The notes under the pieces: model-generated | The model's input: only the letters and a program-made list of their open reading frames with translations | What the model was told of the DNA's origin: nothing | Database searches by the model: none | Position numbers and translations under genes: made by a program | Source of the DNA: a virus | IMG/VR virus record: IMGVR_UViG_3300032323_000670 | Coordinates: 51,977 to 115,976 of that record | Length of the DNA: 64,000 bases | Direction: 5' to 3' (one strand) | Part shown: positions 1-64,000 of the stretch, in pieces | Position numbering within the stretch: the first letter of the stretch is position 1 | Layout: every line of letters begins with the position of its first letter

Positions 1-1
1 T

Positions 2-982
2 GTAGATGATGATTCAGTAGAAAAGATTAATGCACTCCTCAAGGGGGGTGCATTAGTTTCTCTACCTGCTAAATCTAAAGGGTATGTTATACCCGGTTGT
101 AAATATAGTGTTGGTCAATTGAGAGACATTGCTCGTATAAATAACTGGATCATTACTAATGATGCTTCTAAAGCAGATTTCTTTATTGGTCACAGTAATA
201 ATGTAAGTATAGGTAATGCAGATCAGCAAGTTCCTAATGCTCTTATAGCTAGTAATTGTCCTGCACTAAGGTATGATATGCCTGATGATTTTAGTAGAGA
301 GAAGATAAAACTAAAAGGTGGTGTCTTCAATACTATAATGGATACTGAGAACTATATGGTATTTTCTAGAGCATACTACCGGTATTATGATTCTTGGTCT
401 CCGTTGCATAATAATGAATGGACATATAACTTCCTGCACCCAAGAACTGTAGAGATGTTATACCGCATATTATCTATGAAGACACCTGTTATAGATGAGG
501 ACTTGATCTTTAATTCTATAGAGCGTATTACCATAGATGATTCTATATATAGGACTTTGAGCACTATGTTTAACTCTGATATGGAAAATCGTACAGTAGC
601 TGGAGAAATGTTATTCAATTGTAACTATGAGACCTCTATGTATTACATCTATAAGCTTCTTAAAGAAGATTATTATCAGGTAACAAATGCTATGAGCAAT
701 GCTAATGTTAAAATCATGTCTGATAAGTGTGACTTTAACGGTCTTAGATATACTAGTTACCCTGCAGCTATAAAGCTATTCCTAAAGAGGGGTTTGTTAA
801 CAGAGGAAATCTATGACAATCTTATTATGGATACTATTGAAGATCATGTTAAAGAGAATATGCCTGATGATGCAAGAAAGTATGTAAAGCTTACACCTTC
901 CTGGAGCAAAACTTATCAAGAGTTTATGGAGGAAAATAAACCTAAAGAGGAGCCTAAAACTGAGGGTCCATTACCATTTTAA
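2..982 (+). CDS. conserved phage protein of unknown function, 5' end missing
   Basis: The frame is open from the first bases of the window with no stop, so this is the 3' part of a longer gene; the TTG at 119 is unlikely to be the start. About 326 residues are visible. I do not recognise a function. It is a paralogue of the next gene: both have a hydrophobic strand followed by a small polar stretch near the N-terminus (ADFFIGHSNN here, ADIIIAGTDS there), a central CNYE-S-Y segment, and a C-terminal GLLT-E segment. The C-terminus ends in an acidic, proline-rich tail (KPKEEPKTEGPLPF). The next gene starts 3 bases after its stop, so the two are probably co-transcribed. The position, upstream of replication genes on the plus strand, suggests an early or middle role. 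Confidence 0.75.
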   Translation, partial: VDDDSVEKINALLKGGALVSLPAKSKGYVIPGCKYSVGQLRDIARINNWIITNDASKADFFIGHSNNVSIGNADQQVPNALIASNCPALRYDMPDDFSREKIKLKGGVFNTIMDTENYMVFSRAYYRYYDSWSPLHNNEWTYNFLHPRTVEMLYRILSMKTPVIDEDLIFNSIERITIDDSIYRTLSTMFNSDMENRTVAGEMLFNCNYETSMYYIYKLLKEDYYQVTNAMSNANVKIMSDKCDFNGLRYTSYPAAIKLFLKRGLLTEEIYDNLIMDTIEDHVKENMPDDARKYVKLTPSWSKTYQEFMEENKPKEEPKTEGPLPF

Positions 983-984
983 TT

Positions 985-2109
985 ATGATACAAGAACAAC
1001 TAACACTTACTGTAAGTAATAATGAGCTAGTACTTATACCTAGCCGTGTACTAGTAGATGATAAGAAGAAATACTTACACTATCGCTGGCATGAGAATGA
1101 ATATATAAAAGTATTCAAACAGGCAACTGCTGATAAGAAACTAGATCTTACTAATGTAAAAACAATATACTTTGCACCTAAGTGCAGTATTCCTAGAGAT
1201 AAGGCTAAGCCTTTCTTGGAGGAAAAGAAGATCAAGACTGTTAGAGATAGAGATACTGCAGATATTATTATTGCAGGTACAGATTCTATAGACGCAGGTC
1301 TAGATACAAAGCACCTTTATTACATAAAAACTTCTGATGTAAAACCGTTTGCAGATGGTTTTAAAATTGGAGGTAATGCGCATAATCTTGTAGAGCGGCT
1401 AGCCACTTATACAGGCAAGCATGTCATTCTAGATAGAAATGTTATTACACCATTTTATATAAATAATCACAATTCTCCTACTAAAAACATGTACGGTAGC
1501 ATCTTACATGGTAGTTCATTTAGAAGTGGAGAGTACTATGGTGACTATATAACAACTGTTATAGATGACTTCTTACTTACTAGTTCAAATCTTAGTAATG
1601 TTTATTCACAAGAAGTATTCAACAATCTTATTGGTGACACAGTTATTGATAGAGATGCCTTTGAATCTTTGAGAACTATGCTAAACAGTATGGATAAGGA
1701 TAATCACTTAGTTGCTATGACCATTATGGCCGGTTGTAACTATGAGAAAAGCTTTGTATACTTGGCATTGTTACTTGAAGAATTTGGTAGAAACGCTATC
1801 TATAATCATAAGTATAGAAACACTGTGGGTTTTAAGTCCCTGACTAACTGGCTTGGTTATAACAAGTACCGTTGGGATAAAGATGCTATCCTAGATGTAT
1901 CTATAGAGAAAGGGTTACTGACCCAAGAACTATTGGATACTGTTAAAGCTAGTGTATTAGATGGGGCTGTTACTTATAGTAACAACTTTGAAGTTGTAGA
2001 TGTTAGATTAACAGCGGATGTGCAAGCTAAGGTAGATAAACTTTTAAATAAACAAAATGATAGACTTCCAAGCGGAGGAGAACTTCTACAAGAAGAAGTT
2101 TCACTTTAG
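985..2109 (+). CDS. conserved phage protein of unknown function, paralogue of preceding gene
   Basis: A 374-residue soluble protein without membrane segments. It shares segments with the preceding gene: the strand ADIIIAGTDS, the core CNYEKSFVYLALLLEE (compare CNYETSMYYIYKLLKE upstream), and the C-terminal IEKGLLTQELLD (compare LKRGLLTEEIYD). This suggests tandem duplication followed by divergence. The pattern of alternating strands and helices could be Rossmann-like, but I see no catalytic motif. The ATG at 985 follows the upstream stop by two bases and has no Shine-Dalgarno sequence. Its 3' end (TAG stop) overlaps the nuclease gene by 53 bases in another frame. Confidence 0.75.
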   Translation: MIQEQLTLTVSNNELVLIPSRVLVDDKKKYLHYRWHENEYIKVFKQATADKKLDLTNVKTIYFAPKCSIPRDKAKPFLEEKKIKTVRDRDTADIIIAGTDSIDAGLDTKHLYYIKTSDVKPFADGFKIGGNAHNLVERLATYTGKHVILDRNVITPFYINNHNSPTKNMYGSILHGSSFRSGEYYGDYITTVIDDFLLTSSNLSNVYSQEVFNNLIGDTVIDRDAFESLRTMLNSMDKDNHLVAMTIMAGCNYEKSFVYLALLLEEFGRNAIYNHKYRNTVGFKSLTNWLGYNKYRWDKDAILDVSIEKGLLTQELLDTVKASVLDGAVTYSNNFEVVDVRLTADVQAKVDKLLNKQNDRLPSGGELLQEEVSL

Positions 2110-3025
2110 TTATTCCGGGTTCAACAAGTTGTTGTATGCCCCGAGTGCATTTTATAAACACTATATCCTGAATCAAAGAGAGGATAAGATGGAGCAGCAC
2201 CTGATTGAAGGTAGCCTGCTTCACTGTCTTCTCTTAGAGGAGGATAAGTTTCATGATAAGTATGTGGTGTCCCCGGTAAATTTGCCGGGTGACAGCATTA
2301 AGAATGTTGTTGACAAGGTATTCACAAGAGCTTGGGCTAATAACAATCTTGACTTATCTTTGGAGCAGAATGAGTTTGATATCCTTGAGATACTAAAGGA
2401 GATCAATCTGTATCAGAGTCTCAAGACTGATGCACAAAGAGTTGAGAAGGTAGTTACTGACGCAAGTATAAGTTACTATAACTTCTTAACTACAAAGGGT
2501 GACAAGGCTGTTATAGACGAGGACACCCTAAACAAAGTAAAAGGTTATGCTGAGATCGTAAGATCTAATGAGAAGATTACAAACTTACTCAATATAGGCG
2601 GTGCCTTTAGTATGAGTGAGGTGCCATTTGTAATGGACACAAAGTATGCCTTTGGCCTTAGAGGTTTTGTAGATAACGTTAACATTGATCACGGTGCCAA
2701 AGTGATTTATATTAATGATCTCAAGACTAGTGGAAAACTGTTACAAGATTTCCCGGAGACTATAGAATATTATAAGTACTGGTTGCAAGCTGCAGTGTAC
2801 TGTAAATTAGTAAGGGCTAACTATGGCTTAAGTGATTACAAGATTAAGTTTCATTTCATAGTGGTTGACAAGCTCACCCAGTGTTATGCATTTGAAGTTA
2901 GTACTGTAACACTTAATAGCTGGATGGATAGACTAGATGAAGTAATGAAAATTGCAGACTATCATTACACAAATAAAAAATATGACTTACCTTATGAGTA
3001 TGAGGTAGGTAATGTAATCCTGTAA
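2057..3025 (+). CDS. PD-(D/E)XK nuclease superfamily protein (RecB/Cas4-like)
   Basis: 322 residues. The N-terminal FSYSGFNKLLYAPSAFYKHY, followed by HLIEGSLLHCLLLEE, is the usual opening of RecB/Cas4-type exonucleases of phages. The catalytic core is visible as RGFVDNV...VIYINDLKTS, in which the D of GFVD and the D-x-K of DLKTS are the metal-binding and catalytic residues; YYKYWLQAAVYCKL is the typical following helix. It probably degrades or processes DNA ends during replication or recombination, next to the DNA polymerase gene. The ATG at 2057 lies inside the 3' end of the preceding gene. It keeps the conserved FSYS segment near residue 16, so I accept it. The exact polarity and substrate cannot be told from sequence. 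Confidence 0.82.
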   Translation: MIDFQAEENFYKKKFHFSYSGFNKLLYAPSAFYKHYILNQREDKMEQHLIEGSLLHCLLLEEDKFHDKYVVSPVNLPGDSIKNVVDKVFTRAWANNNLDLSLEQNEFDILEILKEINLYQSLKTDAQRVEKVVTDASISYYNFLTTKGDKAVIDEDTLNKVKGYAEIVRSNEKITNLLNIGGAFSMSEVPFVMDTKYAFGLRGFVDNVNIDHGAKVIYINDLKTSGKLLQDFPETIEYYKYWLQAAVYCKLVRANYGLSDYKIKFHFIVVDKLTQCYAFEVSTVTLNSWMDRLDEVMKIADYHYTNKKYDLPYEYEVGNVIL

Positions 3026-3030
3026 ATTGT

Positions 3031-3591
3031 ATGATCAAATCCTTGTATACAACGTATACCCAGAAATCTAGAATGTTTTTATATCCATTTCTAGGGATTA
3101 AGCGTGGCATAAGTGTTACGCCATTAGAAAGCTATGTTTCTTGGACAGGCATGTCAGAGCCTGAGGATAAGAATCTAATCTGTGTTTATACGCTCAGAGA
3201 TGATGAAGAGTTTAAGTTATTTGAAAGAACAAAGCTTTTAGGTAATTCTAAGTTCTCATCATTTTATGAGCTTCCTGATAACAAAGGTGCGTATATATTC
3301 ACCTTTGAAGATGAGCCTAAGTTATGGAGCTCATTTATGCGGGGTAAGTATACCGAAATGCCAAAAGACAAGAAGGATTTAATCCTTAAGTTTTTTGAAG
3401 GTAATACTCAAAACCATTCTCTTATAGATAGCTATCTGAATCCAGATAGGTATTATCAGTTTTATGCTGATGAGCTTGGTGTTCCTGTAGAAGTATTGAA
3501 GGAAGTTGGTCAACTGTGTGAAGCTCCTAACATGGAAAAAGAAAAGTTAACCAGTGATATAAAGCAGATTCAGTTTTTAGACTATATTTGA
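3031..3591 (+). CDS. conserved hypothetical protein
   Basis: 186 residues with no recognised domain. The segment FLYPFLGIKRGISVTPLESY near residue 16 looks conserved in style with short proteins beside replication genes of other crAss-like phages, but I cannot name a family. No signal peptide or membrane segment is evident; the protein is moderately charged. It starts 6 bases after the nuclease stop and ends in TGA, so it lies within one transcript running from the nuclease to the polymerase. Confidence 0.65.
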   Translation: MIKSLYTTYTQKSRMFLYPFLGIKRGISVTPLESYVSWTGMSEPEDKNLICVYTLRDDEEFKLFERTKLLGNSKFSSFYELPDNKGAYIFTFEDEPKLWSSFMRGKYTEMPKDKKDLILKFFEGNTQNHSLIDSYLNPDRYYQFYADELGVPVEVLKEVGQLCEAPNMEKEKLTSDIKQIQFLDYI

Positions 3592-3596
3592 CACTC

Positions 3597-3617
3597 TTAA
3601 AAAAATCAACAATTATG
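3597..3617 (+). promoter_or_regulatory. A-rich leader with TTAAAAA-(N)-CAACA before ATG
   Basis: The bases before the start at 3615 read TTAAAAAAATCAACAATT. Close matches sit immediately before the starts at 55849, 57791 and 62422 on the other strand. No Shine-Dalgarno sequence is present. It probably acts as a translation-initiation leader of Bacteroidota type; a promoter role is not excluded. Confidence 0.35.
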
Positions 3618-4028
3618 AGCAACATGATGCTAATCACCTCTACTTGGAAAGAGGGTAAAACTTTCAAGATGATTCCTACAGATGCGGATTGCCCGTATGT
3701 AGAATGTATTTATGATCCACAAATCAAAGTCCTAGCAGTCATCGGTGCTATTACTAAGGATATCTTTCACATGATGCCTAAGCTTGATGCTAATGGTGAT
3801 CCTGAAACACGTAAGTCTCCAGCACGAGATGGTTCTCCATTCAAACAAGAGCGTAGAACTATTGAAACATTCCAAGAATACTATTTGGAAGAGCGTAGTG
3901 AGATTGAAGGTTTCATTAATCACTTTGCACACAACGCATCTACATATGACTACAAGACATATTTAGATATGGAGGCAACACCTGTAAGTGATATCCCTAA
4001 TTTTCCTACATTAAGCGTAACAGAATAA
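3615..4028 (+). CDS. conserved hypothetical protein (137 residues)
   Basis: I place the start at ATG 3615. The frame is open back to 3588, but that only offers a TTG overlapping the previous stop, whereas ATG 3615 is preceded by the A-rich leader shared with other genes of the phage. The protein contains DADCPYVECIYDPQIKVLAVIGAI and later ERRTIETFQEYYLEERSEIE, suggesting a small alpha/beta protein with an amphipathic helix. It ends one base before the DNA polymerase ATG. A replication accessory role, for example single-strand DNA binding, is possible from position alone; no motif proves it. Confidence 0.6.
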   Translation: MSNMMLITSTWKEGKTFKMIPTDADCPYVECIYDPQIKVLAVIGAITKDIFHMMPKLDANGDPETRKSPARDGSPFKQERRTIETFQEYYLEERSEIEGFINHFAHNASTYDYKTYLDMEATPVSDIPNFPTLSVTE

Positions 4029-4029
4029 T

Positions 4030-6021
4030 ATGAAGCGATGGGTCATGGACTATGAGACCCTGATAAATTGCTTTGTAGCTGTATTTACTGAGTATAAAAC
4101 TAATGACACTAAGATCTTTGTAGTTCATGAACTGAAGAATCAGTATGATGAACTACTTAGTTTCTTAAATGATAATAAGTTAAACGAGGAGTATCATATC
4201 TCCTATAATGGTTTAAACTTTGACTCACAGATCACAGAGTTTTTACTCAGAGATGGAGAAGAACTTAGTGGCTTAGATCCTGAGACTATAGCGCACAGTA
4301 TTTATCTTAGGGCTCAACGTACTATTGAATTATCTAATGCTGGTGAGTTTCCAGAGTTTCCTGAAAGAGCTCTGCAGATTCCACAGTTAGATATATTCAG
4401 GTTGAATCACTGGGATAATCCTGCTAAGCGTTCTAGTCTTAAGTGGATTGAATTCTCTATGGACTGGAGTAATGTACGTGATATGCCTATACATCATAGC
4501 ACGTATGTCCAAACTGTACAAGAGATTGATACTATTGTTAAGTATTGTGTGAATGACGTAGCTGCTACTAAACAGATCATGAATCTAAGTAAGGAGCAGA
4601 TTATGTTGAGGAAAGCACTTAGCGAGGAGTATAAAATCAATTTACTCAGTGCTTCTGAACCAAGAATATCTAAGGAACTATTCCTTTATTTCTTAAGTAA
4701 GAAGACCGGTATAAGTAAGTATGATCTCAAACAAATGAGAACGATCCGTGAACAGATTACTGTTGGAGATATCATACTACCATACGTTAAGTTTAAACGC
4801 AAAGAGTTTATAGGGATTCATGAGAAGTTTAAATCTCTAGTTATTGATACCCAAAACACAAAGGGTGGGTTTAAATATTCTATTACTCACAAAGGTGTAA
4901 AGACTGACTTCGGTCTAGGTGGTTTGCATGGTGCTGCCAAATCTGGTGTATATGAAGCTAAGGATGGTATGATAATAATGACGTCTGACGTTACTAGTTA
5001 TTATCCTAATCTAGCTATTAGAAACCAGTGGTCACCTGCGCACATACCTAAAGAAGATTTCTGTGAACAGTATGAGTGGTTCTTTGATGAGAGAAAGAAG
5101 ATACCTAAGAAGGATCCAAAGAACTATGTATACAAGATTATTCTTAACAGTACTTATGGTTTAAGTAATGATGAGAATAGTTTTCTGTATGATCCAGAGT
5201 TTACTATGCGTATTACAATCAATGGTCAGCTCAGCTTAGCAATGCTATATGAGATGCTCTCTGATGCAATACCTGGTAGCATTCCAGTCATGCAGAACAC
5301 AGACGGTCTTGAGATGATGATTCCAGCATACATGAAAGATGTGTATATGGATGTGTGTAAGAAGTGGGAAGAAATGACCCAGCTACAACTTGAGCATGAC
5401 GAGTATAGTAAGATCATACTTGCGGACGTTAACAACTACATTGCTGTATTCAAAGAGAAAGAATTGAGTAAAGAAGATTGGGATGCAGCACAGAAGAAGA
5501 CTCCGCATTATGTTTATTATCAAGAGGGCGGTAAGTTCTTTATGAAAGCTACTAAGTGTAAAGGTAGATTTGAGTTTGCGGACTTAGCTTTACATAAGAA
5601 CAAATCCGCTCTTGTTGTGCCTAAGGCTATCTATAACTATTTTGTAAAGGATGTGGTTCCTGATAAATTTATTCAGCAGAACCGTAACATCTTTGATTAT
5701 TGTAAAGGTGTTAAGAAGAAAGGAGATTGGTTCTTTCTTGAGACCTGTTTTTCTAAAGGTCAGCGGATTAACAAAGAGCTCCAAGGTGTAGTGCGTTACT
5801 ATATCTCTAATAAAGGATGTAAGATCATCAAGGTGAATTCTGCAGATGGAAGAGAGATACAAGTAGAAGCAGGCAAGTGGATGCAGACTGAGTTTAATCT
5901 GTATGAAAACAAGCTATGGCCAGACTATGATATCAATGAAGACTATTACCTGGAACAGGTGTATAAGGAGATTGAGAACATATCTAAGACCAAGCAAACA
6001 GCTCAACTAACATTATTTTAA
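4030..6021 (+). CDS. family B DNA polymerase with 3'-5' exonuclease
   Basis: The replicative DNA polymerase, 663 residues. Exonuclease motifs are D7-x-E9 (MDYET), NGLNFD with D65, and YCVND with D176, so proofreading should be intact. Polymerase motif A is SDVTSYYPN (D320), motif B is YKIILNSTYG (K369), and motif C is QNTDG (D425). Two things are odd. Motif C has Asn where the usual DTD has its first Asp. Motifs A and B are only about 50 residues apart, so the fingers region is compact. The length is nearer to protein-primed phage polymerases than to T4 gp43, but no terminal-protein gene is obvious. Family B polymerase is one of the two replicase types used by crAss-like phages. The ATG follows the upstream stop by one base without a Shine-Dalgarno sequence. 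Confidence 0.93.
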   Translation: MKRWVMDYETLINCFVAVFTEYKTNDTKIFVVHELKNQYDELLSFLNDNKLNEEYHISYNGLNFDSQITEFLLRDGEELSGLDPETIAHSIYLRAQRTIELSNAGEFPEFPERALQIPQLDIFRLNHWDNPAKRSSLKWIEFSMDWSNVRDMPIHHSTYVQTVQEIDTIVKYCVNDVAATKQIMNLSKEQIMLRKALSEEYKINLLSASEPRISKELFLYFLSKKTGISKYDLKQMRTIREQITVGDIILPYVKFKRKEFIGIHEKFKSLVIDTQNTKGGFKYSITHKGVKTDFGLGGLHGAAKSGVYEAKDGMIIMTSDVTSYYPNLAIRNQWSPAHIPKEDFCEQYEWFFDERKKIPKKDPKNYVYKIILNSTYGLSNDENSFLYDPEFTMRITINGQLSLAMLYEMLSDAIPGSIPVMQNTDGLEMMIPAYMKDVYMDVCKKWEEMTQLQLEHDEYSKIILADVNNYIAVFKEKELSKEDWDAAQKKTPHYVYYQEGGKFFMKATKCKGRFEFADLALHKNKSALVVPKAIYNYFVKDVVPDKFIQQNRNIFDYCKGVKKKGDWFFLETCFSKGQRINKELQGVVRYYISNKGCKIIKVNSADGREIQVEAGKWMQTEFNLYENKLWPDYDINEDYYLEQVYKEIENISKTKQTAQLTLF

Positions 6022-6022
6022 A

Positions 6023-7069
6023 ATGAGTAAAAGAATTCCAACTGGTATTACCAGAGAGTACTTAGAAAGTGTAGCGCTCCCCACTCACGGGGGGCGTTAT
6101 ACTCCTATTAGCCACAAGTCTATTATAGATAAAGTTCATGAAGAACTTGTTACTCGTGGCTTTAATGTAGAATCAGAATTATACCGTGCAAGTCTTGGCG
6201 GTAATGTTGCAAATGGAATCTATATCCTAGACCAGGGTACTGATCCAGACATGAAGATGATGTTTGTATGGGGTAACTCATATGACAAGTCTATGAGATT
6301 TAAGTGCGGTGTTGGTGTGTATATACCAAAAACTGGTAACTATATCTTTGCTGGTGATCTATCTAGTTATTCTAGAAAGCATACAGGTAAGGCAGATGAA
6401 GAAGCTATTGCTATGATTCAAACACAATTGAACATGGCTAATGCTCACTATGCTGATTTACTTGCATCAAGAGATATGCTTATTAATCAAACCGCTAGCT
6501 TGCATACATATTCACACTTAGTAGGTGAGATGTTTATTGAGAAGCAGTGTCTTAACAAAGAACAAGCATCTTCTGTAAGAGATAGTCTTATCAATGAGGT
6601 TGTTCTATTTGATGACATGACCCATAGCAATGCATGGAACTTCTACAACTGTGTAGCTAGTGTATTAAGGTTATCGCATCCTAAGAACTGGTTTGAGGAC
6701 CAATCAGAATGTCATAAAGTTATTAACAAATACTTTGCGTTAACTACTTTAACACAAATGGATTGTCCTATGGATACCCCTATGGAGTATGGAATTGTAC
6801 AAGATTCTGTACAGGAGGAAGTACAAGAACCTACTAACCAACTTAACATCTTTGATGTAATGGAAGAATCTCCAGTAGAATCATACCATGAAGTAGGTGG
6901 AGAGCTTGTACCTACATCAATTAATGATTTACCTGTAGAAGTTCAAGAGCAGATGTATGCTGATGACATCTTACAGGAAAAAACTTTAAGTGGTGAGGTG
7001 AATCCTGATGAAGAATTCTTTAACTTTGGTGGTGCGGAATTGCCCGTATTTGATTTACCAGACTTATGA
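6023..7069 (+). CDS. DUF932-like phage/plasmid protein
   Basis: 348 residues. The segment MRFKCGVGVYIPKTGNYIFA and the later WNFYNCVASVLRLSHPKNW resemble the DUF932 (phage/plasmid-like) family, which is often found beside replication genes and whose biochemical role is not settled. The last ~90 residues are acidic, glutamine- and proline-rich and probably disordered (QEEVQEPTNQLNIF, PDEEFFNFGG). The gene begins one base after the polymerase stop and its TGA overlaps the next ATG (ATGA), so translation is probably coupled. The family assignment is moderately sure; the function is not. Confidence 0.65.
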   Translation: MSKRIPTGITREYLESVALPTHGGRYTPISHKSIIDKVHEELVTRGFNVESELYRASLGGNVANGIYILDQGTDPDMKMMFVWGNSYDKSMRFKCGVGVYIPKTGNYIFAGDLSSYSRKHTGKADEEAIAMIQTQLNMANAHYADLLASRDMLINQTASLHTYSHLVGEMFIEKQCLNKEQASSVRDSLINEVVLFDDMTHSNAWNFYNCVASVLRLSHPKNWFEDQSECHKVINKYFALTTLTQMDCPMDTPMEYGIVQDSVQEEVQEPTNQLNIFDVMEESPVESYHEVGGELVPTSINDLPVEVQEQMYADDILQEKTLSGEVNPDEEFFNFGGAELPVFDLPDL

Positions 7070-7569
7070 CAAGAGAAGATTTTAGCAGAAGAGTAGAGAA
7101 GCGGATTGACCTAATCCGCCAGACTCTACTAACTAAGCATAAAGAATATGCTGCAGATGATAATGTATTCAGAAACTTTGATGAAGCTGCGGGGGGATTA
7201 TCCCTCCACAGCACATCAGCTGAAGTTCTCTGGAGTTACATGACCAAGCATTTAGTTTCTATAAAAGATATAGTATCTGACGATACACCTGTTACAAATG
7301 AGGTAGTGTCTGAGAAGATTGGAGATGTAATTAACTATCTTATCTTACTAGAAGCTATGTTAAATGAGAAAGGTGAAAGACACTGTAAGCTTAAAGAAGC
7401 ATACTCCAAGCATAAGCTCTATAATAAATCTGCGGATAGATTGTCTATGTGGACTAGTGACTATACTAAGAACACGGACATGCTAGGCTTAGTCAATATG
7501 ACTAAGAATGGTAGTGATAAGGACATAGACAAAATCAATTATAATACTAACGGAGATAAAGGATACTAA
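7066..7569 (+). CDS. DUF1599/Nmad1-like all-alpha nucleotide-metabolism protein
   Basis: 167 residues. The signature is KHKEYAADDNVFRNFDEAAG, then TKHLVSIKDIV and EKIGDVINYLILLEA. This matches the DUF1599 pattern (nucleotide modification associated domain 1), an all-alpha family related to the MazG-type pyrophosphatases. The E-K-I-G-D-x-I-N-Y helix would carry metal-binding acidic residues. The C-terminal ~45 residues are polar and probably disordered. It overlaps its upstream neighbour (ATGA) and its downstream neighbour (TAATG at 7567-7571) and sits directly before a second pyrophosphatase-like gene. A role in controlling or modifying the dNTP pool is inferred. Confidence 0.7.
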   Translation: MTREDFSRRVEKRIDLIRQTLLTKHKEYAADDNVFRNFDEAAGGLSLHSTSAEVLWSYMTKHLVSIKDIVSDDTPVTNEVVSEKIGDVINYLILLEAMLNEKGERHCKLKEAYSKHKLYNKSADRLSMWTSDYTKNTDMLGLVNMTKNGSDKDIDKINYNTNGDKGY

Positions 7570-7952
7570 TGAAGAAGTATATTAATATGGTAGCGGAATT
7601 CCATACCGCGTTTAACATGCCAGACCCACAAGATTACAAACAACTAGGTAAGCAACAATATGAGTTACGTCACAGACTTGCAGAAGAAGAGAATAACGAG
7701 TACCTTCAAGCTTGTAACTCTGATGATTTGGTGGGTATTGCAGATGCTCTTGGTGACCAGCTTTATATCATTTACGGGACTATTCTTAAGCATGGCTTAC
7801 AAGACCGGATTGAAGAAGTATTTGAAGAGATCCACAGATCCAACATGAGTAAGCTAGATGAAAATGGAAAACCCATCCTACGAGAAGATGGGAAGATCCT
7901 TAAGGGTAAGAATTACTTTAAGCCTAATATCCTAAAGATACTAGACGTTTAA
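7569..7952 (+). CDS. MazG-like nucleoside triphosphate pyrophosphohydrolase
   Basis: 127 residues, an all-alpha NTP-pyrophosphatase-type protein. The helix EEENNEYLQA contributes the E-E-x-x-E metal ligands, and DLVGIADALGDQLYIIYGT supplies the second acidic site (E/D-x-x-D). The tail IHRSNMSKLDENGKPI followed by GKNYFKPN is characteristic of the phage members of this superfamily. It probably hydrolyses (d)NTPs to monophosphates, either cleaning the nucleotide pool or blunting nucleotide-based host signals. It starts at TAATG with the upstream stop. Its stop codon overlaps the stop of the convergent minus-strand gene. Confidence 0.82.
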   Translation: MKKYINMVAEFHTAFNMPDPQDYKQLGKQQYELRHRLAEEENNEYLQACNSDDLVGIADALGDQLYIIYGTILKHGLQDRIEEVFEEIHRSNMSKLDENGKPILREDGKILKGKNYFKPNILKILDV

Positions 7953-8086
7953 CCCTGACCTTTGTAACTTTTCTTGTATAACTTACTAGTTTTCAATCTA
8001 CTAGTTTTGGTTTTAGAATGTACTCCAGGGCGACTAACCTTAGTTCCCTTGGGTGCATTGCTACTTGCTGTTGCTAATTTAGCCAT
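7949..8086 (-). CDS. small basic phage protein (45 residues)
   Basis: Reads MAKLATASSNAPKGTKVSRP then GVHSKTKTSRLKTSKLYKKS and YKGQG. The part from RPGVHSKTKTS to YKGQG resembles a short basic motif found as small stand-alone proteins in many phages of Bacteroidota; its function is unknown to me. It is almost all Lys, Ser, Thr and Gly with no hydrophobic core, so it may bind nucleic acid or ribosomes. The start ATG shares TAATG with the upstream stop. The 3' end overlaps the last bases of the convergent MazG-like gene. Confidence 0.7.
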   Translation of the reverse strand: MAKLATASSNAPKGTKVSRPGVHSKTKTSRLKTSKLYKKSYKGQG

Positions 8087-8202
8087 TACTTTTTCTTTTT
8101 GGTTTGTTTTGTGTTTCCTCCTAGTTTAAATGGTACTAGGTTTTGAGGTTTGTTCTTTAACGCTCCCCAGTTACCAGCTGCTTTGTTAGGATTCTTTTTC
8201 AT
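8086..8202 (-). CDS. small basic protein (38 residues)
   Basis: Reads MKKNPNKAAGNWGALKNKPQ then NLVPFKLGGNTKQTKKKK. The ATG at 8202 overlaps the upstream TGA (ATGA) and its own TAA overlaps the next ATG (TAATG), so it lies in a fully coupled string of small genes. An internal AGGAGG lies inside the coding strand near 8112-8117. It contains FKLGGN, one of many x-G-G motifs in proteins of this phage. No function is recognised. Confidence 0.62.
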   Translation of the reverse strand: MKKNPNKAAGNWGALKNKPQNLVPFKLGGNTKQTKKKK

Positions 8203-8348
8203 GATCCACAGTATAAACAGTCATCATCAGCATCCTCACTTTCTCCAGCCAGTATTCTTTTAATCTCCTCATCTATCTGCTCCTCATTCCAGTTAGGATG
8301 GAAGGCTTTTACCTGAGCTCTTAAAAATTGAGATTGATTGTCACTCAT
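8199..8348 (-). CDS. small acidic protein with C-terminal CxxC (49 residues)
   Basis: I choose the ATG at 8348 (MSDNQSQFLRAQVKAFHPNW) because it follows the upstream stop by one base. The open frame extends to 8396, but that would overlap the upstream gene by 47 bases. A helical centre, NEEQIDEEIKRILAG, is followed by an acidic tail ending in DDDCLYCGS. The CxxC could bind a metal with a partner or act in redox; one pair of cysteines alone cannot make a zinc finger. Its TGA overlaps the next start. Confidence 0.62.
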   Translation of the reverse strand: MSDNQSQFLRAQVKAFHPNWNEEQIDEEIKRILAGESEDADDDCLYCGS

Positions 8349-8349
8349 C

Positions 8350-8535
8350 TTAGCACATCCCTTTAGATCCACCACGCATAAGCTTCTGAAATTCATTCTT
8401 AGCTACAATATTATCTAAGGTAGAATTCTTATTAGCTCCACCCATTGAAAGCTTCATGCTAGATTTCTTTGAGTTAACTTTCTTACCCATCATATCCACC
8501 ATGCTCATTCCTTTTTTCTCAAGTTTGTTTTTCAT
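8350..8535 (-). CDS. small basic, methionine-rich protein (61 residues)
   Basis: I choose ATG 8535 (MKNKLEKKGMSMVDMMGKKV), close after the stop of the spanin-like gene at 8538; the open frame reaches 8595 but would overlap that gene. It is rich in Lys and Met and has two GG motifs (LSMGGANK, LMRGGSKG), with MC at the extreme C-terminus. No family is recognised. It is part of the run of small genes at the distal end of the late operon, after the lysis genes. Confidence 0.6.
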   Translation of the reverse strand: MKNKLEKKGMSMVDMMGKKVNSKKSSMKLSMGGANKNSTLDNIVAKNEFQKLMRGGSKGMC

Positions 8536-8537
8536 AA

Positions 8538-9002
8538 TCAGTTTGTTACTATAAGTATACTTAATAAAAATACGGAGATTCCTCCAAATATCCAATTGTT
8601 TCTTCTAGAAGTCTGTAGTTTATTCTGTGTTATCTCTATTGAGTCTCTTGCTCCTACCAAGTCTGATTGTAGAATAAAGTTTCTATCAAGGCACTCTGTT
8701 GTTCTCTCGTTTGCTGCATCCAGGTATCCAGCCATCTTTTTGATTTCAAACTCCTTATCAAGAAGGCGGAGTTCTTGGGTCTTAATGATCTTGTCTTTAC
8801 CTGCAATACTTTTCTGCAAGTAGTCATAGTCCACAATAGATTTAAGCAAGAGCTCCTCTTGTTTATCTGTGAAGAAGATACCTTTGGTGTCATTATACTT
8901 AATTCTTTGGGGAGTAAGCTGCCCATATGCGGTCACGCTGCTCATCAGTTGCGTTAGGGATAATAGCAATAACAATATCCCGATTACCTTTGTCTTTGTC
9001 AT
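8538..9002 (-). CDS. spanin-like lysis protein with N- and C-terminal hydrophobic segments
   Basis: 154 residues. Residues 6-22 are a leucine-rich signal-type segment followed by a possible cleavage site (SSVTA-YGQ). The middle (about 50-130) is charged and helical, and residues 134-152 (WIFGGISVFLLSILIV) form a C-terminal membrane segment. A secreted N-terminus, a periplasmic coil and an inner-membrane tail give the layout of unimolecular spanins. However, the expected lipobox cysteine is missing, so attachment to the outer membrane is unproven. The first 104 bases lie inside the preceding spanin-like gene in another frame, reminiscent of Rz/Rz1. The position after holin and endolysin genes supports a lysis role. 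Confidence 0.6.
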   Translation of the reverse strand: MTKTKVIGILLLLLSLTQLMSSVTAYGQLTPQRIKYNDTKGIFFTDKQEELLLKSIVDYDYLQKSIAGKDKIIKTQELRLLDKEFEIKKMAGYLDAANERTTECLDRNFILQSDLVGARDSIEITQNKLQTSRRNNWIFGGISVFLLSILIVTN

Positions 9003-9270
9003 CTTGTTTGTTTATAGTGTTTATACTGTTAACTCTTTGAATATCAACAATTTCCAAACTATCTTGAAGAATCTTAAGCTTTAATGAATCTACTAAGATA
9101 CTATCTTGTACGGCATCAGCATAAGCTTGACGCTTAAGGTCCTCTATCTTAAGATCTTTTACCTTATTCTTATATTGTAATATTGCGATAAAGGTTACAA
9201 TTGCTACAAGAGCTACTATAACAGCTATATCACTGTACAGCTTCTTCAGTTGGCGGCTTGTCATTGGCAT
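8899..9270 (-). CDS. i-spanin (Rz)-like membrane-anchored coiled-coil protein
   Basis: 123 residues. There is a short basic N-terminus, one membrane helix at about 14-32 (IAVIVALVAIVTFIAIL), then a long charged helical region to about residue 90 and a short C-terminal segment (ATDEQRDRIWAAYSPKN). This N-in, periplasmic coiled-coil layout is that of inner-membrane spanins. The start could be residue 1 or the Met at residue 3; both overlap the end of the holin-like gene. The downstream gene starts within its 3' third. It would join inner and outer membranes in the last lysis step, with the next gene as the likely partner. Confidence 0.6.
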   Translation of the reverse strand: MPMTSRQLKKLYSDIAVIVALVAIVTFIAILQYKNKVKDLKIEDLKRQAYADAVQDSILVDSLKLKILQDSLEIVDIQRVNSINTINKQDDKDKGNRDIVIAIIPNATDEQRDRIWAAYSPKN

Positions 9271-9511
9271 CTTCTTTAGATTTAAACGGTATATTCATTT
9301 TTTGTGTAAAGACTCCCTCTATCATAGTACCTACAAATACCCCACCACCTATGAACATAATGGTGTTATACATGTACTCTGGAGTTTTGTACTCTGAGAA
9401 TGTAGCTATCCATGCTAAGGCAGACCCTGTAAGAATACAGTAGAGACCTACAAGTCTTTTAGAACTCTGGTCTCCGTCTTTACTTAATATGGATAGGATC
9501 CACTTTTTCAT
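9230..9511 (-). CDS. holin-like protein with two membrane helices
   Basis: 93 residues. KDGDQSSKRLVGLYCILTGS starts the first helix (about 20-38), and MYNTIMFIGGGVFVGTMIEG forms the second (about 48-66). The tail is charged and hydrophilic (KSKEDANDKPPTEEAVQ). This layout is common for class II-type holins of Bacteroidota phages. Its ATG overlaps the upstream TGA (ATGA). Adjacent endolysin and spanin-like genes support a role in permeabilising the inner membrane at the end of infection. Confidence 0.68.
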   Translation of the reverse strand: MKKWILSILSKDGDQSSKRLVGLYCILTGSALAWIATFSEYKTPEYMYNTIMFIGGGVFVGTMIEGVFTQKMNIPFKSKEDANDKPPTEEAVQ

Positions 9512-9678
9512 TTCTTTAATTCTTTAATAGTGTCGTTGCACTCTTCCAGTCTTTTAATAAGTCTTTCTTTTTCAGCTCTATCTCTTTTCCAGTATTGCCA
9601 TAGTATAAATCCCATTGCTAAGGTCATTATTCCTAATGCTCCAAAGTCTATTAGTCTTTCTATAAACGCTTGTTCCAT
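9508..9678 (-). CDS. small single-span membrane protein, holin or antiholin candidate (56 residues)
   Basis: Reads MEQAFIERLIDFGALGIMTL then AMGFILWQYWKRDRAEKERL. One membrane helix at about 12-29 is followed by a charged coiled tail (IKRLEECNDTIKELKK). Size and layout resemble BhlA/XhlA-type holin-like peptides. The ATG at 9678 lies one base after the endolysin stop, and its TGA overlaps the next ATG. It lies between the endolysin and the two-helix holin, so it could be a second holin or a regulator of the first. Confidence 0.6.
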   Translation of the reverse strand: MEQAFIERLIDFGALGIMTLAMGFILWQYWKRDRAEKERLIKRLEECNDTIKELKK

Positions 9679-9679
9679 T

Positions 9680-10225
9680 TTAAAATTCTCTTAGTAATGT
9701 ATACGTAAATGTCTTTTTACCAGATGCTTTACAAGCTGCAATCAATGTACCATATTGCTTAGGATCATTAAGTACTTGACATCCTGCTGACCACTTATCT
9801 ATAATACTAGAGATAGCTGATGGGTTAGCGCGGTGTATGTTAATACCAAATAGACCGGTATCCTCTTTACCTTGCTCTTCAGCAGTATCATCTTTGTCAC
9901 CATCACGGTATACAGTTACAGGTTTACGTTGTACTAATGCTTCATACTTACCTTGGTGTAATCCTAATTGGTAAGCATCTACGTATTGTCCTGGCTTTAA
10001 TACTGCTGTACCTTTTGGGTTCAGTAAGTTCTTCAACCAGTGTGTACCTGGGTTAGTTGTACCAGAAAATATCTGTTGCATTGGACCATTGATCAAGTAG
10101 ATATGATCATCAAACTTGTTCTTCTCATTAGCTTTAGACCTGATACCTACAACATGTAGGGTTGGCCATTGATAACCGAATCTAGCAAATTCTGCTTCTA
10201 GTTCTGTGTAAGAATACTTTTTCAT
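9680..10225 (-). CDS. endolysin candidate with L,D-transpeptidase (YkuD)-like motif
   Basis: 181 residues without a signal peptide. The segment GLFGINIHRA (H131) followed by IDKWSAGCQV (S146, G148, C149) matches the H...S-x-G-C catalytic pattern of the YkuD fold. Upstream, HIYLINGPMQ and GTHWLKN fit the preceding strands. Relatives in phages of Bacteroidota lie beside holins and are taken to be peptidoglycan-cleaving enzymes, presumably acting as carboxy- or endopeptidases on the L,D bond. It starts at TAATG with the end of the 1849-residue gene, so it belongs to the same transcript. The reaction is inferred from the motif and position. Confidence 0.72.
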   Translation of the reverse strand: MKKYSYTELEAEFARFGYQWPTLHVVGIRSKANEKNKFDDHIYLINGPMQQIFSGTTNPGTHWLKNLLNPKGTAVLKPGQYVDAYQLGLHQGKYEALVQRKPVTVYRDGDKDDTAEEQGKEDTGLFGINIHRANPSAISSIIDKWSAGCQVLNDPKQYGTLIAACKASGKKTFTYTLLREF

Positions 10226-13200
10226 TATTTAATAGTTTGTATAGTTTCCATGTTTTTCAATCTCTGAATAGGATCCACCTGTGTACCAGTAAGACCAAAG
10301 AAGCTCTTAAGAAAATAGTTTGCTAGCTTAAGTCCGCCTTCATCTTGCCAAGCATATGGTCCAACAGACTTATCATAATAAGCACCTTCATCACCTGTCA
10401 CTAACATCCAAGCTCCATTAATTATCTTAACATAGTTAGTAATAGTATTACCAAATGCTATAGAGTCCATATTTAAAATGTTCTTGTAGTCATCTAAACC
10501 GTACCCTGGCCAAGGAATGAATGCTGTGTTCTCATTCAGTGTTGCTTTAGTTAAGAAGAGTAAGTGATTAGACATATAACCTGATAAGTTAAACTCTGTT
10601 CCTTGCTCTCTTGTCCAAGGTAATGGTAAGAATCCAGACTTAGCTTTTAGTTTTTTGAAACGGTCTTCATCATCCTCATCATAATTAAACAAAAGTTTGA
10701 TTAGTACACCCGCCATGATTGATACTACAAGCTCAGTTAGCATCTTCTTCATAGCTACTTTTTCATGCGGCAACATGAATTTAAAATCTCTACCTAATGT
10801 TTTGATACCTCTTACAAGATATGCTATAGATGCTGTGTAATAACCCAGTTGCATTTGATTTGCTCCAACATCCCATCTAGCTTCAGGTTCTAAGAAGTTA
10901 CCTCTGTATCCCCATCTGTTTATAAACATACCCACAAAGAAGCGCTTAAGGAAAGACATTGTACGGAATACAAGATATCTATCTCCCATACTTCTATCAT
11001 ATGATGCATATGCTCCATTCAACCTTCGGTTGGTAGACTGAATCTTTTTGCGCATCATTTTGTACTTCTTACCACCTACACCCCATTCAGGATCAATACC
11101 CTCTTTAAGTTGTATCTGACCATCTTTAACTTCCCAAGCTTCTATATAAGGAATAGTTTTAGTAACTCCGTTTATAGTTTGCTCTACAGTTTGATGGTGC
11201 ATCATACCTCCAAATAAACCTAGAGTAGCATTCATCTGTGTCCACTCTCTGGTATTAGTTAACCAGCTCCTGGACATGAAGTCTTTTGCAAATGTTCTAG
11301 ATATACCTTCAGTCATCTTACCTTTTCTACTATCTAACATCTTCTGGTCAGGATCAAACAGTTCATACATCTGAACGTTTAATGACTTAGGACCAAACTT
11401 ATATATCTGAAAGCTTACTTCAGCTGCAGTAATATTACCAAACAAAGTTCCTTTAGCTAAGCTAGTAGGTGTAATTGCGTCACCTCCTGCAGATTCAATC
11501 ATTGCCTGATACCTAGCACCAAAGGAGTTCTTAAGTGCAGAGTGTATATCTAATGCAAAGAAAGACATAGAGGATAATCCAAGAAGCTTATTAGTAATCT
11601 TGTTTAGTCCAACCATATCAACAGTTGCACCAGCTTGAGTCTTACCTTCAAACTCTCTTTCTATAAGTGAATTAATAACTTGAGCCCTTACTGAGTCACC
11701 CTTTTCAGTAGAAAAGCGCATAACACCTTTATTTAGAAAGTCTGACTTACTTGCTTTCTTCATGTTTCTGATAGCACCCTTCTTACCATTTACTACCTGT
11801 TGTAATGATCTTACTTCAGGACTAATCTCAATAAGTTTCTTTTGTCTTTCCGCACTCTGCATATAACGCATCATACCTTGGAGAACGTCTTCAGATGCTT
11901 CCTCTGGTGTGAAATCATACTTACCTGTAATAGGAATATCAGCCGTCTCATTATCAAATAAGTCTAGATTAACAAGTGCTACATCAGCCTGTGGAGGATA
12001 ACCATCTTCCAAGTCATCTTTTGCTCTACTGAATGTTGCTTTAATATTACTTGCCCAAGATGATAGCTTAGTTCTAGCATCTCCATTTAACATAGTCTCA
12101 CTAAACTCTTTACGGTATCTAGGTATGTATACACCTAGTTTAGCATTTGCGTTAAGACCTTCTTGGTTCTCTAAGTGATAATACAAAAGTTTATTAATCA
12201 GGTTAAACTGATTTAAGTTACGTGATTTAATGTTATAGTACTCTTCATTGCGGTACTTACCATTAGCTTTCGGTAACCATTTACCATTATGATCCACAGT
12301 AGCAAGTGAAAGATCTCCCTTATCAAGGGCTTCCTTCATTGTAACTTTTTTAGTCTTGTAGATTTCTTTAACGTCTCTCTTAAAGTAGTTAATGTTTGGT
12401 ACTACACCCCGTAGAGTTTCTGTTACCTTACCTGTTTCATCTAAGATATCTGTGTTCTCAAGATAGCTAGGATCATAGGGTACAGTAATACTCCATGCGG
12501 CAGTTCTTTTATATCTTCTTACTTGTTTACCATTAGGCATGTAGTACTCTTGTAAAACATGGTTAGCTAAGAACCAAGCTTTGAACTTAGAGCTCTGCTC
12601 CATCATCATATCAGCTATCTCAGGTTCAAGTAAACTATCTACAGTATTTACATCAAACTCACTTATGTTAAGAAGCTCTTTAAGTTTCTTAAGATCAATA
12701 GAATCTTTAGGATCTTCACCAGCTTTAAGAAACTCGTTTACTCTATCTACATAGTGTGTGGTAGCTCTCTTACTAGAAAGTTCTCCTAGTTGTTTTCTTA
12801 TATCTCTAAGCTCATCAATCTCACCGTCAGTAAGACCTAAGTTGTTTCTTCTATCTTGTATCTCATGATAAGCTTTCGCTCTTGCTGTATCCTCAAGAGG
12901 ATTTACTTTACTATAACCTAATTGGAATAGTCCAAGTTCTTCATCAAATCTATCTAGGAATTCTTGATCAGATCTACTTATACCTTGTAAAGTAGTTAAG
13001 TCATCCTTGATTAATTCATACTCAGCTTCTAACTCTTGAATTTTCTTAAGCTTTGCAGGAGTCATTATACTAGCATCAGGTTGACCGTTATCATCACGGA
13101 ATCCACCCAGCTGTTTGTATAACTCATCAAGTACTTCAATAGATCTTATATCAGCCTGCTTATCTTTTGGTAGCTGACTGAGTATTTCTTTCATCCTGTC

Positions 13201-15774
13201 AACAAGCGTTCTGCGCTTTTCATAGTAGGATGGTTTGATCTTTACTACAGTATTTCTATTAATCCAGTCTTGACGCAATCTTCTAAATTCAGTATCACCA
13301 TACTTTACAGCGGGGTTAGTATCTAAGATATACTGCTCATATGATTTGAGCGCACCTTGAAACATACCCTCTCTTTCATTCCACTGGTAATACTTATTAG
13401 TGACTTGTCTATGCTCAAGTAATCTCTGGGCAATGGCAAGGTCTTCTCCTTGTTTCATACTACCGTCAGGATTAGTAAGAGCATATAGTTCTTGGTATTC
13501 TCTCCAATAGATATTAAGTTCTGATAGGTAGTCAGGGTCATTTCTCTCATCTGGACTATTAAGAGAAGCGTTATGGTTAGTAATCTTTTGAAGTATTAAC
13601 CAACGTTTATTATAAGCCTTTTTACCAATATCATCTTTTAGTAAGACCTCATCTTTCTCATACACCTCATCAGAGAAATCTCTATAGAATTCTCTCATCA
13701 TCATCTCTCTTTCTATGTACAGTTTATCCAGCTCATCGCTGTTTCCTGTCTCCATTTGTTTAAGTTGAGCTTGTTTGATTTGTTCATTCTTTCTATCAAG
13801 CTCAATCTCATATCCTTTAACGTGGTGAATAAACGCACGTCTATCACGTTCTTCAAACTTACCCTCTTGAGTTCTTATACCCTGCTTGTCTATATAGCCA
13901 ACTAAAGCCATAAGACCTTTTACATCATTAGGATTATACCCAACTGCATCAGTAAGTTTTTTAATTTCTTGAACCTGCAGGTTGTATTTCTTCTGTACAG
14001 CATTCATTACATCAATGACATTGTCACTAATATAAGAAGCAAGACCAAACACAACAGGATCTTGTATATTCATATAAGCTTCTAACCAAGCACCAATAGC
14101 TCCGGTATCTCCCATCTCACCACCTAACCACTTCTTAAGAGTATCCTTGTTTACTTTAGCACCTTCATATTCTCTAAGGTAACGGTCAACAAGATCTTGT
14201 GGTGCGCCTTTCTTTTTAAGCTCACTTATAATTTCATTATAGTGTCTATCTACCTCAAGGGATAGGGGTTCTAATACATTAGCAAGTAACTCAGATGAAC
14301 CTTCAAGATTCATATTTTCTACAAGAGAGTCAGCAGTAGATAACTTAGCTTCTATACCACCAATAAGGTCAAGGATAGGACCAAGGACTTCTCCAGCTTC
14401 AGCAAATGCTTCACGAGATTCATCAAGGGTCTTCTTCCACTCATTGATTACTTGCTGGTAATAATAAAACTTTTTAACCTTAGTGGGGTCATTCTTACGC
14501 TTAGATAGCTCCTGCATGTGAAGAACCATCTTTTCACTCATAGCTTTAATACTAAACATAGTATTTACATAAGCCCGGGCTCTAGCATCAGTATACTCAA
14601 GTAACTCTTCTGTACCTGTAAATCTATCATTAAGTTCTTTCTGAAATCCTTTAAGATTATTCATGATAACTTCAAAGTCAGAACCAGAGAATTGAGACTC
14701 TAATATAAGAGCCATCTCATCTAGATTTTGGTTATCTTGAATACGTTTGATCTGAGTGCGTGCAGTACGGTAAATGTTATTGATACTCTCAGTAATAGCT
14801 ATAGCACCTTCATCAGTCTTAGACTTAACAAGAACATCATCAATGTATAGATTCTGGTCTTTAATGAAAGCAACAAAGTCAGCTTGATTCACAGAGTCTA
14901 TCTTAAATTCTACAGCTGCCTCAGTGAATATCTTAGACAGGTCGTCCAAGGTGGTGTACTCAGAGAGTTCAGAGATATTGATCTTCTTATCCCCAGAGCT
15001 CTTACGTATGAACTGACGTAGATTGTACAGCATTTCTTTCAACCATTCAAGGAAGCCTTTAGATAAAGGTTTACCATCACGCTTAGCCATAGCGGATTTG
15101 GTGAGGGATTTTACTATCACTTCTTCCTTAAAGTAATCTGACTCAGGGTCTAGTCTCCCAAACCCCTCGGTAACCATATCAATCATCTGCATACCTTCCT
15201 CTGTCTTAGATAACTGTTCATACAGTTTACTAAACAATGCTGGGTTCTCTACAGCAATAGCTCTTACAAACGGGTGAGCAAACTCATGGAAAGCTGTCTC
15301 CATGTTTAATTTATCCTTGATAAAGTATACTTGACCTCCTACAAAGAATCCAGCCTCTCCGCTATATGGGGTACCCGATGCTTTTAATATCTCTAGAGCT
15401 TCTTCCTCATTGATCATATTATATGCTATCCCGAGTCTTTGTGAGAAGCTACCTATAATAGCATCTAGTACAGCGTTACCTGAACTAGAGCTTATATCCA
15501 TAGGACTTATGTTAATTGGATTAAAGATTGTATTAAAGATGGGTATTCTGGCAGCTAACTCTTTTAAGTTATCCATTTCTGTTTTACCAAAAGCATCTGG
15601 ATTCTCTACGTCAGACTCCTCAGTATATTCTCCGCGGGCCATAAGCTTTTCTATAACATCTTCTACATTACGGACTTCTCCATTGTTTTCCAAGAAGTCT
15701 TTATAGGCTTGATACTCACCTACTGCAGATACTAAGTCATTCCAATTTTTTCCTGCGGGACAGCTATTTATCAT
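10225..15774 (-). CDS. giant virion (cargo) protein with HExxH protease-like segment
   Basis: 1849 residues. Near the N-terminus METAFHEFAHPFVRAI holds an HExxH zinc-protease motif (H163, E164, H167), with an acidic helix EEVIVKSLTKS some 50 residues later as a possible third ligand. The centre (about 400-950) is mostly charged helix, probably coiled coil. A hydrophobic stretch near residue 1680 (LTELVVSIMAGVLIKLLF) is followed by an acidic patch and could insert in a membrane. The start overlaps the stop of the RNA polymerase gene (ATGA). In crAss-like phages the giant proteins after the tail genes are packaged and ejected with the DNA, so I infer a virion cargo role. I cannot assign the remaining regions. 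Confidence 0.75.
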   Translation of the reverse strand: MINSCPAGKNWNDLVSAVGEYQAYKDFLENNGEVRNVEDVIEKLMARGEYTEESDVENPDAFGKTEMDNLKELAARIPIFNTIFNPINISPMDISSSSGNAVLDAIIGSFSQRLGIAYNMINEEEALEILKASGTPYSGEAGFFVGGQVYFIKDKLNMETAFHEFAHPFVRAIAVENPALFSKLYEQLSKTEEGMQMIDMVTEGFGRLDPESDYFKEEVIVKSLTKSAMAKRDGKPLSKGFLEWLKEMLYNLRQFIRKSSGDKKINISELSEYTTLDDLSKIFTEAAVEFKIDSVNQADFVAFIKDQNLYIDDVLVKSKTDEGAIAITESINNIYRTARTQIKRIQDNQNLDEMALILESQFSGSDFEVIMNNLKGFQKELNDRFTGTEELLEYTDARARAYVNTMFSIKAMSEKMVLHMQELSKRKNDPTKVKKFYYYQQVINEWKKTLDESREAFAEAGEVLGPILDLIGGIEAKLSTADSLVENMNLEGSSELLANVLEPLSLEVDRHYNEIISELKKKGAPQDLVDRYLREYEGAKVNKDTLKKWLGGEMGDTGAIGAWLEAYMNIQDPVVFGLASYISDNVIDVMNAVQKKYNLQVQEIKKLTDAVGYNPNDVKGLMALVGYIDKQGIRTQEGKFEERDRRAFIHHVKGYEIELDRKNEQIKQAQLKQMETGNSDELDKLYIEREMMMREFYRDFSDEVYEKDEVLLKDDIGKKAYNKRWLILQKITNHNASLNSPDERNDPDYLSELNIYWREYQELYALTNPDGSMKQGEDLAIAQRLLEHRQVTNKYYQWNEREGMFQGALKSYEQYILDTNPAVKYGDTEFRRLRQDWINRNTVVKIKPSYYEKRRTLVDRMKEILSQLPKDKQADIRSIEVLDELYKQLGGFRDDNGQPDASIMTPAKLKKIQELEAEYELIKDDLTTLQGISRSDQEFLDRFDEELGLFQLGYSKVNPLEDTARAKAYHEIQDRRNNLGLTDGEIDELRDIRKQLGELSSKRATTHYVDRVNEFLKAGEDPKDSIDLKKLKELLNISEFDVNTVDSLLEPEIADMMMEQSSKFKAWFLANHVLQEYYMPNGKQVRRYKRTAAWSITVPYDPSYLENTDILDETGKVTETLRGVVPNINYFKRDVKEIYKTKKVTMKEALDKGDLSLATVDHNGKWLPKANGKYRNEEYYNIKSRNLNQFNLINKLLYYHLENQEGLNANAKLGVYIPRYRKEFSETMLNGDARTKLSSWASNIKATFSRAKDDLEDGYPPQADVALVNLDLFDNETADIPITGKYDFTPEEASEDVLQGMMRYMQSAERQKKLIEISPEVRSLQQVVNGKKGAIRNMKKASKSDFLNKGVMRFSTEKGDSVRAQVINSLIEREFEGKTQAGATVDMVGLNKITNKLLGLSSMSFFALDIHSALKNSFGARYQAMIESAGGDAITPTSLAKGTLFGNITAAEVSFQIYKFGPKSLNVQMYELFDPDQKMLDSRKGKMTEGISRTFAKDFMSRSWLTNTREWTQMNATLGLFGGMMHHQTVEQTINGVTKTIPYIEAWEVKDGQIQLKEGIDPEWGVGGKKYKMMRKKIQSTNRRLNGAYASYDRSMGDRYLVFRTMSFLKRFFVGMFINRWGYRGNFLEPEARWDVGANQMQLGYYTASIAYLVRGIKTLGRDFKFMLPHEKVAMKKMLTELVVSIMAGVLIKLLFNYDEDDEDRFKKLKAKSGFLPLPWTREQGTEFNLSGYMSNHLLFLTKATLNENTAFIPWPGYGLDDYKNILNMDSIAFGNTITNYVKIINGAWMLVTGDEGAYYDKSVGPYAWQDEGGLKLANYFLKSFFGLTGTQVDPIQRLKNMETIQTIK

Positions 15775-18700
15775 GATAATCCTTTACATTTTTTAAAAAA
15801 CTCTTTTACATCTGTATCTGTAACAGTTTGTGCTCCAATACCTTTATAGTAACCTTGCACAAACTCACTACCTGACTCTGTACCTAGTGTTGTTGTAACA
15901 CCAGGAGTTTGAGAAGTAAGTAAGCTTAACGTAGGATTCTGGTACGCAAAGTCTTGTAACAACCTCTTAGACAAATATACAAATAAACTAGGAGCAGGTC
16001 TATTATTAGTTCTAACATTTTCTGTTGGTTGAATGTCAAATCCTACAAAGGTCTGACCCAAACCTCTAGATGGAAATACTATCTCCATACCCTGTCCCTT
16101 CTTCTCAAGTAATCTATCTAAAGCTTTATCAATTTGAGCTTTAAGCTTATCATAGTTTTGATCTGTCACAGGTATAGCAGTAGATACGGGAGCAGCTAAA
16201 GTTGGTATACCAAGTGATATACCCATAGCTTTACCTGGCATCCAAGCTTGTCTTGTTTGACTCTTGTCAACAGCATCCATTGATACACCAGTCTCAGTCA
16301 AGAAGAAGTCATCAAATACAAATAGTTTACCTGGATTTGCAGCACCTATTTCTTGTACAGCTTTTGTATCAAGAGCGTATGTACCATTAGAGACAAACTT
16401 TAACTCATCATAGATCAGAGCAGGTTTCATAACCTCAGCAGTTTGTGTATTTACAACTGTAGGTACTCCCGGTTGATTCTTTATTAGTCCTGGGAATGGT
16501 CCACCTGTCTCACCAAGACGTTCTGTTTGCACTCTTTCAAATGAAGCAGCTTGTGTAGTGACTGGAGCTATGGTTGGTTGACTAGCTACAAAATTTTTAA
16601 ATCCTTCTAGATCTTGTTTAGTACCTAATATATGTGTCTGATCAGACTTTCTTACAACGTGTGTTGTATTTTCCATATCAGAATAATCCACACCAATTAA
16701 ACCATCATTATATTTATAATAACTTAATAAGTCTCTTGCATCTTGTGTACGACTTGGAGGTACGAAACCTGGTTTTAAACGTCTTCTGTTGAATTTTACA
16801 TTAGATATAACTACTGGATTTTTTACATTAATTATAACTGGAAGAACAATAGGTGATTCTGATGATCTTGTTCCAGCAAATTCTGTTGCATAATTCAGAT
16901 CAGCTAAAAATATAGCACCTGAACCAAAACCTTCTAACGAATCCCGATCATTAAATTTATCAAACTGAGCAGATGTACCATGGTAAACGATATCCTTAAC
17001 CTTACTGTCTGGGAATATACTGTCAATGTATTGAGAGTATTGTTGTGGTGTACCTATAGAAGAAAGTTCAGGATTAGAATCAAATAGTTCTGTCACACCC
17101 TCCTTAACTGGAGTTTGAGCAGTAGGTTGTATTACTTCAAACTCAATAGCAGCAGCACCATCTTTAAATCTATCTATTACACTTACATCATCATCTCTCC
17201 AACCTTCTTTTGTCCAAGTTCCTTTCCAACCTGCAGACCCTTTAGGATGAATAGAAGTTACTCTAGCATAAACAGTTTTAGTAGTACCATCTGCGGACTT
17301 ACCGTAGTGTTTAACAACATCTCCTACTTTGATACCATACTTACCCATTTCACCTTCACTTCTAGTAGTTCTAGTTCTGAACCCTGCTTCTATCATATCA
17401 ATAGAATGAGCGTTAGGACCGAGAGCTTCTATTACTTCAGGGTTAGCCGTTACTGTAGAACCGAATGAGTTTATACCTGATACTTTGTTCTGAGGTATAT
17501 TAGCTACAGCTTGTTGACTTACATCAACTTGAGTAGAAGTTTCAACCGTAGGCTTAGGAGATACTAGCTTATCAAACTTCTCATTAAATATAATGTTAGA
17601 AGGTATAGGTCCTGCAGCATTAAACATATCTGCCATCTCTTTACCACTATAACCATTAAGATTAGTTTCAGAGTAGTCCGATACCAAGAACTCCTTATTA
17701 GAGTTTTGTTTAGCATACTCATACAAACCTTTGATTTCATCTATGATTTCTTCAGGAGTACTAGACTTTTTTACATCATAGAACTTCTTAGTTACAATCG
17801 CATAAGACTGTCCTTGTAACCCTCTACTTTGACCTTGGATAGCTCCAAATCTATCTTTAGCTAGTTTTGCGGAACCTGATCCATGTGTAGGTTTACCTCC
17901 TTTAGAACTTCCTTCATTAGAACCAAATACAAATATCTGATTTGGTTGTAAACTATCTACTTTACCAGAATATGTTTTACGAGCAGCAGAAGCCTGTGCT
18001 GATTGACCAAAGGTCTTTTTGTATACATCTCTGATTGCTTGTTCAGCTTCAGCAGACATACCTCTACTACCAATAGCTGCAAAGTTTCTAGTAAGAGTTG
18101 GTGTTTCAATAGCTACAAACTGAGAACCATCCCATGTATACCATCCTTTTGGTAAATGTGATTGAGCTTTAGCATTAGGATCATTGTATACATAAACCGG
18201 TTTACCTGCTTGTATAGCCATCTCAACTGCATACCCAGTACCACCTTGAACAATTTCAGACTTGATTACTATTCTTTGTTCTTCTTTTTTCTTATTCACA
18301 TCTTCACTCCAAACGTCACCTACTTTACCAATAGGTGCAATAGCAAATACCGCATCAGAATAATACACCTGAGCCCAGTTTCTAATCAGTCTCTCGTCTT
18401 TCATTGTAGCATACGCATATGGTACAATTTTACCAACTTTCATCTTATTACCCCACATTTTATTAGCAGCTTCAGCTACTTTAGATGCTCCGGTAACAGC
18501 AACTTGTAATTCAGTTATGTCAACATTACCCTTAGGAGCATTCTTTTCAGAACGTGTTCCTGTATAGTAATGGTTAAACTTAACAGGTCCAAACTCTTGC
18601 CCTATCTCATCCCACTTAGTATCTGCACCCGCAGCTCCACCAGAATGACCTCTAACATTTGATGGTCTTAGTGCACCTGTCAAACTACCTATAGAAGAAC

Positions 18701-21700
18701 TCCAGTTTACAAAAACGGCACCTGGTGTATATTTACCAGTATCTGGATCAACCGAAGCTTGTTTTTGCTCAAACAACTCTTTATAATTTGCTAGTATAGC
18801 GGTACCTACATTAGAGTTGAGGTCATTAATAAATGTATTCAAAGCAGGCTCAAGCATCTCAGGTAGACCTGTTCTAGTCTGATCAAATATAGATCCCATA
18901 GATATACGGGAGTTTGGATCATTACCTGCTTGCATGAACGCTATAAGAGGTAGTTTAGAGAAGAATGCTGCAATAGCTTCTTTCTCCGCTTCTCTCTCTG
19001 CTATAACTTTTGATGGATCCATAAGATTCATCATCTGACTTGTGTAAGCTGTCAATTTATCAGGGTCCTTTTCTCTAAACTTCTGAGTTAAGAAAGTGTA
19101 ACCTTGTTCTGATTTAGAACGTAATGTCTTTAATACATCATAGTTCTCAGCAAGCGCTTCATTCTGACTTAAGATATAATCAAATCTATCAGCAATTGAG
19201 AATATACCTAACTGTCTATCTGTTTTAAATAAAGCATTTACATTAAATGTATTATCTAATGCTTTGTTTCTTATAAACTCCTCATACAATTGCGGTAAGT
19301 CATAGTTAACTACTTCACCCTCCTTTGCCATTGCAGATAGGTCTGTCATACGTTTTTGTGCAAAGTATCTAAACTCTTGATTCTTCTCAATTGATTTATA
19401 TGGCATACCATCTCTAAGCATCTCACGCTCATAAACAAACTGTCTATATATAGCGCGTGCTTTAGTATCTGGATATCCTGCAAACATATCTATTGGTAAA
19501 TTTGCCACCAATCCTAAACCATAACCTTCTTTAGCAAACGCTTTAGTCTTATAGTCATTATCAATTGCATAGTTATCTACAGCTAGCTTACCTGTTTTTA
19601 TATCATAGAATGCTCCAAATCCTAAGTTTGGTTCTTTTTCAATTGTAACTTCTTTAGAAATATCTGCAGACTTATATGTGGTAGCAGCAGGATCAAAAGT
19701 ATTATGGTAATTATAAAACATGTAAGATGTCAAGTTATTGACAAAGTCAGACTGATATCTTTCTCTTACATCCTTATCCATGAATTGATTACTTAGCACT
19801 CTAGCTAAGTAACTATTAATGTTTCTTACACCTCTTAAAGGAAGTAAAGCAGACACTGCATCCACCATAATATCAGATGCTATGAAGTTGTGAAGGACTG
19901 TCTTATTTAATAAGTTATTAATACTTTCTGTAGAGAATCTATCTGAAAGCTCTCTTAGATTAGCTTCTTTTTGAGTAGCTTCAAATAAAGACTGTTGCTT
20001 GTCTGTATCAAAGTTAAGATTTCTCTTAAGCTCAACATTACCTTTAGCCATGTTCTGAACTTCCAAGAAATGTAAAAACGTTGCTAAAGCATAATCACTA
20101 TCTGTGTTATCAGTCTTAGCTTGCTTCATTAACTCCTCTTGGGTAAAGAAGTAGTTCCCATCATTTAGGAATTCTTGAGCTAGCGATAATACTTCTCCGG
20201 TAGGTTTACTATAAATATTTCCTTTTTTGTCAATAGTAATTGCTAGATCAGGACGATACTTTTCTAATACATCAATCATAGCTTGATACTTAGCAAAATT
20301 TGGATTAGAGATCTCACCTTTTGCAAGTGGGAATACACCATTATACGATTGAACTAACTGTAAGTATTCTCTTACCATTGGTTGAGATGCAAGGGCAACA
20401 GCTGTTTTAATAGGCACCCCTCCCATAACCATGAATTCTACTTCACCTTCAAATTCTTTAACAGCGTTGATGTCAAACACCCAATCTTTTTTAGCTACGT
20501 CTAAGTAACCATTCATGATTTGAGATATTACATCTGCAATGTCATATTCATTATTAGCATCCAGAGTATGACTTAGTGATACAACTTTAGTACCATCATC
20601 TTCTACATAGTAGTTATGATCCATACGTATCACATTTTCTATACTCCAAGAGCTTGTACCTTTGGAGTTATACACAGTAGATACTGGTTGCATTGCTAGA
20701 CCCACACTCTTATATAAAGGAAAGAATGTAGCTCCTGAAGCTAACATACTAATACCTGTCTTACCAGAAGACATAGCAACCGCTTTATCAATATTGTAGC
20801 GGTTCTGCATTATCTTGGTGGGTGAGTTAATTACTTGCTCCTTTCTATTAATAGGACTGAAATCTTTTACAATACCTGTATCATCATCAGTAAAAATGTC
20901 TGTAGAGTTAGGTGTAGTTAAACTAACATAGTTAGCAGGTCTTAATAAAAGATCTGACCAGCTATCAAGTATATCATTTTGATATGCTCTAGGTTTAAAT
21001 GAGTTACTTTCTCTATTGAGTTCACGTAATTTTTTATTTTCTTCTTCAAGTTCAATGTTTCTTCTATCAAGTGTTTCATTCAAGAAGTTTTCTCCAAATG
21101 CTCTCTTTAAGAATTCTCTTTTAACAGTAGCTTCTTCTTCAGTTAATTTGTCTATCTGAGACTGAAAAGAGTCTTCTACATCCTGATAGCTTGCATTTGA
21201 AGCATTTGGATCAGCTATAAACTTATCATAAGCTGCATTTAATTCTTTTCTTAATGTGTTTATAGGTTTTCTATACTTATTTTTTATAGCATTAAACTCC
21301 TCTTCCTGCTCAGGTGTGAAAGGTAACTTTTGTTTTCTCACCTCATCTATATACTCATTATAATCATCATAGATACTAGCAATATAGTCTTTAATCTTTT
21401 TCTTCTCTTCTACTATTTCTTCAAAAGTTTTAGTAGTAGCCTTAGGTCTAGTTAGTTCTATAACACCTTTATTATCACTGATAACAGGTCTGATTACAAT
21501 CAACTTATCAATGTCAAAGTCACCACCTGATTTAGCTACAATCTCTGAAGGTACAATGATTATGTTACCCGCTTCTGCAGGTAAGAACTCAGCAACCTCC
21601 ATTGATTCAATGTAGTTCATACTAGCTGTTGGAATACGAGTACCTCCCATAGTAAGCATCTTGCGATGGTCACCAGTGTTTAACCATTCCTCATCATATT

Positions 21701-24700
21701 TTATTAACTCATTGAGTCTTTCTCTCGTACCTATGACTTTTCCATCAAGATCTTTTAATTTTAGTAACTTAACAAAGTCTCCTTGTAAAGCTACCTTAAC
21801 TTGCATTGATCCAATAGATACAGTTTTTTTAGGGTCATCTGTTACTTTACCTTTCTTATCTAGAGGTCTATAGAATAATAAACCATTTGTACCATACTTT
21901 TCTAGATCTTTTTCAGTTGGTTTAGTAAACTTCTCAAAACCAATACCTGACCCTTGAATGTAAGCTTCACCATAGATCATCTGATCTATAATTCTTTTAT
22001 TTACAAGAGAGTTTACAAGCTTTTCAATTTTTGCTGGATCATTAGCTAGATCTAATGGTAAAAGAATGTTTCCAGTAGAACTAAGCTTTATATAATCTAT
22101 ATCATATAGTGATATGTCTCTCTTAGCTAAGTTAGTTTTAATAAACTCAATGAGCTTTTGCTTATTGATTTTACCATCTGCATAGCCAAGTTCTTTCTTA
22201 AGATCTTCTTTAGCTACATCAATCATCTTAGAAATTGCTCTCTGATAACGTTGCTCTAATGCATATGCTGGTGACTCATTTTCCTTTTCAGTTTCATCAG
22301 TAATTGAATTCCAAAGCTTACGTCTTTTTTCATCACTCATATTAGGTTTGAAATCAACAGGGAATCCTTGCTCTAATACACCAGACGTAATAAGCTTACG
22401 AGCTTGAGTTGGGAACTTCTGTTTGTTATTCCATGTATCATGTGTAGCAAGCTGCTCTTTTAAATACTGTAGGAATATGTCATTTTTAGTAAAGGTGTAA
22501 CCTGGTTTAGTGTATGCAGGCTCAGCACTACCATTACGTTCAGTATAGAAAAGATCTAACTTTCCGTTCTTACCAAGAGATGCTAACTTAGAACCTGAAT
22601 GCATTACAGCATAGGCGATACCTTGAGAAACCATTTTATTATGAAGCTTCTCTAAGTGACTATCTTTAATAACACTAGGTATTAAAGGCATTACTGAATA
22701 CTTGTGGAAAGCATTCACTGGGAAATTACTAGTAGATAGTGCACCACCATACTGCAATTTTTTAACAGGGAAGAATATAGCTAGCCTATCAGCATCTACC
22801 TCAACACCATTAATAATATCTTCATATAGTTTTTGCTTAACTGGTCCCCAGTTACCAAATCTCATCTCTAAAGCACGGTATGCATCAAAGCTAATCCAAG
22901 CTTGAGCATCTGCAGACTTCATGTTTTTATACTCACTATACTTCTTACTATAATACTTTATAGCAGAAGCTTCATCTTGAAATTGTTTTTTGTTAACAGC
23001 TACACCTGCAGCATACTTCACCATTGTATCAAAGTAGATAGAATCTTCAAATGCGTCTTCTAGTACTGCAGTTGATAGAACCTCTCCTTCTAATGCACCT
23101 TTCTCTGGTTCTGGTAAACCCGTATTCTTAAACCAAGCACTAGATGTATATATGCCAGGATTATTAGCAATCACAGATTGTGTTGTGGCACCTGTTACAG
23201 GAATCTTACCTGTTGCAAAGAATGCAGCCACACGTTTCATGTGCTCATCCTTATTATGATTATAAATAGCAGGATCACCATAGACAAGAGTATTCATCTC
23301 CACTCTATGGATAAAGCTAGTGTATACAAAGTTTTCTACTGCAGCAGGGAAAATAGTATCTATCTCAGCATAGACCCTTCTACTTACTTTTTTACCGTTT
23401 TGTAACTCTTCAACATTGTAATCAAATTTCTTTTTTACTTCTGATAGCATTCCTGATCTTTCAGATAAACCATAAGATCTAAGAGTCTCGGTATCTTTAC
23501 TGATCTCGTTGTTAAAATAGTTATTAAGATCTGTCTCTATTCTGAACTTTAAATCAGCATTACTTCTAATAGCACTTCTAAACTCTTCTACAGTATTTAT
23601 ATTACTGTTTATTAATTCATTTTTAACCGCATTACTAAGTATGCCATCAAATACTGTAAACTTAGATCCTGCATCTTCATATGTTACATACTTACCGTCT
23701 TTAAGATAAAGTATGATGTCTGATGCTTTTTCCCCATAGACATTGTTCTTACTAGCCTTTACCTTTTTGATACGCTCAAGTTCTGAACCAACATAATCCA
23801 GTATAATAGCATTAGCTGCATCTCTACCTAGAGAAGCGTTGTTTCCAGATCTAGCTTGAGCAAATAGTTCAGGACGCACATAATAGTTAATACTAGGATC
23901 TCCGATAAGCTTAGCAATATAAGCTGAACTTTTATCAGCATGTTTGTAAGCTTCAGTAGCACCATACATATTTGTAAAGAAGAAATCTCTTAACCATGCT
24001 GTTTGCTTATCAGAATCAGAAGACTTAATGCCTTTTACCATTGATTCTATTTCCGCAGTTAGATTTATTAATTGAGTTCCTTCTAAAGACTTTAAGTCAA
24101 GAGTTGCTCTTACTCCCTTATATCTCATTCTACCTTGAAGATTTGCTCCAAACATTCTCTGGAATATCTGAGATGTTTTTACAGCAGGATTGATGGCAGG
24201 ATTGAAATGAGCTAAGTGAGGTTGAGCTGTAGCACTTTCTAGTGAATCGCTATTATTTAAATCTAATATTACATTACCTGCAGAGCTAGGATTACTTCTT
24301 TCACTTTTTGGTTTCTCCTCAGCTGTCTTAGACATGTAATTAGCATACAGAGGGTTTACTCTTGACTCAATCTCATAAAGCTTTTTAAAATTACCCTCAT
24401 GATTATATACAAGAGAATCTTCTCTCTTTTGCCCGGAATATCTAGTTATATATTCTACATTGCTATTGAAAAGACCTTTTTGCTTATCCTCTAATCTAAA
24501 TTTTAATATTGTATCTACAATACCAGATTCATTAAGATTAGCAATGTTTTCCTCTGTATTAGTTAAGCGTATACCTAGATCCCCAAAGAATTCTATTGGA
24601 TTAATATTTTCTATTGATTTACCAGCATACTTGTTTTTTAAAGCTTTTACACTGATTCTCACATTACCTTGAGCATCATAGCTTTTAAAAGGTGACGGGT

Positions 24701-27700
24701 TATAAGATATAAATTGATTAGCAAAGTCTCTTCCTAAAGCCGCAGGTGCTGAATCAGCAACACCTACAACTACTTCAATACTACTGTCTCTTTTTTTAAC
24801 AAGCATCTTCATGCCCTGTATTCTATCATACCTAACACTATGAAAAAGTAAAACCCATAACGAGTGAGCACCTAGAGATGTATCTGTAGGTTTACCTAGT
24901 TTCCCTAAGAACTGCTGAAGCATTAAAGAGTTAGGATCAAGTTCACCCTTTGTTTTCTTTTCAGAGGCTAGAGAGAGCTTTTCGTACATATCATCTATAG
25001 TATTACTACCCTCAACAGCTGCTGACACAAGATTATATATAACTCTCGGATCAGCTAGTTCTATTCCGCCTATAATATTATACTTGTAACCATCTGGATT
25101 TTCATCAGTTACCTCAACTCTTTTGTGCACAGATCCCATAAGGAATCTCATTTCAGGATTTACCCTTTCATAGTCAGTCTTCTTAGTTCCGTCATTTGAT
25201 TCAAGTTGATTAGTTACAGGATCACCATCTTCTGCATTCTCAGATGTACCTTCAACATATGAAAGCTCCTCATCATTAAGAATAGATTCTGTAGTATCTA
25301 GAAAACCTGTACGCTGATTATAGTAAGCTATTACACCTATTTCTTTGTTGTTATTAAGATTCTCTAAATCTCCAAATTTATCAATAGCATCTTGAATATA
25401 AGAAAGTCTTTTTTCAATAACCTGTTGCTCAACACTACTTGTAACATTATCTAATTGATTAAGGAGCCTATCTCTGTTTGCAACAAAACTATTAAATGCA
25501 TAACGTAAAGCTATCTTCTTTGTCTCTGGATCATAAAGCGTACTAAGAGTATACTTACTACTAGCTTCTCCCGCTAATCCTTCACTTAGCATATCTACAT
25601 AGTCAGATATGTATGAGCCCATTGCTTCTGAAATAGCTAGTGAAGCATCAACATCTATCGTTTTTCTAACTCCCTTTTCATCAATGTTTAATGTTATACC
25701 TGAGTATAATACATCAAACTGAACATTCTCCTGGTTATAGGTTCTATCAACAAAGTCACCAGTATATAATTCATTAAATGCACTATTTAATAGCTCACTT
25801 TCTGTAAGGTGTACAGCTAAAGAGTTATTATCAGCTTTTCCAAATAAAGCTTTGAGTGCTTCCCATAATTTCTTAAAGAAAGATCTGAACTTGCTTGACT
25901 CTGTCTTTTGAGTCTTTGCATATTCACGGAACTCATCTGCTAAGTATTCCTCAGCATAGAGTATATGTTGCATATTACTAAAATCTAAGTCACCGCTGTT
26001 CATAGTTTCCCACTTAGCAGTACCGTGATTATAGTAAGTAATTGTCTTGTTTAGTTTCTTTACCTCATTGTACAATACCTCTCTTTCCTCATTAGTCATA
26101 AACAACTGAGTGAAAGCATGCCATGCTTCATGGTAAAGATCAGTGCTATCAGAGCCTTTGAAAAGAGTTATACCACTCTTTGTAAACTGAGCTTTGATTT
26201 TAGGATTAGTATTAGCATACTTAAACAATACTTGGTAGGGTACAACCTCAGACAGCTTCTTTGTTACTTGCTTTCCCTTACTGTCTCTAAAAGTAATTTC
26301 AGTAGTGTTATACCACTTGTCACCATCTTCAACTTGTTTAGCTGTAGCTTTAACGCTATCATCTCGCATACTGTAAAGTTTGCTAGGATCAATTCTAGCT
26401 TTGGTGGCTTCAATAGCAGCTTTACGAGCATCTTCTGAGAAGGTCATTCCCAAATTAGATAACTTTGGTTTAGACATCTCCTCAATTTCTTCATTAGAGG
26501 TTTCTTCAACCTCTTCTGATTCAGGTGTAATTTTAGACAGAGTCTCAATATTAGCATCATACTTAATGTATCCATTAAGCATCATAACATCTCCATTCTC
26601 ATCTACTTCAGCTTTGATATATGCATTATTAACAAGCCATTCTTTATATGGAATCGGATTGCTTACATATTCAAATTTACCATTACCTAATGGTGTAAGG
26701 CTGAACATGTCTATAGTTCTATTAGGAATTATATAAGACGGTTCATTATATGAAAACTGATTTTTAAATGTCTCAGTTTTACCATCTTCATTTGTTGCAG
26801 TTACGTTTCTGGTAAGAAAGTTTATAATCTTACTTTTTACATCAGGGTCTTTAGGATTTAAAGTTTCACCTTCTAGGTAAATTTGACCTGTTGTAGTATT
26901 AATTGATATACCACCGTCAGCTCCAAGAATAGTAAAATCTCTAATAGCAACATACTTTTGTTGAGCTGAAAGAGGTTGACCATCTGCACCAATGACATCT
27001 CCTGTAAGTAGATCAGCAACTGTATTTGCCATTTCAGGTGTATAGGCAGCCATTGCCAGCCTAACAGCAGTGCCATCAGAAAGTCTTATTAGTTTGGTAT
27101 CCTTCTTACCTACACGACTTATCTCTATTGAGTAGTTAGTTTTTAAATTACTTAATAGCGTTACTGCATCAGAATTATAATTAATGGTACCTTCACTATA
27201 TCCTGTTATATTTAATGGTAGTATCTCTCCTGGATTCTTATCCAAGTACTCCTTCATATTAGTTATGGCATCATAGGCCATTGAGTACTCATTAATAACC
27301 TTTTGTTTAGTTAGACTACTGTCTTTTTTAAGACGGTCTGCAATTGTTTGAACTGAAATACCTAACTGCTCTTCAAGATTATACTCACGGATACCATTCT
27401 CATTAACTTTAAATGAAGGAACGGTTCTTATAGGAAAGTATATAAGCTTTCCATTTTCTTTAGTAGTAACGTTGTAACCGTTATCAAAATAAACATACTC
27501 ACCATTTTTATTAGTAACTACAGCATGAAACTGTTGAGAAGTAATATCCTCTATGTTTTTAACAGACTGCATGTCAGGATAAAGCTGGTCAATAGAAATA
27601 CCACCTTTAACAAGTGATAAACGTACACCGCCTGGGACTCCTTGAAATGAAACTGTCCCCTCATTACTTCTACCAGTTAAGGTCATGATTTTACCTAGCT

Positions 27701-28262
27701 TTTTAATAAAGCCGTAATACCATTCTCTACCTGGTTTACTTTCATTACCTGTAGTACTTAAAGGATTGTATGGTAAGTCAGCACTTACTTTTTTATTAAT
27801 TACTATGACAGGTAACGGACTAGGGTTTGGTTTAGGTTGTAGTCTTTCTCCCTCATCAACACTATTGATTTGTCCAGCTAAATCTTTAGCGCCTTTAGAT
27901 CCTGATTGCTCAGCTATAAAGTTAGCTACATCCTGTAAAGAATTATTGAACCGGTCTAAAAGATTATCTACAGCAGCAACGTCATAACCCTTACCTTTAA
28001 GAGCAACCTTAACATCAGGGAATGACATCATAGTCATCTGTAAAGCGGATGGTACTTGACGAGCAAAGGTGATAGCTTGCTGCGGATCACCTGTCTTCTT
28101 TTCAATTAAGTCATGGATATACTTTACAAACTTTTCTGTATTAAAAGTTTTAATCTTATCATCATTAGCTCTTTCAGTTACAATCTTAGCTACAATAAGA
28201 TTTAAGTTATCAATGTCCTTGGACTCAAGTGTCCATGTACCGTCTGCTATGTTACAAATCAT
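15771..28262 (-). CDS. giant virion RNA polymerase fused to protease-like and polyvalent NAD/ADP-ribose-type domains
   Basis: 4163 residues in one open frame. At about 711-715 DLYHEAWHAFTQLF has an HExxH zinc-protease motif, with YAEEYLADEF about 60 residues on as a candidate third ligand. At 2248-2252 AKSGGDFDIDKLIVI carries the DFDID metal-binding signature of the two-barrel crAss-type RNA polymerase; DVISQIMNGYLDVAKKDWVF follows at about 2580. C-terminal domains, by motif: SLOG-like at ~3200-3375 (GHSGGAAGADT, KPVYVYNDPN); macro-like phage domain at ~3430-3565 (IFVFGSNEG, GLQGQSYAI, SNIIFNEKF); ASCH/PUA-like at ~3600-3700 (FRTRTTR, GIKVGDVV); ADP-ribosyltransferase-like 'ART-PolyVal' at ~3755-3880 (VYHGTSAQFDKF); a degenerate FVF-GIPT domain at ~3975-4095. 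It probably transcribes early genes after ejection; the extra domains suggest actions on host NAD- or ADP-ribose-based defence. ATGA overlaps link both neighbours. Protease processing is possible. Confidence 0.88.
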   Translation of the reverse strand: MICNIADGTWTLESKDIDNLNLIVAKIVTERANDDKIKTFNTEKFVKYIHDLIEKKTGDPQQAITFARQVPSALQMTMMSFPDVKVALKGKGYDVAAVDNLLDRFNNSLQDVANFIAEQSGSKGAKDLAGQINSVDEGERLQPKPNPSPLPVIVINKKVSADLPYNPLSTTGNESKPGREWYYGFIKKLGKIMTLTGRSNEGTVSFQGVPGGVRLSLVKGGISIDQLYPDMQSVKNIEDITSQQFHAVVTNKNGEYVYFDNGYNVTTKENGKLIYFPIRTVPSFKVNENGIREYNLEEQLGISVQTIADRLKKDSSLTKQKVINEYSMAYDAITNMKEYLDKNPGEILPLNITGYSEGTINYNSDAVTLLSNLKTNYSIEISRVGKKDTKLIRLSDGTAVRLAMAAYTPEMANTVADLLTGDVIGADGQPLSAQQKYVAIRDFTILGADGGISINTTTGQIYLEGETLNPKDPDVKSKIINFLTRNVTATNEDGKTETFKNQFSYNEPSYIIPNRTIDMFSLTPLGNGKFEYVSNPIPYKEWLVNNAYIKAEVDENGDVMMLNGYIKYDANIETLSKITPESEEVEETSNEEIEEMSKPKLSNLGMTFSEDARKAAIEATKARIDPSKLYSMRDDSVKATAKQVEDGDKWYNTTEITFRDSKGKQVTKKLSEVVPYQVLFKYANTNPKIKAQFTKSGITLFKGSDSTDLYHEAWHAFTQLFMTNEEREVLYNEVKKLNKTITYYNHGTAKWETMNSGDLDFSNMQHILYAEEYLADEFREYAKTQKTESSKFRSFFKKLWEALKALFGKADNNSLAVHLTESELLNSAFNELYTGDFVDRTYNQENVQFDVLYSGITLNIDEKGVRKTIDVDASLAISEAMGSYISDYVDMLSEGLAGEASSKYTLSTLYDPETKKIALRYAFNSFVANRDRLLNQLDNVTSSVEQQVIEKRLSYIQDAIDKFGDLENLNNNKEIGVIAYYNQRTGFLDTTESILNDEELSYVEGTSENAEDGDPVTNQLESNDGTKKTDYERVNPEMRFLMGSVHKRVEVTDENPDGYKYNIIGGIELADPRVIYNLVSAAVEGSNTIDDMYEKLSLASEKKTKGELDPNSLMLQQFLGKLGKPTDTSLGAHSLWVLLFHSVRYDRIQGMKMLVKKRDSSIEVVVGVADSAPAALGRDFANQFISYNPSPFKSYDAQGNVRISVKALKNKYAGKSIENINPIEFFGDLGIRLTNTEENIANLNESGIVDTILKFRLEDKQKGLFNSNVEYITRYSGQKREDSLVYNHEGNFKKLYEIESRVNPLYANYMSKTAEEKPKSERSNPSSAGNVILDLNNSDSLESATAQPHLAHFNPAINPAVKTSQIFQRMFGANLQGRMRYKGVRATLDLKSLEGTQLINLTAEIESMVKGIKSSDSDKQTAWLRDFFFTNMYGATEAYKHADKSSAYIAKLIGDPSINYYVRPELFAQARSGNNASLGRDAANAIILDYVGSELERIKKVKASKNNVYGEKASDIILYLKDGKYVTYEDAGSKFTVFDGILSNAVKNELINSNINTVEEFRSAIRSNADLKFRIETDLNNYFNNEISKDTETLRSYGLSERSGMLSEVKKKFDYNVEELQNGKKVSRRVYAEIDTIFPAAVENFVYTSFIHRVEMNTLVYGDPAIYNHNKDEHMKRVAAFFATGKIPVTGATTQSVIANNPGIYTSSAWFKNTGLPEPEKGALEGEVLSTAVLEDAFEDSIYFDTMVKYAAGVAVNKKQFQDEASAIKYYSKKYSEYKNMKSADAQAWISFDAYRALEMRFGNWGPVKQKLYEDIINGVEVDADRLAIFFPVKKLQYGGALSTSNFPVNAFHKYSVMPLIPSVIKDSHLEKLHNKMVSQGIAYAVMHSGSKLASLGKNGKLDLFYTERNGSAEPAYTKPGYTFTKNDIFLQYLKEQLATHDTWNNKQKFPTQARKLITSGVLEQGFPVDFKPNMSDEKRRKLWNSITDETEKENESPAYALEQRYQRAISKMIDVAKEDLKKELGYADGKINKQKLIEFIKTNLAKRDISLYDIDYIKLSSTGNILLPLDLANDPAKIEKLVNSLVNKRIIDQMIYGEAYIQGSGIGFEKFTKPTEKDLEKYGTNGLLFYRPLDKKGKVTDDPKKTVSIGSMQVKVALQGDFVKLLKLKDLDGKVIGTRERLNELIKYDEEWLNTGDHRKMLTMGGTRIPTASMNYIESMEVAEFLPAEAGNIIIVPSEIVAKSGGDFDIDKLIVIRPVISDNKGVIELTRPKATTKTFEEIVEEKKKIKDYIASIYDDYNEYIDEVRKQKLPFTPEQEEEFNAIKNKYRKPINTLRKELNAAYDKFIADPNASNASYQDVEDSFQSQIDKLTEEEATVKREFLKRAFGENFLNETLDRRNIELEEENKKLRELNRESNSFKPRAYQNDILDSWSDLLLRPANYVSLTTPNSTDIFTDDDTGIVKDFSPINRKEQVINSPTKIMQNRYNIDKAVAMSSGKTGISMLASGATFFPLYKSVGLAMQPVSTVYNSKGTSSWSIENVIRMDHNYYVEDDGTKVVSLSHTLDANNEYDIADVISQIMNGYLDVAKKDWVFDINAVKEFEGEVEFMVMGGVPIKTAVALASQPMVREYLQLVQSYNGVFPLAKGEISNPNFAKYQAMIDVLEKYRPDLAITIDKKGNIYSKPTGEVLSLAQEFLNDGNYFFTQEELMKQAKTDNTDSDYALATFLHFLEVQNMAKGNVELKRNLNFDTDKQQSLFEATQKEANLRELSDRFSTESINNLLNKTVLHNFIASDIMVDAVSALLPLRGVRNINSYLARVLSNQFMDKDVRERYQSDFVNNLTSYMFYNYHNTFDPAATTYKSADISKEVTIEKEPNLGFGAFYDIKTGKLAVDNYAIDNDYKTKAFAKEGYGLGLVANLPIDMFAGYPDTKARAIYRQFVYEREMLRDGMPYKSIEKNQEFRYFAQKRMTDLSAMAKEGEVVNYDLPQLYEEFIRNKALDNTFNVNALFKTDRQLGIFSIADRFDYILSQNEALAENYDVLKTLRSKSEQGYTFLTQKFREKDPDKLTAYTSQMMNLMDPSKVIAEREAEKEAIAAFFSKLPLIAFMQAGNDPNSRISMGSIFDQTRTGLPEMLEPALNTFINDLNSNVGTAILANYKELFEQKQASVDPDTGKYTPGAVFVNWSSSIGSLTGALRPSNVRGHSGGAAGADTKWDEIGQEFGPVKFNHYYTGTRSEKNAPKGNVDITELQVAVTGASKVAEAANKMWGNKMKVGKIVPYAYATMKDERLIRNWAQVYYSDAVFAIAPIGKVGDVWSEDVNKKKEEQRIVIKSEIVQGGTGYAVEMAIQAGKPVYVYNDPNAKAQSHLPKGWYTWDGSQFVAIETPTLTRNFAAIGSRGMSAEAEQAIRDVYKKTFGQSAQASAARKTYSGKVDSLQPNQIFVFGSNEGSSKGGKPTHGSGSAKLAKDRFGAIQGQSRGLQGQSYAIVTKKFYDVKKSSTPEEIIDEIKGLYEYAKQNSNKEFLVSDYSETNLNGYSGKEMADMFNAAGPIPSNIIFNEKFDKLVSPKPTVETSTQVDVSQQAVANIPQNKVSGINSFGSTVTANPEVIEALGPNAHSIDMIEAGFRTRTTRSEGEMGKYGIKVGDVVKHYGKSADGTTKTVYARVTSIHPKGSAGWKGTWTKEGWRDDDVSVIDRFKDGAAAIEFEVIQPTAQTPVKEGVTELFDSNPELSSIGTPQQYSQYIDSIFPDSKVKDIVYHGTSAQFDKFNDRDSLEGFGSGAIFLADLNYATEFAGTRSSESPIVLPVIINVKNPVVISNVKFNRRRLKPGFVPPSRTQDARDLLSYYKYNDGLIGVDYSDMENTTHVVRKSDQTHILGTKQDLEGFKNFVASQPTIAPVTTQAASFERVQTERLGETGGPFPGLIKNQPGVPTVVNTQTAEVMKPALIYDELKFVSNGTYALDTKAVQEIGAANPGKLFVFDDFFLTETGVSMDAVDKSQTRQAWMPGKAMGISLGIPTLAAPVSTAIPVTDQNYDKLKAQIDKALDRLLEKKGQGMEIVFPSRGLGQTFVGFDIQPTENVRTNNRPAPSLFVYLSKRLLQDFAYQNPTLSLLTSQTPGVTTTLGTESGSEFVQGYYKGIGAQTVTDTDVKEFFKKCKGLS

Positions 28263-31200
28263 TGTTTTTTACCTTTTTTACCTGTACAAAGTCCCTCTAA
28301 AAATTCATTAACTGTATCATCAACCGATTGATTTTTGGTATTTTCCATGTTATCTTTCAAACGTTGAGATACTTCAGTAGGAGTAGATTTAACCTCATTA
28401 TTAGCGGCATCAGATTGAGCTTTTACATCTGGATCTGGAGTTACTGGTGTTACTTCTTTCGCCATAGGGGATATAATGTTAGGTATCTGCTTTGCAGTAA
28501 AGGTACTGATTTCTTTACTATTAAACAAATCATCTTTGCTTTGAGTAGGTCCTCCATTTTCATTCAAGATAATTTTAGCTACCGTAATTCCATCTTCAGT
28601 TTTAGCTATTACCATTCCTGGGAATCTGCTAACGGTCAGATTAACCTGAACAATATCTCCAACACTTATCTCATTTATCTCTAATACATCTTTTAACAGT
28701 TCCTTTCTTTTAGCTAGTGCCTCCCTTACTTGGTCTGCAGTTAGGTTCTGTTGTTGAAGTATAGGATCTAATAAACCACGTGATCTAAGACCTTTTAATT
28801 CTGTATTAATAGCTTCAAGTTCAGATTTATTAGCAATGAAGATAGAATTCTTAAGATCCAGCATAGCGCTTGATACTTGAGGACCAGTTGTAGCCTTACC
28901 TTGAAGTATATCAAGTATACCTTTACCGCTAGGTGTAGGTATTACTTTACTTCGGCCAATCCCAGCCACAGCATTTTTATAGTTATCCTTACCTGTCTCT
29001 GTATAGTCATCTATAAGATCCGTGGTATCACTAACAAATGCTATATCTACTTGGTTAGAAGATGCTGCTTCATTGTTATCAAAGACTACTGTAAGTCCTT
29101 GTTTAGCAAGTTCTCTAGCTTGAGCCATAGTTTTAGTCCAAACCAAGTTAGTCATAACATATCTTAGAGTTGAGCTTAGACCCACAGGAACTCGATTTCC
29201 TTTAGCTGTTCTAATTACACTTATTGAATAGTTAAAAGCTTTAACTTTATCTGGAGTGAGTCCATTATCAATTACATTAACTATAGTTTCTGCTGCTGAT
29301 GAAAACTCATCAGTAATATCTGACTCAGCTAACTCTCTAAGTTTTTCTACTAGTTCATCACTAAACTCACCTGCTACCACTTTAGCATATATAACATTAC
29401 CGTATACAACACCCGGCATGTCAAATAACTTAGTGGTAGAATCTTTACTAGGACTAACATAAATAATCTTACCTTGAAGTTCAGGAGTAACTATAGACTT
29501 TGGAGCTTCTGTAGTAGTAGATGTTAGTTTAGTCAGATTCTTTTTCATGATCTGTCTACCGTCTTCTAGTAATACTTTATCTCCGCGGTCTTCTTTTATT
29601 ACACCTTCACCGTCTTTAAGAGTATTAACTTTAACTGTATCTCCTACATTAAGTGTAAGGTCTTCAAACTCCATCTGGGTTTGAGTACCTGTTTCACCTT
29701 GCTCAGTAGTTTCTTCAACAGGTTGAGTTTGAGTTTTAGATAGTGAACCGGGTCCATAAAAAGATTTAGCATCATATATTACATAAAAAGGATCCACCTT
29801 CTCAATACCAATTATATGATTTATAACTTTAACACCCTTAACCTCAGGATTTGATTTTTGAAAATCATTAAATAGAGATATGATAGCAGGATTAACGTTT
29901 GCTTTGTCAGCACTATCATACTCTGCATTAGGGTCATTCTTTATGTAAGAACCATTAGCTGGATTGTTAAACTTATAACCCTTTGCTTTAAGTTCTTCAT
30001 ACAACTCTTTTTCAGACTTGTTAGCATCTATAACTATAAATTTAGACTCATCTATTTCACCTGCAATAGGCTCTCCGTATCTTTTAACAAGAAATGGTGT
30101 AGTAGTAGATGATGCATTTAAACCATCTCCAAACTGACTGATCTGATCTTTACCTCTTTGGAAATTACCAAAATCAAAGTTTTGTGGAGCAACGCTTGTA
30201 TGATGGTATACAGTAACTATATTAGGTGCTTGTGCTGCCTTAGGTTGAGTACCTAATAAAGGACTAATGAGTTTATCATACTTATCATAGATCTGCTTAT
30301 ATAATTGACTCTCGAGAGGTGATAACTTACTCTTATCTAGTTTACCGTTTGCATCTTTATAGCTTTCTATATTAGGTATAGCATAAAGAAGCTCCGCCTG
30401 TTCTCTAGCTCTTAGATCAGCTACTACTTGCTCATTAGTTTCTTCAGTAGGTTGTTCTTCTGTTGTTTCAGTACCTTCTAAAGCAGCCAGCTCCGCATCA
30501 TACTTAGCATTGATAGCATCAGTTTTTTTACCTCCTCTGCTTTGTACTTCCTGTACTTCAGAGTACTCAAACTTATTAGGATTGATTACCTCATAAATCT
30601 TATCATTACTTAAATCTTTACTATACTCATTAGTGTAAGAACCTTTAGTATCAAGGTTGGTAACTTTAACTATCTTCTTATCTCCAGTGGTATGTATTTG
30701 AACTTCAAAAGTAGTTCCGTCATCTTCTGTGTATGTTCTTTTTTCCATTACCCCTAGCTCTTCTTGTCTTCTTCTTTCTATATCAGCTTTCTTAGTTTCT
30801 ATTTCAGATTGAGCAGGTGTTTCTGTAACTGGTCCTGCGCCCGTTAGCTCGTTAAGTCTTTCTTCAGATATAGGATTCTCAGGGTATTCAATAATTATAT
30901 TCTCTCTACCAGTAATGTCATAGATATCTGTACTACCGGGACCTTTTACATACATAGTATATTTACCCTTTCCATCTATCTGGAACTTCACTGATGTGAA
31001 TGTCTTACCAGTCTTAGTTACCTTAAGGGGAAAGATTACAATGTTTTTTACATCTATACCGAATACTTGTTTAAGTAACTCTCTATATGCGTTCTGTTGT
31101 GCCTCATCATCAGACTTATAGAAGTATACTTTAAACCCATATTTACCGTCTAGTTCTTGGAATTGAGGATTGTTTCTGAATTCTTTTAACTTTTCAAGTT

Positions 31201-34200
31201 GTTCAGGTGATACTCTTTTACCGTCTATTACTGTATCAATGTTATTTTCTGATTTGTTTATAGCATCTTTAACTTCAGGCCATTCTGCGCCAAACATATT
31301 CTCCAGTGCTTCTTCAGCTTTATACTGCAGTCTTCTGTCTTGAGTAGATGTCTTTAAGTCAATGATAAATACCTCACCTAAACTGTTAAAAGCTAATACG
31401 TCAATACTACCAGCTACATTTACAGGTTTGCCATCAGTTCCTATTTTAGGACCTAATACTCCATATAGGGTAGGTATACGGGCATCAACTCTTAAACCAA
31501 GAGATTTGATTTGTCTTTGTACAGTTCTGAAACTATCAAAAAGCTCATTCAACATTGCATCAGAGAATATAGCTGACGGGTACTGTTGTCTAAGTGAGTT
31601 ATATCTAGTTTTAAAATCAACTATGTTAGTGATCTCATTACTTAAGTAATCTCTTAGAAGTTCATCAATTACAGTTCCTCTATCCGCTGCTCCTGGAGCA
31701 AAGTCACCTTTATCTTTAACTACATTAGATACACGCTCATGTCTTGTACCAGGTATTTCATTACCGTATACATCAGCTTTAGCATACCAACTGTCTATGA
31801 CTTTACCCTTGTCATCTTTAAGTTCAAATACTTTAAAACCAGCTTTCTCTAACTTTATCTTAAGATCTTTAATAGCATTTTCTACAACAGCTTCTGCTGG
31901 TAAAAACTCATCAAATTCTATTTCAACATCTCCACTCTTTCTTCTTAGAGTTATCTTCTTTTTACGTTTCTCTTTGATGATTTCTTCTACCTCAGCTTCC
32001 CCCATGTTATTCATCTCAGCTACGGTGTAACCAAGATCTGTTATAACTCTTTTTCTTTCTTCTTCAGTAAGAGCGGGTACAGCAGCTGCACCTTGTTTAG
32101 CTACAGTCTGTTTTACTTTCTCAGCTTGATACTTCTTTCTTATATCTGCTGCTAATGGAGAAGTTAGTTTCCATGACTCATAGTTCATACCTAGTCTTTC
32201 ACTAGGATCTAGTTCACTTAGTGCTTGTTGGAAACCTTCTTTTAATAATTCTTCTAGTGCGGGTTCTTCTTCAGTTGTTACCTCTTCAGTCACCTCAGTC
32301 TCTTCAGCTGTAAGGTTTGGAGCTACACCAGGTTGTGATAACTTATTTGTAATAACAATAACAGCTTCATCATAAACAGATGGTGCTCTTTTATTACCAA
32401 ATAGTCTTCTGAGTAAAGTCTTTATCTCATTTATAAATGTATCCCATAGAGTCTTAGACTCTTCAGTTTGTTCAGTAAGATTATCTGTAAAAGGAAGACT
32501 TTCTAACTTCTGTTGTAATAGAGGACTCGTCATTACTTCTGCAACAAATCCTTCATTACTAGCTAATGCTAATGATAACAAAGTTTTTTCTACAGGATCT
32601 TTTGTATCTGCTTCCAGTTTAGCTCTAAGATTAGTTATAGCATTTGCAAATGCAGAGTCTGTTTGTAATGATTCTGATACAATCTTTTGCATCATAGCAT
32701 TCATTATAGAAAACTCAATAGGTACAACACCTATGTTATACCCTTCTGAACTAAATCTAGGATCTACAATGATACCGTTCTGGTCATCAAACGTACTATT
32801 AGTATGATGATCCATTTTAAATGTTACCTGTGTACCAACTGGTACCATTCCTGATAAAATCTGAGCTAGCTTCTTTAAATCTTTTTCTGCAAACTTGCTA
32901 TTGATAACAGCTTGTAAAACTTGACGAGCATCAACTTGTGTTGTTTGTGATGTAGGATCAAAACCAAACTCTTTACCTAGTTCATTTACAGTTCTTTTAT
33001 CATCTTTCAGCTTATCCCTAAATGACTGAAGATTACCTTCAACCTGTTTGATGTAACGCTTTCCAGTCTCTTCAAAGTAAGCTTCATCATACTCATCTAC
33101 TAAGGCCATGATGCCTTTATACTCTTCACTACCAAGCTCTATCTTTTCTAAAGTATCAGCGCTATAAAATGTAACAGGTATCTCATTATCATCTAAGAAA
33201 GCTTGTGCTTCATCTGGATCTACAAAAGCATTAAATTTTTCAAATAGATCATTCAAAAAGTTATTAGTTAAATACTTCTTTTTGTATGTAGCTAATGACT
33301 CTTTTAACTTTTCTTTTCTTACTGCCATTGCAGCTTTCATTGCATTTGCCACACGCCCCTTCATTTGAGCAAATTGTTGTGGATTAGCAAAAGCATTTAT
33401 AGCGTTAGCATATTCAGCTCTATCACCAAATAATTTCCAGTAATCTCTATATGCCTGATATGTTTTTTCAATGTCTTTATCTAATACAACTTGACCATTC
33501 TGTTCAGCAAGTAACTTGATATGATTAAAGAAGCTGTCTTTAAATAATGCTTCTGTTTCTTCAAGTACCTTAGAGTTTTCTGCAAAAGATTCTTCATTTT
33601 GAGAAACCTTTTGAGTAGTAAGATACTGACCTAAGTATAACCGAGAGAGTCCTGATAGAGACTCAAGGCTTTGTTTCTTTTTAGTAAGTTGTTCTTTTTT
33701 AGCAGCATTCTCAGGTCTATCACCTAATGCCTCAATCTCTTTAGTAAGCATCTCTACTTCAGCAAGCATGCCTGGTCTAAGAATAGGAGCTTCTGATGAA
33801 GGCATACCAATTGAGAACAAAGGTGCAAAGTCTGTTACATTAGCATTCTTGAAAGGTAATGAGTTTGTAAAATCATTATATATACTTTCCATACGTCCTG
33901 CTACAAACTTAAAGTGTATGTCATTGCTGATCATTACACTTCTCATTTGTTCAAACGCTAAATAGTCTTCAGGTTCATCTTTTAAAGAATGCGGATTTAT
34001 AGTATTCTCATACTCTTCATACACATCTCTAATCTCATTTGTTCTTGCTATAACTTTTTCAAGTCTTTCTTGAACGGTTCCTTTTTCTGCAGCGGGGTCT
34101 TCACCAAATGCTTCTTGTAATTCTTCTTTACTTAAATTTCTTAGACCTTTAAGCTGATCTTGGAATATATCAAATCTACCAGCATTCAATAACTGAATAC

Positions 34201-36070
34201 TATGACTTACTAAAGATGCATCTCTGGTGTCTCTAGCAAATTTACCATCTCCGTCTAATGCAGCTTGTTCTCCAGCAATAGCCAAGTCTCTTTGTATCTT
34301 AAGATCTTTCTCTAATGCATTAAAATATGCAATAGGATCTTTAGTTACCTCGTTCATTGCCTCAAGAGTCTTCTGATCAAACTCAAGCTCTCTGTCTATT
34401 TGGGCTTGGTAAGGATTCTCTTTACCTGCGTTTGAAGGATCAGCTGAAAACTTCTGAGCTTGATTCTTAAGCTTCTTCATTCTTACAGCATCATATCCTT
34501 TATAGAATGCACTCTGAGTCATTGTCATTGGCCCAGCCATCAAAAATCCAGACAAGAAAGTTTCAAGACCTTGATTAGATGCTTGTGACTTAAGACCGCT
34601 CTCCATCATTGTACGGAAATAGCCTGAGCCCGCTAAGTTTGGATTATTATATGTATTTACAAAATAGTCTGTAATACCTTTTCCTACAGCTTCTTGATAA
34701 ACCTCTTGTGTACCTTCCATTAAGTTAGCAGACAGATAGTTAAGTCCACCTTTACCTAAATTCTTAGGATTGAATACATGTTTATAATAAGCACGTTTAG
34801 TATATTTAGAAGCACCTTTTAACATAGAGTGTGGATCTACACCCATCTTTTTCCAATCCTTATTAAATATGAATGTAGCTTTACTTTTACCGGCTGCCTT
34901 TTCTAAATTCTTTAAACCTGGTATACCTTTAAGCGCTTTATCTAATACAATCTTATTGGATACATAGATACCAGCTATGTTAGCTTGACTAGATAAATAA
35001 CCTGCTTTAGTAGCTTGTGCTGCTATAGATTGTGCTTCAGCTAAGTTTGGTTCTCTACCGTTATCTTTTCTAAACTTAGCCATCAGTTGGTTAGCTACAT
35101 TATTCTGTGCTGTACCACCTTCCATTTTAGCTTCAGAGGTAACAGCATTTATCTCACGTAAGTCTCTATAAAAAGTACCAAAAGCTTTAGAAGTTTTAGC
35201 CATATTATCTAGAGAGTCCCATTTAGCAGCAGCTTTTCCTGTCTTTGTAAGTAAAGATGTTGTTTGACTAAGTGGTAAAAACTCTCTTACTCCACCTGCT
35301 GCTGTTTTAGCAATTTTCCAAGCTTGTCTAGCATCATCAACCTTAGTTAACATTTTAAGTGCTCTGAAAGCTCTACCTACATTTGTTCCTGTTCTGGCAA
35401 TTGCACCTACTGTTGCTGCACCACCGGTTGGTAATGCACCTACTGTCCCAGCAAAAAATAATGCTACTTCTTCAGCTAAGATCTCAGCCATCACACCATA
35501 AGTGTAACCAGCATTAACTCCAAAGTTTATTGCTTTAGCACCAAACCCTTCTCTACTAGATGAACCAATAGACATGAGTCTTTCCATATCCTCTGCCTCT
35601 TCTGTATTAGGTTTATCAGAAAGGAAACTTCCCCAGTTAGTAAATGTACTTGAAGCTCCTAGTCCCGCTAAACGTAAAGCTGTTCTTCCTCCTCTTGCTG
35701 CATCATTCCATAATGAAGAATTGTTATTATAAAACTCTTCATTGTTTCTAAATGGACTAAAACCTAACTGCTTGAATTTACCGTGTGCGTAATATCTTTC
35801 AAAGTTCTGACCGTAATGAGAAGAATTATAGGTAGTAAGTTTATTATACTTGTTTTCATCTGGCTTATACAGATCTAACATCATTCCATTAAGACGAGCT
35901 ACTTTTTGATCTACATAAGACATGCCAGCAGGCTTAGGGTTAGCTCCTGTTTTAGGAGTACCCGCCATCTTCTGAGCATTAGTAGAAATAGGTTCAGGGG
36001 TTAACTTACTACGTGTAGGAAGATTTTGAGCAGATTGTTGCCCAGTATTTGTGTTTTCTTCTAAAGCCAT
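28259..36070 (-). CDS. giant virion (cargo) protein with PD-(D/E)XK nuclease and ART-like domains
   Basis: 2603 residues. The N-terminal third contains a glycine/alanine-rich hydrophobic region (about 180-230, VALFFAGTVGALPTGGAATV) and a EGTQEVYQEAVGKGI segment of the kind seen in internal crAss-like virion proteins. At about 1480-1640 there is a nuclease-like domain: RGTVIDELLRDYL, then VAGSIDVLAFNSLGEVFIIDLKTS, whose two acidic residues plus DLK form a PD-(D/E)XK site. At about 1950-2110 VTVYHHTSVAPQNFDF begins an ADP-ribosyltransferase-like fold, followed near residue 2140 by a small barrel-like NVGDTVKVNTLKDGEG. It is the first of three giant genes joined by ATGA overlaps. A packaged, ejected protein is the likeliest role; the nuclease could attack host DNA or process phage DNA. 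Confidence 0.78.
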   Translation of the reverse strand: MALEENTNTGQQSAQNLPTRSKLTPEPISTNAQKMAGTPKTGANPKPAGMSYVDQKVARLNGMMLDLYKPDENKYNKLTTYNSSHYGQNFERYYAHGKFKQLGFSPFRNNEEFYNNNSSLWNDAARGGRTALRLAGLGASSTFTNWGSFLSDKPNTEEAEDMERLMSIGSSSREGFGAKAINFGVNAGYTYGVMAEILAEEVALFFAGTVGALPTGGAATVGAIARTGTNVGRAFRALKMLTKVDDARQAWKIAKTAAGGVREFLPLSQTTSLLTKTGKAAAKWDSLDNMAKTSKAFGTFYRDLREINAVTSEAKMEGGTAQNNVANQLMAKFRKDNGREPNLAEAQSIAAQATKAGYLSSQANIAGIYVSNKIVLDKALKGIPGLKNLEKAAGKSKATFIFNKDWKKMGVDPHSMLKGASKYTKRAYYKHVFNPKNLGKGGLNYLSANLMEGTQEVYQEAVGKGITDYFVNTYNNPNLAGSGYFRTMMESGLKSQASNQGLETFLSGFLMAGPMTMTQSAFYKGYDAVRMKKLKNQAQKFSADPSNAGKENPYQAQIDRELEFDQKTLEAMNEVTKDPIAYFNALEKDLKIQRDLAIAGEQAALDGDGKFARDTRDASLVSHSIQLLNAGRFDIFQDQLKGLRNLSKEELQEAFGEDPAAEKGTVQERLEKVIARTNEIRDVYEEYENTINPHSLKDEPEDYLAFEQMRSVMISNDIHFKFVAGRMESIYNDFTNSLPFKNANVTDFAPLFSIGMPSSEAPILRPGMLAEVEMLTKEIEALGDRPENAAKKEQLTKKKQSLESLSGLSRLYLGQYLTTQKVSQNEESFAENSKVLEETEALFKDSFFNHIKLLAEQNGQVVLDKDIEKTYQAYRDYWKLFGDRAEYANAINAFANPQQFAQMKGRVANAMKAAMAVRKEKLKESLATYKKKYLTNNFLNDLFEKFNAFVDPDEAQAFLDDNEIPVTFYSADTLEKIELGSEEYKGIMALVDEYDEAYFEETGKRYIKQVEGNLQSFRDKLKDDKRTVNELGKEFGFDPTSQTTQVDARQVLQAVINSKFAEKDLKKLAQILSGMVPVGTQVTFKMDHHTNSTFDDQNGIIVDPRFSSEGYNIGVVPIEFSIMNAMMQKIVSESLQTDSAFANAITNLRAKLEADTKDPVEKTLLSLALASNEGFVAEVMTSPLLQQKLESLPFTDNLTEQTEESKTLWDTFINEIKTLLRRLFGNKRAPSVYDEAVIVITNKLSQPGVAPNLTAEETEVTEEVTTEEEPALEELLKEGFQQALSELDPSERLGMNYESWKLTSPLAADIRKKYQAEKVKQTVAKQGAAAVPALTEEERKRVITDLGYTVAEMNNMGEAEVEEIIKEKRKKKITLRRKSGDVEIEFDEFLPAEAVVENAIKDLKIKLEKAGFKVFELKDDKGKVIDSWYAKADVYGNEIPGTRHERVSNVVKDKGDFAPGAADRGTVIDELLRDYLSNEITNIVDFKTRYNSLRQQYPSAIFSDAMLNELFDSFRTVQRQIKSLGLRVDARIPTLYGVLGPKIGTDGKPVNVAGSIDVLAFNSLGEVFIIDLKTSTQDRRLQYKAEEALENMFGAEWPEVKDAINKSENNIDTVIDGKRVSPEQLEKLKEFRNNPQFQELDGKYGFKVYFYKSDDEAQQNAYRELLKQVFGIDVKNIVIFPLKVTKTGKTFTSVKFQIDGKGKYTMYVKGPGSTDIYDITGRENIIIEYPENPISEERLNELTGAGPVTETPAQSEIETKKADIERRRQEELGVMEKRTYTEDDGTTFEVQIHTTGDKKIVKVTNLDTKGSYTNEYSKDLSNDKIYEVINPNKFEYSEVQEVQSRGGKKTDAINAKYDAELAALEGTETTEEQPTEETNEQVVADLRAREQAELLYAIPNIESYKDANGKLDKSKLSPLESQLYKQIYDKYDKLISPLLGTQPKAAQAPNIVTVYHHTSVAPQNFDFGNFQRGKDQISQFGDGLNASSTTTPFLVKRYGEPIAGEIDESKFIVIDANKSEKELYEELKAKGYKFNNPANGSYIKNDPNAEYDSADKANVNPAIISLFNDFQKSNPEVKGVKVINHIIGIEKVDPFYVIYDAKSFYGPGSLSKTQTQPVEETTEQGETGTQTQMEFEDLTLNVGDTVKVNTLKDGEGVIKEDRGDKVLLEDGRQIMKKNLTKLTSTTTEAPKSIVTPELQGKIIYVSPSKDSTTKLFDMPGVVYGNVIYAKVVAGEFSDELVEKLRELAESDITDEFSSAAETIVNVIDNGLTPDKVKAFNYSISVIRTAKGNRVPVGLSSTLRYVMTNLVWTKTMAQARELAKQGLTVVFDNNEAASSNQVDIAFVSDTTDLIDDYTETGKDNYKNAVAGIGRSKVIPTPSGKGILDILQGKATTGPQVSSAMLDLKNSIFIANKSELEAINTELKGLRSRGLLDPILQQQNLTADQVREALAKRKELLKDVLEINEISVGDIVQVNLTVSRFPGMVIAKTEDGITVAKIILNENGGPTQSKDDLFNSKEISTFTAKQIPNIISPMAKEVTPVTPDPDVKAQSDAANNEVKSTPTEVSQRLKDNMENTKNQSVDDTVNEFLEGLCTGKKGKKQ

Positions 36071-36094
36071 AATCTAAATAGTGTTATACTTTAC

Positions 36095-39019
36095 TTACTG
36101 TAAACCTCTTATGGTTCTTAAGTTATCATTAGCCGTAGCTTGCAACATCATATTTGCTTTTAAAACTAATCTATCAAAGTCAGCATCAGTAGGTAATATG
36201 TCAAATGCTCCTAATCCACCATTAGATAATTGAGCTGGCTCAAAAGTTTTAGTTTCTGGATTATAAATCTTCATATTACTATTAAACAGGATAGACCCAT
36301 CTGCATTCTTACTTAGGGTAATTGAACCTGCGGATTTCTCATAAGCATTAATAGTATAAGAACCTTTCATGTTAAAGATAGCTTCTTGTGGTGAACCATC
36401 TAATTGCTTAAAGAAATTAGAATTGACATCCTTCCTATCCATTACAACAGTAATCTCATTACCTTCTATACCTTTTGTAAAACCGGCTGAACTATCACTT
36501 CCTGCATTTGCTTTTAAGTAAGCATCAGATATTTTAAAAGTTACACCAACTTGATCAGGATTACCTGCTACTATAGCAGTACGAGTTACACTCATCACAG
36601 GCCTATTAGCATCTGTACCTTTATACTGTGTACTGAACGCATCTCTTAAAGTTTGATCTAGTATTTTTCTTGCTGACATTGAACTTTCATCATCAACATC
36701 TATATCAAGATCATCAGCTGTAAGAGCTCCTACGCCTCCAAATACAACTTTATTATTAGCAAAAGAAGCATCAGCTAATGCTTTAGCTATATCACCTCTA
36801 TATAATTCTCTAATCTTTTCACGAGTACCACCTAAAACTTTTGTTCCATCTTCAAGAGTTACAACTTGTACATCAGCTGGATCTAGTGTATACATCTTAT
36901 TCTTTACAGCAAAACCTTCCTCACCTTCACCACCCATTGTACCGTATGGTGTTTTTAAAGTTACCTTACCGCTGTTAAAGGTTTCTTTGTGTTTTTCTTT
37001 TAATCTTTCATATGCATCATCGCCATCTTCCATAAAGGTATCCATTGCTAATGCGCCAAGCGTACCAATACCTGAAAGATACATCAAGTTATTATCAAGA
37101 GCAGTTCTTATATTATGTCTTTTTTCCCATTCTTTTACAAATGAAGATTCACTTCTTATATTTCCCGACTCATCATAAAATAAATCTACATCTGTTACAC
37201 CTTCAGCAATCATTTGGTTTCTTACAGCAGCATTATTAGCAGTTTTAGCATCTCTTTGAGAAGCAACAAGTTGACGATTATCACTTATCTGCTGTGTAAT
37301 ATTACCCAGCTCTGTCATTAACTCAGGGCTATCTATAAACAAGCCATTACCACTAGTTGCTACTAAACCATCTAGATTAGATTCAGTGTTCTTTCTAGCC
37401 TCAGCTATCTTTTTAATATTTCCATATATACCTTGACCATCTTTTGTTGAAAGTAAATCGTTAAGGCTATAGTCTTCAAGACTTTTACTGGTTATACTTT
37501 CTAATGCTTGTTTTGCAACAGCTCTTTGACTTTCTGATTTATTAGGATCATTAGCAACCTGCTGCAAAGCATTTTTCATCTTAGTTATTCTCTGATTACT
37601 AAGAGCATCTAGATTAGATTCATTTTCAGAAAAAACTGTTTCTATTTTTTGTTGCATGTCATAATCACCTGGTGTGACATTCTGACCGCCTGTTACATCA
37701 ATACCATCTGTACCATATGCTTGCGCCATTAGAGCTTTTTCAGCAGCTTCCTCTTCTTTTTCTTTCTTCTTAGCAGCTGCATCAAGAGATGCTTTATAAC
37801 CAATTTCAGACATTCTAAGACCATGTTCAAAATTAGCAAGAGCATACTTATCTTCAGTCATCTCTTGCTCCATGGTGTTCATAGCATAACTTGTAGCAGC
37901 GCCCTCCATATCATTAAATAATAACTCATTTGCTGTAGCTGCATCAATTCTTTGACGTAATGCTTGAACGCTCATGTTTTGGTAATCAATACCGTCTGTA
38001 TTATTTAATGAATCTGTAGCCATCGTACCTACAGCTTGAGCATTTGCTGCTTCTTCAGGTAAACCGTTAAGCATGTTTATAAATGCAGCATCAACCTCAT
38101 CATTAAGAGGTACATTCTTAGTTACTTCTTCTCCTACCTTTTGTTGATTATCAATCTGCTTTAACTGTTTTTCAGACTGTTGTTTAAGGGCAAGCATAGT
38201 CTGGTTGATTGTCTTAGCTTGATTAAATAGATATTCTTTCTCTGCAGCTAGTTTATCACCACCAAACTTTTCAGTATTAGCATATGTATAATCTTTTCTT
38301 TGCAAGTAAGCCTGTGTATTATACATTGCTGTAGTAGCAGGATCATTAGCAGAAAGTCTTATGAAAGCTTCAGTAAGACCGGTAACCATAGCAGGACCGT
38401 TCTTTGTAGTTATACGATATCTACCATCAGGAGTAAAGTCAATAGTCTTAATGTTAAAGCCCATATCCTTTGCAAAGTCCATAGCTTTCTTATATACATC
38501 TACGTAAGGAGTATAGGTAGGATTTTGAAAACCTAAAGATTCTTCAAGAGATGCATCCACAAAGTCTGCTCTCTGATAGTCTAATGCTCTTACACCACCA
38601 TCCCAGTATTTACCTCCACACTTCTTCTCATCAGTACAGTTTAAAAAGTACTGCGCCTTACCTTGCTCATCTCTATAAGTTCTGGTAAAAGACATGTCTT
38701 TTAACATGTACTTATCATCTATAAGTGGTTGGAAGATCTTACCAGCTGCGTTTACATTTTCACTGCGTGATAGATCAAGACCGGATACCTTTTGTATATT
38801 AGTCTGAATCTTATTAAAGAAGTCATCTCTTCTTTCAATATTATCACCTCTACTTAACTCAGAGTTAAGCAAAGTCCCGTACATGTTACTGATCTTATCA
38901 TAACCGGCCTGATACTGAGCCTGCTTGGTTTCAAGCACACCTTGGTAAAAATTCAGGTCCGGTTTAAATGGTTGGATCTGCGGGATATAATCGGTTACGC
39001 CTTGTAAGTAAGTTGCCAT
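36095..39019 (-). CDS. conserved crAss-like internal virion/cargo protein
   Basis: 974 residues. The opening MATYLQGVTDYIPQIQPFKP followed by DLNFYQGVLETKQAQYQAGY is recognisable as the start of a virion protein conserved upstream of the giant genes in crAss-like phages. The remainder is long charged helices (e.g. a Glu/Lys/Ala run near 420) separated by small globular parts. No enzyme motif was found. AT-rich, SD-less leader bases precede the ATG (TTAGTATATT about 15-25 bases upstream). It is presumably packed in the capsid or the tail barrel and ejected ahead of the DNA. Confidence 0.75.
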   Translation of the reverse strand: MATYLQGVTDYIPQIQPFKPDLNFYQGVLETKQAQYQAGYDKISNMYGTLLNSELSRGDNIERRDDFFNKIQTNIQKVSGLDLSRSENVNAAGKIFQPLIDDKYMLKDMSFTRTYRDEQGKAQYFLNCTDEKKCGGKYWDGGVRALDYQRADFVDASLEESLGFQNPTYTPYVDVYKKAMDFAKDMGFNIKTIDFTPDGRYRITTKNGPAMVTGLTEAFIRLSANDPATTAMYNTQAYLQRKDYTYANTEKFGGDKLAAEKEYLFNQAKTINQTMLALKQQSEKQLKQIDNQQKVGEEVTKNVPLNDEVDAAFINMLNGLPEEAANAQAVGTMATDSLNNTDGIDYQNMSVQALRQRIDAATANELLFNDMEGAATSYAMNTMEQEMTEDKYALANFEHGLRMSEIGYKASLDAAAKKKEKEEEAAEKALMAQAYGTDGIDVTGGQNVTPGDYDMQQKIETVFSENESNLDALSNQRITKMKNALQQVANDPNKSESQRAVAKQALESITSKSLEDYSLNDLLSTKDGQGIYGNIKKIAEARKNTESNLDGLVATSGNGLFIDSPELMTELGNITQQISDNRQLVASQRDAKTANNAAVRNQMIAEGVTDVDLFYDESGNIRSESSFVKEWEKRHNIRTALDNNLMYLSGIGTLGALAMDTFMEDGDDAYERLKEKHKETFNSGKVTLKTPYGTMGGEGEEGFAVKNKMYTLDPADVQVVTLEDGTKVLGGTREKIRELYRGDIAKALADASFANNKVVFGGVGALTADDLDIDVDDESSMSARKILDQTLRDAFSTQYKGTDANRPVMSVTRTAIVAGNPDQVGVTFKISDAYLKANAGSDSSAGFTKGIEGNEITVVMDRKDVNSNFFKQLDGSPQEAIFNMKGSYTINAYEKSAGSITLSKNADGSILFNSNMKIYNPETKTFEPAQLSNGGLGAFDILPTDADFDRLVLKANMMLQATANDNLRTIRGLQ

Positions 39020-39093
39020 AGTTTATAATGTAAATATACTAATAAAATCTGAGAAGTTTATAAAATTGTTTAAGTTTAAACTTTTAAGATTTA

Positions 39094-41718
39094 TTATGTG
39101 TTCTGCTCAGAAAACTGTCCTAACCTAGGGTCACCGGGATATACATTCTTCATCATCTCCATATAAGAACTAGCAAAGTCATCAGCTGGTGCTGATTTAC
39201 CCATAAGTTTTATAATAGCATCATCTGATACACCCGGTATAGTATTTCTGATTTCTTTGAATCTTTCAATATCATTAGCTTGAATATCAGCTGGTTTCAT
39301 CTCTTCACCTTTGTTGAAGTATAATCTACCACCTTTAGATGGATCAATCTGATAGTTAGGATACAATTGATTCATGGCATAAGCTTGCTCTTTATTAGTA
39401 ATAGCATCAATATAAGAACTACGTAACTCTTGACGAGCTTGCGCTTTAGCGTTATCATACTGCTGATTAGCAATGGTAGTCTGATCAAATAAGTTCTTAG
39501 TGATATCCGCATTAGAAGCATTAGCCTGGTTAACAATCTGTGCTTTTGTACCGGCAAATGTATTTGCTGTACTAACATTAAGATTGTTATATCTACCTAG
39601 TATATCTGCTGCTGCTTTAGCTCCTTGTCCTGCCATTTGAGATTGACGAGAGTTCAAAGCTTGAGATGGAGCATATGCTGCAGCACCTTGCATACCCATG
39701 TTATACTGTTCTTGGGTAGCCGCTAGTTCTCTAGTAGGATCATAGAATGTAGGGTCTGGTATATAAGGATTTAACTTAGGTGACCAAGGTAAACGTTTCT
39801 TAACTCTAGCCATATCACCAGCAGCTCCTGCAGTTTTGATTACATCTTGTAACCACCACTCTGGACCCATCTGAGGTTTTTTTGTTATATCTAACTCTTC
39901 AGTTGGTATCTCTGTACTACCTCCACCATCTGTAGTTTCATCCTCAGTGATTATATCACCCTCTGGGTTTCTATCAAAGTAGTAACGGTCTAAGTGTTCA
40001 AGACCAAACATGTTATCATCTCCAAGTCTAGATCTATAACCAGATGTTTCAAATTTCTCTTGGTTTCTTTTTACAAGACCGTTATCCTTATTAGTAATAA
40101 AGTCTTGTGTATAAAGTTTACTCGGATCTTTAAGTTTTTCATCTGTGAGTTCATCATCCTTATAACCATAAAACTTTAACATCATCTTACGGTTATTAAT
40201 TTTTTGATCTTCAGGAAGAGCTTCAAACTCAGTTATTGGTTTATCAGGATTAGCTGCTTGCCAGTATCTGAACTCAACCATTTCTGGATCAGCATAACCA
40301 TAAAATCCCTTTTTACTTCGTGTCTTTTTTGAAGAATCTTCATAGGATGATTGAGTAGCTACTTTAAAACCAGGAGCACCTAAGGACTTACCTGCTTCAT
40401 CTTTGTTGTAAGAACCTAAAGAAGTTAAAAAGTCTTTTTCTTCTACACTGAGTTCATCTGCAGCCTTTGTGTAAATAGTCCACCCAGATGCGCTACCTGA
40501 AGCATAACCTTTTCCCTTAAGTCTTTTCATTATTTCATTAGCCTTCTTAACATCTTCCTCTAATGAACCGTACCTAGGTTTATAGTTTTCTTTACCTGAT
40601 AATGATTGTCTTACTTTATCTTGAGTATATACTTTAGTTACTTTTCTTATTTTACCATCTTCATCCTTAAAGTAATCGCCTACAGCAAGTGTAGGATCAT
40701 CTTTCTTCTTAATCTTATCAGCTGGTATCTTTTCTTTTGCAGCAGTAGATTTTTCTACATTACCACCATCTTGATATCTCATCTGACCACCGTATCCAAA
40801 CACAGCTGGTATATCTACTTCACTGTTATCAGAAGAGTATATAGTACCGTTACCATCTCTGAATACAGGACCACCATTTTCCATAGTCATGTATATACCA
40901 CTCTCAGGCTTGAATCTTTTCTTAACCCCACCTAGTTTAGCATATACTTTTTTAAGCATGGGGTTATCCTTAATCTTATTTGCAATACCTCCATATCTAG
41001 CATATGGATTTTCTTGTGAAGCTTCAAATTGCTCTTCACTTGGATTCTCTTCCGCTTCCATAGCTTCTTCACCCTGCATCATTTGCTGGTTAGGTTTACC
41101 TTCTTTAAGGGGTAATACATCCTGGGGTTGAACAGCATTCATTGATAAGTAAGGTAATGCTACAGTAGGTATGCCATCTGGGAAACCTTTCTTAGACTCT
41201 TGTATAAGAGCTAACTTAGCTAGTTTTACATTGTAACTAGCTATCATTTTCTCAGATGTTTCTCTAGCCAACCTATCAGAAGTTGGATCAGCTAATACTT
41301 CTCTGTATTTATTTATATCATACTTCTCAGCAATCTGAGCAGGTGTATAACCACCCTTCTTCTTAGACATGTTAAACTCATCAAGAATCTTTTGATCTTT
41401 TATTTTCATACTAGAAGTATCACTGAATATAAAAGAGTCATCCGGTAAGTTCAAAGGTGTACCCCCAGCATAGTGACGTTGTCCACCTATTCTGTAGTGT
41501 GCTGGTAAACCATCAACATCTGGAATAAGTGCAGTCTCGCCTTTCTCTGCTTCAAGATTAGCTTCCTCTCTTGGCACAGGTCTTAATGTCTTCTTACCTT
41601 TTACAGGTGTTTCAGACAATGAGTCTGACATGTAACTAGGTGCAATCTGTTTATACAGACTTGACATGCTACCGCCTTTATATGCTTGGGGTAAGCTTTT
41701 GATCTTTACTCGTCTCAT
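39094..41718 (-). CDS. large internal virion protein with repeated xGG motifs
   Basis: 874 residues. The N-terminus RRVKIKSLPQAYKGGSMSSL shares RVKIKSLP with the C-terminus of the 253-residue protein two genes upstream. The early part (residues 50-110) is a compact domain: DVDGLPAHYRIGGQRHYAGG then LPDDSFIFSDTSSMKI. Short motifs with double glycine recur (YRIGGQ, RYGGIANKI, AKLGGVKKR, MENGGPVF, GYGGQMRY, YQDGGNVEK). The C-terminal third is alanine/glutamine-rich helix. The N-terminal domain looks like those in large virion proteins of Bacteroidota phages, but I cannot name a family. The stop of the upstream gene lies 5 bases before the ATG. Probably an ejected or scaffold-like structural protein. 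Confidence 0.65.
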   Translation of the reverse strand: MRRVKIKSLPQAYKGGSMSSLYKQIAPSYMSDSLSETPVKGKKTLRPVPREEANLEAEKGETALIPDVDGLPAHYRIGGQRHYAGGTPLNLPDDSFIFSDTSSMKIKDQKILDEFNMSKKKGGYTPAQIAEKYDINKYREVLADPTSDRLARETSEKMIASYNVKLAKLALIQESKKGFPDGIPTVALPYLSMNAVQPQDVLPLKEGKPNQQMMQGEEAMEAEENPSEEQFEASQENPYARYGGIANKIKDNPMLKKVYAKLGGVKKRFKPESGIYMTMENGGPVFRDGNGTIYSSDNSEVDIPAVFGYGGQMRYQDGGNVEKSTAAKEKIPADKIKKKDDPTLAVGDYFKDEDGKIRKVTKVYTQDKVRQSLSGKENYKPRYGSLEEDVKKANEIMKRLKGKGYASGSASGWTIYTKAADELSVEEKDFLTSLGSYNKDEAGKSLGAPGFKVATQSSYEDSSKKTRSKKGFYGYADPEMVEFRYWQAANPDKPITEFEALPEDQKINNRKMMLKFYGYKDDELTDEKLKDPSKLYTQDFITNKDNGLVKRNQEKFETSGYRSRLGDDNMFGLEHLDRYYFDRNPEGDIITEDETTDGGGSTEIPTEELDITKKPQMGPEWWLQDVIKTAGAAGDMARVKKRLPWSPKLNPYIPDPTFYDPTRELAATQEQYNMGMQGAAAYAPSQALNSRQSQMAGQGAKAAADILGRYNNLNVSTANTFAGTKAQIVNQANASNADITKNLFDQTTIANQQYDNAKAQARQELRSSYIDAITNKEQAYAMNQLYPNYQIDPSKGGRLYFNKGEEMKPADIQANDIERFKEIRNTIPGVSDDAIIKLMGKSAPADDFASSYMEMMKNVYPGDPRLGQFSEQNT

Positions 41719-41723
41719 AGTAA

Positions 41724-44243
41724 TTAGTCTAAGTATTCTATTTGACCACCAGCTGCTAAAATAGCATTGATAGTTTCATCATCTAAATATAATTCATCTC
41801 CTTCATTAAACCCACCACCCATCTGAGCAAGAGGACCCGCTCCTGTAAATTGAGTAGGTATCATATCATTAGGTCTCATGTAACCTTCATTAACTGTCCA
41901 GTCACCTTGACTACCTGATGTTTGTGGTACTTTAAATCCGATTTGATCAAAAGCAAGTCTACCTCTTAACTCTCTCTCTTTTTGATTAGCATCTCTGTTT
42001 TGAGCAGTACCTGCTAAAGCATCTAGACCAGCCATCATAGCAGGAGCTAAGAAAGGATTATCCCTACCAAACTTATATTCTGCCTCTTTAATGTCTTTAA
42101 AGAAACGATTATCTTTTTTACCTGCTTTAGGTATAGCACCTGGTGCATTATATGCATCATCAAATACTTTCATCATTGTAGCATCTGACGTAGGCTTATC
42201 TAAAGATGATTCAATTGGTAATCCTGTATCTGGATCTATAGGTCCTTGATCTGCTAATAACTGGTCACTCTCATCTAAGAAGTTACCTAGGTTTGTAGCA
42301 GGTGAAGTACCTGGACCACCCCCAGCATATTGTTTCATAAATTTGCGAAGCTCCCCACCTTTCTTATAACCTAACTTAGAAAGCTCTTGATCTACAGCAT
42401 CTTGTTGACCGCTATTTAATAGATAAGCTAACCTCTGTTGCACATTAGGAAACCCAGCACCAAACTTAGTATAACCTGACGTAGGTAAATTAGCTAGTCT
42501 TTCATCTAAAGATGCATTTTGATTTTGCGACTGTTGCTGTGGGTTCTGTATATTCTGTACATCTTGATTTATATCACCTACTCTACGCTGAGTTCTTGCA
42601 TTAATTTTATCAATCTTTGCTTGTTGCTCTGGGGTAATAGGAGGACCTTGTGGTGTAATTGTAGGTACTACACTAGGTTTTGCACCTTGTGGTCCTACAG
42701 TTATACTACCTGGAGCTAAATCATCCATTGATGTAGTAGCTCCAGGTTTAATAGTAATAGGCGTAGTACCTGGAGCATAGCTTGGTGTAGGCATTTGTTT
42801 TCCGGTTGACCATGTTGTATCGTATACAGGATTAGGTTTAAGACCAGTAACTTCTTTAGCTCCTGTTGTATCATTTACATTAGGGCTCTGCATAATAGGA
42901 GGTTGCTCAATAATGTTACCTTGTGGATCTATTGGTACTTGAGTACCATCATCAAGCGTACCGTATCTTACAGTAAAGCTTTTTAAAGAACCTCTTTTCT
43001 TCTTGTCCTCACCTCTAAATATATTACCCAATGGGTTTCTGAAATCAGAAGTTGTAGACATGACTCTAAGATTAGGGTCATAGAATGCCATAGGTACTTG
43101 ATTACCGTTTTTATCAGTAGTATAAATAGCACCCGCCTGCATAGAATTAGGATCAGCAAGACCTCTTAAGTAGTCATAACCATCACCAACATTCTTTTTA
43201 TCTTTCTCTGTTGTTGTTTCTGTTTCTTTTTCTTTTTCTGTTGTTTCTGTTTCTTTAGCTTTTGCATCAGCTTCAGCTTTCTTTTTCTCTTCTTCCTTTT
43301 TCTTTTGTTCTTCAGTAGAAGTTGTTGTAGTAGTGGTTGTAGAAGCTGGAGGAGTTGTAGTAGTACTTGATGTTGTACCTGTGCTAGTAGAGTTATCCTT
43401 TTTAGGATTGCTTTTTGGTTTAGGAGGTGCTGGAGCAGGAGTTGTCTGTGTGCCTGCTGCCTGCTGTCTGTATTCAGGTAACATAAAAGATTCACCAGTA
43501 CCCGGTCTAAAACTAGGAACTTGAATGTTAGAAGCTTGAGGCTGAGAACTAGGTATACCTTGAAATAATTCTTGTTGCCAAGTACGAGGTTCAGCTTTTG
43601 CTACTGGACCACCTGGATTAAACATTTTAGTAGTGCTTAACTGACTAGGTTGTTCTATAGGAACAACAGGTTCTGTACCTTTTACATCTTTGTATTTAAC
43701 TTTTTTAATATACTGCTCATTATAAGGGTTAGCTGCAAAAGCATTATCATCACCCCAATATCCTTTAAGTCCTGTAGCTAATGAAGCAGCCCCCATAATA
43801 GGCTCAATAGTATTAGTTCTTTTCTTGGATGCTTCTTCCCATGCTTTTGCTGCATCTAGACCAGGTTGATTATATTGAGCTCCATACTGAGCCATAGGCA
43901 TACCTGAGATCTGATCAGCTTCTTCTGCATAAGCATCATTAGTCTGAACCATCTCATCTTGAACAGCACCCATAGCTTGTTCTTTAAGACTATTTAAAAA
44001 GTCTGATACTCTCTGACTATAGGAATTCATAGGTGATAAGTATTCCTGATCTATTTCTTCTTGGGAACCTCCCTCTTGAAAATAGCCATAATGAGATGCT
44101 TGTCTTTTATTCATTTTCTGAATATCATTACCCATTTGCATCATAGGCAGTTGTCCGCTTTGAGCTTGTTGTCCCATCTGTGGTGATACATTACCTCCTT
44201 TCTGCATAGCTAAGAAGAGAAAGTTTTTTAGCTGTTTATTCAT
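41724..44243 (-). CDS. large virion protein with Thr-rich/KE-rich low-complexity linker
   Basis: 839 residues. The N-terminus is hydrophobic then glycine/glutamine-rich (AMQKGGNVSPQMGQQAQSGQ). Residues about 280-350 are a striking low-complexity stretch: a Thr/Ser run followed by alternating Lys/Glu blocks, probably an extended linker. Around 530-600 lies another proline/threonine-rich segment. The C-terminus has ELYLDDETINAILAAGGQIE, an acidic helix after a GG motif. The xGG motifs (KKGGELRKF, YAGGGPG, QMGGGF) also occur in neighbouring proteins. No enzymatic signature was found. It sits between muzzle and giant genes, so an internal virion or tail-associated role is inferred. Confidence 0.62.
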   Translation of the reverse strand: MNKQLKNFLFLAMQKGGNVSPQMGQQAQSGQLPMMQMGNDIQKMNKRQASHYGYFQEGGSQEEIDQEYLSPMNSYSQRVSDFLNSLKEQAMGAVQDEMVQTNDAYAEEADQISGMPMAQYGAQYNQPGLDAAKAWEEASKKRTNTIEPIMGAASLATGLKGYWGDDNAFAANPYNEQYIKKVKYKDVKGTEPVVPIEQPSQLSTTKMFNPGGPVAKAEPRTWQQELFQGIPSSQPQASNIQVPSFRPGTGESFMLPEYRQQAAGTQTTPAPAPPKPKSNPKKDNSTSTGTTSSTTTTPPASTTTTTTTSTEEQKKKEEEKKKAEADAKAKETETTEKEKETETTTEKDKKNVGDGYDYLRGLADPNSMQAGAIYTTDKNGNQVPMAFYDPNLRVMSTTSDFRNPLGNIFRGEDKKKRGSLKSFTVRYGTLDDGTQVPIDPQGNIIEQPPIMQSPNVNDTTGAKEVTGLKPNPVYDTTWSTGKQMPTPSYAPGTTPITIKPGATTSMDDLAPGSITVGPQGAKPSVVPTITPQGPPITPEQQAKIDKINARTQRRVGDINQDVQNIQNPQQQSQNQNASLDERLANLPTSGYTKFGAGFPNVQQRLAYLLNSGQQDAVDQELSKLGYKKGGELRKFMKQYAGGGPGTSPATNLGNFLDESDQLLADQGPIDPDTGLPIESSLDKPTSDATMMKVFDDAYNAPGAIPKAGKKDNRFFKDIKEAEYKFGRDNPFLAPAMMAGLDALAGTAQNRDANQKERELRGRLAFDQIGFKVPQTSGSQGDWTVNEGYMRPNDMIPTQFTGAGPLAQMGGGFNEGDELYLDDETINAILAAGGQIEYLD

Positions 44244-44282
44244 AATGTGCTAATATACTAATTATTTATAAGATACTGATTT

Positions 44283-45044
44283 TTACTGGCTTTTCCAATT
44301 GTTAGGTAAGGACTTTATCTTAACTCTCTTTACCGATCCACCATCTTTTTCTTGCATTAAACCTAATCTTCCTATTTGCTCATAAAAGTTACTATAAGAT
44401 CCAGGATCAGTCATTGTTTTAAATCTTTCTCCTGTAAGATTATATCTATCATAAGCTTGATTACCTATGTACTGTCCTGAAACAATACTAGGCACATCAA
44501 CATCTCCCTCATCTAAACCATAGGTCATCTTATATTCTGTAGCTCCTGTATCCATGCCTAAATTAGGTCTTCTTGGATCAGGTAATATCTCACCAGTTTT
44601 AGGATTTCTCGGTTGATTATACTCAGGTAGTGTATATATGTTTTGTTCTTTCAATGGTAACCCAAACGGCATGTCTCCACCTTCTTGTCTACTAAGATTA
44701 GGGACTGAGATATCATATGATACCAACTGACCGCCTACTTGTTTAAATCTACCTAAGAACATTCCTTTATCTACGGGAGTCTCCATAACTGATTCACCTT
44801 TGAATTTATAATTTTTACCTGGTATCATTAACTTCTTATCCCCGGTATTACTTACTCCCAGTAAGGGCATGTCCATACCCTCCATAGTTATTTCATTGGA
44901 GGGTATAATATTAAAGTCATTATCCCTATCTGGACTATCTGGCCAGTAACCTGTTGTAGTTACTGAACCCATCATTTCTGATACTTGATAGTTCGGTCCA
45001 CCTCTAAGACCACGCTCTTCTTTTTTATAAAGTTTTCTTTCCAT
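44283..45044 (-). CDS. virion protein of unknown function with RVKIKSLP C-terminal tail
   Basis: 253 residues. It has a beta-rich looking centre and several GG motifs (GLRGGPNYQ, QVGGQLVSYD, RQEGGDMPFG). The extreme C-terminus reads GGSVKRVKIKSLPNNWKSQ. RVKIKSLP is repeated at the N-terminus of the 874-residue protein, so the two may share a docking or sorting signal. Residues 70-105 (LMIPGKNYKFKG, VSYDISVPN) resemble the small domain at the start of that protein. The ATG overlaps the muzzle gene's stop (TAATG). Confidence 0.6.
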   Translation of the reverse strand: MERKLYKKEERGLRGGPNYQVSEMMGSVTTTGYWPDSPDRDNDFNIIPSNEITMEGMDMPLLGVSNTGDKKLMIPGKNYKFKGESVMETPVDKGMFLGRFKQVGGQLVSYDISVPNLSRQEGGDMPFGLPLKEQNIYTLPEYNQPRNPKTGEILPDPRRPNLGMDTGATEYKMTYGLDEGDVDVPSIVSGQYIGNQAYDRYNLTGERFKTMTDPGSYSNFYEQIGRLGLMQEKDGGSVKRVKIKSLPNNWKSQ

Positions 45045-48000
45045 TATCTAGGAGAGTTAAGATTCTTTTCATTAGAAAGTCTGAATAACATTTTTACAGG
45101 TCCGGACACATTTCTGTATAATAAAACATTTGTAAGATAGTGTCTGAATCTCTTATGTTGAAATGCAGGTTTCTGATAGTTTAAGTTATTAGGATTAAGC
45201 TGTCTAATATAACCATTATATTGAGTATTCCATATAGACTGTTGTACAGCAGGATAAGTGTATTCACCGCGGTCTCTAGTAATATCCCAGAACTGATTAA
45301 ATCTATATTTCTGTTCTACCTTACTATATAAAATATCAATGTTATTTAAGTTTACTATAGGATAGTTTACTAATGCTGGGGCATTATTCTTAGGTGAGAT
45401 GTTCAAGTTCAGTTGTCCGGACACTTGCTCTGTGTTAGATATAACAGCATGATCAAAGTTAAAGTCCAACACATGATAGACATCTGCAGAATTTTGTTTA
45501 TACGTATAACACTCTAGCTGATACTCAATGTTCTTAAGTGTATTTACTTGTTGACCAGTATTAGTTAAATATTCTAATTCAAACGGATAGTCTTGACCAT
45601 AGTAATTAGCAAACAAATCTGTTCTAGAATTATGTCTCCATATTTGACCGTTACCTTGAGCTCCGGTCTTAGTGGTTAAGAAATAACTTTTACTTGATAT
45701 TGCCAGCTCTGGGTGCCAGTCATGGAAAGATATCCAAGCTTCTGCTTTAGGATCATAGCTAACAGTCCATGATGTATTCTCAAAGTATATAGGATCTCCC
45801 AACTGTACTAAGTATGAGGTACCTGTTACACCAAAAGTAAGATCACCTTTTTTAGGTTCATATGTAAGCTGACCTTTGAACTCATCTTTTACTTTATAAT
45901 CTTTCTTACAGAAATAAAGTATAACATTTGTATTATCATAAACAGCTTGACATCCTATACCTACAACAGGATTATCTATAATCGGAAAGTCTGGGAAGTC
46001 TTCTAATAAAGTATAGGGTAAGTATTTATTAAACCACCATCTCATACCTGCAGAAGATATCTCTTGAATACCTTGTCCACTCACTTGGAAAATCTTACCT
46101 TGAGACTGACTCATGTAATATATTCCAACCGGAGTATTAATTACAGCTAGTCTGTTTTGACAAGATCCGTGTTCAAACTCAGGATCAGCATTAGATAGGT
46201 TCTGCATTGCTTGTGAGAACAATGAACCGTCACCTACTGTGATCTTAGTACCCATATCTAATTCTAAAGATTCACTACCTAAGAATTGAACAGGCGAATC
46301 ATGATTAAATAATATCAATGATCCGGTTTTACCAATAGGCTTAATAGATGAAATTCTTGAAGGAAAGTCTTTATAGTTATTAGCTAAGTAAACCTGCCAT
46401 GCATCTCTTACAGCGTCTTGAGTTTGTGGTAATGAATATACAGCTCTATTTTTATAGAATGTGTAACAAGTCTCAGCTATGAACGGAGAGTACACTCTGG
46501 CCTGCATATTACCCCAAGAGATAAAGTTATTAAACACTCTTGATACACCAAGTGATAGATCATACTTAAAGAAGTTACCAGACTTAATGATATCAGGTGC
46601 AAATAATGTCTGAAGGTTTGTCATTCTGTAAGCATCATAGTGCCACTCAAATGGTTGTGTTCCATAATCTCTTAGGTCCACATTGATCTCAGATTCTACA
46701 AAGAAGTCTCTTACACCTGATTGGAATAAATAGAACCAGCAGTCATTTTTTATAAACTTTAAAGACGCTGCAATAGTATCAAGGTTTATAGCACCACCTC
46801 CACCAAAGCTATTAGTACCAGGTGACTGATCTAAGTTAGACATTGCTGACGGTAAGGCTGATGCTATCTGACCAAGTACAGAAGGGTTTGTTATTGAACC
46901 AACTATAATTGATATAACTCTTTGAATAAAAGTGTTTGTATCAAACTTAGTAAAGTCTGCCCAGAACCTTGGGTTGTTGATCATAGATCTAAGTCTATAG
47001 TCATACTCAGTCCCATCCGGTTGATTCATTAACCAGTCATAGAAATAGAAGAATGTATTTTTTTCAGTATACCTTCCTACGTAAATGTCTCCACCAAATA
47101 TAGGTTCTGTTGAAAATCTAGATTGCAGTGTTGTGTTATTAGGATTAATTCTAGTAATACATCCTGTAGTAAGTTGTCTTACTGAATCTAACTGACCATA
47201 CTGATTACGTATTCTAATCTTCATACCAGCGTAGTACGAGTATGCTGATGTATTAAATGAATCAAATACTTTTTTATCTCGTGGTGATTCTACAAATGGG
47301 TTTGTACCAGGGGTATTATTTAATAAACCAGCTGCTCTTGCTGTACCTACAGTTTGAGCTGTATTGTCTCCTATTAAATCAGCATACGGATCTACAATAT
47401 CAGCATGTACGTCTAAGGTTACACAGCGCCCTCTGAATGCATTGTTTATAGTATTAGTTTCAAACTGTTGAAGTTGATTCTCTAGATAACTATCATTTTG
47501 AATATATCTTCTTGAGTTACCAATGCTATGTCTTGCATTACCTCTAGCGTGTCTGTGCATATCTCCATGAGATACATAGCTTAAAGCATACTGTCTGTAT
47601 TTGCTAAATCCAGTTATAATATCAAGGGTAGCATCTGTACCCTGAGTCATATACTGAGCATATGTGATAATACCACCAAATGCTTTAATTACAGGTGACA
47701 TATAATCAGCATCTGATTTTTCAACACTTATATCAGCAGGACTTCCTCCATTAGCACCACCTGGTACACCAATTGGCGGTATACCTGTGATAGATGCATC
47801 CGCTGCTGCATATGTAGTTTGTAAACCACTTGAAGCGTCAGGTGATCCTATAGCTGAAAGAAAAACATTAGCTGTTGTACTTGCAGTAGCTTGATAAGAA
47901 CTATAAGCTGTGTTTGTAGCAGTTGTTATAGTTGAGTTACCATTTGATACAACCAACCCTGGAGTAGTTACAGAATTTATACCAGCATTAAATATCTTTG

Positions 48001-50230
48001 GTGCTATAATAGCTTTTGTTTCTTTACCTTGAATAGCTTTACCCGCTATACCAATACCAACAGCTAATGATATAAAGAATGCCATGTTAGTAGGTAGCTT
48101 TTGTTTAGGGTGACCATCCACTTCTTGGAAGTTACCTTTAACATTACCTCTTGATCCAACCTCACCATATAATCTTAATTCCTGAGCAGATAGAAATGGA
48201 TTTCTAAACTGAGTATCAGGGGAGTGAAAAGTAAATAATTGTTTACTGTATCCTCTTAAGAAATTATTAGAATCATTCCAATCATTCCAGGGTTCACCAC
48301 CTACACTACCTGCAGGATCACTCCATGACACACTGGTTAAACTAGCATCAGGAGTTAAATCATTATAAGGGTAGTTTTGGTAATAGATATCTTCATTATC
48401 AATACTCTTATACTTACGCATGTTATTGATAATACCTTTAGCTATTACAGTCTTATTACCTTCACGTGAACTTCTTAATATTTCATAACCTACAATACCA
48501 GGTATTAAGTTACCGTCATTATCTACAGGTGGTCTAATATTATCAAACGCTACACCTAAAACTCTAATAGCTTTTGGTGTGCTACCATCAGTTCTAATTC
48601 TAGAATAGTTAGAAGAAGAACCATCAGGGTTAACCGGAGTGATATTTATTATATCACCAGGCATCTTATGATGTCTAATAGGTTTACCACATAGGTCATG
48701 GTTAATGTTTCCAGTATTTGACCAAGGGTGAGCACTAGCATCCCATATCTCGTTCTTGTCTGCAGGATATGTTTCAGTTGATTCCCAGTAACCCATTTTA
48801 CCACGAGCTACAACTTGGTTAGGAATAACATTTGCAGTAGCAGTTGGTAAGCTACTTGATGTAACATAAGCTGTATTAAGCATCTCCCAAACTCTCGGTG
48901 CTACATAGGTTGTACTCTCTGCTTGAGACTGAGCCCATTCTACATCATCCTGACCATATAAACCATAACCTGTATATTCAAGTCCAGTTGCAGGATCTAT
49001 CTCTCTATTAAATTCTTCTGCTCTTCCAGGTATGTGATATGAGCTTGACTTATCACCTGTATTATAAATCCATCTGATCCAGAATGCATATTGTTCATCA
49101 CGCATGTATCCAGTTTGATTACCACCTCTGCGGTAATAGTCTGGGGCTTGCTCCACCATTACCCATTCAGTATTAATCTGATTAGCTAAAGGCTGGTAAT
49201 TAAAATCAAACTTACCTGTGGGAGCAACTCTTAGCGCGTATGCACCGTTTCTATAAATAGCTTCAGACTTTTCATATACAGGTGTTCTTAAAGGAATTGT
49301 CTCAATAGGTACAGTTACTAAAGCTTCATTAATATAATCAAGTGATATATTAATTGATGTTTCAGTAGTATTATAATACCCTATTCTTTTTGCGCTAGTC
49401 TGTTGGTTTATGGTTCTTACAATCACCAACTCAAACTCCTCAAACACAGACGTCTCCATATTGTCCACAGTAACCAAAAGAGAACCTGATAAATTATCAT
49501 GCTCAAACAAAGCTTGCACTTGACTAGGATTAAAATAATCAGTTGCTTTTTGTTGGTTAACCGTATATGCAATAACCGCATAGTATGACCCATTCTGTAA
49601 TGTTCCACCTGCTGGTCCCTTACTAATATTAACACAAGGTGTTTTTATAATCTTTGCAAGACGCAGTCTATCACAATCTAATTGTAGTGGTTGGATAGGT
49701 ACACAGTTTTCACATGGACCGTTTAGAGTATCTCTACATACATAAGGTACACCTGGCCAAGGATCTGAATATGGAGCATTGTCCACATTACCAACATTCA
49801 TTGTTCTATCTGGATTCAAGCCATCTGCCCAGTACACTTGCCAAGAACAATCAAAGTTCTCTTTAGCAATACCAATTATAAGATTAGTCTTCTTAAATCC
49901 TAAACAAGGATCATTAACTATCTTACTATACTCACATCTATCTTCTTTAAAGAATCCTATCTCAGAGTTTGTATCATCTGTTGAGTAGATAACCCATTCA
50001 TCATTTCTTAAATTGATAGCACCTATAACAGTGTATGGAGCTTGAGAACAAAGTACATTCCCAGGCTCATTACCTATAACACCTACCTTACCTAGATTAC
50101 TATTGTTGATAGCATTACGGGCATGTGACCATACCCCATCAGGTTGATAGGCACTATCTAGGTCTTTCATCAGACCCTTAGCAAATGTTTCAGTTTGAAT
50201 ATTTGCTCCGCTTTGCATTCCTTCAGCCAT
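45044..50230 (-). CDS. tail muzzle / stabilisation protein (crAss-like, P22 gp10-type)
   Basis: 1728 residues. The N-terminal ETFAKGLMKDLDSAYQPDGV, then WSHARNAINNSNLGKVGVIG and NEPGNVLC, is the characteristic opening of the crAss-like tail stabilisation/muzzle protein, which closes the tail barrel at the distal end. The rest is beta-rich, aromatic and Asn/Thr-rich, as expected for a large extracellular tail component. Around 790-900 lies a small-residue-rich stretch (VSNGNSTITTATNTAYSSYQ) that may be flexible or membrane-facing. The gene shares TAATG junctions with the ring-protein gene before it and the 253-residue gene after it. This gene order (IHF-like, ring proteins, muzzle, cargo) is the group's usual one. 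Confidence 0.82.
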   Translation of the reverse strand: MAEGMQSGANIQTETFAKGLMKDLDSAYQPDGVWSHARNAINNSNLGKVGVIGNEPGNVLCSQAPYTVIGAINLRNDEWVIYSTDDTNSEIGFFKEDRCEYSKIVNDPCLGFKKTNLIIGIAKENFDCSWQVYWADGLNPDRTMNVGNVDNAPYSDPWPGVPYVCRDTLNGPCENCVPIQPLQLDCDRLRLAKIIKTPCVNISKGPAGGTLQNGSYYAVIAYTVNQQKATDYFNPSQVQALFEHDNLSGSLLVTVDNMETSVFEEFELVIVRTINQQTSAKRIGYYNTTETSINISLDYINEALVTVPIETIPLRTPVYEKSEAIYRNGAYALRVAPTGKFDFNYQPLANQINTEWVMVEQAPDYYRRGGNQTGYMRDEQYAFWIRWIYNTGDKSSSYHIPGRAEEFNREIDPATGLEYTGYGLYGQDDVEWAQSQAESTTYVAPRVWEMLNTAYVTSSSLPTATANVIPNQVVARGKMGYWESTETYPADKNEIWDASAHPWSNTGNINHDLCGKPIRHHKMPGDIINITPVNPDGSSSNYSRIRTDGSTPKAIRVLGVAFDNIRPPVDNDGNLIPGIVGYEILRSSREGNKTVIAKGIINNMRKYKSIDNEDIYYQNYPYNDLTPDASLTSVSWSDPAGSVGGEPWNDWNDSNNFLRGYSKQLFTFHSPDTQFRNPFLSAQELRLYGEVGSRGNVKGNFQEVDGHPKQKLPTNMAFFISLAVGIGIAGKAIQGKETKAIIAPKIFNAGINSVTTPGLVVSNGNSTITTATNTAYSSYQATASTTANVFLSAIGSPDASSGLQTTYAAADASITGIPPIGVPGGANGGSPADISVEKSDADYMSPVIKAFGGIITYAQYMTQGTDATLDIITGFSKYRQYALSYVSHGDMHRHARGNARHSIGNSRRYIQNDSYLENQLQQFETNTINNAFRGRCVTLDVHADIVDPYADLIGDNTAQTVGTARAAGLLNNTPGTNPFVESPRDKKVFDSFNTSAYSYYAGMKIRIRNQYGQLDSVRQLTTGCITRINPNNTTLQSRFSTEPIFGGDIYVGRYTEKNTFFYFYDWLMNQPDGTEYDYRLRSMINNPRFWADFTKFDTNTFIQRVISIIVGSITNPSVLGQIASALPSAMSNLDQSPGTNSFGGGGAINLDTIAASLKFIKNDCWFYLFQSGVRDFFVESEINVDLRDYGTQPFEWHYDAYRMTNLQTLFAPDIIKSGNFFKYDLSLGVSRVFNNFISWGNMQARVYSPFIAETCYTFYKNRAVYSLPQTQDAVRDAWQVYLANNYKDFPSRISSIKPIGKTGSLILFNHDSPVQFLGSESLELDMGTKITVGDGSLFSQAMQNLSNADPEFEHGSCQNRLAVINTPVGIYYMSQSQGKIFQVSGQGIQEISSAGMRWWFNKYLPYTLLEDFPDFPIIDNPVVGIGCQAVYDNTNVILYFCKKDYKVKDEFKGQLTYEPKKGDLTFGVTGTSYLVQLGDPIYFENTSWTVSYDPKAEAWISFHDWHPELAISSKSYFLTTKTGAQGNGQIWRHNSRTDLFANYYGQDYPFELEYLTNTGQQVNTLKNIEYQLECYTYKQNSADVYHVLDFNFDHAVISNTEQVSGQLNLNISPKNNAPALVNYPIVNLNNIDILYSKVEQKYRFNQFWDITRDRGEYTYPAVQQSIWNTQYNGYIRQLNPNNLNYQKPAFQHKRFRHYLTNVLLYRNVSGPVKMLFRLSNEKNLNSPR

Positions 50231-51132
50231 TATACAGCGTTATTAATAGTAAAGTTAGTTGGTTGGAAATAAGACTTGAACATATCATAGTACTTAGAGT
50301 ACATTGCTTTACGGTTCATAGCCCATACTTTCTGCATCTCAGAGAAGTTAGGAGTATTAACAATTGACAGTGCATAGTTTCTAGCAGTTCTATATTCACC
50401 CATAACCAGTTGTAACTGAGCTGATACATTAGAACCATCCATTACTAAATTCTCAAGTATACGTTTCTTTACAGCATACTCATAGTATTCATTAATCATT
50501 GGGTGATCTGGTACCATTAATTCTCCCTCATCATTTTCCATAGCTCCTTGATAGTTAATATACATCTTAGCATCTTGCATGTTAAGATATATCCAACCAT
50601 CTTTTATATAAGCTACATTCTTTCCTCTATACTGCAAGTTTGGACAATCGCAATCTACAAACTCTGAGTTCTTAAATACAACAGGTTCAAGATAATCATA
50701 TCTACGTTCTTCTGTCTTAATGACTTGGATAAGTGAATAGCTTTTACCACATTGGGTAAGGCAAACCTTTTCTCCTTCATTTGATTCATTAGTGCAAGGT
50801 AACTGATCAATCCAAGGTCTGTACTCAGGTACAACTTCTTGTACTTGTGTACCTTGAGGTACAATCACACTTCTGGTCTCGCTTCCGCATAGGAGAGCAA
50901 AGTTCATTACAAAAAAATCATCCGGGAGTCTAGTCCGTCCTTTTTCAACAGTGAGCAATACTTCTTTTGTCATAGCCACTCTAAGACCCAGATCATAGTT
51001 AACCCGCATAGCTACCTTAAATAGTTGTGCGGGATCAATAGAACCTTCTGTAGTAAGACTTTTAAGATCTATACGTACATCTTCTAATAAGGAAGTAAAT
51101 GTTCTGTATTTAAGTGTATAGTTGTAATTCAT
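50230..51132 (-). CDS. tail ring / tubular protein
   Basis: 300 residues. The N-terminal TFTSLLEDVRIDLKSLTTEG, followed by IDPAQLFKVAMRVNYDLGLR, and later GRTRLPDDFF, fits the tail tubular (ring) proteins encoded before the muzzle gene in crAss-like phages. These form stacked rings between portal and muzzle. The middle has paired cysteines (DCDCPN) and CGKSYSLIQV; the C-terminal half is helical (EYYEYAVKKRILENLVMDGS). It begins at TAATG with the preceding gene and ends at TAATG with the muzzle gene, so stoichiometric translation is plausible. I cannot say which numbered ring it is. Confidence 0.7.
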   Translation of the reverse strand: MNYNYTLKYRTFTSLLEDVRIDLKSLTTEGSIDPAQLFKVAMRVNYDLGLRVAMTKEVLLTVEKGRTRLPDDFFVMNFALLCGSETRSVIVPQGTQVQEVVPEYRPWIDQLPCTNESNEGEKVCLTQCGKSYSLIQVIKTEERRYDYLEPVVFKNSEFVDCDCPNLQYRGKNVAYIKDGWIYLNMQDAKMYINYQGAMENDEGELMVPDHPMINEYYEYAVKKRILENLVMDGSNVSAQLQLVMGEYRTARNYALSIVNTPNFSEMQKVWAMNRKAMYSKYYDMFKSYFQPTNFTINNAV

Positions 51133-51797
51133 TATGATCTAAGTTGAGATTGATTATCACCTTGTTGATTGTCAGGATTGATCTGAGACATTCTAAGGAA
51201 GTCATTTACCACTTGTTGCTCGACTTGAGCAAACAAATCAGATGGTATGTTTAAGTACTGATCTTGAACCGGTTTACATGGATCCTCACATGTAGGCATA
51301 AGTTTACTTTCAAATATACCTTCTATTGCAATAGAATCCCAATCAACGTTAGGTATATATAAGTAACCATTTAGGTACCAATAGTATTTTGTTTTATTAT
51401 ATCTAGCTCCTGATGTTTTTTGTTGAGCATTGTAAAACTGAGGTGTAGTTCTGAAGACTTCTTCTGAACCATCTACAGATGCAACTGTTCTCAACAGCAA
51501 TCCTCCATTACCTTCTAATATACCAGGTAACTTATCTTTAGTTCTTTTAATAAGAATTCCAGATTTAACATCGCAACATGCTTCTACTTTGTCTACTTCT
51601 ATAAGATCAACGCAAGGAAGTTTAACATACAAACTATTAAACCGGCTCTGTAAATTCTGAGCAGTTTGCTGTTTGATGTATAGCTTAGCATATTTAAGTA
51701 TGTTACTGTAAATTAATCGGTCTGTGATAAATGAATCAGTATCAACAGCCTTGATGTTGTTACGAACCCTTGATATAGCTTCTCCTATTGTGTTCAT
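51132..51797 (-). CDS. tail ring / adaptor-type structural protein
   Basis: 221 residues. The N-terminal helix IGEAISRVRNNIKAVDTDSF then ITDRLIYSNILKYAKLYIKQ resembles head-tail adaptor and tail-ring proteins, which open with a helical pair and continue as a beta sandwich. Here the sandwich would be YVKLPCVDLIEVDKVEACCD through KYYWYLNGYLYIPNVDWDSI. The C-terminus is Gln/Asn/Ser-rich. It lies between the HU/IHF-like gene and a second ring-like gene in a tightly packed operon. The assignment rests on architecture and order. Confidence 0.62.
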   Translation of the reverse strand: MNTIGEAISRVRNNIKAVDTDSFITDRLIYSNILKYAKLYIKQQTAQNLQSRFNSLYVKLPCVDLIEVDKVEACCDVKSGILIKRTKDKLPGILEGNGGLLLRTVASVDGSEEVFRTTPQFYNAQQKTSGARYNKTKYYWYLNGYLYIPNVDWDSIAIEGIFESKLMPTCEDPCKPVQDQYLNIPSDLFAQVEQQVVNDFLRMSQINPDNQQGDNQSQLRS

Positions 51798-51802
51798 GTT
51801 AC

Positions 51803-52390
51803 TTAATTAAAATCAAACTCATTATATGTTTTCATTGCATCTACTGCAAATTTTATTCTAGCATCTCTTGTTTTTACCATCTGTTGTATCAAAGCAGAAA
51901 CCTTTTCATTTCTATTAAGCTCCATATACATCTTCCAGTTTTCCACATAGTACTTAGAAACAGTTCTTTTAAACTTTCTAGCAGGTTTGAATCCCCACAT
52001 AGCACTATCCTTAAACTTATACTTGGAATTGTAGTTAGTATAAACTATTTTACCAAGAGCTCCATCTGTTTCCCAATTCTTATGAGAAACCTTAACACCG
52101 TATAATCTTGACTTATGATAATCTATATTATCCTTAGGTTTTGATTTACATGTTGCTACAAACATATATCCCAAGCTCTCGGGTAGTTCTACACCTTCCC
52201 TATTTTCCATAACATACTGAGCTATAAGTTCATTAAACTCTTTTATAATAGCTCTTGTTTCACTTATACCTAGTGCCGTTGCACCGGGTACCTTTTTGCA
52301 CAGGGCTTTGTAAAAACTAACACTGTCTGCTTGCTTTGCTTCAACTCTATATCTGGGTTGATTTAAGTCTGGTTTTCTAAAAGTTTCCAT
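51803..52390 (-). CDS. HU/IHF-like structural protein
   Basis: 195 residues. The segment ETRAIIKEFNELIAQYVMEN followed by REGVELPESLGYMFV looks like the helix-then-strand core of the HU/IHF fold; an IHF-like gene at this place, beside ring and muzzle genes, is a known feature of crAss-like phages. The C-terminal half is basic and aromatic (KYKFKDSAMWGFKPARKFKR) and may bind DNA or fit into the tail. It is the first gene after a terminator; its leader (52391-52465) is AT-rich, with TATATTTG on the minus strand at 52455-52462. The fold assignment is moderate; DNA bending or a purely structural role are both possible. Confidence 0.58.
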   Translation of the reverse strand: METFRKPDLNQPRYRVEAKQADSVSFYKALCKKVPGATALGISETRAIIKEFNELIAQYVMENREGVELPESLGYMFVATCKSKPKDNIDYHKSRLYGVKVSHKNWETDGALGKIVYTNYNSKYKFKDSAMWGFKPARKFKRTVSKYYVENWKMYMELNRNEKVSALIQQMVKTRDARIKFAVDAMKTYNEFDFN

Positions 52391-52466
52391 AGCCCTTACT
52401 ATAATTTACAAAATTTGTTGGATGTTTAAAAGTAATACATTACTGAATACTAAACAAATATAGTAG

Positions 52467-52492
52467 AAAACCCCCGAGCCATTGCCCAGGGG
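52467..52492 (-). terminator. rho-independent terminator after the fibre-type genes
   Basis: On the minus strand CCCCTGGGC-AATG-GCTCGGGGG forms a 9-pair stem (with G-T pairs) and 4-base loop, followed directly by TTTT. It lies 41 bases past the stop of the gene ending at 52533 and separates that block from the tail-ring/muzzle operon. Confidence 0.85.
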
Positions 52493-52532
52493 TCCTCCTG
52501 TTTAGTCACGCTAAACCAACAAACGTGGACTA

Positions 52533-53078
52533 TTATGCTGTTAATGTCTTTATCATAATGAGTGCGCTAATAGCACTAGCTCCATCACAATCAGGTCTAA
52601 CTCTAAAATAATAGTTAGTATTAGGATTTAAAAGAGTAAGAGTAAAAGTAGGAGTTGTTAAAGTAGGTGAAGTTGTATAAACTCCTTCTACAGTTCCATA
52701 ATCTACAGTGTAACTATCAGCACCAGTATCTTCCCAGTTAAGTATAATAGCTGTTGTACCTACATAACTAGGATGAACATTAATTGGAGGAAGACAGTCA
52801 TCATCCCAGCTTTGCACAGACATAGCTTGGTAAGCATTTTCTAACGATGCTCCTGCTGGTAATGCTGGGTAAGAGTTACCACCTGCAAATAGTTCTCCAA
52901 AGTTAATGATGCTATAGTTACCATGTTTTACACAAGTATCTTGAATAGTCTCATAGCACGGAGTTGGATCCGGGCATTTGATATCAGGAGGACATGTATA
53001 TACAGGTGCAGTTGTAAGGGGGAGATCCTTACAACCACACGTTGTGTTATTTGTACAATTACAAGTTGAGCAAGCCAT
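52533..53078 (-). CDS. Cys-rich virion surface protein with fibronectin type III domain
   Basis: 181 residues. The N-terminal 45 residues are a cysteine/proline-rich anchor (CSTCNCTNNTTCGCKD, CPPDIKCPDPTPCYETI). Residues about 97-180 form a fibronectin type III domain, seen as PPINVHPSYVGTTAIILNWE, YTVDYGT and NTNYYFRVRPDC. Such phage proteins are typically exposed on capsid or fibres and may bind surface glycans. The stop is followed by a strong terminator, so this is the last gene of its unit. It starts 4 bases after the 487-residue gene, which also ends in a fibronectin-like domain. Confidence 0.72.
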   Translation of the reverse strand: MACSTCNCTNNTTCGCKDLPLTTAPVYTCPPDIKCPDPTPCYETIQDTCVKHGNYSIINFGELFAGGNSYPALPAGASLENAYQAMSVQSWDDDCLPPINVHPSYVGTTAIILNWEDTGADSYTVDYGTVEGVYTTSPTLTTPTFTLTLLNPNTNYYFRVRPDCDGASAISALIMIKTLTA

Positions 53079-53082
53079 TTAA

Positions 53083-54546
53083 TTAGGGTTTAGTAGTTAC
53101 TGAAGTATAAGGGCAATCTCTGATAGTTGAACCAATGATTGTTCTTAAACGTAATTGATATGTAGTTGCTGCTACAAGACCTGTTACAGTTCCTATTACA
53201 GCACCCGCTGCAGGATTAACCACAGTGCTTGATGAAACAATACTTGTAAGAGCATTATTCCAACACTCTACAATATATGTTACAGGACTTGACAAAGGAT
53301 TTGTAAAGCTGTAATCAATTGATGTATTCTCAGTAGCATAAAGCATAGAAGGACACAGTGCTGTATTCTCAACAGTTTGAATAAGACTATCGCTACACTT
53401 AAGATCTACTGCATCAGCACATATAGTTAACTGAACAGTATAATTAGTAAATAGACTTAATCCTGAAACTGACAAATCTACAGTTTGTGCAGCCCCGCCT
53501 AAGTTAGGAATCACTGATACTTGAGTTGTATAAGATACACCATACGCATCTGTAATAGTTACATACATACCTGCAGGATAGCAGTCTGAGAAACCAGGAG
53601 CAGATCCAGCAAAAGTTAAACTGATGTTTGGATTAGTGTAAGCTACAGTCATAGTAATATCTACATCTGCGCATGATACATTACAACAGTTGTTTATAAC
53701 ACTTTGTACAGCTGTTCTAATATCACAGATAGTGATCCACATATTGTTTACAGCATCCGCCATAGTACTATATGAACCAGCATTTATCCAACCAGGTAAT
53801 GATCCGTAGTTTACTCCAGCATTATTTAATGTAGGAGTAGTATCTAAATTAATACATTGCTGTGCAATACCAATTCCAATCTGAGTAGGATTTCCTGTAG
53901 CAGTCTGTAATGCACAGAATGCTGATTCTAGGTCTTCCACAAAAGTTTCAATTGGAATATTAGTAGCAGGTGATAGACAACTGGTAGGTATTTCAATTGG
54001 TGGAATAACAGGGTTACATGCATCACAATCTTCAAACACTTCAATTCTATCACTTAATGTAATAAGTGTAGCATTGATTGTTGTAATATCATCTACAATC
54101 TCACACACTTTAGTAGCAATAGCTGATGCATAATCCTGTAAGGACATTTGAGTAACTAAATCACCAAACGCATTAGTATATTGAAAACAAGGTGCAATTG
54201 AAATCTGACAGTTTAAAGCATCAGTACAATCAAAACCTGTGTTAGATTTAGCTGTACCTATCTCACCTTGTTGTGTGCAAAGCTGATCTAAGATAAACTG
54301 AATAAGATCATGAATGTTCTCAGGCTTAGGGCAAATAGGAGGAAAGCATGATACATCAAAGCCGGTAATATCTAACTGATCAACTAATGTACAAAGCTCT
54401 GTTGCTACCTTATAAGTAACATCAGAAATACTATCTCCTCTGCATAATGTAATGCATGGAATATCTGGTCCCTGCCAGATTACGCAGTTACTTGAAACAG
54501 GATTACATCCTGCTTGTGTATCTGATGGTTGAATTGGAAGTGCCAT
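53083..54546 (-). CDS. virion fibre-type protein with C-terminal fibronectin-like domains
   Basis: 487 residues. The N-terminal CVIWQGPDIPCITLCRGDSI, followed by SDVTYKVATELCTLVDQLDI, is a conserved attachment module of Bacteroidota phage virion proteins. A helical repeat-like part with regular cysteines (CPKPENIHDLIQFILDQLC; CEIVDDITTINATLITLSDR) suggests a trimeric fibre shaft. From about residue 290 there are two fibronectin-like sandwiches (DVDITMTVAYTNPNISLTFA; TYQLRLRTIIGSTIRDC). It lacks a Shine-Dalgarno sequence; the leader is TA-rich (TAAATTATATATATG). Probably a head or tail fibre involved in adsorption. Confidence 0.68.
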   Translation of the reverse strand: MALPIQPSDTQAGCNPVSSNCVIWQGPDIPCITLCRGDSISDVTYKVATELCTLVDQLDITGFDVSCFPPICPKPENIHDLIQFILDQLCTQQGEIGTAKSNTGFDCTDALNCQISIAPCFQYTNAFGDLVTQMSLQDYASAIATKVCEIVDDITTINATLITLSDRIEVFEDCDACNPVIPPIEIPTSCLSPATNIPIETFVEDLESAFCALQTATGNPTQIGIGIAQQCINLDTTPTLNNAGVNYGSLPGWINAGSYSTMADAVNNMWITICDIRTAVQSVINNCCNVSCADVDITMTVAYTNPNISLTFAGSAPGFSDCYPAGMYVTITDAYGVSYTTQVSVIPNLGGAAQTVDLSVSGLSLFTNYTVQLTICADAVDLKCSDSLIQTVENTALCPSMLYATENTSIDYSFTNPLSSPVTYIVECWNNALTSIVSSSTVVNPAAGAVIGTVTGLVAATTYQLRLRTIIGSTIRDCPYTSVTTKP

Positions 54547-54583
54547 ATATATAATTTACTGTTTTTTTATCTATTATCAAAAT

Positions 54584-55708
54584 TTATGATGGACAATACT
54601 GACAAGGATCTGGATCATAGTTACTGTCTATAATATTAGAAGACTGTAATGCGTAGGTATAGGTGTATGATGGATCTATACCTGCCGCAATCCAAGCACC
54701 ACTTACCAAAACACATCCACCATTATAAGTAAATACATAAGTTTGTTGAAAATCAATCATTGGTAAGATATCGTAATCTAATGTAAAATTGAAAGCAGGA
54801 CAGGCTTGTTGAATAGGCACAGAACTACCATCTAAACAGTTGCCTCCACAACTAAAGTTTGTTCCCGCACCACCATCATTAACATGAAATGAATATGTTA
54901 TAGGCGGAGCCGGAGGTATAAAAGGATTACCTGAAGGTTCTGGACAAATAACTGGTGTAACCGGTGTAGTTATAATACAAGCTGTAGGATCATTGATCAT
55001 AGCTAAGTCAGATAGATTCTTTCTTATCCACAGTCTCTCTAAGTTAACACCATCACATTGATTACTTATACCATACTTTAACTGTTTAAAAAGTCTATAG
55101 TAACCATCTGCAAATCTTATGTTAGCAGTTATATCACACTGGCTTTGTTGAATCTGATAAAACTTTCTATCAGGCTTAGGTATAACTCTAGTATACTTGA
55201 TAGGAGCAGGTTCAGGAGCGGGTAAGCAACATTCACAGTCATCAAATATCTGAGGTACATCAGCTTCATTAGTAGCTATTGTAACATCAGTAATGGTTTG
55301 CTCATTGAATACTACTGTTGATACACCCCAGCAAACATCCGATCCTTCAAGTTTTACAACTTGCTCTACAGCATCTGCTAGTTCAGAAGTAAAAGAATAG
55401 ATAGGATCTTCAACCTCTAAACAATCTGTTAGGATATACACATTAACTACAGGAGGTTCGGGTATGGCTTCTATACAAGTAACACATTCTGGAAATGTAT
55501 TTAATACATTATAAGGTAATATAGCAGCGGGCCCGCCTGATTTTGAAACTCTCCAGCAAGTCTCAGGGTACTCAGCAAGATAAACAATAAATGGAACAAC
55601 ATCAGGATTGCTAGGAAAAGTTGATAAGGCAGGAGTTGCTCCTACGCTTGTACGCAAGTCAGGCAATGCCTCATTACAATCTATAAAAAAACAACCTGAT
55701 AGTGCCAT
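54584..55708 (-). CDS. Cys-rich virion protein with repeated CW...C..C segments
   Basis: 374 residues. Two to three copies of a short beta module are visible: YPETCWRVSKS with FPECVTCIEA at about 50-80, SDVCWGVSTVVF with FDDCECCLP at about 125-165, and a related opening CFFIDCNEALPDL. The C-terminal part has NDGGAGTNFSCGGNCLDGSS and a beta-rich end. These modules recur in virion surface proteins of Bacteroidota phages; their ligand is not known to me. It lies in the block with other Cys-rich proteins between two terminators. Confidence 0.62.
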   Translation of the reverse strand: MALSGCFFIDCNEALPDLRTSVGATPALSTFPSNPDVVPFIVYLAEYPETCWRVSKSGGPAAILPYNVLNTFPECVTCIEAIPEPPVVNVYILTDCLEVEDPIYSFTSELADAVEQVVKLEGSDVCWGVSTVVFNEQTITDVTIATNEADVPQIFDDCECCLPAPEPAPIKYTRVIPKPDRKFYQIQQSQCDITANIRFADGYYRLFKQLKYGISNQCDGVNLERLWIRKNLSDLAMINDPTACIITTPVTPVICPEPSGNPFIPPAPPITYSFHVNDGGAGTNFSCGGNCLDGSSVPIQQACPAFNFTLDYDILPMIDFQQTYVFTYNGGCVLVSGAWIAAGIDPSYTYTYALQSSNIIDSNYDPDPCQYCPS

Positions 55709-55720
55709 ATTTACTTTTAT

Positions 55721-55849
55721 TTAATTTTTGTTTTGAGCCTTCTTGGCTTCATAAGTATGTATACATTTTGTACATACTTGTTTACCATCTTTGCTTGTTC
55801 TCTTTTGGCAACCACAGCTTAGGTTTGCTCCACAATTTGCACATTTCAT
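55721..55849 (-). CDS. small zinc-ribbon protein (42 residues)
   Basis: Reads MKCANCGANLSCGCQKRTSK then DGKQVCTKCIHTYEAKKAQN and KN. Cysteine pairs CANC...CGC and CTKC give a zinc-ribbon-like arrangement. Small proteins of this type are common in virion gene clusters of Bacteroidota phages. The start is preceded by the shared leader TTTAAAAACCAACATATT. It lies between two structural genes, so an assembly or structural role, or a regulator, is possible. Confidence 0.68.
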   Translation of the reverse strand: MKCANCGANLSCGCQKRTSKDGKQVCTKCIHTYEAKKAQNKN

Positions 55850-55867
55850 AATATGTTGGTTTTTAAA
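55847..55867 (-). promoter_or_regulatory. A-rich leader with TTAAAAACCAACA before ATG
   Basis: On the minus strand TTTAAAAACCAACATATTATG precedes the zinc-ribbon gene. It differs from the leader at 62420-62442 (TTTTAAAAAACCAACAGATTATG) by one A and one base, far more than the surrounding sequences agree. Interpreted as a translation-initiation element; a promoter element is not excluded. Confidence 0.4.
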
Positions 55868-55870
55868 TTA

Positions 55871-56425
55871 TTAACATGATCCACAACCACATCCGCAAGC
55901 TAACTTTCTAAGTTTACCTACAACATATGTATACATAGCCATACCCTCTGAAGGATTATGACAATACTCTACACGTGCTTTAGCAGCTTGTAGCATAGTC
56001 CAGAGAAGTTGTACTTCTTGTAATTTCTTTCTGAGTGGTCCTTGAGGCTCACAATCAGAAACATCAAGACAACAAAGCAATTCATTTATTTGATTTAATG
56101 CTTGAGTAATACGTAAGTGGTTATACTCTACATATACTGTATCATTAGGAGCCACGCTGTATCTAACAACATATACGCCATCAGGGATAGCATTACGTGT
56201 AGTTGCGCAGTTGGTTAGCTGTAAACCTAATTCACAGGCATTATAGTTAACTGAGAAATCTGTACCAGGTTGCAACTCAATTGCAGTAGTAAATCCCGGT
56301 GCTGTTATCTGAAGCTTTGGACAATCCAAAGGTACGTTCTCATTGTATGTACTTGTATCAATAACTCTAAAGATACATGTAGTAAGAACATCAGGAATTT
56401 CTATTGATAGTGCGTGTTGTGCCAT
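55871..56425 (-). CDS. virion protein with beta domain and Cys-rich C-terminal tail
   Basis: 184 residues. The N-terminal half is a beta domain: LSIEIPDVLTTCIFRVIDTS, FTTAIELQPGT, then IPDGVYVVRYSVAPNDTVYV. A helical part follows (LRITQALNQINELLCCLDVS; KKLQEVQLLWTMLQAAKARV). The protein ends in LACGCGCGSC, an unusual cluster of alternating cysteines that could bind metal or make disulfides. Similar two-part proteins occur among fibre-associated proteins of Bacteroidota phages. It is the first gene after the terminator of the 425-residue gene. Confidence 0.62.
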   Translation of the reverse strand: MAQHALSIEIPDVLTTCIFRVIDTSTYNENVPLDCPKLQITAPGFTTAIELQPGTDFSVNYNACELGLQLTNCATTRNAIPDGVYVVRYSVAPNDTVYVEYNHLRITQALNQINELLCCLDVSDCEPQGPLRKKLQEVQLLWTMLQAAKARVEYCHNPSEGMAMYTYVVGKLRKLACGCGCGSC

Positions 56426-56452
56426 AGTACTAAGTTACAAAGATATAGTGTA

Positions 56453-56497
56453 AAAATAAAAAAGAGGAGGGGATTTTTTATCCCACCCCTCTTTTTA
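56453..56497 (-). terminator. rho-independent terminator after the 425-residue structural gene
   Basis: On the minus strand AGAGGGGTGGGAT, a short A-rich loop and ATCCCCTCCTCT make a 12-pair stem with one bulge, followed by TTTTTTATTTTTA. The stem is flanked by an A-run and a T-run on both strands, so it may work in both directions. Confidence 0.88.
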
Positions 56498-56513
56498 TAA
56501 GTTTTAATTAAGA

Positions 56514-57791
56514 TTAGTCGTTAGTAGGTTCTACTGGAGTACATGGTGTTGGGCAAGTGTATGGTACTAAACCTACACAGTCAGAACCAGCGTTAGTCAA
56601 CCATGCTGCAACAAATGCTTCAAAAGCTAAATCTACACCATCAGTAACAATCTCTAACAAGTACTGATCATTGTCAAATGTTCCAGTTGGGTTGTTAAAG
56701 CGTGGTACACTGTGTTGTAAGTAGTAACGAGTGTAGCTAGAGAAACGATCAATTGCATTGTACACATCTGTACCGTTAGTGATCTCACGGATACGCAAGT
56801 CAGTTCCAGTATAGAAAGGTTGTTGCATGTAACCTTCAGTTAAGATAAGATCACGGATGATGTTTTCACCAGTTCCTTTTAATTGATTAGGTTCGCAAGT
56901 GTTATTTACACAGATTCCGCTAAATGCACATGGATCACCATTAAGATCTACTTCAGAAGCATAGATTTTAACTGGCTCTAAGAATGCAATGATAGAATCA
57001 TTTGGGTAGAAAGTACAGTTATCAAAACGTGTATCTACATAAGCTCCATTGATGATGATACCAGCTAAGGTATTCTCATCTCCAGGAAGTGATGCTGGAT
57101 CTTGGATGTATCCTAACAACAAATCTAAGTTTGTTTGTGAAGAAGTACCATCTCCCAACTCTAACCAAAGAATACCGTCACCAAGAGTATTATAAGTAAT
57201 CTCAACTTGAATGAATGGGTTGATCAAAGGTGAGTTCAACAATTGGTAAGCCCATTGTACATATACAATTAATGGATTAACTGGTATTGGAGCAATTGAA
57301 TCATCTGGGCAACATCCTGTGTAAGCAGCTGCGGTATAGTAAGTGTTACGAGTTAACGTACGCAATACTGGAGAACCTTTGATGTCTACACGTAAGTTGT
57401 AAGTTTCACCACACAAGAAATCTTTAGTGCAAGAAGCAGTCTCAAAGTTATCTTGGTTAGCACCTACAGTAAGCTGTGCTTGTTGAGCAGGGCAGTCATC
57501 TACACGATAGAAAGCTGATACATACTTTGGATTGATAGTCTTAGACTTTACAGTCTCAGCATATCCACCGTGGTAAGGACCAATTTTGTCGTTAGGGTGA
57601 ATAGAACCTGATACAAGTACCAATGGGCACTTAACAGTTGTAGCAGGGATTAAATCTGGTGTTGTCCAAGTTTTAGGATCCACAAATGTGAACTCTCCTA
57701 AACTAAGACTAGTCGTAGACGCTCCAGGAGCTGTTTGGAAACCATCGGTTCCAACAAACATCTTTTGAAAGGCATGATTAAAATAAGCCAT
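56514..57791 (-). CDS. abundant structural protein candidate (425 residues)
   Basis: Begins MAYFNHAFQKMFVGTDGFQT, followed by TSLSLGEFTFVDPKTW, a form familiar from structural proteins of Bacteroidota phages whose exact place in the particle I cannot determine. The middle is beta-rich (LIVYVQWAYQLLNSPLINPF, IQVEITYNTLGDGILWLELG). Cysteines recur (CPAQQ, CTKDFLCGE, TGCCPDD, CPTPCTP). The gene has an own A-rich leader and a strong terminator, as does the capsid gene, which suggests high, separate expression. Auxiliary capsid, fibre base or tail component are all possible. Confidence 0.65.
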   Translation of the reverse strand: MAYFNHAFQKMFVGTDGFQTAPGASTTSLSLGEFTFVDPKTWTTPDLIPATTVKCPLVLVSGSIHPNDKIGPYHGGYAETVKSKTINPKYVSAFYRVDDCPAQQAQLTVGANQDNFETASCTKDFLCGETYNLRVDIKGSPVLRTLTRNTYYTAAAYTGCCPDDSIAPIPVNPLIVYVQWAYQLLNSPLINPFIQVEITYNTLGDGILWLELGDGTSSQTNLDLLLGYIQDPASLPGDENTLAGIIINGAYVDTRFDNCTFYPNDSIIAFLEPVKIYASEVDLNGDPCAFSGICVNNTCEPNQLKGTGENIIRDLILTEGYMQQPFYTGTDLRIREITNGTDVYNAIDRFSSYTRYYLQHSVPRFNNPTGTFDNDQYLLEIVTDGVDLAFEAFVAAWLTNAGSDCVGLVPYTCPTPCTPVEPTND

Positions 57792-57807
57792 GTTTTTTGT
57801 TTTTAAG
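57789..57807 (-). promoter_or_regulatory. A-rich leader before the 425-residue gene
   Basis: CTTAAAAACAAAAAACATG directly precedes the coding region on the minus strand, a looser version of the TTAAAAA...CAACA leader. The 64-base gap upstream (57792-57855) is very AT-rich (ATATTAACTATATATTTATAA) and is the likely place of a promoter for this single-gene unit. Confidence 0.3.
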
Positions 57808-57855
57808 GGTTATAAATATATAGTTAATATAAGAAGAACTTTTAGATTCTCCAAA

Positions 57856-58359
57856 TTATTTCAAAAAAAGTAGTTTGTACTTAGCGGAGTTTATAGCATC
57901 TTTCACGAGATCAAGGTTGTTGACTATCTCTGAGTAAGGCATCATACCCTGAAGTTTATTGATAGAGTTATACATGTCTCTAAGATATGCTACAGCATCT
58001 GATGTATCATCTAATGTACGTATTGACATGTCCTTGTAAGCTAAAAGCTTTTCAGTTGCTCCTTGATAACCTTCTATAAGAGTATCTGCAAAATCATGCA
58101 GACCATCATAAAAATCACCCAAAGCTTTGTGAGCAGCATAAGAACCGTCTCCTTTTATCTTTAGGTGTAATCTATGAAAACTTATAGCAGCATTCATCAT
58201 CTCTGTTGCGCATGCTGCTGTCATGTTATCTAATGAGCTACCACCAACACCTTTATCTTGAGCAGGTTCTGCTTTTGGAGATTCAGTTTTAGTTTCACTT
58301 ACCGCAGCCTCTTTTTTAATAGTTGCTGCCGGACGTCTTAAAGTTCTAGTTTCTACCAT
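57856..58359 (-). CDS. Dps/ferritin-like protein (DUF5856-type)
   Basis: 167 residues. A disordered Lys/Ala/Pro-rich head of about 40 residues is followed by a four-helix part: MTAACATEMMNAAISFHRLH, KGDGSYAAHKALGDFYDGLH, DFADTLIEGYQGATEKLL and the last helix pair. The pattern SYAAHKALGDFYDGLHDFAD resembles the Dps-like phage family DUF5856. His and Asp/Glu residues at the helix interface (H85-type AHKAL, FYDGLHD) could bind metal. It sits inside the virion gene block, so it may coat or protect the DNA in the head, or be a non-virion protein co-transcribed with it. Confidence 0.68.
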   Translation of the reverse strand: MVETRTLRRPAATIKKEAAVSETKTESPKAEPAQDKGVGGSSLDNMTAACATEMMNAAISFHRLHLKIKGDGSYAAHKALGDFYDGLHDFADTLIEGYQGATEKLLAYKDMSIRTLDDTSDAVAYLRDMYNSINKLQGMMPYSEIVNNLDLVKDAINSAKYKLLFLK

Positions 58360-58364
58360 GAGTA

Positions 58365-59072
58365 TTAAGTATTAGTTTGAGAACTGCTTTGTGCAATCTG
58401 ATATTGAGTAATAGACTCTATATCACCTGCAAGTATTTGAACAGCCTCATCAATTAGTATTTCTGCTATATCATCTTTAAACTCACACTCTACATCTGCA
58501 GCAGACGTTTGCAAGGTGTAAGGATCCACACATCCTGCAAGTTGAATCTTTACAGGAAATCTATAGTACATTAAAATAGAGTTTGCTACATCAAAGTCAT
58601 TTCCGGTATACACTCTAAGTCTATTTCCAACAAATGTACAGAATGTTTCTCCCCACTCAAAGCTCGGTTGTTTAAGAGCGTCACCTAGTAAAAGAGCAAT
58701 GTTTTCTTCCTCAGCTAAGTAAGTAACTGTCATATCATTCTTTGTATCACAGCAATCTTTGTGAGCATGTATGTTAACTCTTTTAAAATACATGAAGTCA
58801 GAAGGTATGATCTCAGATTGTGCATAGGTATCCATTGAAGTCATAGGAAGCAATTCAGTCTTTAATAAGATCTGTAGATCACTTATACGCATGCGGGTCT
58901 GCTCATCTCCAGTTTTGGTAATGTTTGTACCTTGGATCTGACGTCTCACCCACTCAACCTGACCTTTATTAAAAGCCTCAACTATCTGCCAACATTCAAA
59001 GTTGTCATAGTCTTGGCTATCAAGCTTGTTTAACCGTTGCTTAATCTTAAGCTGTAGGGTTGTATTGTTCAT
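58365..59072 (-). CDS. head-tail ring/adaptor protein (crAss-like)
   Basis: 235 residues. The N-terminal helix KIKQRLNKLDSQDYDNFECW then QIVEAFNKGQVEWVRRQIQG is characteristic of a conserved ring protein encoded downstream of the capsid gene in crAss-like phages. A beta part (FMYFKRVNIHAHKDCC, RLRVYTGNDFDVANSILMYY) and a C-terminal helix (ILIDEAVQILAGDIESITQY) complete the usual head-tail connector layout. It begins at TAATG with the stop of the basic 201-residue gene. Likely one of the rings stacked below the portal. Confidence 0.7.
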   Translation of the reverse strand: MNNTTLQLKIKQRLNKLDSQDYDNFECWQIVEAFNKGQVEWVRRQIQGTNITKTGDEQTRMRISDLQILLKTELLPMTSMDTYAQSEIIPSDFMYFKRVNIHAHKDCCDTKNDMTVTYLAEEENIALLLGDALKQPSFEWGETFCTFVGNRLRVYTGNDFDVANSILMYYRFPVKIQLAGCVDPYTLQTSAADVECEFKDDIAEILIDEAVQILAGDIESITQYQIAQSSSQTNT

Positions 59073-59677
59073 TATCCTTTAACTCTCTTAAGTCTTGGGT
59101 TAGCAGCTTTAGCTTTAGCAGATGCCTTACGTGCACCAGCAGCTAAGATGGCACCAGCAGCTTTTTTAGATACTCCTTGTTTAGCAGCAATCTTAGATTG
59201 AACAGCTTTAAATCCAGGATGAGCAGCTCCGCCTTTCTTTTTAATAACACCACGCCCCTTAAGAATATCTTTCTTAGTTACTTTTCCATCTCCTGTAAGA
59301 TCTGGAAACTTCTGCCCACCTTTAGCCATGTTAGAACCAGCAGCACCACGTCTCCCCATAGTTCCTTGTATAGGAGCAGTTGCAATAGGTTTTGCTGGAA
59401 TCATACCACCCATTTGTTTTTTGGGCGTATTAAATGTTGTACTTTTCTTTTTGTTCTGAGGAGCCATCTCCATGAACTTATCCATAGCTTTTTTCTTTTC
59501 AGCAGGTGTCATTGGTTTAGTAGTACCCACTTGAATCTTAGAAGGATTCATTCTCATCTTAGGGTCTTTAATAGCACCTTTTTTAAAAGCATCCATAACA
59601 GCTTTAGAATCTACTTTGGATCCACCAGCTTGGTACTTCTTCTTAATAGCGCCACCCATCTTAGTTGAATTTCTCAT
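59072..59677 (-). CDS. strongly basic protein with EF-hand-like loop and KKAAGAILAAGARKAS helix
   Basis: 201 residues, Lys/Ala/Gly-rich, probably largely disordered. It contains four xGG motifs (KMGGAIKK, YQAGGSK, QMGGMIPAK, KKKGGAAHP). DLTGDGKVTKKDIL fits a calcium-binding EF-hand/dockerin loop (D-x-T-x-D-x-K-x-T). The C-terminus GVSKKAAGAILAAGARKASA is a helix that recurs in small virion proteins of many phages. DNA binding or packaging inside the head is plausible. The stop overlaps the ring-protein start. Confidence 0.65.
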   Translation of the reverse strand: MRNSTKMGGAIKKKYQAGGSKVDSKAVMDAFKKGAIKDPKMRMNPSKIQVGTTKPMTPAEKKKAMDKFMEMAPQNKKKSTTFNTPKKQMGGMIPAKPIATAPIQGTMGRRGAAGSNMAKGGQKFPDLTGDGKVTKKDILKGRGVIKKKGGAAHPGFKAVQSKIAAKQGVSKKAAGAILAAGARKASAKAKAANPRLKRVKG

Positions 59678-59698
59678 GATATATATAAGTTTTAATAA

Positions 59699-59971
59699 TT
59701 AGCAATTCCATTTTCTAAGTGATAAGGCTTTTCTTGTAGGTTTGCCTTTCTCATCTTTCATAGGTCCGGGCATACCAGACATTCTAGCACAAAAGCTCTT
59801 TCTTCTGTTAGCATCTTTGCTACCAGGTTTTAACTTAGATGGTTTAGTAGTTACAGCTGTCTGTAACTTAGAACCAGGGTTAGCTGCTCTGTAAGATGCA
59901 ACTCCTTTTTTGTTAAGTCCGCCTTTAGGATCTTTACCTTCTTTGCGGGTCCATGCTGGTGTCTTTGCCAT
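59699..59971 (-). CDS. DUF6321-like small basic protein (90 residues)
   Basis: The start is at ATG 59971 (MAKTPAWTRKEGKDPKGGLN), directly after the stop at 59973; an upstream TTG in frame is less likely. The order AWTRKEGKDPKGGLNKKG, GSKLQTAV, RRKSFCARMSGM and C-terminal LRKWNC matches a small-protein family (DUF6321-type) found in phages and large viruses. The conserved Trp, Cys and basic residues suggest a compact nucleic-acid- or virion-binding module. It lies in a cluster of basic genes between capsid and ring proteins. Confidence 0.7.
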   Translation of the reverse strand: MAKTPAWTRKEGKDPKGGLNKKGVASYRAANPGSKLQTAVTTKPSKLKPGSKDANRRKSFCARMSGMPGPMKDEKGKPTRKALSLRKWNC

Positions 59972-59972
59972 G

Positions 59973-60311
59973 TTATGCTTTTTTAACTCTTGCACCCATT
60001 CCAACTCTAGACTTCTCAGCTTTCTTAGCAGCTAGTTTAGAGGGTGTAAGTTCATATTTAGTTTTGGGTGTATCCTTAGATACTTTCTTAGTAGGTCTGC
60101 AGTATTCATTCTTACCACCAGCACCACAAGCTTTACCTGATTTGGTATCTTGCCACTTCTCAGCTTGCCATCTTTTTAGATCAGAACCAGCTTTTGTCTT
60201 TCTGACATTACCAGATCCTTTTCTACATTTAGCAATAGCTTGAGAAGCCCTCGCTGAAGGAAACACAGCGTACTGTGCTTTTACTTTACTATAGCAAGCA
60301 TCTTTAGGCAT
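59973..60311 (-). CDS. DUF5872-like basic protein (112 residues)
   Basis: I choose ATG 60311, which forms TAATG with the preceding small gene, over a TTG 15 bases upstream. The N-terminal DACYSKVKAQYAVFPSARAS then QAIAKCRKGSG, with LKRWQAEKWQDTKSGKACGA and YCRPTKKVSKDTP, agrees with a small Cys-containing family (DUF5872-type) shared by phages and giant viruses. The tail is Lys/Ala-rich. Conserved cysteines may bind zinc. The role is unknown; its position suggests the virion interior. Confidence 0.7.
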   Translation of the reverse strand: MPKDACYSKVKAQYAVFPSARASQAIAKCRKGSGNVRKTKAGSDLKRWQAEKWQDTKSGKACGAGGKNEYCRPTKKVSKDTPKTKYELTPSKLAAKKAEKSRVGMGARVKKA

Positions 60312-60445
60312 TACTTCTTGCTGCAACCACAGCCGTCTTTTTTAGTAGGGTAAATAGATGCCAAAGCCCCACCTTGTTTATAAGCTGGGGACTTTGAAGC
60401 ACCAATTAATTTACTAGCCTCTTTTTTATCTAGTATAGTATTCAT
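60311..60445 (-). CDS. small protein with C-terminal CGCSKK (44 residues)
   Basis: Reads MNTILDKKEASKLIGASKSP then AYKQGGALASIYPTKKDGCG and CSKK. The ATG at 60445 follows the preceding stop (60447) by one base and GAGGAT lies a few bases upstream. The stop forms TAATG with the next gene. The CGC tail echoes CGCGCGSC of the 184-residue protein, and YKQGGALA is another xGG motif. Function unknown. Confidence 0.6.
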   Translation of the reverse strand: MNTILDKKEASKLIGASKSPAYKQGGALASIYPTKKDGCGCSKK

Positions 60446-60446
60446 C

Positions 60447-60662
60447 TTAGTATCCTCTACGCATTTGTGTAGCACCTGCTCTCTTAGGCATAGCTACTGG
60501 TTTATTTACACCTCCAGAAGATTTACCGGCAGATACCTTAGTATACTTAGCATTAGCATTAACACCACCAGATGATTTACCTAATGATGTAGGAGTGTAG
60601 TTAAATACTGATTTGTTGTTTGGGTTGGATTTTCCACCAATCCCTTTTCCTGAAGCTTTCAT
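60447..60662 (-). CDS. small basic protein with GKSSGGVN repeats (71 residues)
   Basis: A Gly/Ser/Lys/Asn-rich protein with no hydrophobic core. GKSSGGVN occurs twice, 19 residues apart (LGKSSGGVNANAKYTK, AGKSSGGVNKPVAMPK), and GKGIGGKSNP near the N-terminus is related. The end is basic (PKRAGATQMRRGY). It lies in the cluster of basic genes after the capsid. Probably disordered and nucleic-acid- or capsid-binding; no family recognised. Confidence 0.58.
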   Translation of the reverse strand: MKASGKGIGGKSNPNNKSVFNYTPTSLGKSSGGVNANAKYTKVSAGKSSGGVNKPVAMPKRAGATQMRRGY

Positions 60663-60670
60663 GTTATATA

Positions 60671-61369
60671 TTATTTACGTTTAGTGTACATAGATTTCTT
60701 AATAGCTCCTCCTTTCTTTTTCATAGAGGTTCCTCTATATAGATTTTTTTTCCAATCTGGATCTGATGCAGCAGGATTACTTTTTTTAGCAGGTTCTTTG
60801 CGATCAAATAACTTACTATTAATCATATCCGTAGTCTTTTTTACAGCATCAACAGCTTCTCTTTTTTTAATTTGTGCAGGTGAAGCAAAAGGAGTTGTGT
60901 TAGCTCGAGTTTCACCAGGCTGTAAGAACATATCCTTTACACGTTGAGCTTCAGCAGCAGCCTCATCTGCTTTCTTTTTATCAGCAGCTTCTTGCTTTTT
61001 ACGTGCTGCCTCCTGTTGTTTTTTCTTAGCTGCATCTTGAGCTTTTTTCTTGTCTGCAGCAGCTTTTTTAGCAACAGACGCTGGTACAACAGATTTATAA
61101 GGAGCTCGTTTAATATCAACTGATTTTGTAGGAATCTTTTTCATTCCTTTAGATTCCATTTTCACCATTGGTTCTTCAACCTTTCTGGTTGTAGTAGCAG
61201 CTGCAGGAGTAGATTTAGCAGCAGGTTTAGGTGTTGATTTACCACTGATCTTAGCTACTTTACCCGCAACACGGGATTCAATCTTAGCTACTTTACGAGT
61301 ATCTTTAGCAGCTCGTATTGCTTGTCTACCTGCCTGTCTGGCAGCTCGGACTGGATTTTTTGGAGGCAT
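60671..61369 (-). CDS. histone-H1-like Lys/Ala-rich protein (232 residues)
   Basis: Very basic: RAARQAGRQAIRAAKDTRKV at the N-terminus, a Pro/Ala/Lys part (SGKSTPKPAAKSTPAAATTT), then a long charged helix at about 95-140 (KKAAADKKKAQDAAKKKQQE) and the end KKKGGAIKKSMYTKRK. Composition resembles bacterial H1-like and phage DNA-condensing proteins. The location directly behind the capsid genes suggests it is packed with the DNA or acts as scaffold. Low-complexity composition prevents a secure family call. Confidence 0.6.
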   Translation of the reverse strand: MPPKNPVRAARQAGRQAIRAAKDTRKVAKIESRVAGKVAKISGKSTPKPAAKSTPAAATTTRKVEEPMVKMESKGMKKIPTKSVDIKRAPYKSVVPASVAKKAAADKKKAQDAAKKKQQEAARKKQEAADKKKADEAAAEAQRVKDMFLQPGETRANTTPFASPAQIKKREAVDAVKKTTDMINSKLFDRKEPAKKSNPAASDPDWKKNLYRGTSMKKKGGAIKKSMYTKRK

Positions 61370-61411
61370 TGTGTATATAAATATTAAAGTTATTATCTAC
61401 TACTAAGTTAA

Positions 61412-62422
61412 TTAAGAATTCCAATACTTCTCAACTTTTTTTAATATATCGTTTAACATATCTTCATTAGTTGGGTTTTTCAGATACTCTACTATGTCAG
61501 ATTGTGTTCTACCTAACAACTGATTGTTATCTTTATGATAGATAAATCCATCAGGTTTTGCAATCACAACCTTATAATACACAGCATCCTTTACAACAGC
61601 CTTTAACTTTAATGACTCCATGTCTAAAGCAGAGGCCTCTAAGAATGCTTGAGATGCACGTGTTGAACTCTTTTCAGAACCTTCACCGTTAATAAAACCA
61701 TCCATGTTATCATAGATGATATCATTAGGTGTAGACTTCTTATACTGAGCACCACCAATGTCAACTACCTTAGCTACATATAGAAGTTTGTTTGTATTCT
61801 TATCAAACAACTGCTGTAGTTCAGAAAGAGCTTTGTTACGCAATTTCTTACTTTCAGTCTTACTAGATACAGTTTGTTCAAACTTATCTAAGAAGAACTT
61901 AGGAGCTCTTTGTCTAGATCTAGCATCCTCATAACTTTTAGCTATGATGCTAAACCCACCTGCATTAATAGCATAAATCTTGACTAGATCATATGGATCA
62001 TCAGGATTTAAAAAGATAGGGTCATTACCACACTTAAGTTCAATCTTTGACCAAAATTCATCATTATTAGGTTTTAGCAATTGAACCTTATTCCAGAAGT
62101 CTTTATCTTCAGGATCAATAACATTTGCAGCTAATGATCTTTCAAGATCTGCTACAGCACTACGGATCTCCTTGATCTTAGCTTCTCTCATTTCAGGATC
62201 AGGAATGTTCTTCACATCAGGAGCAAACTCATTAAGCCCTGTAACATAACGCTTAATACCGTTCTGTTCAACACAAGCTAATTGCTCATAGTGTGTTACC
62301 CCTTCAAAAAGAGATAGTCCGTAATTCTCAAGACCCATGTTTGATAGTCTTCCGTCAAAATAAGGTTTAATTGCTAGAGGGGTACGTTTGCCCGTCTTGG
62401 TTTCTACAAGTGTAAAACTCAT
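61412..62422 (-). CDS. conserved capsid-adjacent protein (336 residues)
   Basis: Begins MSFTLVETKTGKRTPLAIKP. It contains a helical centre (REAKIKEIRSAVADLERSLA; KKLRNKALSELQQLFDKNTN) and a domain with IYAINAGGFSIIAKSYEDAR. It lies just after the capsid gene and its terminator and has the A-rich leader used by other separately expressed genes. Proteins at this place in crAss-like phages are virion-associated, but I do not recognise a function. Auxiliary capsid protein is one possibility; a non-virion protein is another. Confidence 0.6.
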   Translation of the reverse strand: MSFTLVETKTGKRTPLAIKPYFDGRLSNMGLENYGLSLFEGVTHYEQLACVEQNGIKRYVTGLNEFAPDVKNIPDPEMREAKIKEIRSAVADLERSLAANVIDPEDKDFWNKVQLLKPNNDEFWSKIELKCGNDPIFLNPDDPYDLVKIYAINAGGFSIIAKSYEDARSRQRAPKFFLDKFEQTVSSKTESKKLRNKALSELQQLFDKNTNKLLYVAKVVDIGGAQYKKSTPNDIIYDNMDGFINGEGSEKSSTRASQAFLEASALDMESLKLKAVVKDAVYYKVVIAKPDGFIYHKDNNQLLGRTQSDIVEYLKNPTNEDMLNDILKKVEKYWNS

Positions 62423-62442
62423 AATCTGTTGGTTTTTTAAAA
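62420..62442 (-). promoter_or_regulatory. A-rich leader with TTTTAAAAAACCAACA before ATG
   Basis: TTTTAAAAAACCAACAGATTATG on the minus strand precedes the capsid-adjacent gene. It is nearly identical to the leader at 55847-55867 and close to the plus-strand leader at 3597-3617. A second AAAAACCAA lies about 15 bases further upstream. Because a terminator sits just before, a promoter must lie within this gap or read-through must occur. Confidence 0.4.
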
Positions 62443-62466
62443 GTTATTGGTTTTTGTAAAGGTAGT

Positions 62467-62495
62467 AAAAAGGGGGAGGCTTTCAACTCTCCCCC
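62467..62495 (-). terminator. rho-independent terminator after the major capsid gene
   Basis: On the minus strand GGGGGAG, a 10-base loop and CTCCCCC form a 7-pair GC-rich stem followed by TTTTT. It lies about 20 bases past the capsid stop and should end most transcripts of the capsid gene. Confidence 0.87.
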
Positions 62496-62515
62496 AGTTT
62501 ACAGGTTATTTATGA

Positions 62516-63994
62516 TTAGAATGATCCACCAGTGATTGGGTTACGCATAACAATCTTCAATACTTTGGTTGGGTCTTTAACCCAGATCGCAGGCATTGTT
62601 TGTGTCATGAATACACGGTATCCGTTGAACTGTCCAGAAGACGCAAATCCTTGAGTACGTCCCATGTAGTCCATAGTACCGTTTTGGTACCACCACTTCA
62701 ATTGATTATCCCAAGACAACTTCAACAAGTAAATGTTATCGTTAGTGTTGTCAGTGATATCAAAGATGATGAATGAATAAGAAGACAATGGGAAACCATC
62801 AATGATTGGGTTTTCAATGTCATTGGTGTGTAGGTTATCAAACGCTGGGTTCAACACAAACTTAACGTTAGCCAAGAATGGGATAACATAAGAAGTGTAA
62901 GCAAATCCAAAGTTCAAGTCCATACCTTTACCAGTGATTGCTCCGATGTCAGCAGCTTGAATTAACAATCCAGAAGACATTGCTTCACGCTTGATTGCTT
63001 CATTAACCATACGCATACCAGCCATACCAGTTTGTACAATCAACTGACGCTTAGGATCTGGTCCTTGGAAGTCAACCTTACCAGCATAGAAGTTATAAAG
63101 TTCTGAACGGAACAAGTCAAGATTGAAGTTAGACTTGTTGTAGATACGCTTGAATGAGTTGTCAAGTTGTCTCCAAAGACCCACAGACAAACGCAAGTCA
63201 TCTGGACCGTCTTGACGTACACGTCCACCTTGTCCCCACATTAAGTAAGTCTCAATGTCATTAGCTACTTTACTCAAGTGAGCTGCTTCCATTGCAGTCA
63301 AGAATGTACGAGACAATGATCCATTGTTCATAGCACGCTTAACATAATCCTTACCCATACGTGAAACCATAGTCTCAAGACTAGTTACAGCTGGATCGCT
63401 TGATTTGTCAAAGTTACGCCAGATCTCTACTACTGGAACAGTACCATCAGCGTTCATTCCACCTTTGATCATCAAGTCTGCGCGAGATGAGATAGAGTAG
63501 TGAACGTGAGCTTCAGCACCACCTACGAAGTTGTAGTACTCACGGTATCCAGTTGCAGTGATGATGTCAGAGAAACGCTCTCCGTACTCACCACGAGCAG
63601 AACCTTTACGGAAGATCTTAGTACCAGGAGCAAGGATGTTAGTATCTAAACCATAAGTAGAATCATTGTTTACCAATTGAACTGTGTAAACAAATCCATC
63701 ACCTACTGGGATGATATCCTCGGTTGGTACAATGTACATCTCCGCACCGTTGTACTTGTCATAAGTGATGATATCACCATGACCAAATTCTCTACGTGAC
63801 AATTTGATTTGGAAGGTAGTACCATCTGAACCAAGAGTGTCACCATCTGTTAAGATGTCATCAACAATGTAAGGAAGATCCATTACAATTGGCGTTTGCC
63901 ACTTGTACTCTCCACGAGCATTGTCTACATTAATAACGTTCTTTCCACCAAAGCTAGACATTTGGTACAAAGGCATTTCTACCTTTTGTGCCAT
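62516..63994 (-). CDS. major capsid protein (HK97-fold, crAss-like)
   Basis: 492 residues, close to the ~500 residues usual for crAss-like major capsid proteins. The N-terminal MAQKVEMPLYQMSSFGGKNV, DLPYIVDDILTDGDTLGSDG and FQIKLSRREFGHGDIITYDK match the N-arm and E-loop style of that family. HVHYSISSRADLMIKGGMNA and IVQTGMAGMRMVNEAIKREA lie in the P-domain. The C-terminus PTKVLKIVMRNPITGG is an A-domain-like beta end. Codons include more C- and G-ending forms (AAC, GTC, CGT) than neighbours, as in very highly expressed genes. The gene is complete; only six bases of its upstream region are in the window. A terminator follows. Confidence 0.88.
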   Translation of the reverse strand: MAQKVEMPLYQMSSFGGKNVINVDNARGEYKWQTPIVMDLPYIVDDILTDGDTLGSDGTTFQIKLSRREFGHGDIITYDKYNGAEMYIVPTEDIIPVGDGFVYTVQLVNNDSTYGLDTNILAPGTKIFRKGSARGEYGERFSDIITATGYREYYNFVGGAEAHVHYSISSRADLMIKGGMNADGTVPVVEIWRNFDKSSDPAVTSLETMVSRMGKDYVKRAMNNGSLSRTFLTAMEAAHLSKVANDIETYLMWGQGGRVRQDGPDDLRLSVGLWRQLDNSFKRIYNKSNFNLDLFRSELYNFYAGKVDFQGPDPKRQLIVQTGMAGMRMVNEAIKREAMSSGLLIQAADIGAITGKGMDLNFGFAYTSYVIPFLANVKFVLNPAFDNLHTNDIENPIIDGFPLSSYSFIIFDITDNTNDNIYLLKLSWDNQLKWWYQNGTMDYMGRTQGFASSGQFNGYRVFMTQTMPAIWVKDPTKVLKIVMRNPITGGSF

Positions 63995-64000
63995 AGCCCA

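What the first reader, a model, noticed from the sequence alone, without database searches (positions are those of the whole stretch)
15771..28262. One 4163-residue polypeptide combines a crAss-type virion RNA polymerase with a protease-like segment and at least four polyvalent C-terminal domains
Seen: HEAWH at residues 711-715, DFDID at 2248-2252, SGGAAGAD near 3205, IFVFGSN near 3440, an ASCH-like segment near 3620, and VYHGTSAQF near 3759, all in one uninterrupted frame. Known: DFDID marks the crAss-like two-barrel virion RNA polymerase; SLOG, macro-like and ART-PolyVal modules occur in polyvalent proteins of phages and conjugative elements. Inference: the particle injects a transcription machine with built-in host-takeover or anti-defence modules, perhaps released by self-cleavage at the HExxH segment. 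I have not seen this exact set described in one crAss-like polymerase.
Basis: partly seen in the sequence, partly recalled or inferred. Interest (0 to 1): 0.85.

Follow-up and report, generated by a model that had tools for sequence, protein, structure and literature searches.

The report
Phage polymerase carrying swappable ADP-ribose modules
A crAss-like phage encodes one giant protein in which the RNA polymerase that the particle is expected to inject is fused to a tail of enzyme-like modules linked to NAD and ADP-ribose chemistry, and relatives show that these modules are swapped like cassettes between very different phage polymerases.

Summary
All quoted motifs are where stated. The DFDID segment matches the solved crAss-like phage phi14:2 polymerase (6vr4, E=2.9e-23).

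New here: comparison with about 290 IMG/VR loci shows that the stretch after the core is a variable slot. SLOG, macro and ASCH modules occur in many orders, and their divergence is nearly independent of the polymerase core (Mantel rho 0.09, 0.14 and 0.02, against 0.83 for the HExxH domain). Modules 75-84% identical sit in cores only 22-32% identical.

The HExxH segment is a conserved core domain (47 of 49 polymerases, including short-tailed ones), so module release is probably not its main job; self-cleavage is untested. Polyvalent N4-type virion polymerases were already known, so this is a new variant of a known kind. A counter-defence role is inferred, not shown.

The parts
15771..28262 (-). 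4163-aa polyprotein ORF (ATG, table 11): crAss-type virion RNA polymerase with accessory modules
   Evidence: 4-nt overlaps with the upstream (28259-36070) and downstream (10225-15774) giant genes
25692..26279 (-). aa 662-857, conserved HExxH domain (putative zinc metallopeptidase)
   Evidence: HMM E 2e-57; invariant YHExxH, F, Q and EE..A(E) in 37 aligned relatives; in 47 of 49 distinct complete relatives and in gut crAss RNAPs; fold not matched in PDB
26118..26132 (-). HEAWH motif, aa 711-715
   Evidence: H-E-x-x-H invariant in alignments A6 and A14
18693..23915 (-). aa about 1450-3190, polymerase core shared with sibling polymerases (limits approximate)
   Evidence: blastp/blastn to relatives; sibling ORFs end from about 920 aa after DFDID on
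21507..21521 (-). DFDID catalytic motif, aa 2248-2252
   Evidence: profile A1 hits phi14:2 polymerase 6vr4 at 2.9e-23 across the motif
18000..18662 (-). aa 3201-3421, SLOG-type Rossmann module
   Evidence: phrog_768 DprA-like; relatives hit cpYpsA SLOG, DprA, LDcluster4 SLOG, Nuc_deoxyrib_tr; AF2 pLDDT 84 for SLOG+macro
17526..17978 (-). aa 3429-3579, macro domain (TARG1/C6orf130-like)
   Evidence: phrog_2072, NCBIfam NF049995 2.2e-26, Foldseek PDB best TARG1, prob 0.99-1.00; T3491-K3492 conserved
17121..17495 (-). aa 3590-3714, ASCH-like module
   Evidence: 47 relatives in IMG/VR, 43 of them fused to a crAss RNAP core; invariant RTxTTR, WxxEGW, EF; no Pfam or PDB hit
16557..17045 (-). aa 3740-3902, ART-PolyVal module
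   Evidence: Pfam PF18760 1.1e-7, 33.1 bits, cut-off 31.2
15786..16355 (-). aa 3970-4159, conserved C-terminal DUF7831-like domain
   Evidence: PF25176 6.3e-7 above cut-off; in 36 of 49 complete relatives; weak profile likeness to the macro module, hhalign prob 70
28259..36070 (-). upstream giant gene, 2603 aa, with PD-(D/E)XK nuclease segment
   Evidence: phrog_298 8.1e-5 at aa 1461-1681; PF12705 6.6e-4, below cut-off
10225..15774 (-). downstream giant gene, 1849 aa, HEFAH at aa 163

Best explanation
This is a crassvirus-type two-barrel RNA polymerase that has become a polyvalent protein. A conserved chassis (N-terminal region with an HExxH domain, polymerase core with DFDID, C-terminal DUF7831 domain) carries, in a variable slot between core and C-terminal domain, cassettes acquired by recombination: SLOG, macro, ASCH-like and ART. 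Shown here: the single frame, the domains, the homology to the solved phi14:2 polymerase, and the exchange of SLOG, macro and ASCH cassettes between distant polymerases. Inferred: the protein is packaged and ejected with the DNA, as in PhicrAss001 and phi14:2; in the cell the core transcribes early genes while the SLOG and macro modules bind or destroy ADP-ribose-type defence signals or ADP-ribose adducts (Thoeris-like signals, DarT-like DNA or protein ADP-ribosylation) and the ART modifies a host target. The cassettes would turn over fast because host defences differ.
For: Polymerase: searches (6vr4, 2.9e-23; gut crAss genomes), synteny of giant genes. Modules. Variable slot: tails of 917-2385 aa after DFDID in complete ORFs; at least one of the four modules in 11 of 49 distinct complete polymerases from an RNAP-only scan, and a tail over 1300 aa in 21. 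Modules found by module-only scans sit mostly in crAss polymerases: SLOG 49 of 76 loci, macro 45 of 80, ASCH 43 of 47. Exchange: Mantel rho with the core ASCH 0.02, macro 0.14, SLOG 0.09 against MPT 0.83 and DUF7831 0.40; 159 of 186 pairs with ASCH above 70% identity have cores below 35%; DNA-level cassettes with sharp edges. NAD/ADPr theme: sibling slots hold NADAR, SLOG, ART, macro, the same set that PMC9503650 links to countering NAD-derived immunity; TARG1/DarG macrodomains remove ADP-ribose from DNA (PMC8501950).
Against: No biochemical or proteomic evidence for this phage. Sibling slots also carry helicase, kinase and 2OG-oxygenase domains, so the slot is not only about ADP-ribose. The ASCH fold is untested and the third catalytic position of the ART cannot be recognised by eye. 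Foldseek E-values for the macro fold are only about 1e-2 (probability 0.99-1.00). Module scans were seeded with this window's modules and keep only the best 80 hits, so the fused fraction is biased upwards. For macro the Mantel correlation is small but nominally above zero (p about 0.04), so part of its history may be vertical.
Confidence: 0.62

Rival explanations
1. Self-processing polyprotein: the HExxH domain is a zinc protease that cuts the chain and frees the polymerase and each tail module in the particle or the host.
For: HExxH plus a downstream conserved Glu pair (EE..AE) invariant across relatives; beta hairpin, HExxH helix and later EE helix in the model; autoproteolysis is the published idea for N4-like polyvalent proteins (PMC5512222).
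Against: The domain is kept in siblings whose short tails hold no accessory module, and it tracks the core vertically (Mantel 0.83); no PDB peptidase fold matched, though the model is weak; N4 vRNAP is packaged unprocessed (PMC5512222); no profile match to the HExxH region of two N4-like vRNAPs.
Confidence: 0.3
2. The modules serve phage RNA metabolism or transcription control instead of defence: for example ART modifies host RNA polymerase as T4 Alt does, macro/SLOG process NAD-linked RNA or nucleotides, ASCH binds RNA.
For: They are fused to a polymerase; sibling slots hold a Dda-like helicase and a polynucleotide-kinase-like domain; T4 Alt precedent (PMC9503650).
Against: High turnover and cassette exchange independent of the core suit conflict-driven modules better than a fixed role in transcription; the same modules also occur as separate small phage genes.
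Confidence: 0.3
3. Artefact: an assembly chimera or frame fusion created the unusual domain set.
For: Only one of the sampled loci carries all four modules plus DUF7831.
Against: One open frame without stops; two- and three-module fusions recur in many independent contigs and in GenBank crAss genomes; genes on both sides follow the crAss order of giant proteins.
Confidence: 0.03

Closest known systems
Virion RNA polymerase gp66 of Cellulophaga phage phi14:2 (PDB 6vr4) and crassvirus transcription-block proteins
   Same: DFDID segment homologous at E=2.9e-23; giant gene set next to the virion genes
   Different: The solved chain has 2194 residues; this protein has 4163, with an HExxH domain upstream and five extra domains downstream
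Polyvalent virion RNA polymerases of N4-like phages (PMC5512222)
   Same: Injected polymerase fused to MPTase-like and ART domains; Klebsiella phage Pylas and Alteromonas phage PT15-A5 vRNAPs carry a homologous SLOG module
   Different: The N4 polymerase is an unrelated T7-like single-subunit type; its HExxH region gave no profile match to this one
NAD+/ADP-ribose effector networks of viruses (SLOG, Macro, NADAR, ART; PMC9503650)
   Same: Same domain vocabulary; that survey notes SLOG fusions to Macro and NADAR
   Different: The passages read mention no crAss polymerase and no exchange of modules between virion polymerases
RNAP ORFs of gut crassviruses cr50_1, cr113_1, cr130_1, cr112_1, cr116_1 and Kolpuevirus 'frurule'
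   Same: Carry one macro or one SLOG module in the polymerase ORF
   Different: One of the four modules each, in GenBank under labels such as DNA helicase or DprA-like; none has the five-domain tail

Membership tests
crAss-type two-barrel virion RNA polymerase | DxDxD catalytic segment homologous to the phi14:2 polymerase | tested here: met
   A1 profile to 6vr4, E=2.9e-23
crAss-type two-barrel virion RNA polymerase | two double-psi barrels in one chain | not tested
   one barrel placed by homology only; no structure was predicted for the core
crAss-type two-barrel virion RNA polymerase | packaged in the virion and ejected with the DNA | not testable with these tools
   shown for PhicrAss001 homologues by mass spectrometry (PMC10172136)
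Crassvirales | crAss-type structural genes and giant-gene block | tested here: met
   RNAP core and giant-gene order as in crAss genomes; MCP phrog_11589 1.7e-30, remote hit to cr116_1 MCP; TerL, portal and IHF not examined
polyvalent proteins | several functionally unrelated domains in one large phage or plasmid polypeptide | tested here: met
polyvalent proteins | delivered into the host with the DNA | not testable with these tools
   inferred from relatives
zincin-like MPTase | HExxH plus downstream Glu ligand | tested here: met
   invariant in 37 rows, EE at about +60
zincin-like MPTase | zincin fold | tested here: inconclusive
   model pLDDT 67.7, no PDB match
macro domain | macro fold | tested here: met
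   TARG1 and alphavirus macrodomains lead the Foldseek list, prob 0.93-1.00 in the first nine rows, E about 0.01-0.04
macro domain (TARG1/DarG type) | catalytic lysine | tested here: inconclusive
   T3491-K3492 conserved at the end of a core strand; equivalence to TARG1 K84 or DarG K80 not aligned residue by residue
SLOG | glycine-rich nucleotide-binding motifs and relation to DprA/YpsA/LOG families | tested here: met
   HSGGAxGxD and GGTGxAV conserved; family hits
ART-PolyVal | Pfam curated cut-off | tested here: met
   33.1 against 31.2 bits on the slice
ART-PolyVal | complete H-Y-[EDQ] catalytic set | tested here: inconclusive
   YHGT present; later motifs diverged
ASCH | ASCH/PUA-like fold | tested here: inconclusive
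   no Pfam, NCBIfam or PDB sequence hit; no model made

The most novel reading that the evidence does not exclude
Crassvirus virion polymerases are a general delivery chassis with a recombination-prone accessory slot: NAD/ADP-ribose counter-defence cassettes are traded between polymerases with only 20-35% identical cores, and even between unrelated polymerase types (crAss and N4), so that a counter-defence payload enters the cell before any phage gene is transcribed.
Probability: 0.45. Interest if true: 0.82.

Novelty: new variant of a known kind. Interest (0 to 1): 0.66.

Why it matters
Crassviruses are the most abundant human gut viruses, and their giant virion polymerases are largely unexplained in length. 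The data suggest that much of the length variation is an exchangeable payload site. That makes a testable prediction of which host defences are met at the moment of entry, gives a way to annotate hundreds of giant 'hypothetical' or mislabelled ORFs, and offers a natural model of protein delivery by fusion to an injected polymerase.

Tried and rejected
Whole-protein phmmer against PDB: no hit. A scan with the whole ORF as query: patterns fell in unconserved stretches, no relatives; the core alignment was used instead. Profiles of MPT, SLOG, macro, ASCH and DUF7831 against PDB sequences: no meaningful hits; the designed-repeat hits are helix matches without meaning. One combined five-module alignment for AF2 (A12) misaligned the fragments and was dropped for SLOG+macro with anchor rows. 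HExxH profile against the HExxH region of two N4-like vRNAPs: prob 1.5%, so common origin not claimed. The HExxH model gave no usable fold match. PADLOC: only a weak ShosA hit in the SLOG slice (0.0066), not used. Chimera considered and rejected. Drobysheva 2021 and Yutin 2018 were not held and could not be read, so earlier mention of some of these domains cannot be excluded.

Full report
1. The observation. The coordinates are right but the strand was not stated. Read on the plus strand the interval is full of stops. On the minus strand 15771-28262 is one ATG-started frame of 4163 codons in the standard code. The motifs lie at 711 (HEAWH), 2248 (DFDID), 3207 (SGGAAGAD), 3443 (IFVFGSN) and 3759 (VYHGTSAQF). 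The record is a 115,976-base IMG/VR virus contig. The gene lies between two other giant genes with 4-base overlaps: 2603 aa upstream and 1849 aa downstream.

2. The polymerase. A profile of 13 crAss sequences around DFDID hits the solved phi14:2 polymerase, PDB 6vr4, at E=2.9e-23, across the motif. tblastn and blastp link the core to polymerase ORFs of gut crassviruses in several families. The capsid protein is very distant: 29.6% to Leptolyngbya phage Lbo-JY46 and a short match to cr116_1, with a PHROG major head protein hit. This is therefore probably a deep-branching crAss-like phage. The second barrel was not tested.

3. The HExxH domain. In alignments of 37 relatives the motif YHExxH, a following F and Q, and an EE..A(E) motif about 55-60 residues on are invariant or nearly so. 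Of 49 distinct complete relatives found by a scan with the polymerase core alone, 47 have it, and the profile also detects it in gut crAss polymerases. It evolves with the core (Mantel rho 0.83). It is present in polymerases whose short tails carry no accessory module, so module release cannot be its only conserved role. The model (pLDDT 67.7) has a beta hairpin, the HExxH helix and a later EE helix, but matched no known peptidase. It may be a zinc peptidase; self-cleavage is a hypothesis that Iyer et al. already made for N4-like polymerases (PMC5512222).

4. The tail. (a) SLOG, 3201-3421: phrog_768 DprA-like; relatives hit cpYpsA SLOG, DprA, LDcluster4 and nucleoside deoxyribosyltransferase families, which I take to be the TIR-DrHyd-SLOG clade described in PMC9503650. 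(b) Macro, 3429-3579: phrog_2072 and NCBIfam NF049995; the SLOG+macro model has pLDDT 84.3, and its best PDB matches are TARG1/C6orf130 and alphavirus macrodomains. T3491-K3492 is conserved; TARG1 and DarG use a lysine (PMC8501950), but the equivalence was not aligned. (c) ASCH-like, 3590-3714: a real conserved unit with RTxTTR and WxxEGW motifs, whose fold was not confirmed. (d) ART-PolyVal, 3740-3902: over the Pfam cut-off on the slice; the third catalytic position is unclear. (e) DUF7831-like, 3970-4159: over the Pfam cut-off, at the C-terminus of most relatives (36 of 49), with weak profile likeness to the macro module.

5. The slot. Complete sibling ORFs extend 917 to 2385 aa beyond DFDID, so the core ends near residue 3190 here, where SLOG begins. 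Sibling slots contain Dda-like helicases, kinase-like AAA_33, NADAR, cpYpsA SLOG, 2OG-Fe(II) oxygenase and ART. SLOG, macro, ASCH and ART occur in many combinations and both orders (SLOG-macro and macro-SLOG), and sometimes on the N-terminal side of the core. In an RNAP-only scan, 11 of 49 distinct complete polymerases carry at least one of the four. In module-only scans the best homologues are mostly in crAss polymerases: SLOG 49 of 76, macro 45 of 80, ASCH 43 of 47; three SLOG loci are N4-like polymerases. These scans are biased by the seed and by the 80-locus limit.

6. Exchange. Against the window, ASCH is 84% identical where the core is 30% (L261), 77% against 24% (L272); macro 81% against 22% (L182); SLOG 69% against 27% (L100). 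blastn finds the same cassettes at DNA level with recurrent edges: macro aa 3422-3568 at 86.6%, ASCH aa 3586-3717 at 82.6%, macro+ASCH aa 3502-3714 at 77%. Across all pairs, module identity is nearly independent of core identity (Mantel rho ASCH 0.02, p 0.41; SLOG 0.09, p 0.09; macro 0.14, p 0.04), against 0.83 for the HExxH domain and 0.40 for DUF7831. Strong module conservation alone cannot explain this, because the same module families are much less alike (down to about 30-40%) in other polymerases whose cores are just as close. The ART set was too small and diverged to judge.

7. Mechanism. Shown: architecture and recombination. From the literature: crassvirus polymerase proteins are in the virion (PMC10172136) and polyvalent proteins are thought to act on entry (PMC5512222, PMC9503650). 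Inferred: the tail is an injected payload, and SLOG/macro/ART/NADAR point to ADP-ribose chemistry, so interference with NAD-derived immune signals or ADP-ribosylation of phage or host molecules is the most likely role, with ART acting on a host target. Rivals are self-processing and transcription or RNA-processing roles.

8. Novelty. Polyvalent N4 virion polymerases with MPTase and ART domains are published (PMC5512222). The crAss papers that could be read describe PD-(D/E)XK domains in the large proteins (PMC7886860); the passages read name no SLOG, macro or ART modules in the polymerase. Single modules are visible in GenBank crAss ORFs under other labels, and UniProt already names an ART-PolyVal-like protein in cr116_1. 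Two key papers were not available. The result is a new variant of a known kind, with a new and testable claim of cassette exchange.

Noticed in passing
L006 (cr108_1) about 12100-12480: The polymerase ORF stops at AGSD, inside the GSDFDID catalytic motif, and the frame resumes with DIDKMY a few hundred bases later: probably an intron in the catalytic loop.
   Followed up: partly
L012 (Klebsiella phage Pylas) and L018 (Alteromonas phage PT15-A5): N4-like virion polymerases carry a SLOG module homologous to the one in this crAss polymerase, at about residue 985-1165 (Pylas) and 1130-1250 (PT15-A5).
   Followed up: partly
window 62516-63994: The closest capsid relative in GenBank phages is Leptolyngbya phage Lbo-JY46 (29.6%), an unusual host label for a crAss-like capsid.
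   Followed up: no
window 28259-36070: The neighbouring 2603-aa giant protein carries a PD-(D/E)XK nuclease segment at aa 1461-1681.
   Followed up: partly
window 10225-15774: The neighbouring 1849-aa giant protein has its own HExxH (HEFAH at aa 163).
   Followed up: no
L093 13007-16384: A sibling polymerase tail combines SLOG, 2OG-Fe(II) oxygenase and NADAR.
   Followed up: no
L026, L038, L039, L047, L076, L082, L087, L094 tails: SF1 (Dda-like) helicase domains are a frequent payload of the same slot; 9-10 of 39 tails scanned match.
   Followed up: no
aa 3724-3770 and 3878-3893 of the ORF: The edges of the ART module (QQYSQYxxSIFPDSKVKDIVYHGT and HILGxKQDxEGFKxFV) are highly conserved at DNA level across many loci, even where the middle has diverged; they could act as recombination arms.
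   Followed up: partly
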